Below, in pieces: positions 1-64,000 of a stretch of 64,000 nt of DNA. The translations under genes were made by a program, and so were the position numbers. The notes below the pieces were generated by a model. The model saw only the letters and a program-made list of their open reading frames with translations. It was not told the origin of the DNA and searched no databases. The DNA is from Diplonema papillatum (taxonomy: Eukaryota > Euglenozoa > Diplonemea > Diplonemida > Diplonemidae): NCBI GenBank assembly GCA_030068145.1, contig JAPJBO010000865.1:1-64000 (forward strand), written 5' to 3'. Position 1 is the stretch's first letter. Every line of letters begins with the position of its first letter.

Positions 1-621
1 GAATACACAAGCATGTCCGCCTTACTCTATTTTACTGGGGGCTGTTTTGGTTTTGGTGGCGTACCACCTGCCCTTTTCGTCCTGTGGTGGCGAGCCGCCC
101 ACATGACCTTGCATTTTTGTGTTCTCTTTTTTTTTTTTCCCTTGCGTATTGGCCTGTTTGTGTATTCGCGTTTTGAAGGTGGTGGGGGGGGAAATGGTAA
201 ACATTCTGAAAAACACGGCATACCTTGGCTGGAAAAGAGAGATATATAAATAAGAGGAAGGGCATTCCGTGCATAAAAAGAAACGGAAAAATAGGGGAGC
301 GAGGAGGAGGAGGAAGAGGAGGGACAACCAAAAAATAAAGAGAGGGAATTGAAGCCCTCTTTTTTTCTCCCCTTTCCAGAAGGGACACAAACAAAATAGT
401 GTGTGAGTGAGATGGCGAGAGTGGGTGCAAGAGAGAGAGTGAGAGAGTGAGGGAGAGAGAGTGGGAGTAGAACGGACCATGGGAGGGAGTAACGGGGTGC
501 CAAGGGGAGGAGGAAAAACAAAACATACCGAAAAGGAAAGTGATGGGTGGGGGGGAAAATGACTCTTGGGTTGTAGTTGGGGGCCTGGGGGGGAGCATGC
601 CAGCAGTGGGGGTTGGTGGGC
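1..621 (-). other. LINE 3' UTR, GA/CT-rich
   Basis: Non-coding tail of the LINE on the minus strand. The plus strand is strongly purine-rich between 280 and 540, with GAGA and GGAGGA microsatellite-like runs. Bases 1-531 are repeated at 10387-10916 with a few substitutions and short homopolymer length changes. Translations of this stretch in the three minus frames are open only because of its base composition. Confidence 0.7.
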
Positions 622-3600
622 TCATTTTTGGTCCCTCACGCACAGGACATGAGCTGACCTCGTCAGCACTGGCCAATTGACCTTGCGCACTCTCTGTGGA
701 CGATCCGTGCTGACGATGTGGGCCGAGCCCCCGACAAACCTGGCCAACACCCACTGGGCCCTCGGGTTCTTCGGCCCTACTATGGCGGCGGTGCCTTCCT
801 GGTACTCGAGCTCCGCTCCATCCGTGAGCTCGAGACCTAGCAAATCTCGCGCTGCTTTTCGGAGGGTGTTGACCGTGAACCACCCCTCCTCCTGCGGTTT
901 TTCTGCCAGGGCTTGGATGTCGTGCTCCCGGGCTGTTGTGTAGAGCCACGTCTGGATTCGGAACAAGTCGATAAAGTTCGCCCTGTCTCTCTGCCACTCA
1001 TCCGCCAGCCAGTTCAGGGCTGCCCATCCGCTCTCCCCTCCTCTGTTGCCCTCTGCTGGCTGCGTGTGGAGACTCCTTGGGAACCGGGTACCAACTGACT
1101 CTGGGACTTTGACTCTGCGCCACTCATCCGGGTGTCTATGGGGGTCTTTGGCGAGTTTTGCGACTGCGTGGGCGGTGAGGGCTTCCTCTTCTTCCAGAGC
1201 CTTTGCACGGCGGAAGGCCAAGCCTTCTTCTCTGTCTATGTCCATCTCCTCGGTCGTGCTGGGGGGAGCTACTTCTTCATCCTCTGTAAGGTCGATGACT
1301 TCCCACGTGCCCTCCGGTCCTCTTGCTCTCTTCGGTACCCCCCGGATTCGACTTGGGAGTGTGCCTTCTCCTTCAGCAGTGTCTCCCCGGTCCGAGCTCC
1401 TTTTCCTCCGCCTGTTGAAAACTGCTCCTCCTTCTGCGTCTATGTCGGGCACTCCCTCAGCTGGGGTCAACCCCCTTGCTGCCGTACTCTGAGGCTCTGA
1501 GGTGTCCAGCCCTGCCGCAGCTTCTTCAGGCTCGGTGTCCGGAACAGGGGCCCGGGGGGTATCAGGGGGGGACTCATGAAAGGCCTGCCCGTCCGCCTTC
1601 TCCTCCGATCCAGTTCCCCTCGACTTTGTGGCTATCCGTGGACCTGTCGACAGGGAGTTGGGCTCGCCCGACTCCGAGCTCAGTGAATCCCTTTCGATGT
1701 CCCCGGCTGCCTCGGCTTCGTGCCTCCTGCCTTGTGAGGCTCTGTCTGCCACCCTTCTCCTCGTTGCCTCCACGAACCTCGCGAGGAGTTCCTCCGGGCT
1801 TGGCCCCTTGACTCCGGGCCTGTTGCCAGCCGGCTCGGGCCCATCCACCGTCGACGGCGTGCCATCTCTCCTCTCTGTGTCCTTCGAGGTCTCGGGCTGC
1901 TCAGGGGCCGGCTGGTATACTAAAAGAAAGGTGTCCGTCCCCTCGAACCTCGGCACGGACGAAAAACTGGCATGCTCACCATCAAGAATCGTCCACCTCT
2001 GCTCCCTCTCGGCGTGTTCGTTGTACGCGTGCACCCTGTAATGGCCCGCGTTGTTCCCCCCTGTGTGCGATACCACCGCTGTGAGTTCCAGCTGTCTGCC
2101 CAGGCCTGGCAAAGTTATTGTGGTATCTGTGGGCACTGCTCTCCTGTCTGTGCAGTCGAAAGGGCGCGCCCTTTGTAGCTGAATGATCACCGCTGTGCCG
2201 GCCTGGCTAAAGGAGGGCTTAGTCTGGGTCTGCCCCCTGACCCCGCAGTTCTCGCATCTGTAGTCCGCCCCTGCCGAGGACCACGCGAAAGCTTCGTCGA
2301 GACACCTCTGCACCGAGCCAGCTCCTACGGGGAGGATGGTTATGTCCAGGTCCTCTTGAGCCATGTGGCCATACTGGCACTTCCCACACTTAACTTCGAC
2401 CGAGTACCTGTGACGCAGGCCTGCAATTCGGTCCGCCCAATTGGAGCTGCAGGCTCGGTGAGCCGTGTTCTCTTCTAGGATCGCTGAGGCCACTGTCCGC
2501 AGGACCTCTCCCACGTCGTGTTGTCGACCGTCACCGAATGGGCCTCTGACTTTCGCCAGTACAGACCGCAGCACCGCCTCTGAACGGCCGCCTGTCACCC
2601 ACTTGTGGACCTCTGCAGTTAGTTCTCCCTTCTCGTGTGTGCCGCACTGCTGGAAGATGGCTATCTGCTGCGCCATGTTGGTGACCGCAAAAAGGTTCAA
2701 CGCCGCCTGCAGGTAGCACGAGTTCGTGGTCTTGATGCCTGATCGGCCCTTTGCACCCGGTTTTGCGATCGTCTTATCTCCGAGCCGGTGAGGGTCTCCA
2801 ACTTCCTCCGAGCTTGGCAGCTCAGAGTCGAGAGCGGCCAGGGATTCTTTCCTCACGCGGTTCCGCCCCGTTCCTGGGAGGTCGGCAATGTTGCTCGCTT
2901 TGTGTGAAGCCAAGCCGGCACCCGGGGTTCTGGGATTTTCGCTTGCTGTCTCGCCTGTCGTGCTTTGCGGGGACTTCCTGCTCGTCCGTGGATTGTCTGC
3001 TTCTGCCTCCTCGGTTGCAGCCGCTTCCCCCTTTGCCATCCCCTTCTCAGCTGCCATGTGTGGTTGATTTGCGGCGCTGGGGAGGGAGTGTGCTGGGGGG
3101 GTCACGGTTTCATGTTCTTGGACGGGGACGCATTCTGGCCGTTCCACCTCCAACAGGGTTCGCATGATGTCCACAGTTTCCTGGGAGCTGCTGGGGGTGC
3201 CTCCTTTTTCCGACCCTCCGGTCCCTGGGTGCCGTATGCCTTCGTCCGGTTCTGGCGACCATGACTGGCCTTGGGGGTCGTGTGGCAGTCCTGTCGAATC
3301 GCGCGTGTATGAACGAATCTGCCTCTCTTCTGTTGTGCCCTCTGTTTTCGATCGGCCCGTTCTCCCTCCTCCTGCGACTGCTCCCGTCTTTTGCTGTGGT
3401 GCTTCGCCTCCCACTTGCGCTTCTGTCCCTGTCTTTTCCGCCTCGGGTGTCGCTCCCATCAACATTCCCCTTCCAGCTGCCATGTGTGGTTGTTTAGCGG
3501 CGCTTGGAGGATGGGGTGTTGGGGAGACCTTGGGCACGGGCTTCAAGCTGGAGGAGCAGTCACGCCCTTCCCCTTCGAACGGGGCTTGCATCAGTGTCAC

Positions 3601-6600
3601 TGTGTCCTGGGAGCTGGAGGAATAGCCTGTGCCTCTGGCTTCCAGGTGTCGCGCAACTCTGTCGGCAGCCGTATCCGATGGCCGATTGAATTGGTGGAGT
3701 GTTGCTGCACCGTCTGGCTCCCCGGCTTTAAGAGAGACATGCGGACCCGAGCCTTCCGCTGTTCGGGCGCCTGTTGGTGGGAGGGTCGCTGATCGGGTGT
3801 CCCCTGCTGCCATGTGTGGTGTGTTGTTGGCGCCGGTGAGTCCGTCAGAGACTGGAGTGTGTCGCTCAGTGTCTGGAGTGTGTGACAGAGAAGGCCGGGG
3901 GGGCGGGATGTCGTCCGGTGTCTCGAAGACCTCTGCTTGCATAGCTTTCAGTACCTCTTCTGCCGACCATCCCTCGACTGCTTTCCCGACCCCTACCCGG
4001 GTTTGCAGATGTGCGTCCTCTAGCCTTGGCCGGCCCACTTTGCCCCGCCCCTCGTTTTCGGACCGTGCCTCTGGGCTGGGAGTCCGCCCTGTCTGCCCGA
4101 GCGGCCGGGGGCTTCGATCGCCTCCAGGCGTGCCTGGGACGTTGTCTGCTGTCGATTTCTGCATCGACGGCTGCTCTCCCGCTGCTGTGTCACTCCCGGG
4201 CCCCTGACGGGCAGCCGGTGGCATTTGCTCTCCCGCCGCATCCTTTGGTGGTATCGCTGTTGCCTGGGCGGCTGTCGGAGGAGCGGCCTTAGCTGGAGCT
4301 GTCGGGGAGGCGGGGGGGGCGACGGGGCCCCCGGCCGCTCTCGCCGGCGACACCGCTTGCAAGTACTGCGTCACCGACATTGTGCGCTTTTCCTCCTGAA
4401 TGAAGCTCCGGGGCGGATCTGATGGAGTTGGGAGGGCGTCGCTCCCCCGCTGTGCTGTGCTTTCCCGGCTTTTTGCCCACCTCTCCGCTCTTCTTCTCCG
4501 CATCGGCATGCTTTTGATCTGCTGAAGCTTCTTGAGGTATCTTCCGGGGTCACCCCTTCGCTGGACTGCCTGTCCTTCCCCGGAAGACTCGCCCTCGGTC
4601 TCATCTGTTGCCATCGGAACGGGTGGGGGGTCGGCATGCCCCTGGCTGCTTGGCCTCCCTTGGAGGGTGTGGCCTCTCGGCGCTGTGGGGCCTTCCTTCC
4701 CGACCGTGGTGGCTTCCTGACCCTGTGTCCCCTGGTGCGTGTCTCCCACAGGAGGCTCGGCCCTGGGTGGTGAAGCCAGCGGAGCCTTCGGTCTCTCTGT
4801 GGCACCTGCGTGGCCCCCCTCCGTTTCTGCAGGGGCTGTTAATGCCTCGGCCGGGGCGCCTTGGCCCTGCCCCCTCATGTGAGAGTCATCCGTTGTTGGG
4901 GCCCCTGTACCGAGGGAGGGGGCGAGCTCAGCCTGAGCAGTGCTGTCGGCGAGTCCTTCTCCCGGTGATGCGGGGGCTGCTGTCGATCTTGGCGAGGCGT
5001 CCTGACTCTGCCCCCTCATGTGTGTGTCCCCCGACAGCGAGAGTTCGGACATGAGGGGAGGATCGGGCGGCATCTCTCTCTCTGTGCGGTTGGGGTGCAC
5101 CCATTCCGGTGCGTCGCGTACTGCTGAGGCGTCTGCCGGGGCGTCATGGACCTTTGTACCATGTGTGGCCTTCGACCCTTCTTCATCCATGCCTGTCGAT
5201 CGCGGTGTTGGTGTCGGTGATGCTGGATCTGGCGGCGGCCAAATCGGGGGCAGTGTCCGTCCTGTCCCCTGACCAGACCTACTCGTCTTTCTCTCCGCGT
5301 CTTCCCTGGCTTTCTGCTGAACCGCCTTGCCCAGGGCCTCACACTCCTCTTGCCAAATCTCCACATCCAGCGAAACGTACTCCACTGGCTTTTCCCTGAT
5401 GTTTCCGGGTTCCACTCCGATGGAGTTCCTGTCTGTTATTGTCCCTCTGCGGATCGCTGCCCTGGCTGCCCCTTTGACCACCTGTATGGAGATCCTTTCT
5501 GCGTAGTCGCGGAAAACCTCTGCTTTGTTTCTCCTGGCCCGGTCAGCTGCTTCGGCAGCCACTCTCCAGAGGAAGCTCCGGGCCTCTGCTCCGAAGCCGC
5601 CCATGGACTCGAGGGCAAACGCCGTGAAGCGCCGGTTGTTCTTCTGCAGCTCCTCCGCGTACTTTGTGTACTTGGTCGCCTCCCCCTTCCTGGCCGCGTA
5701 CCCTTGTGAGATTGCCGCTTCCTGGCAGATGGATGCGCTTTGGGGATTGACGATTGTGACGTCGATGGATCTGGGGCGCCGCTCGTTCACTCCTCGCGGG
5801 AGGGAAACGTCCCCCGGGATTATCCCTGGCTTTGTGCCCACTGTGCCCTTCTCCTCCTTCTTCGGCTCCAGGGCCGCGTCCAAGCACGCCATGTACAGCT
5901 CGTCCCTCACCGCATGATGCTTTGCTGTCCAGTCCCCACCGTGGCGGCAGCTCAACGCATGGTGGCCGAGCCTGTCAAGGCCGTCTTTTTTGCACACCTC
6001 GCATGTCTGGCCCGCCTCAAATACCGCCGAGCCCAGCCACATCTTGACTGCTACTTCGAACTCTTGAGGCTCCATGTCCTTTCCTGTGTAGGGGACGGCC
6101 GTCAGCCACGAGCCGGCATGCGGGAGGGTAATCGTCAGGAGGCGTGCTTTCTCCCTTGGGTTGTCATCCACGTCCTTCCTGAGTTCCCTCAGCTGCCTCT
6201 CCTCAATAGCGGCTGACAGAAGGCGCTGGACGAGGACTCCTCTCGGGCCCTCCGGGCTAACATCGTCGCTGCCGACTGCCTCGTTAAATGACTTGGCCGC
6301 TTTCCTCCAAGCCCTCGCCTCGACCCGATATCGGTGGTCCAACTTCTTCGCCAGCTCCTCCCAAGCTGAGATCGACGCCAGCGTCGCTGCCGCATGGTGT
6401 TCTGCGGTGCTCCTGAGCCCCAACCCGCCATACCGAATTGCCAGCTTGGCCTGCGACCAAGCCTGAGCTGACAATCTGCTGCTGCTTATCGCTTGCATTG
6501 CGTCGTGGACCATGTCGTCGAACCGGCGGAGTTCTTGTCTGACCTTCCTTCCCGGGACGGCCCGCATATAGTACACCATCTTTCCGTATGAGGTGCAGTA

Positions 6601-6819
6601 TCGCAGCAGCAGGTATGCCGCTTGCTTGTCATCCATCAGCTTGAGCATCCTGAAGGTCTCCCGGAGCTTGTCGACCTTTGCCTTCAAGAACTCTGCAGGA
6701 GGTGTGCCCCCTCTATCTCTTCCAATCAGGCTTGGCAACACAGGACCCCCAAATTTTCCAGGGGACACCGCGAGGAGGTGGCAAGTCAGATTTTGTCCCC
6801 CAACCCCAAGACCACCCAT
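622..6819 (-). CDS. LINE ORF: RT thumb/endonuclease region fused to a ubiquitin-specific protease
   Basis: An uninterrupted 2065-aa frame with ATG at 6819 and an in-frame stop about 40 bp upstream. Residues about 30-180 match the thumb region after the catalytic palm of LINE reverse transcriptases (LLRYC, FDDMVHDAM). Residues about 265-470 hold a C-x2-C...H-x4-C knuckle (CEVC, GHHALSC) followed by KPG...IDVTIVNP, the pattern of the restriction-like endonuclease region in many protist LINEs. Residues about 480-1340 are proline/serine-rich, with repeated DTHMRGQ-like (near 596 and 647) and PHMAA motifs (near 1000, 1110, 1252). Residues about 1355-1635 form a peptidase C19 domain: Cys box TTNSCYLQAALN, two CxxC pairs (KCGKC, CENC), His box NNAGHYRVHAY, then WTILDGEH and a terminal LLVYQP. 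Near residue 1843 is VIDLTEDEE, a SUMO-interaction-like motif. The last 165 residues are a separate globular region. No RT active site is present. The domain calls are strong; a role for the protease in transposition is inference. Confidence 0.8.
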   Translation of the reverse strand: MGGLGVGGQNLTCHLLAVSPGKFGGPVLPSLIGRDRGGTPPAEFLKAKVDKLRETFRMLKLMDDKQAAYLLLRYCTSYGKMVYYMRAVPGRKVRQELRRFDDMVHDAMQAISSSRLSAQAWSQAKLAIRYGGLGLRSTAEHHAAATLASISAWEELAKKLDHRYRVEARAWRKAAKSFNEAVGSDDVSPEGPRGVLVQRLLSAAIEERQLRELRKDVDDNPREKARLLTITLPHAGSWLTAVPYTGKDMEPQEFEVAVKMWLGSAVFEAGQTCEVCKKDGLDRLGHHALSCRHGGDWTAKHHAVRDELYMACLDAALEPKKEEKGTVGTKPGIIPGDVSLPRGVNERRPRSIDVTIVNPQSASICQEAAISQGYAARKGEATKYTKYAEELQKNNRRFTAFALESMGGFGAEARSFLWRVAAEAADRARRNKAEVFRDYAERISIQVVKGAARAAIRRGTITDRNSIGVEPGNIREKPVEYVSLDVEIWQEECEALGKAVQQKAREDAERKTSRSGQGTGRTLPPIWPPPDPASPTPTPRSTGMDEEGSKATHGTKVHDAPADASAVRDAPEWVHPNRTEREMPPDPPLMSELSLSGDTHMRGQSQDASPRSTAAPASPGEGLADSTAQAELAPSLGTGAPTTDDSHMRGQGQGAPAEALTAPAETEGGHAGATERPKAPLASPPRAEPPVGDTHQGTQGQEATTVGKEGPTAPRGHTLQGRPSSQGHADPPPVPMATDETEGESSGEGQAVQRRGDPGRYLKKLQQIKSMPMRRRRAERWAKSRESTAQRGSDALPTPSDPPRSFIQEEKRTMSVTQYLQAVSPARAAGGPVAPPASPTAPAKAAPPTAAQATAIPPKDAAGEQMPPAARQGPGSDTAAGEQPSMQKSTADNVPGTPGGDRSPRPLGQTGRTPSPEARSENEGRGKVGRPRLEDAHLQTRVGVGKAVEGWSAEEVLKAMQAEVFETPDDIPPPRPSLSHTPDTERHTPVSDGLTGANNTPHMAAGDTRSATLPPTGARTAEGSGPHVSLKAGEPDGAATLHQFNRPSDTAADRVARHLEARGTGYSSSSQDTVTLMQAPFEGEGRDCSSSLKPVPKVSPTPHPPSAAKQPHMAAGRGMLMGATPEAEKTGTEAQVGGEAPQQKTGAVAGGGRTGRSKTEGTTEERQIRSYTRDSTGLPHDPQGQSWSPEPDEGIRHPGTGGSEKGGTPSSSQETVDIMRTLLEVERPECVPVQEHETVTPPAHSLPSAANQPHMAAEKGMAKGEAAATEEAEADNPRTSRKSPQSTTGETASENPRTPGAGLASHKASNIADLPGTGRNRVRKESLAALDSELPSSEEVGDPHRLGDKTIAKPGAKGRSGIKTTNSCYLQAALNLFAVTNMAQQIAIFQQCGTHEKGELTAEVHKWVTGGRSEAVLRSVLAKVRGPFGDGRQHDVGEVLRTVASAILEENTAHRACSSNWADRIAGLRHRYSVEVKCGKCQYGHMAQEDLDITILPVGAGSVQRCLDEAFAWSSAGADYRCENCGVRGQTQTKPSFSQAGTAVIIQLQRARPFDCTDRRAVPTDTTITLPGLGRQLELTAVVSHTGGNNAGHYRVHAYNEHAEREQRWTILDGEHASFSSVPRFEGTDTFLLVYQPAPEQPETSKDTERRDGTPSTVDGPEPAGNRPGVKGPSPEELLARFVEATRRRVADRASQGRRHEAEAAGDIERDSLSSESGEPNSLSTGPRIATKSRGTGSEEKADGQAFHESPPDTPRAPVPDTEPEEAAAGLDTSEPQSTAARGLTPAEGVPDIDAEGGAVFNRRRKRSSDRGDTAEGEGTLPSRIRGVPKRARGPEGTWEVIDLTEDEEVAPPSTTEEMDIDREEGLAFRRAKALEEEEALTAHAVAKLAKDPHRHPDEWRRVKVPESVGTRFPRSLHTQPAEGNRGGESGWAALNWLADEWQRDRANFIDLFRIQTWLYTTAREHDIQALAEKPQEEGWFTVNTLRKAARDLLGLELTDGAELEYQEGTAAIVGPKNPRAQWVLARFVGGSAHIVSTDRPQRVRKVNWPVLTRSAHVLCVRDQK
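6755..6801 (-). repeat. 47-bp shared module, copy 1 (LINE 5' edge)
   Basis: A 47-bp sequence identical to 9712-9758 and 11427-11473. Here it sits at the 5' edge of the LINE on the minus strand and is read through by the LINE ORF. In the other two places it is the 5' end of retroposon D. On the minus strand it starts GGGGGACAAAATC and has complementary ends (GGGGACA and TGTCCCC), so it could fold. Flanks on the outer side differ at all three sites. Confidence 0.85.
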
Positions 6820-7126
6820 TGAGAATTCCGGGGCCTTTGATGGCCAGCTTCTTGGACTTCACGACCTCTCAGGAGCACTTTGCTGAAGGAACACCGAAAA
6901 CGTGATAGGCAGCTGTTGCATGTCGAAATGGGGGGGCACGTTCTCCCTTTTTTTTTTTTATTATAAAAGGGGCTCTCGAGAGACAAGGCAGGTAGGGACA
7001 CAGAACACCATAAGTAAATAAAAATCAAGCAAATGGGAAGCGAACGGGAAGCAAGCGGATGAGGACGGTGTTCTGTGTTGCTGGGGCCCCGCGCTTGCGT
7101 CCGTCCTCAAGCCCCTTTTCTCTTAC
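6820..7126. other. Unannotated spacer upstream of the LINE ORF
   Basis: About 300 bp between the LINE ORF and a small open frame. It holds a short poly(T) run near 6950-6960. No gene or repeat shared with the rest of the window is visible. Confidence 0.4.
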
Positions 7127-7330
7127 TCACCCCAGCGAAGCAAAACGTTTCACCACAAAGACACAAACAGGTTTCACTTCGTAGGAGCTTCGAATTCCTG
7201 TGACGGTTTCGTTGGATGCATCGGTCAAAATATCAACAAAAATATGTACCCATAGCTCTGTCAGAACCTTTTCGCTGACTCGGAACTTCACATACCTTGA
7301 CTTTTCAAGCACATCTCCGACCCGAACCAT
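7127..7330 (-). CDS. Small hypothetical ORF, 67 aa
   Basis: ATG at 7330 and TGA at 7127, lying just downstream (minus strand) of the poly(A) tract of retroposon B. The 67-residue product has a plausible amphipathic helical stretch (KVLTELWVHIFVDILTDASN) and a composition unlike the repeats around it. A GTATGT and a later CACAG within the frame could mark a 98-bp intron instead. I recognise no family; it may be a remnant of a host gene carried or interrupted by the retroposons. Confidence 0.25.
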   Translation of the reverse strand: MVRVGDVLEKSRYVKFRVSEKVLTELWVHIFVDILTDASNETVTGIRSSYEVKPVCVFVVKRFASLG

Positions 7331-7353
7331 CTTGTGAATTTCTTTTCTTCTTC

Positions 7354-8490
7354 TTTTTTTTTTTTTTTTTTTTTGGTAACCCGGAAAAAATGCTTTACGC
7401 ACGACCCCCGTGGACTAAGCGGAGAGTGTGGGACTACGTTCGTGGAGCTATGGTGGCCGAACGCTACCCACTAAAACAACCGGGGGCCCTTAGAGACTGC
7501 TGCTGAGGAGGCCATCCCCCGTGACTCCCCCGGAGGGGGGCTTGTCAGGCCGAGTCACGACAGCATCAGGGAGAGTGAGGTCAACCATCTCTCCCTGCTC
7601 CGCTCCTGCTCCTGGGTTTGTTTGTTTGTTTTTGCTTCCGCTGACTGATGATGATGCTGCGCTCCGAGCTACCCCTGTCAAGGGCTGACTTGCTCCCTGG
7701 CTCTTTTGCGCGCTTTGTTCCTGTGACTTGGGGTTGCCTGACCTCCCGCTCGCTCCTGGTTTCCCTCCCCCGGCAAGGGGGGGTCCTTGTTGGCATCTTG
7801 TGCCGCTGACTCCTTGGCCGTTCCGTCCGTCCTGGCCCTCTTTCACTTTCTTGGGGTCTACCACCCTCTGCACCGCCGCACTCCTTTTCCTGGCTGGCGC
7901 TGTCGCCGCCCTCTGCTGTCCCTCCCGCCCTGCCCTGGCTGACTGGCTGCCAGGATCCGCTGCTTGACGCCCTCGGGTGGGCTCAGGACTCACAGTCACC
8001 TTCACAGGTCGGGGGCCCCTCAAGCTCACAGTGGGGGTGGCGGCTCCTCCTGCACCCCCAGTCCCCCTCAAACCGGACGCGTTGCCCAGACGCGACCGGC
8101 ATGAGTTGCTCGCTTGAGTGGCCCCTTCCCCGCTCGGGATCGTGATCACCCCTCGCTTCCCCTCCTGCGCTTCGGCCGCCGATCCAGCGCAGTGCTGCCC
8201 ATTATCTCCGCCCTGGCCAGCTAGCTGCGCCTGTCCCCCCGCTGCTGTTGGTGTTAATTTTAGTGCGGCACAACCGGGGGCCCCACCTGAGCTCCGGCCC
8301 CCGGGTGCCGCTGGGGGGGCGTACGGACCATACCTTTGAAGCGGCGGCAGTGCCGCCTCCTGCCGCCCTCCTGCTGGCCTTGCCGAGGCTGCTTGGGACG
8401 GGTTGGAGCAACCTCGCCCCGTCGCGGCTTGGGGCACCAGGATCGCTGGGGAGACGGGGCTGCTCACCCCGCCTGCCCCCCCTCAAGATC

Positions 8491-8492
<2 letters not shown>
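7354..8492 (-). mobile_element. Retroposon B, copy 1, with poly(A) tail
   Basis: A minus-strand element whose 3' end is followed by a poly(A) tract (plus-strand T run 7354-7374). Its last 423 bp (7375-7797) are repeated at 8524-8947 behind another T run, which defines the 3' end of the family at GGTTAC followed by A's. The 5' end, around 8490, abuts the poly(A) tract of the next copy, so this copy is 5'-truncated. The element contains an open frame to its 5' limit. It may belong to a second LINE lineage or be a non-autonomous partner of the LINE at 1-6819; no RT motif is present in what remains. Confidence 0.65.
7490..8467 (-). CDS. C-terminal part of a retroposon B ORF, low complexity
   Basis: An open frame of about 325 codons that ends at a stop at 7490 and stays open to the truncated 5' edge of retroposon B. 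The first codon at 8467 is GTG, not ATG, so this is probably the tail of a longer protein. The product is rich in Gly, Ala, Ser, Pro and Gln with no recognisable domain, and looks disordered. Near its end is EMVDLTLPD, reminiscent of the hydrophobic-acidic VIDLTEDEE motif in the neighbouring LINE ORF. The C-terminal portion is repeated, with one internal change of sequence context, in copy 2 at 8641-8947. It may be coding in a full-length element, but low complexity makes an accidental open frame possible. Confidence 0.35.
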   Translation of the reverse strand: MSSPVSPAILVPQAATGRGCSNPSQAASARPAGGRQEAALPPLQRYGPYAPPAAPGGRSSGGAPGCAALKLTPTAAGGQAQLAGQGGDNGQHCAGSAAEAQEGKRGVITIPSGEGATQASNSCRSRLGNASGLRGTGGAGGAATPTVSLRGPRPVKVTVSPEPTRGRQAADPGSQSARAGREGQQRAATAPARKRSAAVQRVVDPKKVKEGQDGRNGQGVSGTRCQQGPPLAGGGKPGASGRSGNPKSQEQSAQKSQGASQPLTGVARSAASSSVSGSKNKQTNPGAGAEQGEMVDLTLPDAVVTRPDKPPSGGVTGDGLLSSSL

Positions 8493-8524
<32 letters not shown>

Positions 8525-8947
8525 GTAACTGAGGGGAAAAATGCCTTACGCACGACCCCCGTGGACTAAGCGGAGAGTGTGGGACTACGTTCGTGGAGCT
8601 ATGGTGGCCGAACGCTACCCACTAAAACAACCGGGGGCCCTTAGAGACTGCTGCTGAGGAGGCCATCCCCCGTGACTCCCCCGGAGGGGGGCTTGTCAGG
8701 CCGAGTCACGACAGCATCAGGGAGAGTGAGGTCAACCATCTCTCCCTGCTCCGCTCCTGCTCCTGGGTTTGTGTGTTTGTTTTTGCTGCCGCTGACTGAT
8801 GATGATGCTGCGCTCCGAGCTACCCCTGTCAAGGGCTGACTCGCTCCCTGGCTCTTTTGCGCGCTTTGTTCCTGTGACTGGGGGTTGCCTGACCTCCCGC
8901 TCGCTCCTGGTTTCCCTCCCCCGGCAAGGGGGGGTCCTTGTTGGCAT
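8493..8947 (-). mobile_element. Retroposon B, copy 2, 5'-truncated
   Basis: Copy of the 3' 424 bp of retroposon B (8524-8947) with a 31-nt poly(A) tract (plus-strand T run 8493-8523). It is cut at its 5' side exactly where the A-tract of the following C/D element begins. Identity with 7375-7797 is very high, with most differences in the first 20 bp after the tail. Confidence 0.75.
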
Positions 8948-8948
8948 C

Positions 8949-9759
8949 TTTTTTTTTTTTTTTGGAAGAATCGTACGGGGGCCTTCGAGGCAAACTGGGA
9001 AAAATGGGCAAGACAAGCAAGTTCCAAAAGGGGAAGTTCAAATACTTCGTTTGTGGGCCGACACTCGGGTATTCTCCGGTGTCTTTTCGATTGGTGTGAC
9101 TCAGTCCCTCCTGCTGCAAATTTTGTGAAATGCAGGAGTGGACTTGTCACAGCCAACCGCACAGACAGCCTTGATTTTTTTTTAAACACCAGGCCGTACA
9201 GTTTGCCAGACAAGAAACCTGGTGCCTGACCTGGTGGGTTCTCCGGGTTCACTTCTTCACAACGAAAAACGGCACAACCACGAACACAGACAGGCGCGGT
9301 TTGAACCCGCACCAGTTGCACACTGCAACCGGCGCCTGCCCCACGGCACTGGGGACTCAGAAAAACGAAAGGAGAGTCGGCTAAGGGCCTGGAAAGGCCG
9401 CGGCTCAGCCACAAGCCGCCACCTGTCACTCAGACTGGGGCCAACTAATTCAAAAAACCGGGGGCACATTGGTAACCATCCCGATTTTACCCCGCCTTCA
9501 CGATGAGAGGGCCACAAGGGAGTCAAACTTGGCAAGGCTCACCTGGAAGGTGCCTCTTTGCACCGCCCCCCCCGTTCCTGCTGGGCAGCTTGGGGCAGGA
9601 TCTTTTACGCCCGGGAAGGGTAGGTGCGCAGCTCGGACGCCAGATACGAAGTAAGGGGCTTTCACCCACAGCAAAGGTACTGCTTGCCTTGGCCGCGTTT
9701 CGAAAAACACGTTTCCAGGGGACACCGCGAGGAGGTGGCAAGTCAGATTTTGTCCCCCT
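8949..9759 (-). mobile_element. Retroposon C/D, most complete copy
   Basis: Minus-strand element with 5' end at 9759, 3' end at 8964 and a 15-nt poly(A) tract (8949-8963). Its 3' part C (8964-9207) recurs at 9950-10194 with its own tail, and its 5' part D (9206-9759) recurs at 10921-11474, so the family is defined by partial copies. D starts with the 47-bp module. It includes a hairpin- and B-box-like stretch (9290-9355) but does not fold as a tRNA. No coding frame has family resemblance. It is probably a SINE-like or processed-RNA retroposon. Confidence 0.65.
9712..9758 (-). repeat. 47-bp shared module, copy 2 (5' end of D)
   Basis: Identical to 6755-6801 and 11427-11473. It forms the 5' terminus of the D element on the minus strand. 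Confidence 0.85.
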
Positions 9760-9928
9760 GTTTGCGTTGTGTGTGCTGAATCCTGTTTTCTTTCGAGTCG
9801 GCCTCTTCACACAAGAGGCCGAACCTGGACAAGAAGGCCCACATCGAAGCACTAAGAATCCATCAAATGCACGAGGGGGCCCGCAGGGCCACCGAGTGCG
9901 GGTTTGCGGGGGGGACTCTCAAGATCAG
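9760..9928. other. Unique spacer with a perfect hairpin
   Basis: A 169-bp segment between the 5' end of C/D copy 1 and the tail of C copy 2. It contains a perfect 10-bp stem with a 5-nt loop (9798-9807 with 9813-9822). It ends with a 16-nt motif identical to part of the 44-bp satellite unit (9913-9928), directly before a poly(T) run. Confidence 0.5.
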
Positions 9929-10194
9929 TTTTTTTTTTTTTTTTTTTTTGGAAGAATCGTACGGGGGCCTTCGAGGCAAACTGGGAAAAATGGGCAAGAC
10001 AAGCAAGTTCCAAAAGGGGAAGTTCAAATACTTCGTTTGTGGGCCGACACTCGGGTATTCTCCGGTGTCTTTTCGATTGGTGTGACTCAGTCCCTCCTGC
10101 TGCAAATTTTGTGAAATGAAGGAGTGGACTTGTCACAGCCAACCGCACAGACAGCCTTGATTTTTTTTTAAACACCAGGCCGTACAGTTTGCCA
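9929..10194 (-). mobile_element. Retroposon C, 5'-truncated copy 2
   Basis: A copy of the 3' 245 bp of the C/D element (9950-10194) with a 21-nt poly(A) tract on the minus strand (T run 9929-9949). It matches 8964-9207 almost perfectly. Its 5' side abuts another T run at 10195-10214. Confidence 0.75.
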
Positions 10195-10227
10195 TTTTTT
10201 TTTTTTTTTTTTTTCAGACCAGGTTAC

Positions 10228-10229
<2 letters not shown>
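10195..10229. repeat. Poly(T) tract plus 15-nt linker
   Basis: A run of 20 T's (10195-10214) followed by 15 unique bases before the next, longer T tract. It looks like the A-tail of a retroposon whose body has been reduced to 15 nt. Confidence 0.5.
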
Positions 10230-10284
<55 letters not shown>

Positions 10285-10916
10285 TTACGCCGCTCCACCC
10301 GGCACTTGGGACCCCGTAACGCGCTCATGGGGGTTCCATTTTCATGGGCGCGGAAACCAAACGGGAAAAGAGGAAAATTCCACCACGAATACACAAGCAT
10401 GTCCGCCTTACTCTATTTTACTGGGGGCTGTTTTGGTTTTGGTGGCGTACCACCTGCCCTTTTCGTCCTGTGGTGGCGAGCCGCCCACATGACCTTGCAT
10501 TTTTGTGTTCTCTTTTTTTTTTTCCCTTGCGTATTGGCCTGTTTGTGTATTCGCGTTTTGAAGGTGGTGGGGGGGGAAATGGTAAACATTCTGAAAAACA
10601 CGGCATACCTTGGCTGGAAAAGAGAGATATATAAATAAGAGGAAGGGCATTCCGTGCATAAAAAGAAACGGAAAAATAGGGGAGCGAGGAGGAGGAGGAA
10701 GAGGAGGGACAACCAAAAAATAAAGAGAGGGAATTGAAGCCCTCTTTTTTTCTCCCCTTTCCAGAAGGGACACAAACAAAATAGTGTGTGAGTGAGATGG
10801 CGAGAGTGGGTGCAAGAGAGAGAGTGAGAGAGTGAGGGAGAGAGAGTGGGAGTAGAACGGACCATGGGAGGGAGTATCGGGGTGCCAAGGGGAGGAGGAA
10901 AAACAAAACATACCGA
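10230..10916 (-). mobile_element. LINE 3'-end fragment with 54-nt poly(A) tail
   Basis: A 5'-truncated copy of the LINE 3' UTR (10284-10916) with a 54-nt poly(A) tract on the minus strand (10230-10283). Bases 10387-10916 correspond to 1-531 of the window; 10284-10386 supply the part of the 3' end that lies left of the window in the long copy. The 5' edge is fused, within 4 bp, to a D element (10921-11474), giving a chimera. Confidence 0.8.
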
Positions 10917-10920
10917 CCAG

Positions 10921-11474
10921 CCAGACAAGAAACCTGGTGCCTGACCTGGTGGGTTCTCCGGGTTCACTTCTTCACAACGAAAAACGGCACAACCACAAAC
11001 ACAGACAGGCGCGGTTTGAACCCGCACCAGTTGCACACTGCAACCGGCGCCTGCCCCACGGCACTGGGGACTCAGAAAAACGAAAGGAGAGTCGGCTAAG
11101 GGCCTGGAAAGGCCGCGGCTCAGCCACAAGCCGCCACCTGTCACTCAGACTGGGGCCAACTAATTCAAAAAACCGGGGGCACATTGGTAACCATCCCGAT
11201 TTTACCCCGCCTTCACGATGAGAGGGCCACAAGGGAGTCAAACTTGGCAAGGCTCACCTGGAAGGTGCCTCTTTGCACCGCCCCCCCCGTTCCTGCTGGG
11301 CAGCTTGGGGCAGGATCTTTTACGCCCGGGAAGGGTAGGTGCGCAGCTCGGACGCCAGATACGAAGTAAGGGGCTTTCACCCACAGCAAAGGTACTGCTT
11401 GCCTTGGCCGCGTTTCGAAAAACACGTTTCCAGGGGACACCGCGAGGAGGTGGCAAGTCAGATTTTGTCCCCCT
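10921..11474 (-). mobile_element. Retroposon D, copy 2, fused to a LINE 3' end
   Basis: A 554-bp sequence nearly identical to 9206-9759, with one clear substitution in the first 100 bp. It lacks the C part and tail and instead continues on the minus strand into the LINE 3' UTR fragment. Its 5' end is the 47-bp module (11427-11473), next to the first satellite unit. Confidence 0.75.
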
Positions 11475-14400
11475 CAGTCCCTTCGGAAAAGTTGACTCAC
11501 ACCAAGGACTTTCAAGACCAGTCCCTTCGGAAAAGTTGACTCACACCAAGGACTATCAAGACCAGTCCCTTCGGAAAAGTTGACTCACACCAAGGACTAT
11601 CAAGACCAGTCCCTTCGGAAAAGTTGACTCACACCAAGGACTTTCAAGATCAGTCCCTTCGGAAAAGTTGACTCACACCAAGGACTCTCAAGACCAGTCC
11701 CTTCGGAAGAGTTGACTCACACCAAGGACTTTCAAGATCAGTCCCTTCGGAAAAGTTGACTCACACCAAGGACTTTCAAGACCAGTCCCTTCGGAAAAGT
11801 TGACCCACACCAAGGACAGTCCCTTCGGAAAAGTTGACTCACACCAAGGACTCTCAAGACCAGTCCCTTCGGAAAAGTTGACTCACACCAAGGACTCTCA
11901 AGACCAGTCCCTTCGGAAGAGTTGACTCACACCAAGGACTCTCAAGATCAGTCCCTTCGGAAAAGTTGACTCACACCAAGGACTCTTCAAGACCAGTCCC
12001 TTCGGAAAAGTTGACTCACACCAAGGACTCTCAAGACCAGTCCCTTCGGAAGAGTTGACTCACACCAAGGACTTTCAAGATCAGTCCCTTCGGAAAAGTT
12101 GACTCACACCAAGGACAAGACCAGTCCCTTCGGAAAAGTTGACTCACACCAAGGACTTTCAAGACCAGTCCCTTCGGAAAAGTTGACTCACACCAAGGAC
12201 TCTCAAGACCAGTCCCTTCGGAAGAGTTGACTCACACCAAGGACTATCAAGACCAGTCCCTTCGGAAAAGTTGACCACACCAAGGACTCTCAAGACCAGT
12301 CCCTTCGGAAAAGTTGACTCACACCAAGGACTCTCAAGACCAGTCCCTTCGGAAGAGTTGACTCACACCAAGGACTTTCAAGATCAGTCCCTTCGGAAAA
12401 GTTGACTCACACCAAGGACTTTCAAGACCAGTCCCTTCGGAAAAGTTGACCCACACCAAGGACAGTCCCTTCGGAAAAGTTGACTCACACCAAGGACTCT
12501 CAAGACCAGTCCCTTCGGAAAAGTTGACTCACACCAAGGACTCTCAAGACCAGTCCCTTCGGAAGAGTTGACTCACACCAAGGACTTTCAAGATCAGTCC
12601 CTTCGGAAAAGTTGACTCACACCAAGGACTTTCAAGACCAGTCCCTTCGGAAAAGTTGACCCACACCAAGGACAGTCCCTTCGGAAAAGTTGACTCACAC
12701 CAAGGACTCTCAAGACCAGTCCCTTCGGAAAAGTTGACTCACACCAAGGACTTTCAAGACCAGTCCCTTCGGAAAAGTTGACTCACACCAAGGACTTTCA
12801 AGACCAGTCCCTTCGGAAAAGTTGACTCACACCAAGGACTCTCAAGACCAGTCCCTTCGGAAAAGTTGACTCACACCAAGGACTTTCAAGACCAGTCCCT
12901 TCGGAAAAGTTGACTCACACCAAGGACTCTCAAGACCAGTCCCTTCGGAAAAGTTGACTCACACCAAGGACTCTCAAGACCAGTCCCTTCGGAAAAGTTG
13001 ACTCACACCAAGGACTCTCAAGACCAGTCCCTTCGGAAAAGTTGACTCACACCAAGGACTCTCAAGACCAGTCCCTTCGGAAAAGTTGACTCACACCAAG
13101 GACTCTCAAGACCAGTCCCTTCGGAAAAGTTGACTCACACCAAGGACTCTCAAGACCAGTCCCTTCGGAAAAGTTGACTCACACCAAGGACTCTCAAGAC
13201 CAGTCCCTTCGGAAAAGTTGACTCACACCAAGGACTTTCAAGACCAGTCCCTTCGGAAAAGTTGACTCACACCAAGGACTCAAGACCAGTCCCTTCGGAA
13301 AAGTTGACTCACACCAAGGACTCTCAAGACCAGTCCCTTCGGAAAAGTTGACTCACACCAAGGACTCTCAAGACCAGTCCCTTCGGAAAAGTTGACTCAC
13401 ACCAAGGACTCTCAAGACCAGTCCCTTCGGAAAAGTTGACTCACACCAAGGACTCTCAAGACCAGTCCCTTCGGAAGAGTTGACTCACACCAAGGACTTT
13501 CAAGATCAGTCCCTTCGGAAAAGTTGACTCACACCAAGGACTTTCAAGACCAGTCCCTTCGGAAAAGTTGACCCACACCAAGACAGTCCCTTCGGAAAAG
13601 TTGACTCACACCAAGGACTTTCAAGACCAGTCCCTTCGGAAAAGTTGACTCACACCAAGGACTTTCAAGACCAGTCCCTTCGGAAAAGTTGACCCACACC
13701 AAGGACTCTCAAGACCAGTCCCTTCGGAAAAGTTGACTCACACCAAGGACTCTCAAGATCAGTCCCTTCGGAAAAGTTGACTCACACCAAGGACTTTCAA
13801 GACCAGTCCCTTCGGAAAAGTTGACCCACACCAAGACAGTCCCTTCGGAAAAGTTGACTCACACCAAGGACTTTCAAGACCAGTCCCTTCGGAAAAGTTG
13901 ACTCACACCAAGGACTCTCAAGACCAGTCCCTTCGGAAAAGTTGACTCACACCAAGGACTCTCAAGACCAGTCCCTTCGGAAGAGTTGACTCACACCAAG
14001 GACTATCAAGACCAGTCCCTTCGGAAAAGTTGACCCACACCAAGGACTCTCAAGACCAGTCCCTTCGGAAAAGTTGACTCACACCAAGGACTCTCAAGAC
14101 CAGTCCCTTCGGAAGAGTTGACTCACACCAAGGACTTTCAAGATCAGTCCCTTCGGAAAGTTGACTCACACCAAGGACTTTCAAGACCAGTCCCTTCGGA
14201 AAAGTTGACCCACACCAAGGACAGTCCCTTCGGAAAAGTTGACTCACACCAAGGACTCTCAAGACCAGTCCCTTCGGAAAAGTTGACTCACACCAAGGAC
14301 TCTCAAGACCAGTCCCTTCGGAAGAGTTGACTCACACCAAGGACTTTCAAGATCAGTCCCTTCGGAAAAGTTGACTCACACCAAGGACTTTCAAGACCAG

Positions 14401-14655
14401 TCCCTTCGGAAAAGTTGACCCACACCAAGGACAGTCCCTTCGGAAAAGTTGACTCACACCAAGGACTTTCAAGACCAGTCCCTTCGGAAAAGTTGACTCA
14501 CACCAAGGACTTTCAAGACCAGTCCCTTCGGAAGAGTTGACTCACACCAAGGACTTTCAAGACCAGTCCCTTCGGAAAAGTTGACTCACACCAAGGACTT
14601 TCAAGACCAGTCCCTTCGGAAAAGTTGACTCACACCAAGGACTTTCAAGACCAGT
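11475..14655. repeat. 44-bp satellite array, about 72 units
   Basis: A near-perfect tandem array with unit cagtcccttcggaaaagttg followed by 24 bp ending ctctcaagac. Variants differ at aaaag/aagag, actcacacc/acccacacc, ctct/cttt/ctat and gacc/gatc. Shorter 34-bp units, missing ten bases before the boundary, recur. A five-unit block (four 44-bp units plus one 34-bp unit, 210 bp) repeats, for example with acccacacc at 12449 and 12659 and again near 14209 and 14419, so there is a higher-order structure. Open frames in it are caused by a period not divisible by three combined with absence of stops and are not genes. All units are near identical with no unique spacers, which excludes a CRISPR-like array. 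Confidence 0.95.
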
Positions 14656-15344
14656 CGCTCGTGCAGGTGGGTTTTGCTCATGGAAGGTAGCAACACAGCA
14701 AGAATTGCTAACCGCTTTGTAGCCCACAGAGACTGTGGCAACTTTGATGTGAGCTAACTTATAGTTGTCGCTACTGTCCACGACAGAGGCTGACCTTCGG
14801 GAAGCAAAAGAACCATGCGAAGAAGGCGAGTGCCGCTTAGCGGTTTTCTGTGACAGCAGGGCGGCTAACACTACACACGTCAAGACCAGCGCCGCAGGCG
14901 CGGAAAAATTGATATTGGCGCTTTGTAGTCCACAGGGACTGCGGCAAAGTTGATGCGAGTCAAGTGCGCACTTATGCACTCTGCAGGGTGCTCCTCTTTG
15001 TGGTTGTCACTACTGCCCACCACAGAGAGCAGCAGTCTTCTTGGCAACACGACACGAAACATGTGTATTACACAAGCCAAAAATGCCAGCGCCGCAGGCG
15101 CGGAAAATTTGCCAAGCTATTGGGCCAGTATTGCCCAAAATTGAGGGTGTACGTTGCTAGACCCATGATCCAGAGGTCGTACTGTAGCATCATCCCCACC
15201 CACTGCACTGCCTACAACACACCCACCACCACCACTGCCCACCACACCACCCGCCCACTGCACTACCTCCACGACCTCCCACCACATGACCACCCACTAC
15301 CGCCGCCCCCCCACGACACCACCAGCCGCTGGCTATAACTATAG
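14656..15344. repeat. Spacer with a diverged tandem duplication and a C/A-rich tract
   Basis: Two diverged copies of an approximately 190-bp unit occupy 14728-14915 and 14919-15110. Each starts with gctttgtag and a ccacag...actg stretch and ends with cagcgccgcaggcgcggaaa. A C/A-rich tract almost free of G on the plus strand follows (15186-15335). No gene is visible. Confidence 0.6.
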
Positions 15345-15360
15345 TTTTTTTTTTTTTTTT
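15345..15360. repeat. Poly(T) tract
   Basis: Sixteen T's, possibly another retroposon tail on the minus strand; no element body is recognised beside it. Confidence 0.6.
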
Positions 15361-15430
15361 GGATGTTGTATGGGGTTAACATTGGGTATATGAAGCTACT
15401 TCTCTGCGCCTAAGTGAAAACGTGCCTGGG

Positions 15431-15546
15431 CGGAAATATGTTGGACCGGACAAAATGGTCCAACTGTTTTGGTCGTCGCGCGGTCCAACTTTTGTCCGGT
15501 CCAACATATTTCCGGTCCAACATATTTCCGGTCCAACTTATTTCCG
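15431..15546. repeat. 25-bp perfect inverted repeat with extra direct copies
   Basis: Bases 15431-15455 are the exact reverse complement of 15490-15514, with a 34-bp spacer. The right arm motif ggtccaacatatttcc is then repeated in direct orientation twice more (to about 15546). Another ggtccaact lies in the spacer. This could be a miniature foldback element or a cruciform-forming site in the 3' flank of the dynein gene. Confidence 0.8.
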
Positions 15547-15839
15547 TTTACGGTATCTGGCAACAAATGAAGAGAAGAAAGATTGGTGGTGGAGAGGGAA
15601 TGAAACGTTCAAAGGCAAGGCGGGCGTGTGGATCATGAGCTTTCATTGTGGACAGGAGAAGGACTGCTCTCCCATGGATGCTTTTGGTTGGAGATTTAGA
15701 TTGAGCACTGCAGATGAGGTCTGTAACAAATCGAAACCAACCAGTCTATCTGACAGGGACTGCCAGGTTGTGTGCATGTGTAGGACAAAATCAATCTATA
15801 ACAGATACCATCTGGAATGCACAAACTGGAAAAGCTAAT

Positions 15840-18800
15840 TTACACTTCAACAACGTCTAAGATGCAAGCCACTCCAGCAATAATCCACTTGATAGCAGGT
15901 TGTCGAGTGCGCAAGTACATGGGTGTTACAAACCCGGTACCCCGCTGCTGTGTCTTGTAGAGTGGGCACTCGTACTGATCACGACGGTCTACTTTACTAC
16001 AAGGCAAGGCACGTATCGTTAAGACCGGCATAATGGAGAACAACTCTTTGCTCTTGCAGTCATCGATTGTGGAGTTTGTAATGTCCCATCGTCCACCTTC
16101 CATCTTGAGTCCGAAAATGTGAGCTCCATCGCGTGCCACGTGCTCAATTCCATCAATCATGCGTTTCGATGGCTCACATACTATGTCCATTTGATCCAGT
16201 TCATAGTTGTTCAACATTGCACTGTACTGACATATCGATGTAATGAACGACATTGGATTAAACAGGTAATCAAGGCGGGTCACCTTTGGTGTAACCAGGT
16301 CCATTGTCCAATCAATTAGTTGTGAATTGCGGGCAGTAATGTTCTGGCACCAACTAGCAAGACCACGGCGTGTGACAAACGAGGCACGGGACCAGCGTTC
16401 TGGAACTCTGTCCAGTCGAATCGATCCATGAATCTCTATCATTGGTTCCGAAATCGACAAAGCACCTTGCATGCCCAAGACCAATTCCTTGAGAGTTGTC
16501 TTCATGAGATTCTGCAGGATGTTCATTCGTTCACACTCCTGATAGAAGACGTGTTGTTGTGGTGTTTTATCATCCTCGAGGCGTTCAGCTATGTCCTCCA
16601 AGTTGTGGGGTGCATCCTGAATGGTACAGTTCAAGATTTCGTCCACTGCAGCTTGAACCAAAGTATCAGCATCTGGAGCTCCACTTGATGAAGAACCTGT
16701 TTGGAGCTCATTCACCACCGAAAACAGGTATTCTGCCTGGGTGATATGAAACCCGAGCTCGGCATGAGTATGTAGGCCATAAAAGTGAGGTGATTCAGGT
16801 GGCATGTTCTCTTGGACAAACAAGATTGCTTCTTGGTGTGAATTGTACTGTGGAACTGCAAAATTAGGACACAGCTCCATGTGCTCAGTTACCTCTGGAC
16901 GAATGAACTCTTCAAGGTAAGCAGAGCATAGTCGTCGGTCCCAGTCATCTGTGATGTGCCCTCCATAAAGAATCTCCCCAAACACGTAACGAAGATCTTC
17001 CCAGGGAATATTCGGTCGCTCCTCCATGTAGTTGTTGAGCACATCCACACAAGATGTAAGGTCACCGACGTTGAAGGGGTACTCCTTGTTCCATCCGAGC
17101 TTTCCAAACTTCTTGCGCTCCACGATTACTGAGTGAAACCAGCACATCACAAACAGCACCGACTTGAAATCGGTTGGTTTGCAGCTGTTTTCCCACGGCT
17201 CATCCTTGAATTCTGCCAACGCCCGGAGCATGTTCGCTTTGATTCCGCTTGGTGGCTCGTTCGTCAGTTTGATGCATCGCTGCAAAATTCCAATTGGGAT
17301 TGTAGTTTCTTCTTGACTTTCAGCAGAGAGGAAGATACGGTAATCTGGGCGGGTTGCAGTGTCTTCAGTGACATCAGTGTGTTCATTTTCAAGTGAATCC
17401 TTCACTTCTATGACAGACTGTTGTTGCTGCTTCTGTGACTTCGTCAGTAAATCGGAGAAGTGGTCCAGCTTTTTTTCCAATTCGCTCAGCCAGCTTTTTG
17501 CTAAGTGGATGTTGCTGAGCACGACCCAGCCACCCCGTGTGAAGCAGTGGTCAAGAGCTTGAATGGCACGCTTCTCCTGGCCTTGTCCAAGGGACACATT
17601 GAAAAAGTTTCCTCTGTCATAAGAAATTCCCAACTCGGCCCCAAGTTGCTCAATCCGCCTCACTGGGTCAACTCCTGGTGACAGGATAAAGAAAATTGGT
17701 GCTGTGGGACTGGAGTCAGCAAACGAAACTGACAGTGGCACTGCTGAATCTGTCACAAAGAACTTCCCCAGTCGATCACTCACAAAATTGTTCAAGGCTG
17801 CTATCAAACGATCTGGCCGCAGGCACCGAAGGAAGAGGAGACGGTGGAATGAGTCGACATTGCGCCAATCTGTCGGCAGCTTCTCTTCTTCGGGTGTGAA
17901 ATGCTCAGCCCAGTTTCTCCAACGGTTGTGCTGCTGTAAATCGTCAGGAAATTGGTCGAAGGTAGGCAAATTTGCGGAACTCGAGGAAACGGGTCCAGAA
18001 AGCTCTGCAAGAGACTTTACTGCTCCCCATGATGCGGTGCTGCACCTGTTCATTTAGTTTGCTTGTGCGTTTTGTGGAAGTTTTTGAAAAGGTCCATGTC
18101 TCGAATTTAAACCCTAGTTAACGCCCAGTTGCTCCTTTTGCACCCACTTCACTGGCCATCATACTGCAGAACTGGGATGGCAGGCTGATGAAACCGGCTG
18201 CAAAATAGGGCCCGGTGAGAAGGTGCTGTACTTCCTCAGCTAGGTCGCATGTGGTAAATCTCCTTGATGTGTTTCTCGATGGTTAGTACCACCGCTTTCA
18301 ACAGAAGTGCATCTGTGAATTTTCTTCTGCGGAACAGAACTGCCATGACTGCAGCAGCAACAGGTGTTTTCGTTTCTTCTTGCGTTTACAGGACTTAACA
18401 TCAAAAAGTTTGTCAACACCCCTGGCATGTGCCTTCATGTAGCAAGTGATCTTATAAGTGAATCTAATGTAAGTCCAGAAAACAGCAGCATACCAATCAG
18501 CTATGGCAGGTGGTGGTGGCTCTGCTGAGAAAGTCCTGCCCCCGACAAGCAGAAACTCGAGCTGTCGCTTATCAATCTCGCCATCATGGCTCAGGATGGA
18601 AAAGCAAAGGAGGGAGCTGAAGATGATTTTATGACGCTCGAAGAGCCCACGAGAAACATAGGCATATGTCTGTGTTGTTTTTTGCAGTTTGGGTTTCAGG
18701 ATCAAAGGAACAATAGACAAACTGGTCCTCAGCCAGATGTGTGACAACAGAATGGCCTCACCATGTCAGTTCCACCATTCGTTGCTCGTTCAACATGGTA

Positions 18801-21800
18801 CCCCTTGAACTAAGTAGAACAGAAACATACAGTCTCGGTAATCGACCGCATGAGAGATTGCAAACGCTGCCGACCAGTTGTGTGTCGTCGCTTTTCTTCG
18901 TCTTCTTCGTCTGAGTCCGGTTCAGGAGAGTCGGCCTTCTGGAGAGCCTTAGAATACACACTCATGAAAGCTTCAAGGGAGTACTGATAGATGGAGTTGA
19001 TCTTTGCCAGCCTGTCAATTTCGAAGAAGATCAAACTGCCCCGGGTGGCTGCTGGCTTGTACACAAGGCGCTGTTCCATAAGCTCCTCTTGTGTGACCCG
19101 GTCATCGATCAACGCCTTCGCGATCATTCCTGCTTGCTTCTTTGTATCTTCAAGGTTGGTAATCAGCACAACGTTTTCCAATAAATCGCCTTCAGCATTC
19201 GACAGCTCGATGAGCAACTTATCTTCACAGCTGGATAGGTCGATTTTATACTGATTCATTTGGCGTATGAGTGCAGCGCGCCTTTCTTCAAGCTCTGGGC
19301 GCTCCATGTTGACCACAACTGCGAGAAGTTGGTCTTCCAGCCCGGACTCTGTGACCATGAAATTGACGAGGGTCGTTTGTGCGTTCAGTTCCGGTTTGTA
19401 GTGCGGATTAGGATGCTTTGTCTGTAGGTACAAGCGGAAAGTGCTGATATTGACATCCACATCCTTGTCACCGACTTTGCATGTGTATGACGTACCCTTC
19501 CTGGCAAACTCTTTGGAGAGGATCGGGTCCAGAATTGGATCGATGGTCTCCGGCAGGTTCTGGATGAGGCAAGGGAGCCCCATTTGGAGGCAGTGGATGA
19601 CATCGTCGAGGTACCTTGTGTTCCCTTGCTGTGTGACAACCAACCCATGGCTGGCTTCTTTCGCCTTGATCCATGTGATGCCTTGCAGTTGGGGGTCGAT
19701 GAGCAAGGGCCATCGCTTCGCTGTTTTCACGATGGCACCGTTTTCGGTCGAGATCCGATCGGTAGGCAAACCTTCGTTGTTCCAGGCGGCGACTTCGGCC
19801 TCCGATGTGAGAATCCCGGTCACAACATCCTGGCCTTCCATATGCGGAATGCGGCGCATCTGCACATCTTTGTTGAGGTGGTCAATCAACCGCTCTCGGT
19901 ACTCACTGCTGAAAGGCCCAGCGTACGAGATGAAAGCTGCTGCGACCAAAACATCACCGACCAGCTGATGCATGCCTTCGCGCAGTTCCTCAACAGTGCG
20001 GCTCCATCTGATGTTTTCGTCAGCGAGACCGCTGACCAGACGCTCTGCAATGTTCATCTTTAGACGGGTCGATTCGACTTTTTCCTTCAGAATTCGGGAT
20101 TTCTCGCTTGCGGTGTTGTGCGCTTCGACGAGAGCGTTCAGCTTGTTGTTCAGGTTCGTGACATGGTCTTGGACAGCTTGGAACTGACTCTTCGAGACCT
20201 CCAGCCGTTCGCGTGCTTCCTGCAGCTTTTCTTCCTTCGGGCGGACCTGGCAGCGGAGGGTGTGGTATGCATCCATGTTGCTGACCCAGGCTGAGAGGCA
20301 GGATGCGGCTTCGGACTTCGATTTCATGCACTCTGCATCGAAATTGGGGTCACGCACCCACACTTGGATGGCATCTATGCACGGCTGTGGGATGTCATTG
20401 GACATGTTCGCACCGAAGTCTTCAAGCTCTTTCAGCCATTGGCTGATGTTCGACATCATTTTCTTCGCATTGCTCCAGTCCTTCGCGATTTCAGGACGTG
20501 GGATCCGGTTAGGGTGTGCTGTGAGGCACATCACAGCTGCGGTCACCATCAAAACTTCTTGGGGCGGCTTCGTGAACGATTTTAGCTCTGTCAGGGACGC
20601 TTTGTTCAGGCTTTTCAATGCCGCCTTCGCCCGCTCTACCAGTGGCTGGGCTGCGGCCAAGTCGCGTTCGGCTTCTGCTTTCAATGCGTCGGTTTCTGTG
20701 ACCAGCTTTTCCGTCTTCTTCTTCTCCACTTCCGCCCGCTCCGCTTCCTCCTGGATTGCGGCCTTGTCTGTAGAAACCTGTTCCATCAGTGTCGCCACCT
20801 CTTGAGAGGCCATGCGCACCTCGGTGTCCTCATCCTTCAATTTGACTTGCAGCTCATGGACAGAGTCTTTTGCCAGCTTGATCTTGTGAATTCCGTCAAC
20901 TAACCGCCTCGTTTTTTCGGCCTGCTGCAGGCGCTTGTCGCGAAGCATGTTTTTGTATGTGGAGATGAGCTCCATGAAGCTTTTCGGTGTCGTGTAGCAG
21001 TACCGACGGTTCTTCGCCTTGTACTCGTCTGCCAAGGATGTCACGAAAAGGTGTGTCTCGGAGATGCTGCTGGCGCATGCGTCCACTAAGCTGCTTTCGC
21101 CTGAGAGCGCGAAGTCGGGCGCTGACAAGAATCGGCGAGAAACGGAAAACAACGCCTCCGGGGCCCACGAGTGGAACCAGTCGATTACTGTCGTTGTCGC
21201 CAACGCGGGGAAGTGCCGGCACCATGTCGCAAGCTGCTGCCCCACTGGGGAGAAGCAGAGGACTGTGTGCAGGTTGGCCTGCACTTTCGAAATAAAGTAC
21301 TTCCAGCAGACCTCCTTGTTGTGGTAGTCCGGGTGTTGCCGCTGACGCAGCTCCGGCAGCATTGCATGAGTGATCTCGTCGGCTACCTCTGGTTCAAACA
21401 GGTTTGGCACATTGCCTGAATTGAGCATGTCGTTCAGAACCACCAGCTGCTGTGAGCATACGATTTGTGCATCGGTGATGACAAACGCAAAACGCTGGTT
21501 TTTGCGCCCGCACTTTATGTACAGCTCTGAGACGTTCCTTCGGAAGTCACTTCCATTGTAGGTTTGGGTGACCATGATCTGATAAGCGTCCATTTCGTTA
21601 ATGAAAGCCGACAGACGGCTCAGTGACTGTTTTCCAGACCCCCCAACACCGATTAACAGGGCATTGCCATTCGGCCTGGACAGAATCCTGCAGATCCGTG
21701 TTACGTGCTCCATGGCTTGGTTGAAGAGAACTAGGTCCATGCGAGCACGCGTTGTGTCTTCGTTGTACTCGTCCAACTTGCCCTCCAGGAAAACGCTCAG

Positions 21801-24800
21801 TTGCTCGAAGGAGTCGATTTGGTCGTAGATATCGATCTCATCGCCGTGCTGCCCGAAAGGCGCCCACAAGTTGGGCTCGCGGAGAACATCATCAACCACC
21901 ACGACATCGCTGAAGTACTTGGTCACGACTTGTGCACACAGGGAGTCGTACTCCGCTGTTTCGTGTTCATCCACCATCCGGTCTCTGAAAACTCGCTCGC
22001 ATTCATGCTTCCAAAGCCGGATGAAGAGGATCGCATCACCATCATGGAGTGCACGCATCGTGCTCGTCAGTCCTTGGAAGACATTGCTCACCTCTCGGAG
22101 ATTCCAATGGTAGTGGAACTTGGCAGCTGTCGGGAGGAACTGTTCCCGCATAGCCTGCAGGAGCTCTACTGTTGCGTTCACCAGTATCGGGACGAGGTTC
22201 CTCACATGCGAGCTCCAAGACCTCACATGTGCAGCCAGGAGACTCTGGTAGATTGTGGTCAGGTCCTCCCCTCCTGGCATGCTCAGGGCGAAAACCGAAA
22301 ACCAGCGCAGGGCGCGATCTAAAATCGTGAAGGAACCCGCCTTGTGATTCATCGATGCCACAAGCTGGATCCCGGCAACGTGCTTTTCAACCCCAGGGCT
22401 CCCCCTGTCGAACCAGAAGCCGTAGTCGAGGTACTGCCTGAGAAGTGCAATCGGCTCCTGTGTGCCGTATTTGTCGGGGAGCGGCATGTTGAGGTCGTCC
22501 ATGAAGAAAACCAGCTTCTTCCGCCCTGGTGGGTGCCATTTTCTCCCACTGCGCTCGAGATTCGCTTCCAAAACTAATTGGAATGTCCTGGCGGTCGTTT
22601 TCGCATTGAAAGAGGTGTGTCTTGTCATCCAATTGGTGGAGTCCAGCCCAGCCAACTTCGACAGCACGATTTTGCTCTTCCCAGTGCCTGCCATCCCCAC
22701 CAGGAGGACAGGGTGCTGCTGGGTCATGAGCAGCTGGAGCATTTGCTGCATGCGGACTGTTTCCGCAGTCTCGACCAACTGCTCCGACATGGGCAGGTCG
22801 GGGTCTGTCTTGTACTTCGCCACCAACTCATTCCAGGAGCAGAACTCGTGGTGAGTCTCCTTGCTGATGTAGAAGTCGAAGACCTGGTACTTCTCGTCGC
22901 AAATGCGTACCCTGCTCTGCATCTCGCGCACCCACCACTTCGAAAAGGCTGCACGGTAGTCGACACGTCCATCGGAGGCCAGAGCACCACCGAAGGCCCA
23001 GACGAGGGCGAAGCAGAAGTACTTTTCGTACACTTCCTGCGGCGAGCCGTGTGGCACATTGTGCAGCAGCGCGTCGAGGAGGGCACAGAGAGTCTGGACG
23101 AGGCTTATGTCTGCGATTTGCACCACTGTTGCAATCCCCTTTTTCAATTGTTCGAAAACGGATGGCAAGTACGAGTCGAAGAAGGAGTCGAGGTAGTTGT
23201 GTTCACGCTCGTCTTCCCTGCTGAGCAGCCAGCGGTCTACAAATGGGTTCCATCCGACGTCGACGTCGTTGATGTAGAGGATGCCTGCACGTGATACAGT
23301 GGCCGGCGATGCGTTTTGTAGCTGAGAGATTTCGAATACCATCCGCATCGATGGGGTCAGCGGGATTCGGTCGTTGTTGGCGAGAGTGAGCATCTTGTTA
23401 TCGTCCATGACGGTGTTCATTGATTCGATCCATTCCGCGTCAATGATGCCGTCGAGCACGATCCACTTTCGACATGTGTTCGTCTTCGACAAAACGCTGA
23501 ACTCTTTGAAGATGTGCGCCAAGTGTCCTTCCCTCCACTCCTTTGTCTGCTCGTGTGTCGTGCCGTACATCTCGTTCGCAGTGATCGCTTTCGGGTTCAT
23601 AGCTCTCACTTTACACCCACCAGCTTCCTGCAAAAACGCCGCACGAAGCGCGTTCCTGCACTCAGTTTTCCCGCACCCCGCAGGGCCCAGGACGAACACG
23701 GAATGCCGGACACGCAGCAGCTCGTCGAACTGCAGACACTTTTCGACGAAGGTGTCGTTTTCGCCCGCGAAAAGCTGCAGCTTCGCGCATGCCACCCGAA
23801 GGCGGCCCTTCAGCTCCTCGTCGACCTTCCGCGCAACGGCCATCGAAGGAAACAGGGCTTTGATCAGCCCGCGGAATACGTAAACATCGTCTTTGGACAG
23901 TTTCGCTAAGTTCGTGTCCCGCAGGGCTCGGAGGAGGATCAACTTTTCGTCGAGGGTCTGTTCGTCTCTCCGGAGGGTCCCGGCGATGACCAGAACGCTC
24001 TTCACCGCCCGGAGCCCCCAGTCGTAGTGCAGCTGCTGTGAGAGGAGCTCCTTGTTCAGCTTGTAGAGCTGTACGAACTTCAGCGCGAGGCTTTTCGCTT
24101 CGACGAAGCCTTCGGCCGCGAGCAGGATTTCGCAGATGTTTTGGATGTCGGGCACCACCATCGCGCACGGCCGGAACAACGACTTGATGTTTTCGGGCAG
24201 CTCTGTGCGCCCCGCATATCCTGGGTTCATGGTAACAAACGCCCCGCACGTCGGGACCAGCGAGATGTCCTCCTCGTTCGCGAACTTGAAGATCTGCTTT
24301 CGCATGCGCAAGCCGTACAAAATCGACGAAATCTGAGTCGCGACCACGGAGAGCACCTCGATCGAAATCCGGTTGAACTCGTCGAAACAGCCCCAGCACC
24401 CAGACATGGCGAGGCCTTTGAATATGCGGCCCAGACCTTGGTAGTTCATTTGGTCAGAGCAGTTGAAGACGTAGCATGCAATGCCTAGATTCCGCGCGAG
24501 GTCTTTTGTTGTCTCTGTCTTCCCCGTCCCGGCTGGGCCTGCAGGTGCTCCGCCTTGCATCAGCTTCAGAGCTTGGGTAAGAGTGATGTAGCATCTGTCG
24601 GTTAGTTTCGTGACCACCAAACAGCCGCAAAGCCCGACGTACTCGTAGCCATGGGCGAACTCTGAGTCGCAGATTTTGATGACAACACCCTTTGCTTCGT
24701 GCCAGAGGTACCGCAGCTGGCTTTGCCAGGTGAAGTGAGTGTCATTCTCGGCTTTCTCGTCAATGAGCCACTGTATGATGTCGCGGTTGTGCACATCAAT

Positions 24801-27800
24801 GGTGATCAGGTGGACTAACATCGAACGGTCGTTCGTGGACAGCTCCCCGAGGACCAGGCGAATCTCTTCGGACAGCTGCTTTTGCTGCAGCTGCATGTGG
24901 TCCTTCATGGCCAGCTCGTTGCCATCTTCCAGCTGAGCGAACGCCGAGTTCGTCTCCCATGTGAACTGCAGCCGGGAGGCGACGATGACCGCTTGGCAGC
25001 AGCAGTTGAAGATCCACGATATCCTCGGCTGCTCCATGTAGCTGCTGTTCGCCTCATCGATTTTGGCTTTGATCGATGCCCTCACGACATCGATACAGCC
25101 AGACAACCAGTCCTCGACGGCACCTTGGCAAGTGTACTCGTACGCAAGCGGGACCTTCTCTCCCTGGATCGACACGATCCCGTGAACTGTCGATGGCCGG
25201 TCAGGCAAGAAATTGAAGGTGTCGACTGCATCGACAATCTTGCTCATGTGAGTCATGATCTCTTTAGGCTGTGATCCTTTCGACAGAATGTCTACAAGGT
25301 CGGCATCCGCCAAGAAGAAGAACCGTGGAAACAGCCGCTTTTTCGACTCGAGGTAGTCGGCGAGCGCCTTTTCGCACTGCCGGAGGACGTCGAGCACGAT
25401 GCCCAGAACCTCTTCGATGTCGTCGTCGCGCTCGAGAACCTTCTTCAACAGGTCGCTGCAGCAGACGCTGACGACGTTCTCGTGGTGCCTGATCTTGTCC
25501 ATCATCTCGCGGTACAACTCATCAGCGGACTCGAACACTTTGGCGTCGTCGGGCAGTGACACACGGATGTCCTGCGACTTCACAAAAATGGGGTACAGGT
25601 TGGTCCACCGCTTCTGTGCATCCAGCCAAATCAAAAGGGTGGATTCGATCTTACCGAGGTTGTCCATCCATTTTGCCACGGGCTCCTGGAAGTACGCCAC
25701 GAACCGATTTGACTGCATCTGCTGGAGCAGATTTGTGTCCGAATCGAGCTCGTCGCTGATGTCGTCGACTTTGCCCAGTGTCCATGCGGCGAGATTGTCG
25801 TCGTACTCGTACGTAAACTTCTGTGCGTTCCAGGTCGTCGCCACGCGGTTCAGGTTTGTTTCCAGTTGCAGTTCCTTGGTTGCTTTCTCGACCGTGTTTT
25901 GCACGATGTCTTGATGTTCGTGCAGGGAGAGGGACAACAGGTCCAGGAGGGTGCAACTTGTACTGCGGGGGTCGATCGACAAATTCGCATGGTCGGTTTC
26001 CCTCAGGAGCTGGACCCAGTGCCGGTCACGGACGGCTTCCTCCCGCAAGTCTTGAATGAGGGGAAGAGACATCGACATCCGTTTCACGTCCGCCTGCAGA
26101 CCCTCGAAGCACGGCCACGACTTCGTCTTGGTCGGTTGACTTTTCAGCTGCTTCAGAAGTTTGGTCACCTCGTCTGACAGCTCTTCGACGTCGACCGCCA
26201 TGAAGGGTGTCTCGTACCAAAACGCGAATGTGGCCCGCACATGAGCGATCAAGTCCCAGATGCCTTTCAAAAGCCGTAGCTTCTGCCGGCACTCTTTAAG
26301 CAGGCGGAAGTCGGTCTTCTCGAGGTCGAACAGAGCTTGCTCTGAGTTGAATCGGCTGCTTTCGGTCTCCCGACCAAGGAGCTCAAGATGAATGTGGTCC
26401 ATCTCCGTGTACGCAGCGTCTGTGTCGTCCAGATACGAGAATGCGCCCGTGTTGTCGAACATCGCTGCGAAGGAAGACAGGACTTCGAGGAATTCTTGAG
26501 CTTCCTCTTCTACTCTGTCGGCTTCCTGGTCCTGCATTTTGCTGTATTCTTCTCGGATGTTGAGACTCTTCTTGTGCAGGGCCAGCCACGTTTCGGGGCC
26601 GTCGCGCCTCAGGTTCTCCAACTCGGCGACCAGGTCGTCGCTGATGCAGGCCTGCCTCTTCAACATTGCAATCACCTGCCCCATCGGTTCGAACATGATC
26701 TCAACTTTCGGGTTCAGCTGCTTGCACTCTCGCACCCACTTCATCACGGATTTCAGGTCGTCCAGAGATGTGACCTGGATTTCGAGCTCGCTCTCCGCCG
26801 TCTTGACGAAGCTGTACAGCGAGTCGAGTTCGCTGCGGGTCTTGTCGACGAGGTGGTTCACGAAGACGGAGCGCCACTTGGCGCAGCAGTCCCGCAGCGC
26901 GATTTTCATCGGCTTCGCGTCGATCCGCAGCCACGAGCACTGCTGCCCGTCCGGCAGCGACCCGATCGCGTCCTGCACGCGGTTGTACCGACTGATCTCC
27001 GCACTGTAGTCGTCGAGCGACGCGCCGGAGAAGAACGTGCGCTCGAACGACTCGACCGTGATTTCAGCGTCTTCGGGCGGCGGCTGCTGCAGCTGCAGCT
27101 GGCTCTCCGAGGCTTCGGCTAGGTCCGGGGTGTGGTCGTCGATGAACTTCTGGAAGACGCTGTCGAGCTGGGTCTCCCAGAGGTACGCGAAGCCATCGAA
27201 CTGCCGCTGGAAGGCGCGGCACTCGTCGATCGAGGCGCCGACCTGGAGCAGGATCTCGCGGGCCAACTCCTCGCACCGGGTGTGGCCCGCCACCGCCGAG
27301 GAGAACGTGCGGCCGGTGTCGTCGAGCGTCTGGAACACGCCCGCGTACTGCTTGCAGTCGTCGATCCAAGTCTCGACGAGGCTCTCCAACGTCACCCCTG
27401 TGTGGCGAGTGTTCGCCTGCGTCAACGGGGGCGCGAAGTCGCCTCGCACCGGGTTGGCCTTTGTGTCGATGGTGAGTTTGATGTCGAGGAGGGGTATCCC
27501 ACTCTGCTCGCTGAGCCACTCCCCGCTGAGCTGGTTGCGCAGGTTGGCGAGGGCGTGCTCCACACACGCCACGACCAAAGCCTCGCAGCAGCTGTTCACG
27601 TGGGACACGAAGGCGCGCCAGGGCGGGTCGTTTTCGTCGAGCGGCGCGATCGGCGAGGACCGTCGGGCTTTGAAGTCGTTGACGGCCGCGAAGGCGGCGG
27701 CGCAGACCCGCCGCGCCTCCGTCGACTTCGCTGCCGCCTTGCCGCGGCGCCCGGCGTTGTACTCCGCGAATCGGCGCGAGAACTCGTCGCAGGGCATCGT

Positions 27801-30374
27801 CTTCGCCTCCTTCGGGTCCAGCGGCAGGAACGTGTCCTCGGCCGTGAACTGCCGCAGTGCCTTTTCGACCGCGGCGACGGCGTCCCTCAAGCCGCCGATG
27901 GCTGCCGACAGGTCTCCGACCGTCGCCGACACCGACGCCACCCAGCGGCCGACAGACGCGTCGTGCCACGTCAGGTTCCGCATGCCGGAGGCCAGCAGGT
28001 CCTCGCAGTGCGCGAACTCCTCCGCGAAGATGGCCTGCTCCATCGGCAGGACGGTGGCCCGCATCTCGTTGTACTGCCGGCACACCGCCTCGAGTTTGTA
28101 CACCTGGCTCCGCAGCCCCGCCGGGTCTGCGAGGGTGCTCTGCGTCGACGTCGGGACCTTCGATGCGTCCTTCGCCTTGCCGTCGCACTCCTCGATGCCC
28201 TCGATGTACGTCACCTCCCGCAGGAGCTTGGAAAGCTCCTTGTCGAAGTTGACCTGCACTGCGCCGTCGTCGCGCTTCTCGAGAAGCGACAGCTCCAGCT
28301 TCTTCTGCGCGCCGTCGATGCCGCCGACCCAAGTGCCGAGCTGGCTTTGGATGTACTGGTTGATGGTGCCTTGCAGGACGGCGACCAAGGCGGCGGTCGT
28401 CTTCCACTGCTCGGACTGCTGCACCGCCGGCGAGATGAGCTCGTTCATTTTGAGCAGCGGCTGCTCGATGCGGCTGAGAAGGGACCGGGCCCATATCACG
28501 CGTGCGGTCGTCGGCGGCATTCGGTCGTAGATGTCGGCGCCCTGCTTGTCGAAGGCGGCGCCCGGCTTCTGCGGGAACATGCTCCCGTTGGCGCCGGCGG
28601 TGGCCACCAGCTGGCGCTGGAAGCCCCTAGGGTCCTCCAGGCGCCTGTCCCTCGACACGGTGGCGGTGAAGCACTCCTGGGTCGCGAGCAGGTCCTCGTG
28701 GTACGTCCGGATGACGTCCATCTGCCGCTGCTGCCACTCCTGGTGGATCAGCGCCCGGCCCAGGAACCCGTCGAACGAGTCGACCACTTTGAAGAGGTTC
28801 GCGAGGGTGTGGCTGTCTTGCAGCGATGTCACGAACAGTGTCCCCAGCTTCTGTTCAAGCTGCTTCGTCTTCTGGCGGAAGTCTGTGTAGATGTCGTCGA
28901 ACCGTGTGTCCTCGACATCCAGCAAATCAATCCCGCAGTCGTAAAAATCACGGTGTAAACTGACAAAGTCGGTGTACACCGTCCCGATGACAGAGCACGC
29001 TTCGGCACCGTGTGTTCCGCCCACAATCACCCGACCCATTTCGGGGTCCAACCTCCCGAACAGTGTCGCTGTCTCCAGGACATCCAAAAGGTCGTCGCAC
29101 CTCTCTAAAAATCTATCGAGTCGCAGGAAGATGGAATTGTGAAGCTTCCACGGCCCCCTCCGACTCGCTGAGTTGGTTCGTTGCTTGACTTTGAAGTAAA
29201 TCGACTTGAAATGCGTGCACGTGGCAAGGCAGATGCTGAGCCGATGCGACGCATCTTCTGCGTCCAACTGAAATAGCTCGCTGCTATTGATGAACAACCG
29301 GGCACTCTCTATTATGTCGTTGCAGATCTCGCGGAACAGCACGACCAGGCGGGGTACCGTGTTGTAGTACTTCGAGTACTCCCAGAGGAGGAAAATATGG
29401 TGCAGGATTTTTTCGAAGACTTTCGCCTCGACGAGCTCGTCGAAGGAAACGGCAGGGTGGCCAGCCAAGAGCATGAAGGGGCTGTCTTGTCCGTCGCAGA
29501 GGGGTTCCAGAAACCGCAGGTTGCTGCTGGCTTCCAGCGAGGACTGGTGGAGCTCTTCTTGGAGTTGCACGAACGGTCGGTAGTAGCTGCTGTCGGCGTT
29601 CTTCAGGATCGACAGCAGCTTGAGGACAGCCGGCGACGAGAGCTGGACTTCCAACCCGCGGAGGTCGTCGCATTTTTGGCGCCAGAACTTGATCTCGTGC
29701 AGGGCGCTGGGCGTCCCCCGAGTGTCAGGGTGGCTGGATTCGAACAGGGTCGACGGAGACGCGGCTATCGCGTGCCGCATCTGGCTGATCCAACCGACGA
29801 CCACCGACTCGAGTTGGTATACGATTTCCTTGTCCCTGTCGCGCTGCGACAGGTCGACGAGGGTGGGCAGCGGCAGCCGGGACTTTCCCTCGGCGAGCCC
29901 TTGGGTCACCAGCAGCCCGCTGCGGAACCCGTCCATCTTGTCGTTGAGCTGCGGACGGGCAACCTCGGCCACCTGCGCCACGTTTTCTTCGACTTTCAAC
30001 AATGCCGGGTTGATGTGCGACTCCGTGTACAGCAAGCTCTCGAGGGGGTTGGGGTGCAATTCACCGAACTGCACAAGGCGCGAGATGTTTTCGGGCTTCA
30101 CCTGCTTCGCTTCCCTCTTCACGAAGTACAGCACCTTCCTCGCCTTGAAATCCGCGGGGGGCTCCAACAGGAGCTGCAGCACCTGGCCGGTGTACACGAC
30201 GAAGAGGGCGCTGGTTTCCTTGTGATCCAAAAAGTCCTTGAAGACGATGCACGGTTCATCCTCTTCCAGTCGCTCCAAGTCCTTCGGCTTCACCCACGGC
30301 TTGTGCGCCGCCGCAACGCGCTGGATCATCCATGTGATGCGCTTGTCGGTTTGCGAAATGTCATCTCCTTCCAT
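15840..30374 (-). CDS. Axonemal outer-arm dynein heavy chain, beta (DNAH9/11/17) type
   Basis: Motor subunit that hydrolyses ATP to slide flagellar doublet microtubules. Three exons: 30374-18831, 18669-18494 and 18045-15840 (TAA). Introns of 161 and 448 bp have donors GTATGT and GTATGC and acceptors ACACAG and AACAG, and the phases fit (ETT|YAYVSRGLFERHK; PAIADW|CSTASWGAV). The model is about 4641 aa, usual for the family. P-loops lie near residues 1944 (GPAGTGKTET, AAA1), 2228 (GPAGCGKTE, AAA2), 2558 (GMAGTGKS, AAA3) and 2908 (GVGGSGKQ, AAA4); the AAA1 Walker B is CFDEFNRI. The stalk coiled coils and microtubule-binding domain span about 3150-3445. The C-terminus CPLYKTQQRGTGFV...KWIIAGVA matches the beta-chain pattern. 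I chose the ATG at 30374 because family similarity starts there (DKRITWMIQRV); the frame stays open to 31121. Exon 1 alone is 11.5 kb. Confidence 0.93.
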
Positions 30375-32359
30375 GGATACCCCCCTCCTCGCCCTCTGTG
30401 GTAGGTTGTCGCTGCACAAAAGTCGGCAAATACATGGCAGATGCTGGGTGTGTTGAGGTGTCATCTGCAGCTGTGCTTGGAAAGTCGCGAACTGCTCGAC
30501 AAATTTGTTGAAACATTGCACTTGCCAAACATAGTGCCTCATTTGAGTCTCTGACAAGTCCTCACAACTTGCGACTAGGGCCACGGCCGACACCAGCCAC
30601 TTAGCCACCGCATATCCCCTCTCGAGGAGCATGGCAATCAACAGACAAGAGCGAGCTTCGCGCACATCACTCACTTCTGTTGCGCGACACTTCCAAGAAG
30701 AATCGACAGAAAGGTGCCACCGGGCAGCTTGAATCTGCAACTGCATGGGAAACTCCACGGTACTGTGGACCCATTCTTCGTGCAGGCCTTCGCCTTTTTC
30801 GGTCAGACTTGATTGATTGCGTTGCAGAACGAATGAGGACACTGAAACGAACAAGAAACAATAGAAAACCAGGAAAAGAGAAGTAAAACGGATAAAGAAG
30901 AAGAACGCGGGGAAACAAAATTGGGAGGGGGACGGGCTGACTTGTGTGTGGTGTGTGTTCAAGTTTGGTTCAAACGTGATCGTCGATGGTGGGTTGGAAA
31001 CCGCGTTTGTTTTCGCGTTGCTGATCGCCGCGTTTGACACACGAACAAGGACGAGTAGCGTAGTGGGGACGCCTACCCAAACGCCAGTGAGCTGTTCGGC
31101 GTTGCCTGCAAGTCCTTCCACCGATCATTCGAGTGACCCGGCCCTGTGCTACTGGGATAGCACATTACTGTCTAGGGGGGTGGGGGCGCTGCCTCGGTTT
31201 TCCGATGATGCCGTGGCTATCGAGTAGCCCCAGTTTGCCTCAGGGGAGAACCGCCCGAGTCTGCACTGGTTTTGCACCCGCGACGTGTCCCTCTTATTTT
31301 TCCTACCAGCAGATTTCGAGCCGCGGTGGGGGGAGGGACAATGCCGGTTGTGTGTCTGCCCCCTTTTTGTTGGCTCCTTCCTGCTTTCCTTTGAAGGAAG
31401 GAATCAGGGGGTCGGCGGGTGGGGGTGAAACAAAAAAGAAAATTGCAAGCGAGATTCTCAGAGCGAGCCGATTTCTTTTCGAAGAAATAGTGTGCGATTT
31501 GAGCTGCCGACAGCCAGAAGACTGTATATCTCAGTGGTATTCGTGAGCAGCGCAAATGTGGAGTCAACTATTTCCTGCTTTTCCAAAATACTCAGAGGGG
31601 CCGCGTGCGGTGTCTACTTCGACAGAGGCTAGAGGGGGAGAAACGGTACTAGAAATGGGGCTGTCGAACGCTTACGCCCAGCACTGAACCCCGAAGTGCA
31701 CTTGGATCTGCACGGCAACGGCATACTGTCCCCCCCTCTGTTGCTTCTGCAAACCGGCGACCTCCTCGGGCATTTCCTGAACAGCAGGTGCTTATTCAAA
31801 AAGAAAAATGTTTCTTGTGGAGAGAAAACAGGAACTATGAAACTAAAAGGCTCACGCTACCTTCGCGGTGTGAACCGTGCACTCGGCTTGGTGATGCCAG
31901 TGTGCGGCCAACAATGACTGGTTCGGCAGGTGGCCTTCTTTGGTTCTCCTCAGAGGCGGAACATCCACACTGTAATCCCGTGTTCGAACGAGAACAAAAC
32001 GTGGAGTTCTTCCCGGAGAGCCCTTGGTTGGTCACCCTGCTACCTGTCATCGCACCCACTCCATGCGAAGCCCTCGACTCGTTGTTACTTTTCATTTGTA
32101 CACAAATCCTTTTATTTCTTCATCCTGGTGTCACTCTTCATGGCCGCCAGTTGCTGTGAAGTCTTTCGTCACAACAACAGAGCGGCTCTAGGTTATCAGT
32201 GGAACGAGGACGAACGAAAAAAACAGCATTAAACAGGAAAGCAGAACAGGGGGAAAAACACGATCAGTCTAAGTTTAGAAAGAGGAAAGGTGAGAGAGAG
32301 AGAACTGGTTGCCGCAGATCGGACATCAAGCGTGTCTATCAGCGAAACTCACAACGATT
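30375..32359. other. Dynein heavy chain upstream region
   Basis: Nearly 2 kb with no convincing gene. The dynein frame continues open upstream of the chosen start for 249 codons (30375-31121), but the translation includes a hydrophobic, Phe/Ser-rich run typical of pyrimidine-rich non-coding DNA, so it is more likely leader or promoter. A CAG acceptor-like site at 30396 lies 22 nt before the ATG. Nothing recognised between 31122 and 32359. Confidence 0.45.
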
Positions 32360-32629
32360 CTATCCACTCTTGAACAGGAGGATGGCGACCTGTCCGAGGT
32401 AGAAGTAGATGAAGTGCTTTGTCTCGTGTGTCACGTACGAACCGAAGTTTCGTCCGACGATGCAGTGCCAGGTGGGGTTGAACTTCTTGTCGAACTCCTT
32501 CTTGATGAAGGCCGCGATGTCCTTCTCGATGTTGAACTTCTCCAGAGCCTGCGTCGCGCATTCGATGGCATCGCTCTGCATGTCTTCCGACATGTCAGCG
32601 TTCTTGATCACTGCCTTACGTTCAGACAT
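32360..32629 (-). CDS. Dynein light chain LC8, copy 1
   Basis: An 89-aa, intronless gene with ATG at 32629 and TAG at 32360. The product matches the DYNLL/LC8 family over its full length: [18 protein letters not shown], then [40 protein letters not shown] and the terminal [16 protein letters not shown]8 dimers bind TQT-type motifs and sit at the base of outer-arm and other dyneins as well as in many other complexes. The neighbouring heavy chain is a likely partner in the same axonemal complex. A CAG acceptor-like site occurs 32 nt upstream of the start. The coding sequence differs from the copy at 34040-34309 at only four positions. Confidence 0.97.
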
Positions 32630-34039
32630 GTTGGCTAGTTTTTTTGTGTTGTCTTTTGACCTGTGAAGTTGACTTGCTGTACGGTGAACGCAAAGACGCA
32701 GGAGCAACCGTTCGACATCGACTGCCTGCTCGAGTGAGCGCGATAAGTTACAGATGTGTCAAGATCGGCAGCTTCTTCTGCTAAAAATTGCACGGTCCGG
32801 CAGCTGCCGAGAATTAGAAATGTAACAGCGGTAACAGCTTGGTGACAAACAACGGTCAGCTGATGAAGTACATGCGGACACACAGGCAGTCATCCTGTTC
32901 TAGTCTTGCGGACACACAGTCATCTCATTGGAATTGGTCAATCTTGTCTTGCACTAGTGAAGAGATCCGGGTCTCCGGGTTTGCGGGTGGGGAACTGTTC
33001 CCAAATCGTAGCTTGCACGTTCGTCACCAACGTGGAAAGGGTGGCAAGGTAGAATACTTCTTTTTTGTGTTGAGGAAGGAACACATGTGGAAAGCTGGTC
33101 AACCCCCACAGGGCGAGGGGTTAACAAAATTCTAATCGGGTTGCTGAATCCTGCTACTGACCACATAAAGTGGTGTGAGCTTTTCTTTTCATTCTGGCAG
33201 AAGGTGGAGAGGATTGCTGCTTTCGGCATGTCTATCAGTACCAAGACAGCAAGCTGGGTTGCCTTTGCCTTCCCAGAAAAACAGAAAGTCAGGTTGGTTT
33301 TGGGAAACCTGGGGTGACCGCTGTTGTTGTTCATCTTTGTTCTGCAGTTCTCCTCTTTGTCATCTGTGATTAAGCAGTGTAGTAGGAAATACTCGAGCCG
33401 GTATATGGCGAGAGAGGAAATGTGTTAACCACGCGAAATGAGATGGAAGCGCTCACTGAAAGGGTTCAATCCAAAGTAACCTCCGAGTATTGAGTGTTGA
33501 GTTAGTGCCACATCGTCCAAGGCACTAAAACGATAGAGAGGAGAAGGAGATCGTACCGGTTAACGGTCAACCGTGGCTCGCAATGCTTGGGTCGGAGTTA
33601 GCGCGCTCTTCCCTGAGGTGATCTTCTCTCTATGGCGTGTGTTCAGCGCAAGTGTGAAGCCGCCCAAGAGCCACACTGTCCGGATCCAGCCGGCTGCCCA
33701 AAAGGTTTCTGTCCAGGTTTTGCGCGCCAGGAAAAGAAACCACGATTCGGCCTAAAGTTGTGGGAGGGAGTGGACATCGTTTTCTCCCGTGACAATGCCT
33801 CTTTTCTGTACAACGCGGTGCTTGTCCAGTTCTTGTGATCGTCTTTTGCTTGCAGTTTTCACAGCATTGCCCAGACGTTGCGCAGTGTAGGACCGCTGGA
33901 CATGACCAATAAAGTAATAAAAGTGTGAGAAGTCGTTAGAAGGGTGGGGTGGGGAACTTTTTTCAGACTTCGACTTCCACCGAAGAAACACAGACACAGG
34001 AAGCTTAGGAAAGAACCAGAGGGTTGTTGGCACGGTGCT
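32630..34039. other. Intergenic spacer between the two LC8 genes
   Basis: About 1.4 kb that must hold the promoter of copy 1 and the 3' end of copy 2. No ORF has a recognisable family and no repeat shared with the rest of the window was seen. The high similarity of the two LC8 genes stops within a few bases of each stop codon and start codon. Confidence 0.5.
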
Positions 34040-34309
34040 CTATCCACTCTTGAACAGGAGGATGGCGACCTGTCCGAGGTAGAAATAGATGAAGTGCTTT
34101 GTCTCGTGTGTCACGTACGAACCGAAGTTTCGTCCGACGATGCAGTGCCAGGTGGGGTTGAATTTCTTGTCGAACTCCTTCTTGATGAAAGCCGCGATGT
34201 CCTTCTCGATGTTGAACTTCTCCAGAGCCTGCGTCGCGCATTCGATGGCATCGCTCTGCATGTCTTCCGACATGTCAGCGTTCTTGATCACTGCCTTACG
34301 TTCAGTCAT
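34040..34309 (-). CDS. Dynein light chain LC8, copy 2
   Basis: A second 89-aa, intronless LC8 gene (ATG 34309, TAG 34040) in the same orientation, 1.4 kb upstream of copy 1. Compared with copy 1 there are four base differences in 270: three silent and one giving Ser2 to Thr2. Flanking sequences are unrelated beyond a few bases, which points to gene conversion or a recent coding-only duplication. All LC8 core residues are intact, so it should be functional in the same dynein and cargo-adaptor roles. A TTTGCAG acceptor-like site lies 36 nt upstream of the start codon. Confidence 0.96.
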
Positions 34310-35474
34310 TTTGGCGTCGGTTCTCTTTTCCTTGTTTTTTGCTCCTGCAAAGTTTTGGTTGTGATTTTAAACTCTTCTGTGTGAGGCTCGTCGAAGGCTG
34401 TTCATCTTAGTCTTTCCGATAACAGTGTGTGCATGCGCTGAACCTTCTACGTGGCATCACAAAGGGTACAGTCTGGGAGGTCTATCGACAGAGCAAGTGT
34501 GAAGGGGTGGATAGAACACCGGTGGGTTGGGTATCCATAGGATGGGATACCCAGCAACCGCCAGCGTCTATGTCGAGCGAGGCGAGTAATTGACCGGTGG
34601 AAACGGTGCTTCTCACGAAAAGTAGGTGTCGAATGCTTGAAGGTTTGGACCCACGCCAACGAAAGGCACACATCTTCCCGGCTTGGCTTTTTTTGTGGTA
34701 CGTGCAATTGTTGGACGATGTGTCTGTGGGTGCTGTGGCGCAGATGAATGAATGCGGAAAGAAAGGAACGGAAGACGAAGGCGTCGGCTTATCTATTGTC
34801 TACGTTGGAGTGAGGGGGCTGACACTTCCAGGAGGAAAAGGTCAAGTTTCTAATCGAAAGTACACAAAAAGAGGAAAGACGTGTGTAGGTTTGCTTTGCT
34901 GGTTTTTTACTTTGCTCGCTGCCGACAACTTGCCGAAAAATGCCACGCTGCCAAACAGTGCCACGAGTCTTCGAGTACGAGTTCTCTTGATCTGCCGGAC
35001 ACCGCAGCATATTATCTCGTCAACAAGCCACGGACCTGCTGGGCCTATGAGTAGCAATTCCGCGAAGGGAAAAGGTTCCTCGGAATAGCCTTGGACTATA
35101 CGACGGACGCGTATTTAAGCACGAAGTGCTGCTTTCGTTGTCGAGTTCGGAAAGCCAACGCTGTTGACACGACGAAGGGACACTGCCACATATCTTCTTT
35201 CTCGTTGCGGTGCAGCGTCGCGGTGCAGCTTGCTCCCCCCGAAGCTGGGGCTTCACATCACCGTAGCAAGACGAAGCTGGCTTATACACAGAATGTGATG
35301 AAAAAGGGTGGGCTTGGGCGGCAGTGTGGCCGGAGCAGCCGGGGGCTGGTGTGCCCGAGTCACCCCCCCCCGAAAAGCAGGCGCTTCACACACAAAGAAG
35401 CTGTGAAAACGCGACACCCCCGGAGAAGCGGGTGACACACGCGTTGTTGACTTCGAGCACCAGCTCTTGGTCGA
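34310..35474. other. Intergenic spacer
   Basis: About 1.2 kb between LC8 copy 2 and the coiled-coil gene. I see no gene, no repeat of the families described here and no structural RNA. Confidence 0.45.
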
Positions 35475-38400
35475 TCAGGGCATGATGGTGCTGGTGAAGT
35501 GCCAAGGGGGGCGGGGGTTGACATGGCTCGGCAGCGCCGTCGGGGCGGAGGTTTGGTTGCGGCGGGCGGCGGTCGTCGGCGGGTGCTGGCGGACGGCGTC
35601 CGCGCTGCTCAGCCGGCGCAGGCCGTCGTTTTCGGCTTCCAGCTTCTTGATGTACTCCTGAAGGACGGCCTTCTCGCGCTCGACTTGCTGGCACAGGCGC
35701 GTGGCCTCCCCGATTTTGGCCCAGTCGACCTGCAGCGCCTTGCACCGGTCCTTCATCTTCTCGTACTTGCCCTCCAGCTTCCGGATCTCGGCCCCCACGC
35801 TCGGGTCCATGTGCGCCGTGTTGATCACCCTCCGCTTCCGCTTCGCCGCGTCCAACAGGCGGACAGGGTGCGACATCATGATGCCCCCTGCGTGGATCCG
35901 GTCGCTGCACGCGCTGCAGAGACGGGCCCGGCAGAGTGTGCAGCTCACTTCCGCCTTCCTCTGCATGCAGTCCTCGCACGCGGGACGCTGCAGAGAATTC
36001 TCGATCGGCTCGGGTGCCGCGATGTCCGACGTGTCCTTCGTCGTTCGGAGTCCGGACACCTCGGCGAGCTCCTGCTGTGCCAGCCTTCGCTCCAAGTCCG
36101 TGTTCTTGATCACTGCCGCATCTCGCTCCTTGAAGGCACTCGCGCTTAGGTCTTGCGCTCTGTTGGATTAGGTGGAGTCAACTTCTCAGGTTCGTGGTTT
36201 TTTTATGCTCTCCTATACCGTGGCAACACACGGAAAATGTGCGGTAGTCAAGCCGATGGCGGTTGGTCGACACCCATCACTATTAATGTAGCCGATCACC
36301 AGACAAAATGCCTGCTGCTGGATCCGGTGTGGAAGGTCGTCTGGACAAGCTTTCCTTGCAACGGGGAAACCTGGCCTCAGGGCACTGTCTTTTGCTCGCC
36401 TGCTTGGTAGCAGGATAGCCCAAGGGCCAGCAGCTGCCAGCACCCCATATACCTACATGTGTGCTACTAGTGTGTCGATTTAGAAACAGGTTGGCATACT
36501 TGACGACCGTGTCGGCGAGGGAATCGACTTCTTGCTGGAGTTCATCCGCGCGGGATTGCAGGATTTCGAGCTCGTTTTGGCAGCGCATCTGCATGCCGCG
36601 CATCCTGTCGTTTGCCGCGTCGAGTGCGTCGGTCAGCGACCGCTGCAGCAGGCCTTGCTCCAGCCGTGCCGCCGCTGTCTCCGAGTCGGCCCTGCATTGG
36701 TTCAGCCAATCCGTCAGCTCTTGCGAGCGCAGGTTCGACTGGTACTCGAACATGTGGCCGTCGACGGTTCTGCTCTTGTACACCAACTTCGCACCTGAGG
36801 TATGGATTGGTACCGTGAAGGGCTTACTAGTCGAGTGAAAAGCGACTTGAACATAAGCTGACAACAGAATTTGAACACTTGACTCACGGTATGGCGAGAC
36901 GTATTGTTTGAGTTCACGCGAGGATGCGATTGTAAGAAAACCCTCAGTCGGACCCGTGCGGTGTGCGTGCAGCTTTCCCGACCAACCCGAGGCAGCATCC
37001 CATAATAACCCCTCACTCCCTATGCTTGCGTCTGTCACTGCTCCTGCCCTGCTTGCCACGCGCCGGATGGTTGGAGTAAAAGGGGAAGCCAGAAAGCTGC
37101 TAATCTTGCTGCTGACCACATGAAGTGGTGCAAACAAGTTTATTTTCCTACAAAAAAAAACTGTAAGCGGGGCTGGTCGATCGATGCATACCAAGTGGCA
37201 GCAGCAACGCCTTCTCCCTCGGGAACGCCGAAATGGCCTCCAAGTGGCGGCCTTGGCGGACGTTCGTGATGAACACCGACTGCACGTCGGAGACGATGTG
37301 CCGGTCAAGGGAGCAGCTGAGGGGGCCCGCGAGGACGATTTCGTCGCCTTCGCTGACGACGGGCAGCGCCGAGACCTCGTGGCAGACCGTGACGCCGGAC
37401 GCGGCGTCGGCCGTGTGCTGCGTGGCCGCGAGTGCCGTGAGCAGCCCGATGGTCTTCAGGTACGGCCGCACCTCGGTCCACGCCTTCTCGTCGTCCGGGT
37501 CGGACGTCGAGAGGCGGTGCAGCGCGTCTTCGACTTCCTCGTAGATGCTCTTGTTCTGCAGCCCGCCCACTTCGCCCTCCCTCGCAATGTACTGCTCCCA
37601 CGCCCGCGTCGACGCGTAGCTCGGCGCACCCGTGTGCAGGAGGAGGGTGTCCAGGTCAGGCCCCGTCATCGTGTACACCCGCAGCAGCAGGAAGTCCATC
37701 AAGTTGAGCCCCGGGTACCCCGTCGTCGCCAGCCGACTCGACACCGGCACAGGGTTCACGGACAACCCTTCCTGCAGCGCCAGCACCGTCCCGCGCACGG
37801 TTCTCGCGGTTTCCGTCAGGATCCCGAACACCGACGCGCCGTCGGCCGGCTCCAAGAGCTCCATCAACTCATCGAGCACGTCGCCGGGCTTGTTCTCCCA
37901 CTCGAGCTTCAGCCGCTTGATCACCGCTTGCGCGGTGGACGGCTCGTAGAAGACCGTCGGCAGCTTGTTTTTGTCCTCCGAATCGCTGTCGTCCTGCGGC
38001 GCCGCCCTCGCGTCGCGCTTCCGCCCAGTTTCCAGCCGCGGGAGGTTGAACTTCTCCCTGCACACGCCGGAGTAGACGGACGCCGCAGCGGAGGAGATGG
38101 TCGTGAGCTGGAGGTCGGTGAGCGTTGTGGCGTTGTCCTCGGGGGCTATTTCTTCGAAGTGGCCGTCAATCAGCGCCTGGTTCTCGGCCTGCAGCTTCGC
38201 GACCGCATCGCGGAGGCCGTCGATCACGTCGCGAAGCAGGTCCTTCGACCCGGTCAACTCGACGGTGATGAGGTGCTCAGGCGTCGCCAGCAGTGCCTCG
38301 ACGGCTGGCGCGGTGCCTTCTTCGTCTTCTTCGCCTTCCCCTTCTTCTCGTGCTTCTCCGTCTGCGTCTTCGTCGGCGGGAGCGTCGCTGTCGGCGTCCT

Positions 38401-40549
38401 GCTTGTCTTTGGAGGGGGGGTTCCGCTTTTCATCGACGGCCGGCGGCAGCTCTGTCTTGCCCAGTTCGAGGTTGAACTTCATGTCGGCGTAGTCGAGCGC
38501 AGTCGCTCGGAGGACGCGGGAGAGGCTGCCTATGTCGGCGAGGATCTCCGCCTTGCGCGCCGCCGTGTCGTGGGTCTCCTGCAGCTCTGCCAGCTGCAGG
38601 GTGATTTCCGCCTTGAGCTGCTCGTTCTCCATCTTCTGCTGCTGGAGGGTGGCCAGGTGCTTGGCCAGGACGGCGTCCTTGTCGGCGGAGTCGGTGCGGA
38701 CGGACTCGAGGCTCTCGTTGAGGCCCTTGATCTCGTTGAGCAGCACCCGCATCGTCTCCTCCTGCTTCTCCCGGTCCAGGCGCGCGGTGACCCACTCGTT
38801 CTCGTGCGCTTCACGCAAGTCGACGTTCGCCTTCTCGGCAGCTTGCAACTCCTGTAATGACCGGGTTGGTTTCAAGAACGGAAACGGAACACAGGTCAAG
38901 GCAGGTTTTTTTTGGTCGTCGAAGATCGCCGATCTTCGAAGACTACTACCTGCACACTTGTTCAAGGGGGTTAAACCCCGTCGCTATCCCGAAAGCATCG
39001 TAACGTCACCCCTCGCTTGCCCACCCACCCTTGCCCTTTTTCTGAAGCCGGACACGGGCAAACACAAGAAAGTGGGGGAGGGGTTGTAAGTACCTCCCGC
39101 CAGGTTTTGCAGTGCACAGAAACAGGGAAAAAGACGCACCGTTTTGAGGTCGCCAATGTCGTCGACCATCTGCCTGCACTCCTGCGCGCCTTGCTCGATG
39201 ACGGTCTTGAGCGCTTCCTTCTCGCCGAGGAGGGTTTCTAGCTGCTTGTCTTTGTCGCCAACGAGGCGCTCCATGTGTTCCTGGTAGGCGGTCAGCTTCT
39301 GCCTCGTGTCTTCCTCGCGGTTCTGCAGCTCGTTGGCGGTGACGCGGTAGTGCTCGTTGAGGCGCTCCTTCTCGGCTGCGAACTCGGCCTGCTGCTGCTG
39401 CATCAGGTCCTGCATGCGCTGCGCCTGCTGCTGCTTGTACTGCTCAAACTGGTCGTGCATGGCGACCACGTGCTGCTGCAGGGCGTGCCGGTGGCCGTCC
39501 GAGTTGTGCGTCACCAGCGCCGACTGCTCCTCGAGTTGCCGGTTCTTCGCTTTTTCCGCTTCCAGCAGCCGGCTCAGGTCCTGCAGGGTCTGCTGCAACA
39601 CCGACTGCTGCTCTTCATACATGTGCTGCGTCTGCTCGTATGCTGTGGATGTGGGAGACACGGTAGCGAGAGAGGTCAAGAACTTCGTGAGCGAAGTGAT
39701 AGAAGGTCTGCACGAACTTATGAATAGAAGGGCATGGAGTGGACCTGTTGACAAGACCAACCAGCAACTCCCCTCCCGTAAAAACTGTATTGTCTGGGCG
39801 GTGATATTTTGCGGGCTCGTGGGGCTGGAGCAATATCGGGGAGCTTACAACTCTTCACAAGCAATGCAGTGTATGTGTGTACCGGGCATACTGAAGACTA
39901 CCGAGCAGTAGTGGAATTGTCGATTGGATTGTTCCCCACTAACAGGGAATGCTGGGTTTGGACCGTGGTGAGTCAGGTTGGGTTTACCGTACTGATGGAG
40001 ATGCATTCCGACGACAATACGGGGGAGTACGAGGGGAACTCCCGGTTCGAGTCCCTGGTAGCTACTGTTGTTCGATCGAACGGGGCCGTGGTTTTGAAGC
40101 TCCGGGGATTTCGAGTCTTGTGTTTTGAAAAGGAAGAAAGCCTAGAACGAAAACGGAGAGGATAAACAGGGCACACCGTTTTGCATCTGCGCCAAGTCGG
40201 ACTCGAGGGTCGCATTTTTGTGGCGGAGGCCGTCGCCGGTCGGCGAGTGGGTGGACGCCGGCTCGTGGATCGGGGTCGGGCCCGCGATGCTCGCGTGGCG
40301 GTGCGGCGCCGGGGGCGGCGGCGTCGACGACGACGGGAACCCGAACGGCGGCTTCCGCTGCTGCTGCGACGGCGGGATCGTCGTCACCGGCGGCGGCAGC
40401 CGCGGGATGGGCGGGTACGAGAACTTGTCCGACGCCGGGCTGCTGTACGGGCTGCTGTGCTGGCTCGCGTACTGGTCGGGGACCAGGATCTTCGGCCCGC
40501 TGTACAGCTGGTCCACGCCCCCCGCCCGCCCGCTTGGGTAGGCGCTCAT
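35475..40549 (-). CDS. Coiled-coil protein with degenerate ADP-ribosyltransferase-like segment and B-box zinc finger
   Basis: Five exons: 40549-40177, 39642-39140, 38851-37192, 36794-36500, 36159-35475 (1171 aa). Donors are GTGTGC, GTGCGT, GTATGC and GTATGC; all acceptors are CAG and all phases fit. Exon 1 encodes a Pro/Ser-rich N-terminus (MSAYPSGRAGG). Exons 2-3 (about 130-430) are long Glu/Gln/Lys-rich coiled coils, followed by an acidic region. Residues about 700-855 resemble an ART fold (SEGDEIVLAG, SVFITNVRQGRHLEAISAFP, EKALLLPLG), but the usual catalytic Arg and second Glu positions appear as His (VCHEV) and Ala (EKA), so activity is unlikely. A further coiled coil crosses exon 4, residues 1005-1045 form a B-box-type zinc finger (CEDC, CTLC, CSAC, H...H), and another coiled coil follows. 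Function unknown; scaffold or flagellar/cytoskeletal protein is a guess. Exon structure is well supported; the ART call is moderate. Confidence 0.75.
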
Positions 40550-40815
40550 GGGCTCTTCTTTGGTTGGGCTGCCGACAGTCAACCCGAGGTTGATGTGCGC
40601 AGTCTGGTGTTTAGTATTTTTGTGCACTTGACCCTGTTTTTTAGAGTAAATGTTCGCTTGAAATTCCGGGGGTTTAGGGTCTCCTGTGACCCGTTCCTGT
40701 GAGGAATGGGTTCTCTCAGAGCAAGAAAGGGCTATATGGTTACGGGTTGTATATCTGGTGCAGCTAAGCACTTCGTTGTTTCGTGTACTGAACCTGGAGT
40801 TGTCCATGCCGCACC

Positions 40816-41000
40816 GGGATGAGCGGGTACGAGAACTTGTCCGACGCTGGGCTGCTGTACGGGCTGCTGTGCTGAGGTCGGCGCCTACTGCACAGCTGGT
40901 CCACGCCCCCCGCCCGCCCGCTGGGGTAGGCGCTCATGGGGCCGACAGTCAACCCGAGGTAGATGTGCGCAGTCTAGTGTCTTTCGACTTGTGCGCTTGG
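40816..41000 (-). pseudogene. Partial duplicate of exon 1 and leader of the coiled-coil gene
   Basis: Bases 40816-41000 repeat 40405-40625, covering the start of exon 1 (MSAYPSGRAGGVDQL) and its upstream leader, with an internal deletion of about 50 bp and several substitutions. It lies upstream of the gene in the same orientation, about 410 bp away. The copied frame lacks the rest of the gene, so it is a fragment. It might still carry a second promoter or leader. Confidence 0.75.
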
Positions 41001-42159
41001 CCCATTTTTCGAGACTGGAGTATGAACATTCAACGTGAATAGCCTCTATTCGAGCCAAGCCGGCTTTTTTCCAGTGAAAAAGTGTATTGTTTTTGGACTA
41101 GATAATACTGCCAAAATGCATAGGGGTGGCAGAGAGAGCGGGTGTCGGCCTTCAGGCCGGTCGGCCCGGGTTCATCACACTTTTCCGGTCGAAGATTGTT
41201 TTCGAGGTTTGTTGCGTTTCGGGGTCTAATGTGCCCGAAACCTGCGTTTTTTGCGGAGTTTCTCAGTATCTCGCGGTATTTGGGTCACCCCGGGAAACGG
41301 AGTCCGGCGGGGTCTCACCCGGGTACTGGCGCCGAACTTGCCATCACAGGCCAAACTTGCTACACGCCGAACTCAGCATCAGCATCAGCCTCGCCGAACT
41401 TTGAACTTGGCATCGCCCAAACTTTGCTTCGCTCGAACTCAGCTGCGCCCGAACTTTGCTTACCAGAACTTAGCTTCGCCCGAACTTTAACTGCTGCCTC
41501 CAGTCTCGCCCCGCGCCGGCCTTTAGCCGAGCGCACGTACTTTGTGGCTGGCTATGTGGTTTGTTGTTCATCTGTCACGCTTGGCAGGTGAGTGGACGAC
41601 CGTAATGGACACGTGTGTGAATCAGCCCTGTTTGAGACTGTTGGGTTTATCGTTTATAAGCCTGGGCATCGGCCCGATGCTAAGCACTTCGTTTTTCGGT
41701 ATTGTTCTCACTACACCACTAAACCTGGAACTGCCCATGCCGCCCTGAATGTGTCCGATACGCAACGGAAAAACGAAAATGTCAAGAGAAAGACACAGGA
41801 CAAAGGGTTCGTCATAATTCGTTGGAAGGTCCCCCGCTCCCGTCTCACCGGGTCCTTATTTATTCTCTTCTCTCCCCCATGTATTTCCCCCCCTCTTTGT
41901 ATTCCTTTTTTGTATTGCTGGCGGTTTTTTTAATTATTATTTGCCTCCTGTGTGCTCCGAGCAAACTGCTGTTCCCTGTTTTCTTCTTAGTTCGTTACTG
42001 TGCAGGAGCTGCAGGAAGAGACACAAAACTACGGCGGCGGATGAAAACTCGACGAATGCAGGATAAAGAACTCATTGGTACAATTTCTGTTTTGTTGCGG
42101 GGCTCCCTCCCCTTTCTGTTTTTGCTTGCTTTCTTTTATTTTCTTGAAGAGGGGGAAAT

Positions 42160-42177
42160 GGGGGGGGGGGGGGGGGG
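42160..42177. repeat. Poly(G) tract
   Basis: Eighteen consecutive G's on the plus strand; a probable hypervariable homopolymer. Confidence 0.9.
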
Positions 42178-43794
42178 TCGGCAGAGTTGGGACTAACAGT
42201 TCGTTTGCATCCGAGCACCCTGATTCCACACTCTCCATTTTTCACTGCACAGCAGGGTGTGGAGTGACCTGCCCATCACGAGGGTTGGCCAAGACATGTG
42301 TATTTTTCCCCCTCCCACCCGGCCCTAAAACATCCACGTGGGATTTCGACCGTTTTCATTCCTCGATGATGATCAGTTTCCGCCACGACTTAGTCCAAAC
42401 ACTGGGGCGGGGGGGGTGGCTGCTGGCTGCCCCTTGCTTCTCTTGAAAGGCTTTTTCTTGCAGTAGTTACGAGGCCGGGGGGCGACCAGTTGTTGCTGTA
42501 TTGCTGTAGAATTGGCCATGAAACAACAAACAAGCCGGCCCAGTTCATTGTCAATCTCGCGGACGAGTGATGCTGACCCTGCCTGGGTCAAACCGAGTCC
42601 TCGTGCGCCAAGATATATCACCCCGGTGCCACAAAGTGTGTATCGGCCTAGCCATAGCTAGAATATTTTCTCCGTATTTCTGCTGCGGGGCCAGCCCCCG
42701 CCGGGAGAAACCCGCTTGCGGCGCGCGCAAGCGCGCAGAAAAATGCCGTCGCCCCTTGGTACCCAGGGGGACGGTTCTGCCCTGTTCCGGCCACACTCCC
42801 GTGACAGGTGCCAACCCCGGGAAAAGAGCTTGCATTCAGGACGTTTGGCATTGCATGTTGGGAGGGAATGTTTATGTGCTCAACACCGCGCGTCGTCCTA
42901 TCTGCACCGTGCTTCGGTCCTTTAAGCCAACGACACATGAGGCGGACCATCATCAGTGCAGAACCTGAGTGCGGCAGACAGGACAGCGGTGTGAGTCTGG
43001 TTTGTCAGGCGGCTGCCAGGACCGAGCAGGGACTATTTCTCCGCTCAGTTTCCAGTCTGTCGCTCTTCGAACGGCAGGCACGACGAAAAGGGCACTTACC
43101 CAAGGACTGTCGTCGTCGCTCCTTTTCATCGTGCCTCCTCTGGGTGCTCGGAGGTAGAATCATCTCGGGTCTGGTTCCCACGCCCATAGAATCCCATCGC
43201 TTATGCACGAAAGTCCCCATGCACTGACTGTGAGAAACAGAGAAGCAACAAAGATTTCGATGCGGGTAGATAAGTCCTACTTCCAATCTGCACGAGCTCC
43301 TGTGCGAAGACTACCCAAATGCTGCATGTGCGACGCGTTTCAACAGTCTTTTTGCACGACTTGGACAACAGGTGCAACAAAGGAAGGAGTGGTAGTGCGT
43401 GTCGTTCTAATTCGGGGAGCGAGCCTTGAAAAGAACGGAGCCGTCTCCACGAAGAAACAAGTGCCCAAGGCTGCCGCCTGGATGGAGATGTCGCCGAGGG
43501 CATCGGCAGTCCAGCGCATGTTGGCGCAAGGTGCGGTGGAACGTGGCACGTAGGCGCTGCGCTAATGAGTTGGTAGGGTGGGGGGGGAAATGTGATTGAG
43601 CTGTCGGAATTCGGCGATCAAGCGACACTTTCATCAGGTAGGTCGTTGGCGACGTTTGCAAACCTTTATTGAAGTGATCGGTGTCAATCTTGCCGAAGCC
43701 CAGCAGCCTGCCCATGGCCGCCGGAGAAAGCAGGCGCGGGCGGCGCGTCGTTCTTCACTCTCGGGGGATGTGTGTGCGTGCCTGTGATACACTG

Positions 43795-43855
43795 TGATGG
43801 ACAGCAGCAGGCAATTCGATGCACTTCCAGGAAATAGGGGTGGACTTGGCTCAGA
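43795..43855. repeat. Dispersed repeat E, copy 1
   Basis: About 60 bp, including ttcgatgcacttccaggaaa and taggggtggac, matching 44726-44786 in the same orientation with a few substitutions and one indel. Confidence 0.8.
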
Positions 43856-44725
43856 CAGGAAGAAGAAGGGGTGCTTTTATAGTATCTCACGAGAGCCTGC
43901 TTTAGGATGTTTCGCTCAAGTTCCGAGTCCGGCGGCAATCGTGAGCAGCAGAACAAACCCAAGAGTTGCCAACTCTTCCCTGCAGTATTTGCATACTTTT
44001 CGAAGAAGAAAATAAAGAAGAAAAAGGTTGCTTCCAGCATGGGTGCCTGTGGCTTTTCCGTGCAGACGGCTCCTAAAATGTACATGAGCAAACACGGAGC
44101 AGTGCGCACCCTGTGGGCACTCAGTTGGTTGCTTGATGGGTTTGCGGCAGAGTTCATAAATGTCGCTGTGAACAATTCTCTGGATAGTGTGACAATCTCT
44201 TCCTTACTCTTTCTTTTTTGCATGAGTACATGTTGCTCAAGGGAGCATCTCCGGAGCAACTGTGCACTTCTGTAGGTAAGCGAAGAAAGGAGTTTTTGTT
44301 GCGGGTTCCTCATCATCATTTATCAGTTGATGCAGATCTTCTGTTGAATATTTTATCAGAGTGAGCCCAACTCCGGAAATGGTCCCTCGCTAGCTTCTAA
44401 AAGTTAGGCATATGAGATGTACCTAAGGGGGAAAAAGGTCAACCTTCATTTTTGCTCGTGTGTTTTGCAGGGTCCGCGGCTTGGACCAGTGCCGACTGGG
44501 CTACACGACCTCAACTACTGCATCCGGCCAGGACGGACCACGGGCAGGGGTGAGCAGTGGCACCTCCCAGAATTGCGAACTACGGTGCGCGTGGGCTTGC
44601 GTTCCGCATGCGGGTACCCCCGGTTGGTAGACTGTGATGGGAATATAGTTGTTGAGGTTTAGAATGCAGAATATCTGTAGCGATAGCCTACGATAGCTTG
44701 TGCTAGCCTGTGATTGCTGTTGGTC

Positions 44726-44786
44726 TGTAATAGACAGCAGCGGGCAGTTCGATGCACTTCCAGGAAATAGGGGTGGACTGGCTCAG
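44726..44786. repeat. Dispersed repeat E, copy 2
   Basis: Direct copy of 43795-43855, 930 bp away. Flanks are not alike, so this is a dispersed element and not a simple tandem duplication. Confidence 0.8.
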
Positions 44787-46134
44787 GGGGGCTCGGCCCC
44801 CTGCCCCCGACGGGAAACGGGAGGTTACGGGGGACCAGCCAGAAAACACAAACCCCCCGACAGGGTGGGTCGAGTTTGGCGGACACTTGTCGGCAGAGCG
44901 GAGACCCCAAGTAAAGCCTGCTGCACCGGGAAGCCAAGCTTCGCGTGCTGGGGCGGCACTACACGGTGGCTTGGCGCCTGTGCTGAGTCAACCCCCAGAG
45001 GACGGGGGATCGTGGCTCTGTGCTCCGCTGGGGGAATCTTTTTCTTCGTTCGAAAGAAAGTTCGCCTGCACTTCATTGCTGATTCATTGCTAACACCAGG
45101 GTTGCGAGTCGGTGTTCTCGCCCCTTGTTGTGCATTTATTTCCGGGTGTAGTGTGCATATCAACTAAGGGGAAGTCGTAACGGAGTCACTTGGTCATTGC
45201 TAGATGTAAGCGGCGCTTTTATTCACCTGTGTGTATCAAGCAAAATACCCATTCTGTCGGCCATCACATTACCAAGTGCGTCGTGCAACTTGCAGGAGAG
45301 GTTGGGGTGAGGACAGCTGGTCCTCGGAGCGAGCTTTTTGTCCTGTGCGCATAACGCGCATGAACCCTCAAGAGACAAAGAGAGAGGCACCAGCAGTGAC
45401 AAGTTAATGGCATGTGGCATGTTTGCGGCTCGCCTTTATCAGAAGGGGGTTTCGGCATGCCGGTTTTTTTTTTTTTTTTGTGTGTGTTTCCGGCGTTAAT
45501 TTTATTTGTTTTGGCACTACGCGGCGGTGTTTTACCATAACCACTAGTTATTTGAGGGGTCCAGCTTTAGCTGGCGTTATGTTCATCTTTGAATGGCGAA
45601 GAAGCCCACTCTCGAACCCACCCCCAGGCAGTAGCCGCGCCAGGCAGTTAAAATCTAGCCAGCTGATTTGCTTTGCGGCTGAGGGAAAAACACCGGTGGC
45701 TCAAAAGCGCAAAGCTACAGAGCTGAAGAGATGACAGAAACAGAACACCTGAACAAAAAGAGAAGGCAAAAAACGATAATTTGGTTGTTTTCCGCGCCAG
45801 AAATCGTAATGGACTTGCGGTAGGCACGTGAGGATCGAACTTTGTCAGCAATGGCCCGAAACTGAGCTGTTTTTGGGTGTGAGTGTTTGCGTGCAAAAAA
45901 GAATGCCGAAGGCAACAACTCGCACCCCTTCATTCATTCTGCACGTGGAACACCACAGACCGAAAAGGGCACGGGCAGGCAGGTTCTCTCCTGGCCGGTT
46001 TCCGCCCCAATACTGCGTCGAGTGACACTGGAATCGAAAAGGTGCTGCTGGCAACCACTGATTGATAAATGTTTAGGAGGGGGGAAACTCGAAACCCACA
46101 GCACCGAAGCATGGAAATTCTCGTCGCAAATTAA

Positions 46135-46193
46135 TGCACGATGTAGTAGTTTGAACTTGTTCTGCAGCAACAATCTGTGTCGATAGACTGCAC
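46135..46193. repeat. Copy of the sequence interrupted by the foldback element
   Basis: This stretch matches the left flank of the foldback element (59886-59931, gcagcaacaatctgtg and cgat) and continues directly into agactgcac, which matches the element's right flank (62516-62524). It is therefore a paralogous empty-site-like sequence lacking the 2.5-kb insert. Confidence 0.6.
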
Positions 46194-47183
46194 AAGCCGC
46201 TACAGACTACCTCTTTGCACGCGTCGTGTGCACGATGTAGTAGTAGTTGTTGTCGTCTCACCCCCGCGGATAATACGGAGCACTGTTTGCGCGATGAACA
46301 AAAATGTGTAGCCCGCTTTGTAGTCGACCGAGCTCACACACTCTCGGTCGTGTGCAAACGACAGTAACGGCAACCTAAGCACACCCCTTTCCTGTTGCTG
46401 GCCATACCTTTGCGGGCTCGTGCTTCCACGGCAGCTATTCGGATAGTCCGAACAGTACCACCGGTCCGATGAACGTGAGGTAAAAAGTCGATCCGGTCTG
46501 TGAGTCTAGGACACGGAAAGGTTTCAGGCAGCATTGACAGCTAATAAGTGCAGGTGCCACGAAGGCAGAGCGTGCACTGTTGTCCAGGGGCTAGTGCTGC
46601 TCGATAATGTCACCCGCCGAGTCAATCCTAATGAGGACGAGGTCGAACTGGTCATTTCCAGTTTCAAAGGAGAGGATGAAATGCGCGCCACGCATACTGA
46701 ATGGATAATGCGCCGTGCAGTCGCTGACACCGCTTCCAGGTTGCTGTAATCGGGAGAGGGGGAGTTGATCGATTGGTATCTGAGGTCATGCGACGTTGAC
46801 TGTGGCCGGCCTTGATGAGCATGAATGAGTAAACCACAAAGCTGGCACTCTTGATACCCAGGTGGTGCACGGGGTGGAGTGCTGCATGACCGAATGGGAG
46901 ATTCTGAACAGGTTCGTACTGGGGATGTACACTACACCATGTAGATACCATGGATCATGCTGTGCAGGTAAGTGTACACCACGCGCTTAGCATGGTCTCG
47001 GGGCCAAGCTCCAAGATCTCTGGATCTGACCCCGAGTTGGGTCCACACGCACCTGAAATGGGGGAGTCAGGTGACTGTAGAGCGCAAGGAGGCAAACGGG
47101 CTGCGCGGAATCGCGGTGTGAGTATGTGTGTGTGTGTATCAGACATAATCCTGAGGCATGAAGACTCAGGTGTTTTCTGATGC

Positions 47184-50100
47184 TCACACCTTCCTGCGAT
47201 CTGTGCTCGACTTCGTCGACGGAAGGTACGGGGGCGGAACGCCCTCCCAGTAGTAGAGAAGCACGCGGTACGGCGGGTACTTCTCAGGCGGGACGATGTT
47301 CGAGACGCCCCAACGGACACTCGGCGAGTAGCCCGCCTCCCTCCGCTTCTTGTTCGCCTCTTCCTGCACTTGGTCCAGGACGTGGTGCACAGGCTCGAGC
47401 TGGCGCATGACCGACTTCAGGGATCCTGAAGGCACGAAGAGGACATACGACATGCTATTCGAATCTATCATAGTGTATCTCTGATCCGGGACACCGACCG
47501 GTGTGTGGAGACCGCCTAGTAGGTTGTCTTTGCCGGAGTCTTCACGGTCACTGAAGATGAGAGGTTGCGACCCTGCGCTGTTGAAGGAGTTGAAGTGGAT
47601 GACGGATAAACAAGCGAGGGCCTCGCCGTCGAAAACGCGCTCCGCTCGGATGACAGCCCCGTCCCCCTTCTTCGAGTCTTTGCTCAGGGTGTGCAAGCCG
47701 TGGAAGAACATCCCGCAGATCAACCCCATCGCCGCCAGGAACAGCGGGACCGTGACAATGATCGACCACTCCGACTTGATGATGTCTGTGCCTTCGGAGA
47801 CGAAGACGCCGATCACGACCGCCATCATCGACACCATGAACGAGAACCCGAGGCACTCCAGGTACAGGATCCGGTTGCTGATGCGGTCCTCCAGGTACAG
47901 TTTTCGAAGCGGGAACACGACTTTGTCGTACGTCGGCTGCAGGAGGCGGGCCTCGCGGTGCTGGAACGGCGCGTTGTCGTTCTGGAGCTGCGCGGATGCC
48001 ATCTTCGCGTCGGAGAGCCACGAGAGGATTTGCTCCCGCCACGCGGCTGCTTGCGACGGGTTGTTCGGGCTGATGACGTGCGAGCCCAGGATGGGCATGA
48101 TCCTGTCCGTGAACGTGAGGAGCGACCTCCTCCCGAGGATGCCGAACAGGTGGATTGGAGAACCGACCGAACCGTGCATCTCATCCCTGAACCCCGGGAT
48201 GCATCTCCTCGCAAAGTAGTGCAGGCCCTCCACGAATCGGATGGCAGCCGTGGCCAGCATCGCGCTGGGGAACACAATGCACAGGAAGAACCCGGTCGTG
48301 ACACCCTTCAGCGCGGCGGTCGAAGACGAGTCGTGGACGGTGTTCTTCAGGAACCCCAGCACCCCGGACGGCGATTGCTCGCGCGTCGCGAACATGAGGA
48401 CGTCCAGCGGCACCCGCGACAACGTGTGGTTGAAGTACGGCAGACGGAACATGTGCTGCCCGTGGGTCGTCGGTACAATACCGCCGAGCCACGGGTCGAA
48501 TGCCGGGCGGGGGAGGTTGATGGACGAGACGCTTTGCGCCTTGACGAAGTCTGGGTACGAAGGCTCCGTGTCGTTGAGCATGTCGTGGAAGTTGCACGCG
48601 TCCTCGAGTTGGTGGACGAGGGTCTCGACGATGCCGCGGGTCATCACCGGCGAGTTCCAGCTGTTGCCGGGGCCGACCGCGACTGCGGACCCCGGCGCCA
48701 TCGGGCCCTGCCGGCCCATGCGGCGGGAGAACTCCTGCACCGCGTGGGCCACGTGCTCGCTGCTGATCCGGCCCAGCTGTGAGTCCGGGTCCTGGTAGTC
48801 GCCCCGCTTCGCCGGCAGCGGCGCCGCGCCGTTCTTCGTCGTCGACTGCGTGACTGTCGTCCCGCCGCTGTTGACGGTGTTCGCCGACGCAGCGAGCTGG
48901 TGGCTCCCCTTCGAACCCGACGTGGCTGTGATCACCGTCCGCTTCCCGAGGATGGGGTCCATCCGCGTGAGCTCGTCCTTCGAGTCCTGACTCGGGGCAC
49001 CTCGCCTTATCGAGCTCAGCATGACCAACTCGCCCGTGTCGGTCACCTGGAACTTCGACTTGATGTGGTAGGAAAGCAGGCACGTGAGAGTCGGCAGGAT
49101 GAAGAAGAAGAAAGAGATCAGATCCGCGACCTGCGGCTTCTGCGGGATGAACTTCGGGTCGCCGGTGTCGTTGTACGAGAGGAAGTTTGCGCATTCGATG
49201 CTGTTCAGGTCGGTGATCGGAGGGTCGGCCTCGAGGCAGATTTCGCGGTACGGCGTGTACCAGATTTGGATCAGCGCGAGGGGCAGCGCCTCGGCTATCA
49301 GCGACACCGCCTTCGGAATGAACGTCTTCATCATCCCGAACTTCGTCGTGTGCGAATCGAGCTGCTCGCCTTCCTCGGCCGACGTCAGGGGTCTATCCGT
49401 CCGGGAAAGCCACGTCTCGGACGCGATCAAAAACAGCAAAATGGTGTCCGTCATGAACTCGCCGCCGATCGGGAGCCCGTTGATGAAGCACAGGAACCAG
49501 AACAACCGGTTGTCGCCTCTGCCGACGAAGACCATCAAGCCGTTCGTCAGCGCCGACGAGAGGTTGAAGAGGAGCCAGTTGTGGTAGACGTTGCGGTTGC
49601 CGTACCGGTCCTTCTCCCGGTCGAGCTTCTTCTGCCAGAAGACGTTGCCCATGATGGCGCCGATGATGACGAAGAACACGCCCACTACTGCCACGCTGCT
49701 CGACTTGCACTCGAACGACGACTTCGGAAACCCGCTTTCGAACCCTTCGTCGGCGATGAACCGGGCGTTGATCGGGTCGTCGTAGGCTGCGCAGCCCTTC
49801 GCTATCTCGGGCTCGACCTTGTGCCGGACGAACCACATGAGCAAGTTCTTCATGAGGGTGATCGTCAACTGGTCGCAGACCCAGGCGCCGATGAGTTGGC
49901 GGAAGAACGGGTTGTTGTAGGAGCTGGTCATCAGCTCCGAGAACTGCTGGAGGAAGCTGGTTTTATCGAGGTGCTCGAGCACCGCCGGGGCGACGGTCGA
50001 GTTGCGATACCTGACCAGCATGAACCGGAAGGCGAGGTTGATCACGAAGTGCGACGTGCCGAAGAAGAGGGCGCAGATGAAGTTGGTCCGCGGGTACAGC

Positions 50101-50948
50101 CCCGACATGACGCCGTCCTTCTGCTCGAGCTCGTAGCCCAGCGGCATCATGACCCGGCTGACAGCGAGGGTGACGGTGCCCATGAGCAGGATGCCCACCA
50201 CCTTCATCATCGACCCGATGCGAAGGCCGTCGTTGTGGTGCGTTTCGTCCAGGATCTTCTGCGACTTCAGCATCGTCCCAAGGGTCGTGGTCGGCGTCCC
50301 CGTGAGGGTGTCTCCCACGTAGAAGACCATGTACGCGAGTCCGTACTGCAGCAGCACCCGGGTTCTACCACCGGTGGGGTTGAGGGGAGTGAACGGGAAG
50401 AACATCGCCGCGAAAGCCGCGAACTGGATGAAGGAGCCGAGGACCATGATGTTCGCGATCTTGTGCATCGTGCACTTCCGCAGGTACGAGGCCATCAGGG
50501 GGTCGGTCAGCACGTCGACGCACTTCGAGATCGTGACGACGAGGGCGACTTCACCGGGGACGAGGTTGACGGAGGTGTACCACTGCGTGGCGAAGACAGC
50601 GATCCAGGCGGGCATCGCGAAGGTGCCGAAGAGCTGCGTGGCGGACCACAGGTAGACGACCCACTTCATCGTCTTCTGCATCGTCTGCTCGCTCATGCCG
50701 CGGTACTTGTCGTTCAGGTTCGGGTCCACGTCTTTGCCCGCCGCGTCGGCCGCGGCTTCGGTCGGGAAGTCGGGCTGCTGCGGCTGCTGCTGCTGGGGCC
50801 GCCGGCGGACGCCCTGCCCGGACCCGGCGCCGCTGCCGGCCCAGCCGAGGCTGCTGTTGCTGTAGAGCGAATACGGGGAGCTCGGCTGCGGCGGGCCCCC
50901 GTGCTTCGGCAGCGCGTTGTAGCCCAGCGACGTCATCTCGACGTCCAT
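47184..50948 (-). CDS. MFS transporter of the GPH/MFS_2 (MFSD2/melibiose-carrier-like) type with long C-terminal extension
   Basis: A single-exon membrane protein of 1254 aa, ATG at 50948 (first ATG of the frame, MDVEMTSLGYNALPK) and TGA at 47184. After a Gln/Pro-rich cytosolic N-terminus, residues about 85-640 carry the transporter core: WVVYLWSATQLFGTFAMPAW, a loop with DVLTDPLMASYLRK resembling the conserved D-x2-xDP motif of glycoside-pentoside-hexuronide carriers, then repeated hydrophobic helices to ISFFFFILPTLTCLLSYHI. The family is usually 450-600 aa. Here about 600 extra residues follow, with a Ser/Thr-rich linker and at least three further hydrophobic segments (near 886, 1035 and 1062). 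Substrate cannot be told from sequence; sugars or lipids are known for relatives. A (GT)n run lies just upstream of the start. Confidence 0.75.
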   Translation of the reverse strand: MDVEMTSLGYNALPKHGGPPQPSSPYSLYSNSSLGWAGSGAGSGQGVRRRPQQQQPQQPDFPTEAAADAAGKDVDPNLNDKYRGMSEQTMQKTMKWVVYLWSATQLFGTFAMPAWIAVFATQWYTSVNLVPGEVALVVTISKCVDVLTDPLMASYLRKCTMHKIANIMVLGSFIQFAAFAAMFFPFTPLNPTGGRTRVLLQYGLAYMVFYVGDTLTGTPTTTLGTMLKSQKILDETHHNDGLRIGSMMKVVGILLMGTVTLAVSRVMMPLGYELEQKDGVMSGLYPRTNFICALFFGTSHFVINLAFRFMLVRYRNSTVAPAVLEHLDKTSFLQQFSELMTSSYNNPFFRQLIGAWVCDQLTITLMKNLLMWFVRHKVEPEIAKGCAAYDDPINARFIADEGFESGFPKSSFECKSSSVAVVGVFFVIIGAIMGNVFWQKKLDREKDRYGNRNVYHNWLLFNLSSALTNGLMVFVGRGDNRLFWFLCFINGLPIGGEFMTDTILLFLIASETWLSRTDRPLTSAEEGEQLDSHTTKFGMMKTFIPKAVSLIAEALPLALIQIWYTPYREICLEADPPITDLNSIECANFLSYNDTGDPKFIPQKPQVADLISFFFFILPTLTCLLSYHIKSKFQVTDTGELVMLSSIRRGAPSQDSKDELTRMDPILGKRTVITATSGSKGSHQLAASANTVNSGGTTVTQSTTKNGAAPLPAKRGDYQDPDSQLGRISSEHVAHAVQEFSRRMGRQGPMAPGSAVAVGPGNSWNSPVMTRGIVETLVHQLEDACNFHDMLNDTEPSYPDFVKAQSVSSINLPRPAFDPWLGGIVPTTHGQHMFRLPYFNHTLSRVPLDVLMFATREQSPSGVLGFLKNTVHDSSSTAALKGVTTGFFLCIVFPSAMLATAAIRFVEGLHYFARRCIPGFRDEMHGSVGSPIHLFGILGRRSLLTFTDRIMPILGSHVISPNNPSQAAAWREQILSWLSDAKMASAQLQNDNAPFQHREARLLQPTYDKVVFPLRKLYLEDRISNRILYLECLGFSFMVSMMAVVIGVFVSEGTDIIKSEWSIIVTVPLFLAAMGLICGMFFHGLHTLSKDSKKGDGAVIRAERVFDGEALACLSVIHFNSFNSAGSQPLIFSDREDSGKDNLLGGLHTPVGVPDQRYTMIDSNSMSYVLFVPSGSLKSVMRQLEPVHHVLDQVQEEANKKRREAGYSPSVRWGVSNIVPPEKYPPYRVLLYYWEGVPPPYLPSTKSSTDRRKV

Positions 50949-51601
50949 TGCCGACCCCAGGCCCGCGGCCGCAGGGCGCGCCCGCGGCGAGCCACCCTTC
51001 GGCACTTTCTCCTCCCGGTGTGTGTGTGTGTGTGTGTGTGTGCTACCGACCCGTTTTTACGTGGTGCCTCCCTTCACGGAAGTACGGCCACGGCTGTGTG
51101 CGCGTGTGTGTGGGGTGGGTGTTGTTGCTGTCCGTGTTTTTTCTTGCCTCTGTCTGTTTTTTTTTTTTTTTTTCGTGGAACCGGCCGGCTTTTCCTTTTT
51201 TACTCGCTGTTGTTGTTTTTTCTCTGCCAACCCCTCCCTTTCCTTCACCTCCTGAGTGGCGGTTTTGTTGCTGATTCAGCGAATGTATTCGCTTAACGAG
51301 CTGACGACTGCTAAAAAGACTCACTGCTTCGTTTTCTCCTGCATTGTTCACTCGTCGGATTGGTAAACCCCCAACCACTGTGCCCGGGTAGCCGGTTCAT
51401 CATCGCGAACTACTCTTTCTGCGATTTCTTTCACCCCGTATCTTACAGGCTGGCACCAGGAACAGTATCGAGAAAACAACAACTGGTATGCGGGCTTGCG
51501 ATTCATCGAAGCGCTTCCGGGCCTCCTTTCACACAATTCGTTTTGCTATTCACCCACATGTGACATGCCTTGGCCCCATGCCTGTTCGTCCCTGTCTACG
51601 C
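50949..51601. other. Intergenic region upstream of the MFS gene
   Basis: About 650 bp holding the (GT)n run, T-rich and GTG-rich tracts (51090-51240) and no gene. It serves as promoter of the transporter and 3' flank of the ATPase-nucleotidyltransferase gene. Confidence 0.5.
51018..51042. repeat. (GT)n microsatellite
   Basis: Twelve GT repeats, 70 bp upstream of the transporter start codon, within its leader or promoter. Confidence 0.95.
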
Positions 51602-53608
51602 CTACATGTCCGCGTCGTCCATGGCGCCTGCGTCGTTGCCTACTCTGTCGAACGGTGGCATGATGACCTGCTTCCCCTTGGCAAGCTCTTTGAACACGCC
51701 GAAGAGGACTTCGCAGCGGTCGTCCTTGTCGAGGGGACCCGTGGGCCGCCCGCCGGCCACTCGGGCAGCGAGGACTTCGATGGCCATTCCGCGGAGCTGT
51801 TTGACGCCGGTTCGTTCCTTCCAGACCTTGGCCAGGATGACGACATCCTCGATCTTGGGGTACGCTGCGCGCACGCCGTCGAACCACTTCAACTGAGCTC
51901 GCAGACTATCGGCGGAGGTGGACCTGCCCGGACACGACACTACAATGTCGACGACCCCGAAGTGAGTGTCGTACTGCAGCAGCGTGCTGCCGTTGGGACC
52001 CCCCACATGACCGACGAGGCGAGCGTGCTTGCGCACGGAGTCCTCCGCTTCCTGGAGCTTCTCTTTGGGAACTTCGACGACGATGTCGACGTCCGAATCG
52101 CTGGTTGCGCACCCTTTCTTGATCGAGCCGCCCAGGAGCACGGTGCACCACATGCCCGCAAGCCACTTTTCGATGCGTTCCTTGACGGGTTGGACCTGGA
52201 TGCTATGGTCCAGGCGCTCACGCTCGCAAAGACTGTTCAGTTGATTGGCCGTCATCCACCCGAGGCAGGCTCTTTCCTGCGGCGGACCGTGCTCGGCTGG
52301 CTCGGCTGGGCTCGTCGCACTGTCTGTTGTCGACGACGACGGCGGCGGCGGCGGCGGCAGCTCGTTCACAGTCACCAATCGATCCACTCTTTCGAAGTAC
52401 GGTGCGAGCTGCAAGTCTTTGCCTGCCCAGACGGTGTCCACGTCCGCGTACTTTTGAACAACGGATCCGAAGGTCACCGCCGTTTCCATACGTGTGGACG
52501 TGTGGTACAGTAGCGGTGCCTTCTTGCCCTTGGCTATCGGCTGGTCCGGCAGCTTCGTTCCGACAAGGACCAAGCGTCTATCCTTAGCATCCGAAACGGC
52601 AGACGCGAAGCTCCCAGCTGCCTCCGCGGCGTCGTGGTCCACAATTACTTTTCCGGGGCCGGGATTGAGTACCTGGAAGCCAGAAGGACCCTTCTTCTTT
52701 TTCTGACATTGACTCGTGTTCGGTCTGTGCGGCGGCTCGCGATGTTGCTTCTTTGGTGTTGGCGGTACGGGTGCTTCTTTATAAGCTTTACTGTTGGGGG
52801 GTGCACCAAGGCCATGCTGCTTGTAATGCATCGCCGTTGATAATCCGTAGTGTCCATCCTTCCCCCACACGTTGGAGGCGGGCAGGTTATCGTAAATAAC
52901 CTTCGGATACAGGGTTTCGCAGACATTGCGCAGAATCGGCACCAGCTTCTGGTTCCAAACATCGCTGCTGACCTTGTGTTCACGGCCGTAGTCGATCATG
53001 TCCTCCTGCGGGAAGTTGTAGTCGAAGGTGAACGGAGCGAAACCCTCGACGCGACGACCGTTGATGAACACGCACCCCCTGCCTGGAATTCGCGCACGGT
53101 AAACTTCCAACTGAGCCGTCCGGAGGACAAGATCTTTCTGTTTCCGAACTCGGTCGAACTGCAGGAACCAACTCTTAAGCTCGTCCACAACCGCGGCTGA
53201 GAGTATCGGCGACTGGATTTCCCACCGGGTCCCCGTCTGATTTTTCCCCGGTACGACCTCCGTCTTGAGCCAGATTTCCTCGGTTCCTCGGATCGGGAAC
53301 GTGAACTTTGCCCAGTAGGCCCGAGCCGAGAAACTGGCCCCCAACCGCCGCAGGATTGCGACGCTGTCGAGCAATCCGATCCCGAATGTGCCGATGGTGC
53401 CTTCCCTGCCGCTGGTTTGGCCGACCTGGAAGTCGGAGTCCCTAACGCCGTCGCCTCCGTCCTCGATTATCAACGTCTCGCTGCTCCAAGTCACCACTGG
53501 TTCCTTGCCGCCGTTAGCGTCAATGGAATTAGCGACCAGCTCCAGCAGCGCGAACTTGATCGTCTTGTTCTTGCAGTGGTCTACGGTCAAGTTTAGAGAG
53601 CGTTCCAT
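51602..53608 (-). CDS. GHKL ATPase fused to an OAS/CD-NTase-like nucleotidyltransferase
   Basis: A single-exon gene of 668 aa, ATG 53608, TAG 51602. Residues 1-260 form a GHKL (Hsp90/MORC-type) ATP-binding domain: N-box ELVANSIDA (23-31, Glu23 and Asn27), G1 EDGGDG (49-54), G2 GTFGIGLLDSVA (73-84), then a transducer-like region with VFINGRRVEGFAPFTFDYNF. Lys/Pro-rich linker follows (about 285-320), an unrecognised module (330-430) and a Pro/Ser linker. Residues about 475-668 form a polymerase-beta-fold nucleotidyltransferase: LLGGSIKKG (near 493), DSDVDIVVEV (acidic pair near 505-507), third acid in FGVVDIVVSC (near 552) and a helical end with KVWKERTG and MAIEVLAARV, as in OAS/CD-NTase and CCA-type enzymes. 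All catalytic residues appear intact. Known relatives of the two domains make nucleotide second messengers or remodel nucleic acid/protein complexes; joining them suggests an ATP-gated nucleotide synthase, possibly immune. That role is inference. Confidence 0.85.
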   Translation of the reverse strand: MERSLNLTVDHCKNKTIKFALLELVANSIDANGGKEPVVTWSSETLIIEDGGDGVRDSDFQVGQTSGREGTIGTFGIGLLDSVAILRRLGASFSARAYWAKFTFPIRGTEEIWLKTEVVPGKNQTGTRWEIQSPILSAAVVDELKSWFLQFDRVRKQKDLVLRTAQLEVYRARIPGRGCVFINGRRVEGFAPFTFDYNFPQEDMIDYGREHKVSSDVWNQKLVPILRNVCETLYPKVIYDNLPASNVWGKDGHYGLSTAMHYKQHGLGAPPNSKAYKEAPVPPTPKKQHREPPHRPNTSQCQKKKKGPSGFQVLNPGPGKVIVDHDAAEAAGSFASAVSDAKDRRLVLVGTKLPDQPIAKGKKAPLLYHTSTRMETAVTFGSVVQKYADVDTVWAGKDLQLAPYFERVDRLVTVNELPPPPPPSSSTTDSATSPAEPAEHGPPQERACLGWMTANQLNSLCERERLDHSIQVQPVKERIEKWLAGMWCTVLLGGSIKKGCATSDSDVDIVVEVPKEKLQEAEDSVRKHARLVGHVGGPNGSTLLQYDTHFGVVDIVVSCPGRSTSADSLRAQLKWFDGVRAAYPKIEDVVILAKVWKERTGVKQLRGMAIEVLAARVAGGRPTGPLDKDDRCEVLFGVFKELAKGKQVIMPPFDRVGNDAGAMDDADM

Positions 53609-55940
53609 TGTATTCTTCTTTTCGCACCGTCATACACCCAAGAACCTGTGCAAACGTTTTGCTCGCGGAACGACGCGAGGCCAGACAACGTGATTATTCA
53701 GGTGACACTTGGGACGTGCTTAGTTGGCACATGCGGTTTTCACAGCCATGTGCTATCAGGTCGCGTGGCGGGGTGATGTTTCTCGCATCAGCACCTCGAC
53801 TTGTGAACGGGGCAAAAACGGAGCCGACTCGCGCCAACAGAATAGAGAGAGGAGAGAACCGGAGGGGTGGACGGGATCAATTGAGAAGGCTAGGATCTGG
53901 GAGGGTGGGTGGGTGGACGGAGGAGCGGTGGGGCAACTGGATGGCAGTCGTGTGCGCACTTTCCTCTTCTCAAGGCGAAAAGGCTGCACGCGGCCCGAAC
54001 GGGGGGCAGGAGCTGTGAAACACAGTGTCAGAACACACCCTGTTTTTTCAGTCGTCCGCCCAGACGCACGTGCACCCAGTGCAGGGCGTTTTTCGGCCCG
54101 GGTTTGCGTTTGTACCGTCCCTACCCCCCACCCCAACAGAACAGGTTGTCCGTGTTTCCAAAAAAAAGAAGAATCTTGTTTTAAGAATTTTTTGTGTGCG
54201 TGTGCGTGGGTGTGTTTGCATTCCTTTTCGGAGCCGTGCGCGCGCTGTCTGTTTCGCCACGATTACCCCGCGGCGATCCAAACACCAGCGCGGCGGGTGC
54301 TTGCGGAGAGAGAAAACGGGAGAGGGAGGCTGTCGGAGAGATAACGTGGGGACCTCATTTGCGGCCCGTGTTGGGCACTCGGAGTAGCGTGGTGCTGGAC
54401 GGGAGATGTGTTTACATACGGGTCGAGCCAATGTGATCCTCGTGCCTGAAGTGTCGGGCACGCCAGGGACGCAGTTGGGCTCAAATTGGCTCGCCCTGTG
54501 GTCGGATTGAAGCAACGGGCAGTGCAGACTGGTTGCAGGGTTGCGGAAGAAACCGACTGGTGGACACACACACCCCGGGTGATGGCTGGAAGAGATCGCA
54601 GCCTGCGGTGCCTCGTATTCGTCAGTGAGAGGCAGGGGAAACGAAGAGTCGGGGGAATAGGGGGGGGGGTTAGGCAGTGCGCGCACAGATTGCTGCACAC
54701 TTTAAAGCTAGCACGAGGGGGGGCAAGGGAGTCACAGTGATGTCCCAGCCATTCACGGTAAAGAAATGCGATGGCCGCAACGCGAAGTGCGTGCAACCGT
54801 TCTATTTGCTCGAAGTCAGCAGCCATAGTCACACGTAGTGGAAGTAGAAAGGGCTGTAACACTGGCGCCGTCGCCGAGTTCCCAGAACGATTCGGATAGA
54901 AACGCTGCCTTTGGCTGGATGGTTGCACGAGCTGCTTGGGCCGGGGGTATCACTGCGACAAGCAGGGAGTTTGGGTGTACGAGACACCCGAGGGGACGTC
55001 TGCGCTCAACGGGTTCGGGTCCTTTTTCCAGACACAGTTGCCGGCCACGTTGAGGTTGCGTGGGGGGAAAGGAAGGAGCGAAAGGTCGCGTGTTGCGGGA
55101 AAAGCAACAAAGCGTGGCAAACCCGTCGTCGCATGACAGACGTCTTCTTTTGGTCCCTCTTCTTTTTCCCCGTTTGGTTGTACTTCTCTTATCATTCGGG
55201 TCGCCTCCAGGCGGTTGGGACGGGACTGGCTTGCAACCTCATGGATGCTGTGCACGTCTTGCTCGAGGAGAGTAAATGATGGGAAAAGGGTGAGCGTCCA
55301 GGATCCACTTGTTATGGAGGTTCGGATTTATCTCGCATATGACGAAACACATGAGGAAACACGTAATGGGTGGTCAAATGTTAAGACAACATATTATCAA
55401 TAACATATTTCCAACATAACAAGCAGGTCGTGTGGATCAGAAGGGGGGGCTGGGCTGGGTCGAAATTTGTCGGACGGAATAATTCGAGCACACGTGGCGC
55501 ACGCGCGCCCGCCGGCAACAACCTCGACTGCAGTCTAGTGACACCCTCTTCATTATTTCCTCCGCCGCCCACTTCTCCCGATGGTTCCCCCGCCGAGCCC
55601 GCCTGGCAGCCGATCGAAATGAGTGCTGTGTCTGCGTGTGTCTTTTGACTCGATATATACGCACCACAGAGGGCAGCTAAGATCCGCGTATCTGCAGGAT
55701 AATTCATGAAGGGTGTGGTGGGCTACCCATGGGGGGGATGGGGTGCTTCAGAGAAAAACGTGTGCTGCACACATAAAGCTTGTTGAAACACGTGGTTGAT
55801 TGGTAGCAGTGCTACCGGTTGTGGATGTTGCGCCCCAGGGCAGGGCGAGCAGAGCCGCAGCTTCGTCGAAAAGACTCCTGTGCGTGACTCTTCCCGCCGC
55901 AACATTGGTGCATTGAATAATCAGTTCGCCCATTCTTTGG
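53609..55940. other. Gene-free spacer
   Basis: About 2.3 kb without a recognised gene. Long plus- and minus-strand frames (for example 53724-54344) have low-complexity, Arg/Pro/Gly-rich translations with no family resemblance. A CAG acceptor-like site at 53646 lies 38 nt upstream of the ATPase-nucleotidyltransferase start. Confidence 0.5.
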
Positions 55941-58402
55941 TTAAATGAGCAACCGCGTAAAGATGGAGGTGAGGACGCCCATCAGCAAGGTCAGCGGTGC
56001 CCCATATTTGGTGTAATCTAAAAACTTGTACCCACCGGGCTTCATGACCATGAGGTTCGTTTGGTACCCAAACGGTGTCATGAACGAGCACGATGCACCG
56101 ATAAGCAGCGTAATGACGAAGCGTTTCAGTGATGTGCCTTCCAAGTCGACGATCTCCTTAACGATGGGGTACAGCAGGATAACAGTAGCTTGGTTGCTGA
56201 CGATGCAAGACATGCTCGCGCAGGCGAGGAAGATGAGCAGCAGCACACCAACGGATCCAGCGAAGTCGCCCATGAAGTAGAGCTCCTTAGCGACCGAAAT
56301 GAACCCATCGGCTATCAACTTGGTCACGTTCGTCTTCTTCAACGCACTGCCCACGCCGAAGGCGAAGACGATGGCAAGGAGAATCCGCAGCCGCACCGCA
56401 TTGAACGCGTCAGCCGGCGTCAAGCAGTGGGTGAACACCATCAAAATAGACGCCCCGACGGCGGCGTCGAAGATGTGCAGAGCGCCACTGGCAACGGAGC
56501 CCACCATTGCGCAGAGGATGATACCAGCTATGTACTTACGCACGGAGTCCTTCCTCTTCTCGAACCGCGGCGGTTCACTGTCTGGAACCGGGGCCACCGA
56601 CAGGAAATCGGCAGATGTCCGGTGCGTCTCGAAGAAGTCGGTGTAAGCCTCGATAAGCACACGATCCGCCCCCTTCAAAGGCTGCTCCCGCAGGACACTG
56701 AGCAGCGGAGGTGGTGATTTAGCCTTCTGTTCTTCGCTGTTGGAATTCAAGCTGAAGTCCTGCGAGGCTTCAACCGTGTTGCCCACAGGTGATTCGTCCG
56801 TGTTGGTGGTTGCGATGTCCCCGTCGGTGATAGCCAACGGGTTGCAGAGGGGCGGTTCGCTGCAGGCGTTTTCGGGAACCAACGTGAACAGAGCCGCGTT
56901 GTAAGTCTTTAAGAAGTCAGCCTTGTTCACAGGGACGCCGACCAGCGGGTTGGAGTCAGCGAGGACGGCTTCGAACAAGCGCCTCTTCCTCCTCCCGAGG
57001 CCGAGCAACGCGTATTGCGGGGCTAGCGGCGGCAGGAGCCCGCCGGCGATTTCGATCCTCCGCCGCAATTCCAAGAAGGCAGGCACCGTCGCCAGCAGGA
57101 CCGCGACGTCGCCGGCCTCCAACTGCCGCTGCCCCGCGCTTTCGACGCTTTCGACGCTGTCGGGGCAGCCGCCCGTGAGGACGTGGAGGAGCGTGGCGCC
57201 CTTGGTAGACGTGAGGCCGAGGTTGCTGAGCGTCTCCCCCGCGAGGGGCGCCGTAATCAGCACCTGGATCGCGTACTGCTTCAACGGCGCTTCGGCGGCT
57301 CCTTCCGAGTTCGCCTTATCCTCGGCTGCCTTCCCCGAGCGGTTCGGCAGCAGGTACGGCCCGGCAAGGATTAGGTACAAGCACGACAGCAGCGCCGCCG
57401 GCGCAGCTGCAGGCGTCATCGAAAAGAACCCAAGGTCGAACGGCGGGTTCACCTCGTCCTCCACCAAACCTTGCAGCACCAAGTTCGTCGAAGACCCTGC
57501 GGCTTGCTTTGAGTTAAAGAGTTCTGTTTTCCATCGTTTATGGTGGTTTAGAGGTTCGGTGTTTTGGGATCTCCGGTTGACCATGGCTTTCCGTTAGAAT
57601 TGGATCGAGAGGAACGCTCTATGTCGCAATCCCCACGCAAACGATTCTGGTGTGTTGTGTCACGATTGTCATGTTCAAAGCGGGTAAGGAGTGACGACTT
57701 CGGGGAAGCAACGGGGGTATACATACCAATCATTGTGCATGTCCCACCGAGCAAAGCAGCGAACGAAAGCGGCATGAAGAGCTTTTCGAGCGGGATGCCT
57801 GTTTCACGCGACCATTTCTCTGCTATGGGCATCATGATCATCACGACAGGTGTGTCGTTCAGGAACCCGGATACCGCTGTCACCGGCAATGTCAGACGGA
57901 AGAGAGCCTCGCGCACGGATTTCGGCTTTCCGAGGAGGTGTTTGACCACAAATTGGACCGTCCCCGCTTTCTCAATACCTTTCGCTACCACAAACAGGGG
58001 CCCAGGGGCAAGCGCACTCGTCGATGCAAACCCAGCCCAAGCTTCTGACCGCGTGACGACGCCTGCCAACAACAACACAAGCGTCGACACGACCAACGCC
58101 GACTCGGGCGCCACACCATTTACCATGCTCGTGAGCGACATCAGTGTGGTCCAAATGGAGAACCACGACTCCCACGACAGGGCCTCGGTCCGATCAAATC
58201 CAACACGGCAGGCAGAGCACACAATGCACACAATCGACACTGCGCTGACCCAAGCGACGGTGAGCTTGTACCGTAGCATCCCGCGGAGCAACCGTTGGAA
58301 GTATGTCTCCTGAGGTTGGACACGCGATGTTTCAGACGATTCTTCCATGCTCACCCGGATCTCATTTCTGCTGGCAACTCGCACCTCGATTGGCTCCGGC
58401 AT
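55941..58402 (-). CDS. SLC13/SLT-type sodium/sulfate (anion) transporter with RCK-C domains
   Basis: Two exons, 58402-57727 and 57496-55941 (743 aa), joined by a 230-bp intron with donor GTATGT and acceptor CCGCAG; the junction restores GGTCTMIG|SSTNLVLQG, the conserved anion/Na+ signature of the SLC13/DASS fold. Other family landmarks are LNDTPVVMIMMPIAEKW, PLEKLFMPLSFAALLGG, and in the C-terminal half SNQATVILLYPI and FMTPFGYQTNLMVMKPGGY. Between the two membrane halves are one clear RCK-C/TrkA-C domain (about 290-360, VLITAPLAGETL...LEAGDVAVLL) and the start of a second (SNPLVGVPVNKADFLKTYNAAL), as in algal SLT/SAC1-like sulfate transporters. It should act in the plasma or another membrane. 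Substrate sulfate is by family only. The second RCK-C looks shortened. Confidence 0.88.
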
Positions 58403-59241
58403 CTTTTCTTTACGGGACGGTAACTTTGCTCTCGAGATAGAACTTTGAGGTGTCGTATGAGAGGGAGTGACGCGAGGTATTTGTTAACATCCTCCAAGTT
58501 GCAGCTGCGTTATAATGCGTATAAGTCGATCTTTGAGTGCGTGAGCCCTCCGAAGAAAGATCCATCACACTAGCTGCGCTATAATGCGGAAATTAAAGCA
58601 AACGGATGCGACCGAGGCGTTTCAATCGATGTTGGTTGGCATTGGAGCTAGAAAAAGGCTGTGGCGCCAGGTGCGGTGGCAGTTTGAACGAATGCAGTAA
58701 AGGCGACGCCTCGTTGACTGCACTGCAATTTCGTAACAGGAAGACTCCGAAGAGCTGCACAAAAGTTAACCGGATCAGCGGCATCGCGCCCGGGGTTTCT
58801 TGTGCTGTTCCATCTTGCAAGAACTCGGGAAAGCTTACAAAAAGTACGACGGGCGCTGCAGGGTGATGTAGTCGAACTGCGGCGATGTCTCTCTGAAGAC
58901 TAGGAACTCGTGGTTTAGCTGTGTGGGTGGGTGTGCATTAGGCAACATCCGATTGATTATTTGTGGTATCAGGTAAACGAGTCTAAACATCACGAAGGCT
59001 GAGAATTCAGCTGCCGATAACTTTCTAAGAGAGGGAAAAACTTGGAACTCTCCTTGCAGGGTGGAGTGGTCCCCCCCGGTTTGCAAAGATTTTTTGGGGG
59101 TGCTGGGGACAGACGTTTTGTCAACACATTTTCTCGACGGTTCGATGACCGCTTCCCTGTCCTGGACAGTGTGGGGGCTGGCACCACAGCACCGGTGCTG
59201 GCACCGGAGAGCACCGGCCGGTGCTCTCCGGTGCTGGGTCT
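58403..59241. other. SLC13 upstream region and left edge of the foldback zone
   Basis: About 840 bp with no gene. A 17-bp motif, agctgcgYtataatgcg, occurs twice in direct orientation (58503-58519 and 58572-58588, 69 bp apart) and could be a promoter element of the transporter gene. A GC-rich palindrome closes the stretch (59201-59234). Confidence 0.45.
59201..59234. repeat. 34-bp perfect GC-rich palindrome
   Basis: The left half gcaccggagagcaccgg (59201-59217) is the exact reverse complement of 59218-59234 with no spacer. It stands just outside the left arm of the large inverted repeat; a similar set of GCACCGGTGC palindromes lies just inside the right arm (63548-63600). Confidence 0.95.
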
Positions 59242-59640
59242 GGTATTTGACTTCAACCACCCCGTAGCAGACCTTTTTCAACGAGTTTTTGCTCGCGAGC
59301 AGCTCCGATGAAGAGAGCCGTGAGAAATGGATCCGGCGACCAAAAAGTATGTGCGCGTTTCTTGGGTTCGTACGAGGTAAAGGGCACCGGGTTACGGCGG
59401 ATAAGGAACCCGCCAGTTTTGCAATGATAAATCCCCTGTTTTGTGACATTCTTTTGCTGGCCCGTGTAGCAGACCTTTCTCGTCGACTTTATGCTCACGT
59501 TCAGCTCCGATGAGGAGATTTGTGCAAAATGGACCCAGGGAACCCATAGTATGTGCGTGTTTCGTTGAGGCTTTCCGATGTTCAGGGCACCAGGCATGAA
59601 AATTACACCGCGGAATGCAAAACTTTGCATCACAGAATCA
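59242..59640 (+). repeat. Left arm of a large inverted repeat
   Basis: 399 bp that pair, as reverse complement, with 63602-64000 without net length change and with roughly 95% identity by eye. The arm is itself two diverged tandem units of about 203 bp, each starting gtagcagacctttYtc and containing cagctccgatgaRgag. The pairing probably continues leftward but the partner lies beyond the window. Confidence 0.9.
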
Positions 59641-59931
59641 GGTCAAAACTACCAGCTGGCAGCAGGGCTGTGACACCCACATTTTGGACCTGTCACTGGG
59701 CATAGCTGTCAGCCGCATTTTGGGCCATCTAACCACAAAGTAGCCACAAACCTTGGCTCGTTTTGTGGCGGGCACAAAGTAGCCACAAACCGACTGGCGG
59801 ACACAACTTCAGATGGGGTTTTTGGACGGCTGCTACACCTATCCTGGTGCGGCACTCATTGGCGGTAAACGGTTTACTAAACCTCTGTAGTAGTAGGTTG
59901 AACTTGATATGCAGCAACAATCTGTGACGAT
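59641..59931. other. Inner spacer of the inverted repeat, left part
   Basis: Holds two direct copies of cacaaagtagccacaaacc (about 59741 and 59776) and the sequence related to 46135-46193 that was interrupted by the foldback element. No gene. Confidence 0.5.
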
Positions 59932-60089
59932 GCCTGTGAAGGGGCTAATTCCCATTCTCGAACACAATTTAACTTTTTGCCCATTCTCGAACACTCGCTA
60001 ACTTTTTGCCCATTCTCGAACACAATTTAACTTTTTGCCCATTCTCGAACAGTCGCCTAACTTTTTGCCCATTCTCGAACATTGAAATT

Positions 60090-60170
60090 TGCCCAGGGTG
60101 GGATTCGAACTCACCACCCATACATCCAAAAAACCCCAGCCATTTTTGGGTTCGCCATTTCCGATTCCGA
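60090..60170 (-). repeat. tRNA-like (SINE or tRNA pseudogene) stretch
   Basis: On the minus strand, TGGTGAGTTCGAATCCCACC followed by CTGGGCA resembles a tRNA T arm and 3' acceptor strand, with a good B-box. A weak A-box-like TGGCTGGGG lies 45 bp upstream. The matching 5' acceptor strand is missing, so it is not an intact tRNA gene. Confidence 0.4.
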
Positions 60171-60747
60171 TTTCCGTCGGATCCGTTCCTCGAACAAGGT
60201 GCCAGCATTGTGGTTGGCTGCTGCGTCCCGGCTCGGTATCCTGGTTGCGCACTGGGTCATTGACACCGCAGACTACGGGTAAACGGTTTTCTAAACACAG
60301 ATTCGTGCATAATTCAGGTATGCGCGAGTGACCAGCCCGTTCTACTTGTAGCGCTTCCTAATTCTGTGCCGAAACCTCTTCAGAATCAGAGCCACTGTTT
60401 TACCAGTAGTAACCAGCGACGGGCGCGACGTCACGAATGACTCCAGAGGAGGAGCGGGAGAGACTCAGAGCGGTAAGTAACGCCGCAGCCAATCAAGATT
60501 TGAGTGATGCTACTCTTACAGTAGAAGCTGCAAAGAAAAAGTGCCAGTCGTCTGAAAATAATCAGGAGCTGGCGGATGGTGACTGGATCTTGTCCTCCCT
60601 GCCGCAGGCTGGCAGGCTGAGAGAGAGACTGGAATTGCCGGCGAGCCGCCAGGGCGCATGGCAGGAGCCATTTCTCCTGCCATCATGCAGCCATGTGCCA
60701 AGTGTAACCGCCACTTCAACTCTGAAAAAAAATTGACCAAAAAAATT

Positions 60748-61821
60748 GGGCTTTTACCTCTAATACACATGGCAAATTTCAAAATCCCCATAATGCACAC
60801 GGCAATTTTTTGTGACCATAATGCACTTTTCAAATTATTTTTTGACACATAATACACATGGCAAATTATTTTTGGTCAACCCTGTGCGTGCACACATTCG
60901 AGTGACATTGTGACAGAAACGTCCACGTTTTGGCTCCAAGCTTTGGCTCCAAGCTTTGGCTCCAAGCTTTGGGTCCAAGCTTTGGGTCCAAGCTTTGAAT
61001 CCATGATTTGGGTCCAAGTTTTGTGTTCAACTTTTCAAGCTCTAAAGTGTCTTGCAGATCACACCAGTTGCCCAGTTGCTGATTTCCTTCGTTTTGAAAT
61101 TTAGCTCTTGTACGATTTGTTTGCTAATGCTGCACCTGAGTGGTTTCTTGCTCTGTTCAATCTTCTGAACCTTGACCCGGCTCATTCCCGTTTACTGAGA
61201 TGAGTCGGTATTCAAAGTGTTGTCGTTGTAGTTCGGCAACCTACTTAAAAAACTGACGACAACAGTTGGCATGAAACCTGTCGCAGCAAAAAGTGGGTTT
61301 CGAGTGCGAGATGAGCCCAGACTGAGGGCCAGAGTAGCAGAAATTAGGGTTCGAGTCAGCTTTGACCACGGCGCACTGACTCGTAACTGAGTACGGTACT
61401 CAAAGGATGGCATACCCAGTATCGGGCTGAGCCTGTGCCAGGCTGCGGTGACACTCGGGTTCTATCCGGGCGAACTCCCTTGTGGGAAAGTTGTGGGTGC
61501 ACTGGCTGGAGAGAGGCGTTGCCAAATCTGTTACTATCTAATATCTGTACGCGTTGTTATCGTTTGCTGTGCGGCCATAATGCGGGCCATATCGGTCCCG
61601 TATTGGGCGAAACCCTACTTCTACCACTGCTGTGGTAGTACACCACCGAATTTCACCCAGAATTTGAGTCCAAATATCAAGTGCCAAAACATCTCAAAAA
61701 CTACACGCCATGTGTATTATGTGGTAAAAAATAATCGCATGTGTATTATGGGGATTTTGAAATTTGCCATGTGCATTATGGGGATTTTAAAATTTGCCGT
61801 GTGTATTAGAGGTAAAAGCCC
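60748..61821. mobile_element. Nested foldback/MULE-like element (element 2)
   Basis: A 1074-bp element inside element 1, flanked by a perfect 9-bp duplication aaaaaaatt (60739-60747 and 61822-61830). Its ends are perfect inverted copies beginning gggcttttacctctaataca. Each terminal inverted repeat is a tandem array of about four 29-31-bp units (taatRcacaYggcaaattt plus ccccatt-like spacer). The interior (about 60880-61710) has no coding frame of note and carries a short array of a 13-bp ggctccaagcttt unit (60930-61020). The architecture is the same as element 1 but the sequence is unrelated apart from GGG ends. Confidence 0.85.
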
Positions 61822-61839
61822 AAAAAAATTGGACCCCGA

Positions 61840-61995
61840 ATTTTTGACCAAAATTTTTGACCCAAAAAATTTGTCCTAAATTTTTGACCCAAAATTTTTG
61901 ACCCAAAATTTTTGTCCTAAATTTTTGACCCAAAAAATTTGACCCAGAAATTGACCGAAAAATTTTGACCCAAAAATTTTCGGTCAAATTTTTTG
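61840..61995. repeat. A/T-rich 14-bp tandem array
   Basis: About ten degenerate copies of aaatttttgaccca within element 1, directly right of element 2. It is related to the sequence left of element 2 (attgaccaaaaaa), so element 2 inserted into or beside this array. Confidence 0.75.
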
Positions 61996-62517
61996 AATCA
62001 CTTTGCTGCAAAGTTTGCAAGCTGCTTCTCCTGGTGTAGGTCAGTGAACTAAGGTCACTCAATGGCCGCCGCGCAATTTGCAAGCAAGACGAGCAAACTC
62101 AGTGAAGTCTGTGCCGGGTTTTTAAACGGGGTAGCTCGCACACCACCGTCACGTGTAGAAGCTTGAAGCAACCAAGAACCCGAGTTTAGATGCCGAAGAG
62201 GCTGCGGCCTGAAGTTAGCAATGGTACCGTCTTCGAATCAGTGAACGCAGCTGTTCTCGCGGTGAAACTTGAGGCAAATGTCTCGGGGAAGTGACATTTT
62301 CACCACAAAAACTGGAATGTTCGAGAATGGGCAAAAAGTTAAATAGTGTTCGAGAATGGGCACAAAGTTACCGAGAATGGGCAAAAAGTTAAAAAGTGTT
62401 CGAGAATGGGCAAAAAGTTAGCGAGTGTTCGAGAATGGGCAAAAAGTTAAATAGTGTTCGAGAATGGGCACAAACATAAGGAAGTGTACTATAATGGGAA
62501 TTGTCCCGCCTGTGAAG

Positions 62518-62703
62518 ACTGCACGGTCGCTTATTGCCCCGCGTACTGTTTGTCTCCGGTGCGCGCTTCACGTCCCGATGTGCAGTTTGACGACGCGCCG
62601 GCGGCCCGGCCTTAGCCGAGCGCACGTACTCGGGCTGGTGCCCATTACAGCACGGTTTTGTTAGATTTGCCCATTCGGTGCCTCAAAAAGTGTCACTTGC
62701 AGG
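62518..62703. other. Short spacer right of element 1
   Basis: About 190 bp continuing the interrupted host sequence (gactgcacggtcgc) and holding the 19-bp motif ttagccgagcgcacgtact (62612-62630) shared with 41523-41541. No gene. Confidence 0.4.
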
Positions 62704-62970
62704 GGGTAAACACCATTCTCACACGGTTGCAACAAATGCTACCATTCTCACACAGTCGCAACAAATGCTACCATTCTCACACAGTCGCAACAAATGCTAC
62801 CATTCTCACACAGTTGCAACAAATGCTACCATTCTCACACAGTCCAAACAATTTCTTACCATTCTCACACAGTCGCAACAAATGCTACCATTCTCACACA
62901 GTCCAAACAATTTCTTACCATTCTCACACAGTCGCAACAAAATGCTACCATTCTCACACAGTCGCGTGTA
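62704..62970. repeat. 29-bp minisatellite, possible left end of a third foldback element
   Basis: About nine units of accattctcacacagtcgc plus aacaaatgct (29-30 bp), two of them with a variant ending in caatttctt. The array begins gggtaaacaccattctc, resembling the end of element 1 (gggctaattcccattctc) in both sequence and unit length. No inverted partner is seen in the window, so any right end would lie beyond 64000. Confidence 0.7.
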
Positions 62971-63601
62971 CACAAAATGATTAGAAAGCTACAGGGCAGT
63001 GTGAGGTTTAGCTACAAAAAGCTACAGCTAGCTACAGCGTAGCTTTTTGTAGCCTTTTGTAGCTCTTTTTTTTTGGGGGGGGGTTCCCAGCCCATTCAGG
63101 ATACTTTTCGCCCCAATTTCTTCAGTTTCGAAGTTTTCTGGGCATATTTTGGTTTTTCCTGGCACCTGCTTTGCCCTGTGCACTGAGGCCTCACTGCCGG
63201 GCCCGCTGCAGCCTACCGAGGGTCGGTGAGGCTGCAACCACGCAGGCGGCGAGGGTGATGCAGCAGGGAAGCCTGGGGCGCCAGAGTCACGACGGTTTCA
63301 TGAAGCGAAGCCAATCAGGACCCCAACCGCAGAGCGAAGAGCGCTCGAGACAGTGTGGGCCCGGAGCCCCGGCTGGAGCTCTCATTGCACTCCAGAGCCC
63401 CGGGCTGAGTCAGGTATTTGGCCGGTACCACCACTTACCAACACTTGGGCAGATGCTGCAGTGTGGACTGCCGAAGCCACCGTTTAGACCAGTCACTCCC
63501 GTCGGACGGGGCCCCCCAAAAAGCCCCTCGGGGCAGTGTGGGGGCTGGCACCGGTGCTGGCCGGTGCCCAGTGCTGAGCACCAGCACCGGGCACCGCGGC
63601 G
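62971..63601. other. Inner spacer of the inverted repeat, right part
   Basis: Contains a cluster of gctac/gtagc palindromes (62987-63065), an unremarkable 450 bp, and GC-rich hairpins built on accggtgc (63540-63600). The 19-bp string cagtgtgggggctggcacc (63535-63553) also occurs at 59167-59185 in the same orientation. No gene is visible. Confidence 0.5.
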
Positions 63602-64000
63602 TGATTCTGTGATGCAAAGTTTTGCATTCCGCGGTGTAGTTTTCATGCCTAGTGCCCTGAACGTCGGAAAGCCTCAACGAACCACGCAAATACTGTGGGT
63701 TCCCTGGGTCCATTTTGCACAAATCTCCTCATCGGAGCTGAACGTGAGCATAAAGTCGACGAGAAAGGTCTGCTACACGGGCCATCAAAATAATGTCACA
63801 AAACAGGGGATTTAGCATTGCAAAACTGGTGGGTTCCATATCCGCCGTAACCCGGTGCCCTTTACCTCGTACGAACCCAAGAAACGCGCACATACTTATT
63901 GGTCGCCGGATCCATTTCTCACGGCTCTCTTCATCGGAGCTGCTCGCGAGCAAAAACTCGTTGAAAAAGGTCTGCTACGGGGTGGGTAAAGTCAAATACC
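63602..64000 (-). repeat. Right arm of the large inverted repeat (runs off the window)
   Basis: Reverse complement of 59242-59640; see that entry. It reaches the last base of the window still paired, so the full arm length is unknown. Confidence 0.9.

Follow-up and report, generated by a model that had tools for sequence, protein, structure and literature searches.

Can a GHKL ATPase and an oligoadenylate synthase (OAS)/CD-NTase-like nucleotidyltransferase (NTase) be parts of one protein, and what might such a protein do? The question is raised by a gene of Diplonema papillatum within a 64,000-nucleotide stretch of DNA, here called the window (contig C865). Immune and genome-conflict systems make repeated use of GHKL ATPases and likewise of OAS/CD-NTase enzymes, and no report of a protein that combines the two was found.

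A single open frame spans both domains

The first-pass annotation had described one uninterrupted 668-amino-acid frame without naming a strand. The frame was confirmed on the minus strand, with an ATG at position 53608, a stop codon ending at 51602, and 668 unbroken codons in between (Table 1). Under a codon model built from five other long open reading frames (ORFs) of the minus strand, the frame scored above zero in every scoring interval from ATG to stop, and all six frames scored below zero in the adjoining intervals (53850-53700 and 51600-51450). Within the gene, another frame outscored this one in three intervals (starting at 53175, 52800, and 52050), and farther upstream the model reached up to 3.4 in two plus-strand frames. 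The motifs claimed earlier for the protein, namely, the N-box, G1, and G2 of a GHKL ATPase and the GGS...DxD plus third Asp of a nucleotidyltransferase, were all present in the translation and all kept in a paralog, L047.

Table 1. Features of the fused gene, with positions in the window
Feature	Residues	Position	Strand	Basis
Whole coding sequence	1-668	51602..53608	-	668 aa and a stop codon in one open frame; same architecture in paralog L047
GHKL (Bergerat-fold) ATPase domain	1-110	53279..53608	-	phrog_6077, family profile, HATPase_c_3
N-box, E23-L-V-A-N27-S-I-D30	23-30	53519..53542	-	ExxxNxxD present
G1 box, D50-G-G-D-G-V55	50-55	53444..53461	-	D50-G52-G54 of DxGxG present
G2 box, G73-T-F-G-I-G78	73-78	53375..53392	-	G73-F75-G76-G78 present; GxxGxG
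S5/transducer-like domain	111-210	52979..53278	-	Profile match reaches residue 211
Tail of GHKL-S5 unit	211-248	52865..52978	-	Group-B profile to residue 230; 48.5% identity with paralog
P/K/H/Q-rich linker	249-318	52655..52864	-	25.0% identity with paralog
Middle module	319-405	52394..52654	-	42.9% identity with L047; present in GHKL-less L048
Second linker, proline/serine rich	406-450	52259..52393	-	31.6% identity with paralog
NTase palm	451-560	51929..52258	-	PF01909 above cutoff; PDLC00803
GGS of NTase	493-495	52124..52132	-	Read in translation; kept in L047
Catalytic DxD	D506, D508	52085..52093	-	Read in translation; kept in L047
Third catalytic Asp	D554	51947..51949	-	Read in translation; kept in L047
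NTase helical region and short tail	561-668	51605..51928	-	PDLC00774; weak, nonsignificant register with OAS 198-328

Codon usage was not uniform along the frame. Residues 249 to 310 lacked coding-type codon usage (synonymous usage of -0.066 per codon, GC3 of 0.50), and the coding signal returned at about residue 320. An in-frame ATG, M260, lies inside this low-bias stretch, and the next one is M374. The remaining segments were positive (0.042 to 0.186), but most fell inside the range of 234 overlapping nearby intervals that are mostly noncoding, with some touching genes (mean, -0.030; standard deviation, 0.061; maximum, 0.162), and the codon-usage test is therefore weak, with little power. 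Residues 249 to 310 have a high content of P, K, H, and Q and look like a disordered linker; an in-frame intron is possible there and would shorten the linker without undoing the fusion.

The fusion recurs in a paralog

When the genome (271 Mb in 2,910 contigs) was searched with the window protein, three further places matched besides the window gene itself. A genome of 280 Mb in 6,181 contigs, with genes likely to be cotranscribed and introns in 41% of them, is described for D. papillatum in the part of PMC10161547 covered here. The first match, L047 (contig C64), is a 688-amino-acid ORF with 42% identity in the genome search and 44% in the alignment, in which the GHKL domain, S5 domain, middle module, and NTase follow in the same order with every motif present. 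The pairing of GHKL and NTase noted earlier thus occurs a second time with both active sites intact, bringing the known fused copies to two. The second match, L048 (contig C652), is a 429-amino-acid ORF that contains the middle module and an NTase-like domain without a GHKL domain. In L048 the GGS reads GGY, with S495 lost, and R, T, and H stand in place of G499, D506, and D554, such that two of the three catalytic aspartates are gone and D508 is kept; Pfam found no NTase in it. Both fused copies therefore retain the NTase active site, and the one relative without the fusion has lost it. The third match, L049, is a degenerate GHKL fragment with two TGA codons about 1 kb upstream of L047.

Identity between the window gene and L047 was concentrated in the domains: 60.0% in GHKL, 44.7% in S5, 42.9% in the middle module, and 46.7% and 39.3% in the two NTase segments, against 25.0% and 31.6% in the two linkers. 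The corresponding dN/dS values (NG86) were 0.23 for GHKL (dN, 0.39; dS, 1.72), 0.38 for S5, 0.55 for the middle module, and 0.29 and 0.32 for the NTase, with dS over the conserved segments near saturation at 1.3 to 1.9. Conserved catalytic domains joined by freely diverging linkers are the pattern that a working two-enzyme protein would leave. Moreover, most of the doubt over residues 249 to 310 is resolved by L047, a full-length copy whose linker is likewise open and weakly conserved. We conclude that the fusion is, as judged from the two sequences, a conserved pair of predicted enzymes and not an artifact.

The N-terminal half is related to a phage and prokaryotic GHKL-S5 family

The N-terminal half matched phrog_6077, a phage protein family without an assigned function, over residues 5 to 202 (E = 2.1e-9), and a profile of 31 relatives scored 80.5 bits on residues 3 to 211 (E = 4.4e-17 for a database size of 5.8 billion sequences). 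The Pfam model HATPase_c_3 gave 18.2 bits (E = 0.0026), under its cutoff of 25, and the A4 GHKL profile retrieved HtpG, Hsp90, and MutL chains from the PDB (best E = 2.9e-7). The E, N, and D of the N-box were invariant in the query and 10 relatives; over 22 aligned rows, E and D were invariant and N was present in at least 90%. Two family features have changed in the window protein: the Lys that almost all family members have after G2 is replaced by Leu, and the NRDRN motif that closes the S5 domain is degenerate (DYGRE, one Arg kept). PADLOC had no match to the GHKL part. A match of the region past residue 205 to the GHKL family's own middle module was considered and found no support, the region scoring below zero bits or not being listed.

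MORC had been offered as the GHKL comparison, and this did not hold: the nearest kin found were the phage, plasmid, and prokaryotic GHKL-S5 proteins, and no Pfam match to a MORC-specific S5 domain or CW zinc finger was listed at E up to 5. In tblastn, plasmid kin were found at a best E of 3e-4 and phage kin at E of 0.2 to 0.6 only. Searches with family alignments yielded 4 viral loci from 330 candidate stretches and, in two further sets, 14 of 154 prokaryotic and 18 of 38 viral loci, both sets confirmed against a bacterial member rather than the window protein; a family scan confirmed against the window protein returned 0 of 93. Many of the GHKL kin lie on phages and plasmids, but the collections searched were mostly of those. 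Some prokaryotic kin lie near a gene for a cytosine methyltransferase, a helicase, or a Piwi protein.

Members of this family resemble the window protein in having GHKL and S5 domains with a conserved N-box and G2 motif but differ in carrying C-terminal modules other than an NTase. HExxH was present in 25 of the 32 relatives' ORFs examined; of the 7 without it, 2 are cut off by the end of the locus. L014 comes from the plasmid already represented by L009, and L041 and L042 have the same tail. The translation of the window protein reads without HExxH, and its match to the family profile stops at about residue 211. An NTase motif was found in none of 44 GHKL-family loci (L001 to L004 and L006 to L045, with short flanks, mostly of 3 to 6 kb), in a search in which two patterns missed the positive control, L005, and a third caught it. 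We conclude that the GHKL part, by its predicted domains and profile matches, belongs to the phage/prokaryotic GHKL-S5 family.

Published parallels exist for a GHKL-S5 unit with exchangeable partners. As described in the portions of PMC2292703 and PMC3710099 covered, GHKL-S5 families have swapped C-terminal effectors (nuclease, TIR, and HEPN); these paraMORC/MORC proteins resemble the window protein in joining a GHKL-S5 engine to a variable C-terminal effector but are mostly found in prokaryotic restriction-type operons, and no NTase fusion is described there. Eukaryotic sacsin, in the same portion of PMC3710099, likewise has a GHKL-type domain fused to an enzyme-type module, as Hsp90-like ATPase modules with a C-terminal HEPN, but the partner is HEPN instead of NTase, and NF047352 scored 19.3 bits on the window protein (cutoff, 50).

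The C-terminal half is a nucleotidyltransferase that leans toward OAS and CD-NTases

GGS at 493 to 495, D506 and D508, and D554 form a complete polymerase-beta-type set. NTP_transf_2 (PF01909; Pfam cutoff, 21) scored 24.4 bits on the whole protein, 27.0 on the isolated C terminus, and 27.3 on L047, and membership in the NTase superfamily is firm.

The best PADLOC model for the NTase was the cyclase PDLC00803 (E = 1.7e-7), a local match covering about residues 459 to 530, and the helical half alone matched a cyclase model, PDLC00774 (about residues 571 to 618; E = 6.9e-4). In a comparison that has one control of each kind, PDLC00803 was the third-best model of human OAS1 (7.3e-7), whereas the 143-amino-acid minimal NTase L005 had no match to it, preferred PDC-S09 models (4.4e-5), and reached other cyclase models at E of 0.012 to 0.023; the window NTase also matched PDC-S09 models (7e-4). 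A profile of four OAS domains gave the window NTase 6.1 bits against a best of 1.2 among 300 of its own shuffles, and the paralog domain 5.0 bits, with 1 of its 300 shuffles reaching 5.2. Alignment to OAS by hhalign was not significant (probabilities of 1.1% and 4.9%). The last residues of L047 and L048 follow the pattern W..I.A.A.AE..AF, which aligns weakly and without significance to the C-terminal end of OAS; the window protein terminates immediately ahead of this motif, and its tail is shorter than theirs.

The window NTase thus shares GGS...DxD and a third Asp with OAS, cGAS, and CD-NTases, and its best model is one that human OAS1 also matches. It differs from them in its fusion to an ATPase and in its palm, which is more compact than that of OAS (46 residues between D508 and D554), and among Pfam matches of the C-terminal domain at E up to 10, OAS1_C, SMODS, and Mab-21 were not listed. 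Of the earlier label "OAS/CD-NTase-like," the G[GS]S...DxD and third Asp stood, a CD-NTase model was matched, and "OAS-like" is reduced to a lean. We conclude with moderate confidence that the domain probably leans toward OAS/CD-NTases, short of membership.

The middle module travels with the nucleotidyltransferase

The first-pass annotation had also proposed an unrecognized module at residues 330 to 430. The module is real, extends over about residues 319 to 405, and recurs in L048. Its consensus, IVDxNAA...LVLVGTxLP...VYAGxDLxL, had no match in Pfam or PADLOC, and the best PDB matches, a chondroitinase (E = 1.1) and, with a three-paralog profile, SEC12 (E = 0.071), were both taken as chance. 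A PIN/NYN-like fold, suggested by the IVDxN...GxDL pattern, found no tool support. Because the module accompanies the NTase even where GHKL is missing, as in L048, it more likely belongs to the putative NTase unit than to the GHKL domain as an appendage.

Searches for other copies of the fusion

The full-length protein, compared with 5.8 billion sequences (E up to 1e-3; best 7,999 candidates), retrieved only itself, as did residues 1 to 260 (E up to 1; 2,748 candidates), and the C-terminal domain, searched in a length range that excluded the full protein, retrieved none (E up to 10; 2,850 candidates). The full-length search missed L047; coverage of this genome in the database is therefore poor, and the lack of matches is little evidence regarding other eukaryotes. 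The PDB gave no sequence match to the full protein (E up to 5) or the C terminus (E up to 10), and a three-paralog NTase profile retrieved unrelated PDB chains only (best E = 0.5). Viral contigs searched with the full protein, plasmids searched with OAS1, and Rfam within the window likewise gave no match.

The first-pass annotation had known of no described protein with this pairing, and a literature search that paired the ATPase side (GHKL, MORC, Hsp90-like) with the synthase side (CD-NTase, SMODS, oligoadenylate, or nucleotidyltransferase in general) bore this out, finding no such fusion. The nearest published parallel found, in the part of PMC8195603 covered, is an animal TRADD-N clade with fusions to oligoadenylate synthase and sacsin domains, among others; there, OAS and sacsin are named as partners of TRADD-N and are not joined together. 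TRADD-N had no Pfam match in the window protein. A survey of eukaryotic CD-NTases, PMC10732462, places OAS-like proteins in 8 of 12 supergroups, and its main text, to the extent covered, does not name Discoba, Euglenozoa, or kinetoplastids. As far as could be seen, with eukaryotic protein collections poorly covered, the domains are known and the combination is new.

A possible ATP-gated nucleotide synthase

GHKL proteins such as MutL, gyrase, Hsp90, and MORC use ATP to close dimers and to move partners or nucleic acid. Our preferred reading, tentative at a probability of about 0.42, is that the protein is an ATP-gated two-enzyme switch in which the GHKL-S5 unit would control an OAS/CD-NTase-like synthase in a self-contained response to foreign nucleic acid. 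An ATP-gated synthase is favored because GHKL-S5 engines occur with swapped effectors and the effector here would be an NTase. The GHKL-S5 unit would bind ATP and probably close as a dimer like other GHKL proteins, the flexible linker may pass this closure to the middle module and the NTase, and the NTase would then make an oligonucleotide product. The most likely use would be a cell-autonomous response to foreign nucleic acid, a defense role that is suggested solely by analogy with the swapped effectors of GHKL-S5 proteins. If ATP-driven closure does gate the synthesis of nucleotides, an OAS-like enzyme would be switched in a new manner, and in a lineage, Euglenozoa, that is not discussed in this light in the portions of the literature covered. 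With two paralogs whose sites are intact and one whose site is ruined, this idea is directly testable.

A more elaborate version, which we consider doubtful, would make the protein an undescribed, self-contained immune enzyme of Euglenozoa. A GHKL domain of phage or plasmid ancestry would close on foreign nucleic acid and switch on its own OAS-like synthase, the middle module would be a sensor or effector, and the GHKL-less L048, with its ruined site, might serve as a regulator or decoy.

Alternative readings

Euglenozoa have many enzymes of the terminal uridylyl/poly(A) polymerase type, and the NTase could be a relative that tails RNA, with GHKL as a partner that remodels RNA or ribonucleoprotein. 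MTPAP-like_central scored 22.9 bits on the isolated domain, and the tail VIMPPFDRVGND resembles what we take to be the nucleotide-recognition end of such enzymes. The superfamily is indeed shared with noncanonical poly(A)/uridylyl transferases, but the MTPAP score is below the Pfam cutoff of 27 and falls to 18.7 bits in L047, PAP_assoc was not listed in any Pfam scan, and a CD-NTase model scores higher (29.2 bits); we regard RNA tailing as unlikely. Even less likely is that the NTase nucleotidylates a protein or tRNA, like the MntA-type minimal NTases, on a target that GHKL recognizes or remodels. The compact palm would suit such an enzyme, NF047752 (MntA) aligns to residues 490 to 526 (E = 0.004), and the 143-amino-acid NTase L005 was a weak tblastn match (E = 0.8); yet NF047752 reaches only 17 bits against a curated cutoff of 60, the conserved helical half matches a cyclase model, and HEPN had no match in the window protein.

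The remaining alternatives concern the gene rather than the enzyme. A functionless gene of mobile or viral origin, now decaying, would accord with the many GHKL kin on phages and plasmids (mostly the collections searched), with the degenerate L049 beside L047, and with the shortened tail of the window protein. Catalytic residues are nevertheless kept at 42 to 44% identity, and dN stays lower than dS (itself near saturation) in the segments for GHKL, S5, the middle module, and the NTase, which makes decay very improbable. Most improbable of all is a false fusion, in which two neighboring genes are read through or an in-frame intron is translated. The noncoding-like codon usage of residues 249 to 310, the ATG at M260, and the splitting of other window genes by frame breaks speak for it; against it, the frame has no stop, the coding signal resumes well before the next ATG at M374, and the full-length paralog has the same order with an open, diverged linker.

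Genomic surroundings

Among the 22 ORFs of at least 250 amino acids in the window, 15 are on the minus strand, and all 7 on the plus strand overlap a longer minus-strand ORF; every window gene that matches a Pfam model lies on the minus strand. Polypyrimidine tracts were rejected as evidence of trans-splicing, since the plus strand has more of them (106) than the minus strand (78) and no minus-strand tract lies between the gene and the next gene. A dynein heavy chain encoded in the window scored 3,513 and 3,493 bits against the PDB chains 9e5c_7b and 9y6s_5c, presumably trypanosomatid structures, and 2,510 bits against the next.

GHKL-S5 relatives and the second paralog locus

Relatives of the N-terminal half of the window protein include a phage and prokaryote protein family in which the domains are ordered GHKL, S5, middle module, and HExxH module (L010, L012, L013, L016, L028 to L034, and other loci), and the HExxH motif was present in 25 of 32 examined open reading frames (ORFs) from the phage/prokaryote GHKL-S5 family. 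When five GHKL-S5-HExxH members were scanned against Pfam, metallopeptidase matches were at most weak and fell under the cutoff. Plasmid proteins at L001 and L009 carry GHKL-S5 units arranged in tandem, and at L007, a Natrinema plasmid locus, a Piwi-domain protein is encoded one gene away from the GHKL-family member.

At L048, the locus of the GHKL-less nucleotidyltransferase-like paralog in the same genome, a second, partial copy of the paralog's C-terminal sequence lies downstream of the paralog (2332-3021).

Other genes and repeats in the window

The 1273-aa ORF appeared transporter-like by eye; Pfam (E values up to 0.01) and PDB (E values up to 0.1) both gave no match to it. The two ORFs of the dynein heavy chain gene are separated by a stretch with frame breaks, which are either introns or assembly errors. 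The citrate-transporter-like gene likewise comprises two ORFs, which overlap and differ in frame. The 44-bp tandem array is flanked by the dynein gene on one side and by repeated DNA on the other.

Coordinates of tandem plasmid proteins and of window genes and repeats
Feature	Location	Strand
Tandem GHKL-S5 plasmid protein, Alkaliphilus, three units	L001 4921-8235	
Tandem GHKL-S5 plasmid protein, Aneurinibacillus, two units and part of a third	L009 1411-4287	
1273-aa ORF	window 47184-51005	minus
Outer-arm dynein beta-type heavy chain, two ORFs	window 15840-31121	minus
Citrate-transporter-like (CitMHS) gene	window 55941-58402	minus
Tandem array, 44-bp repeat, ~74 copies, 92% matches	window 11475-14656	
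Direct duplication, exact or near-exact	window 1-427 and 10387-10812	
Direct duplication, exact or near-exact	window 9205-9504 and 10920-11219	
Direct duplication, exact or near-exact	window 8949-9208 and 9935-10194	
Direct duplication, exact or near-exact	window 7383-7682 and 8534-8833
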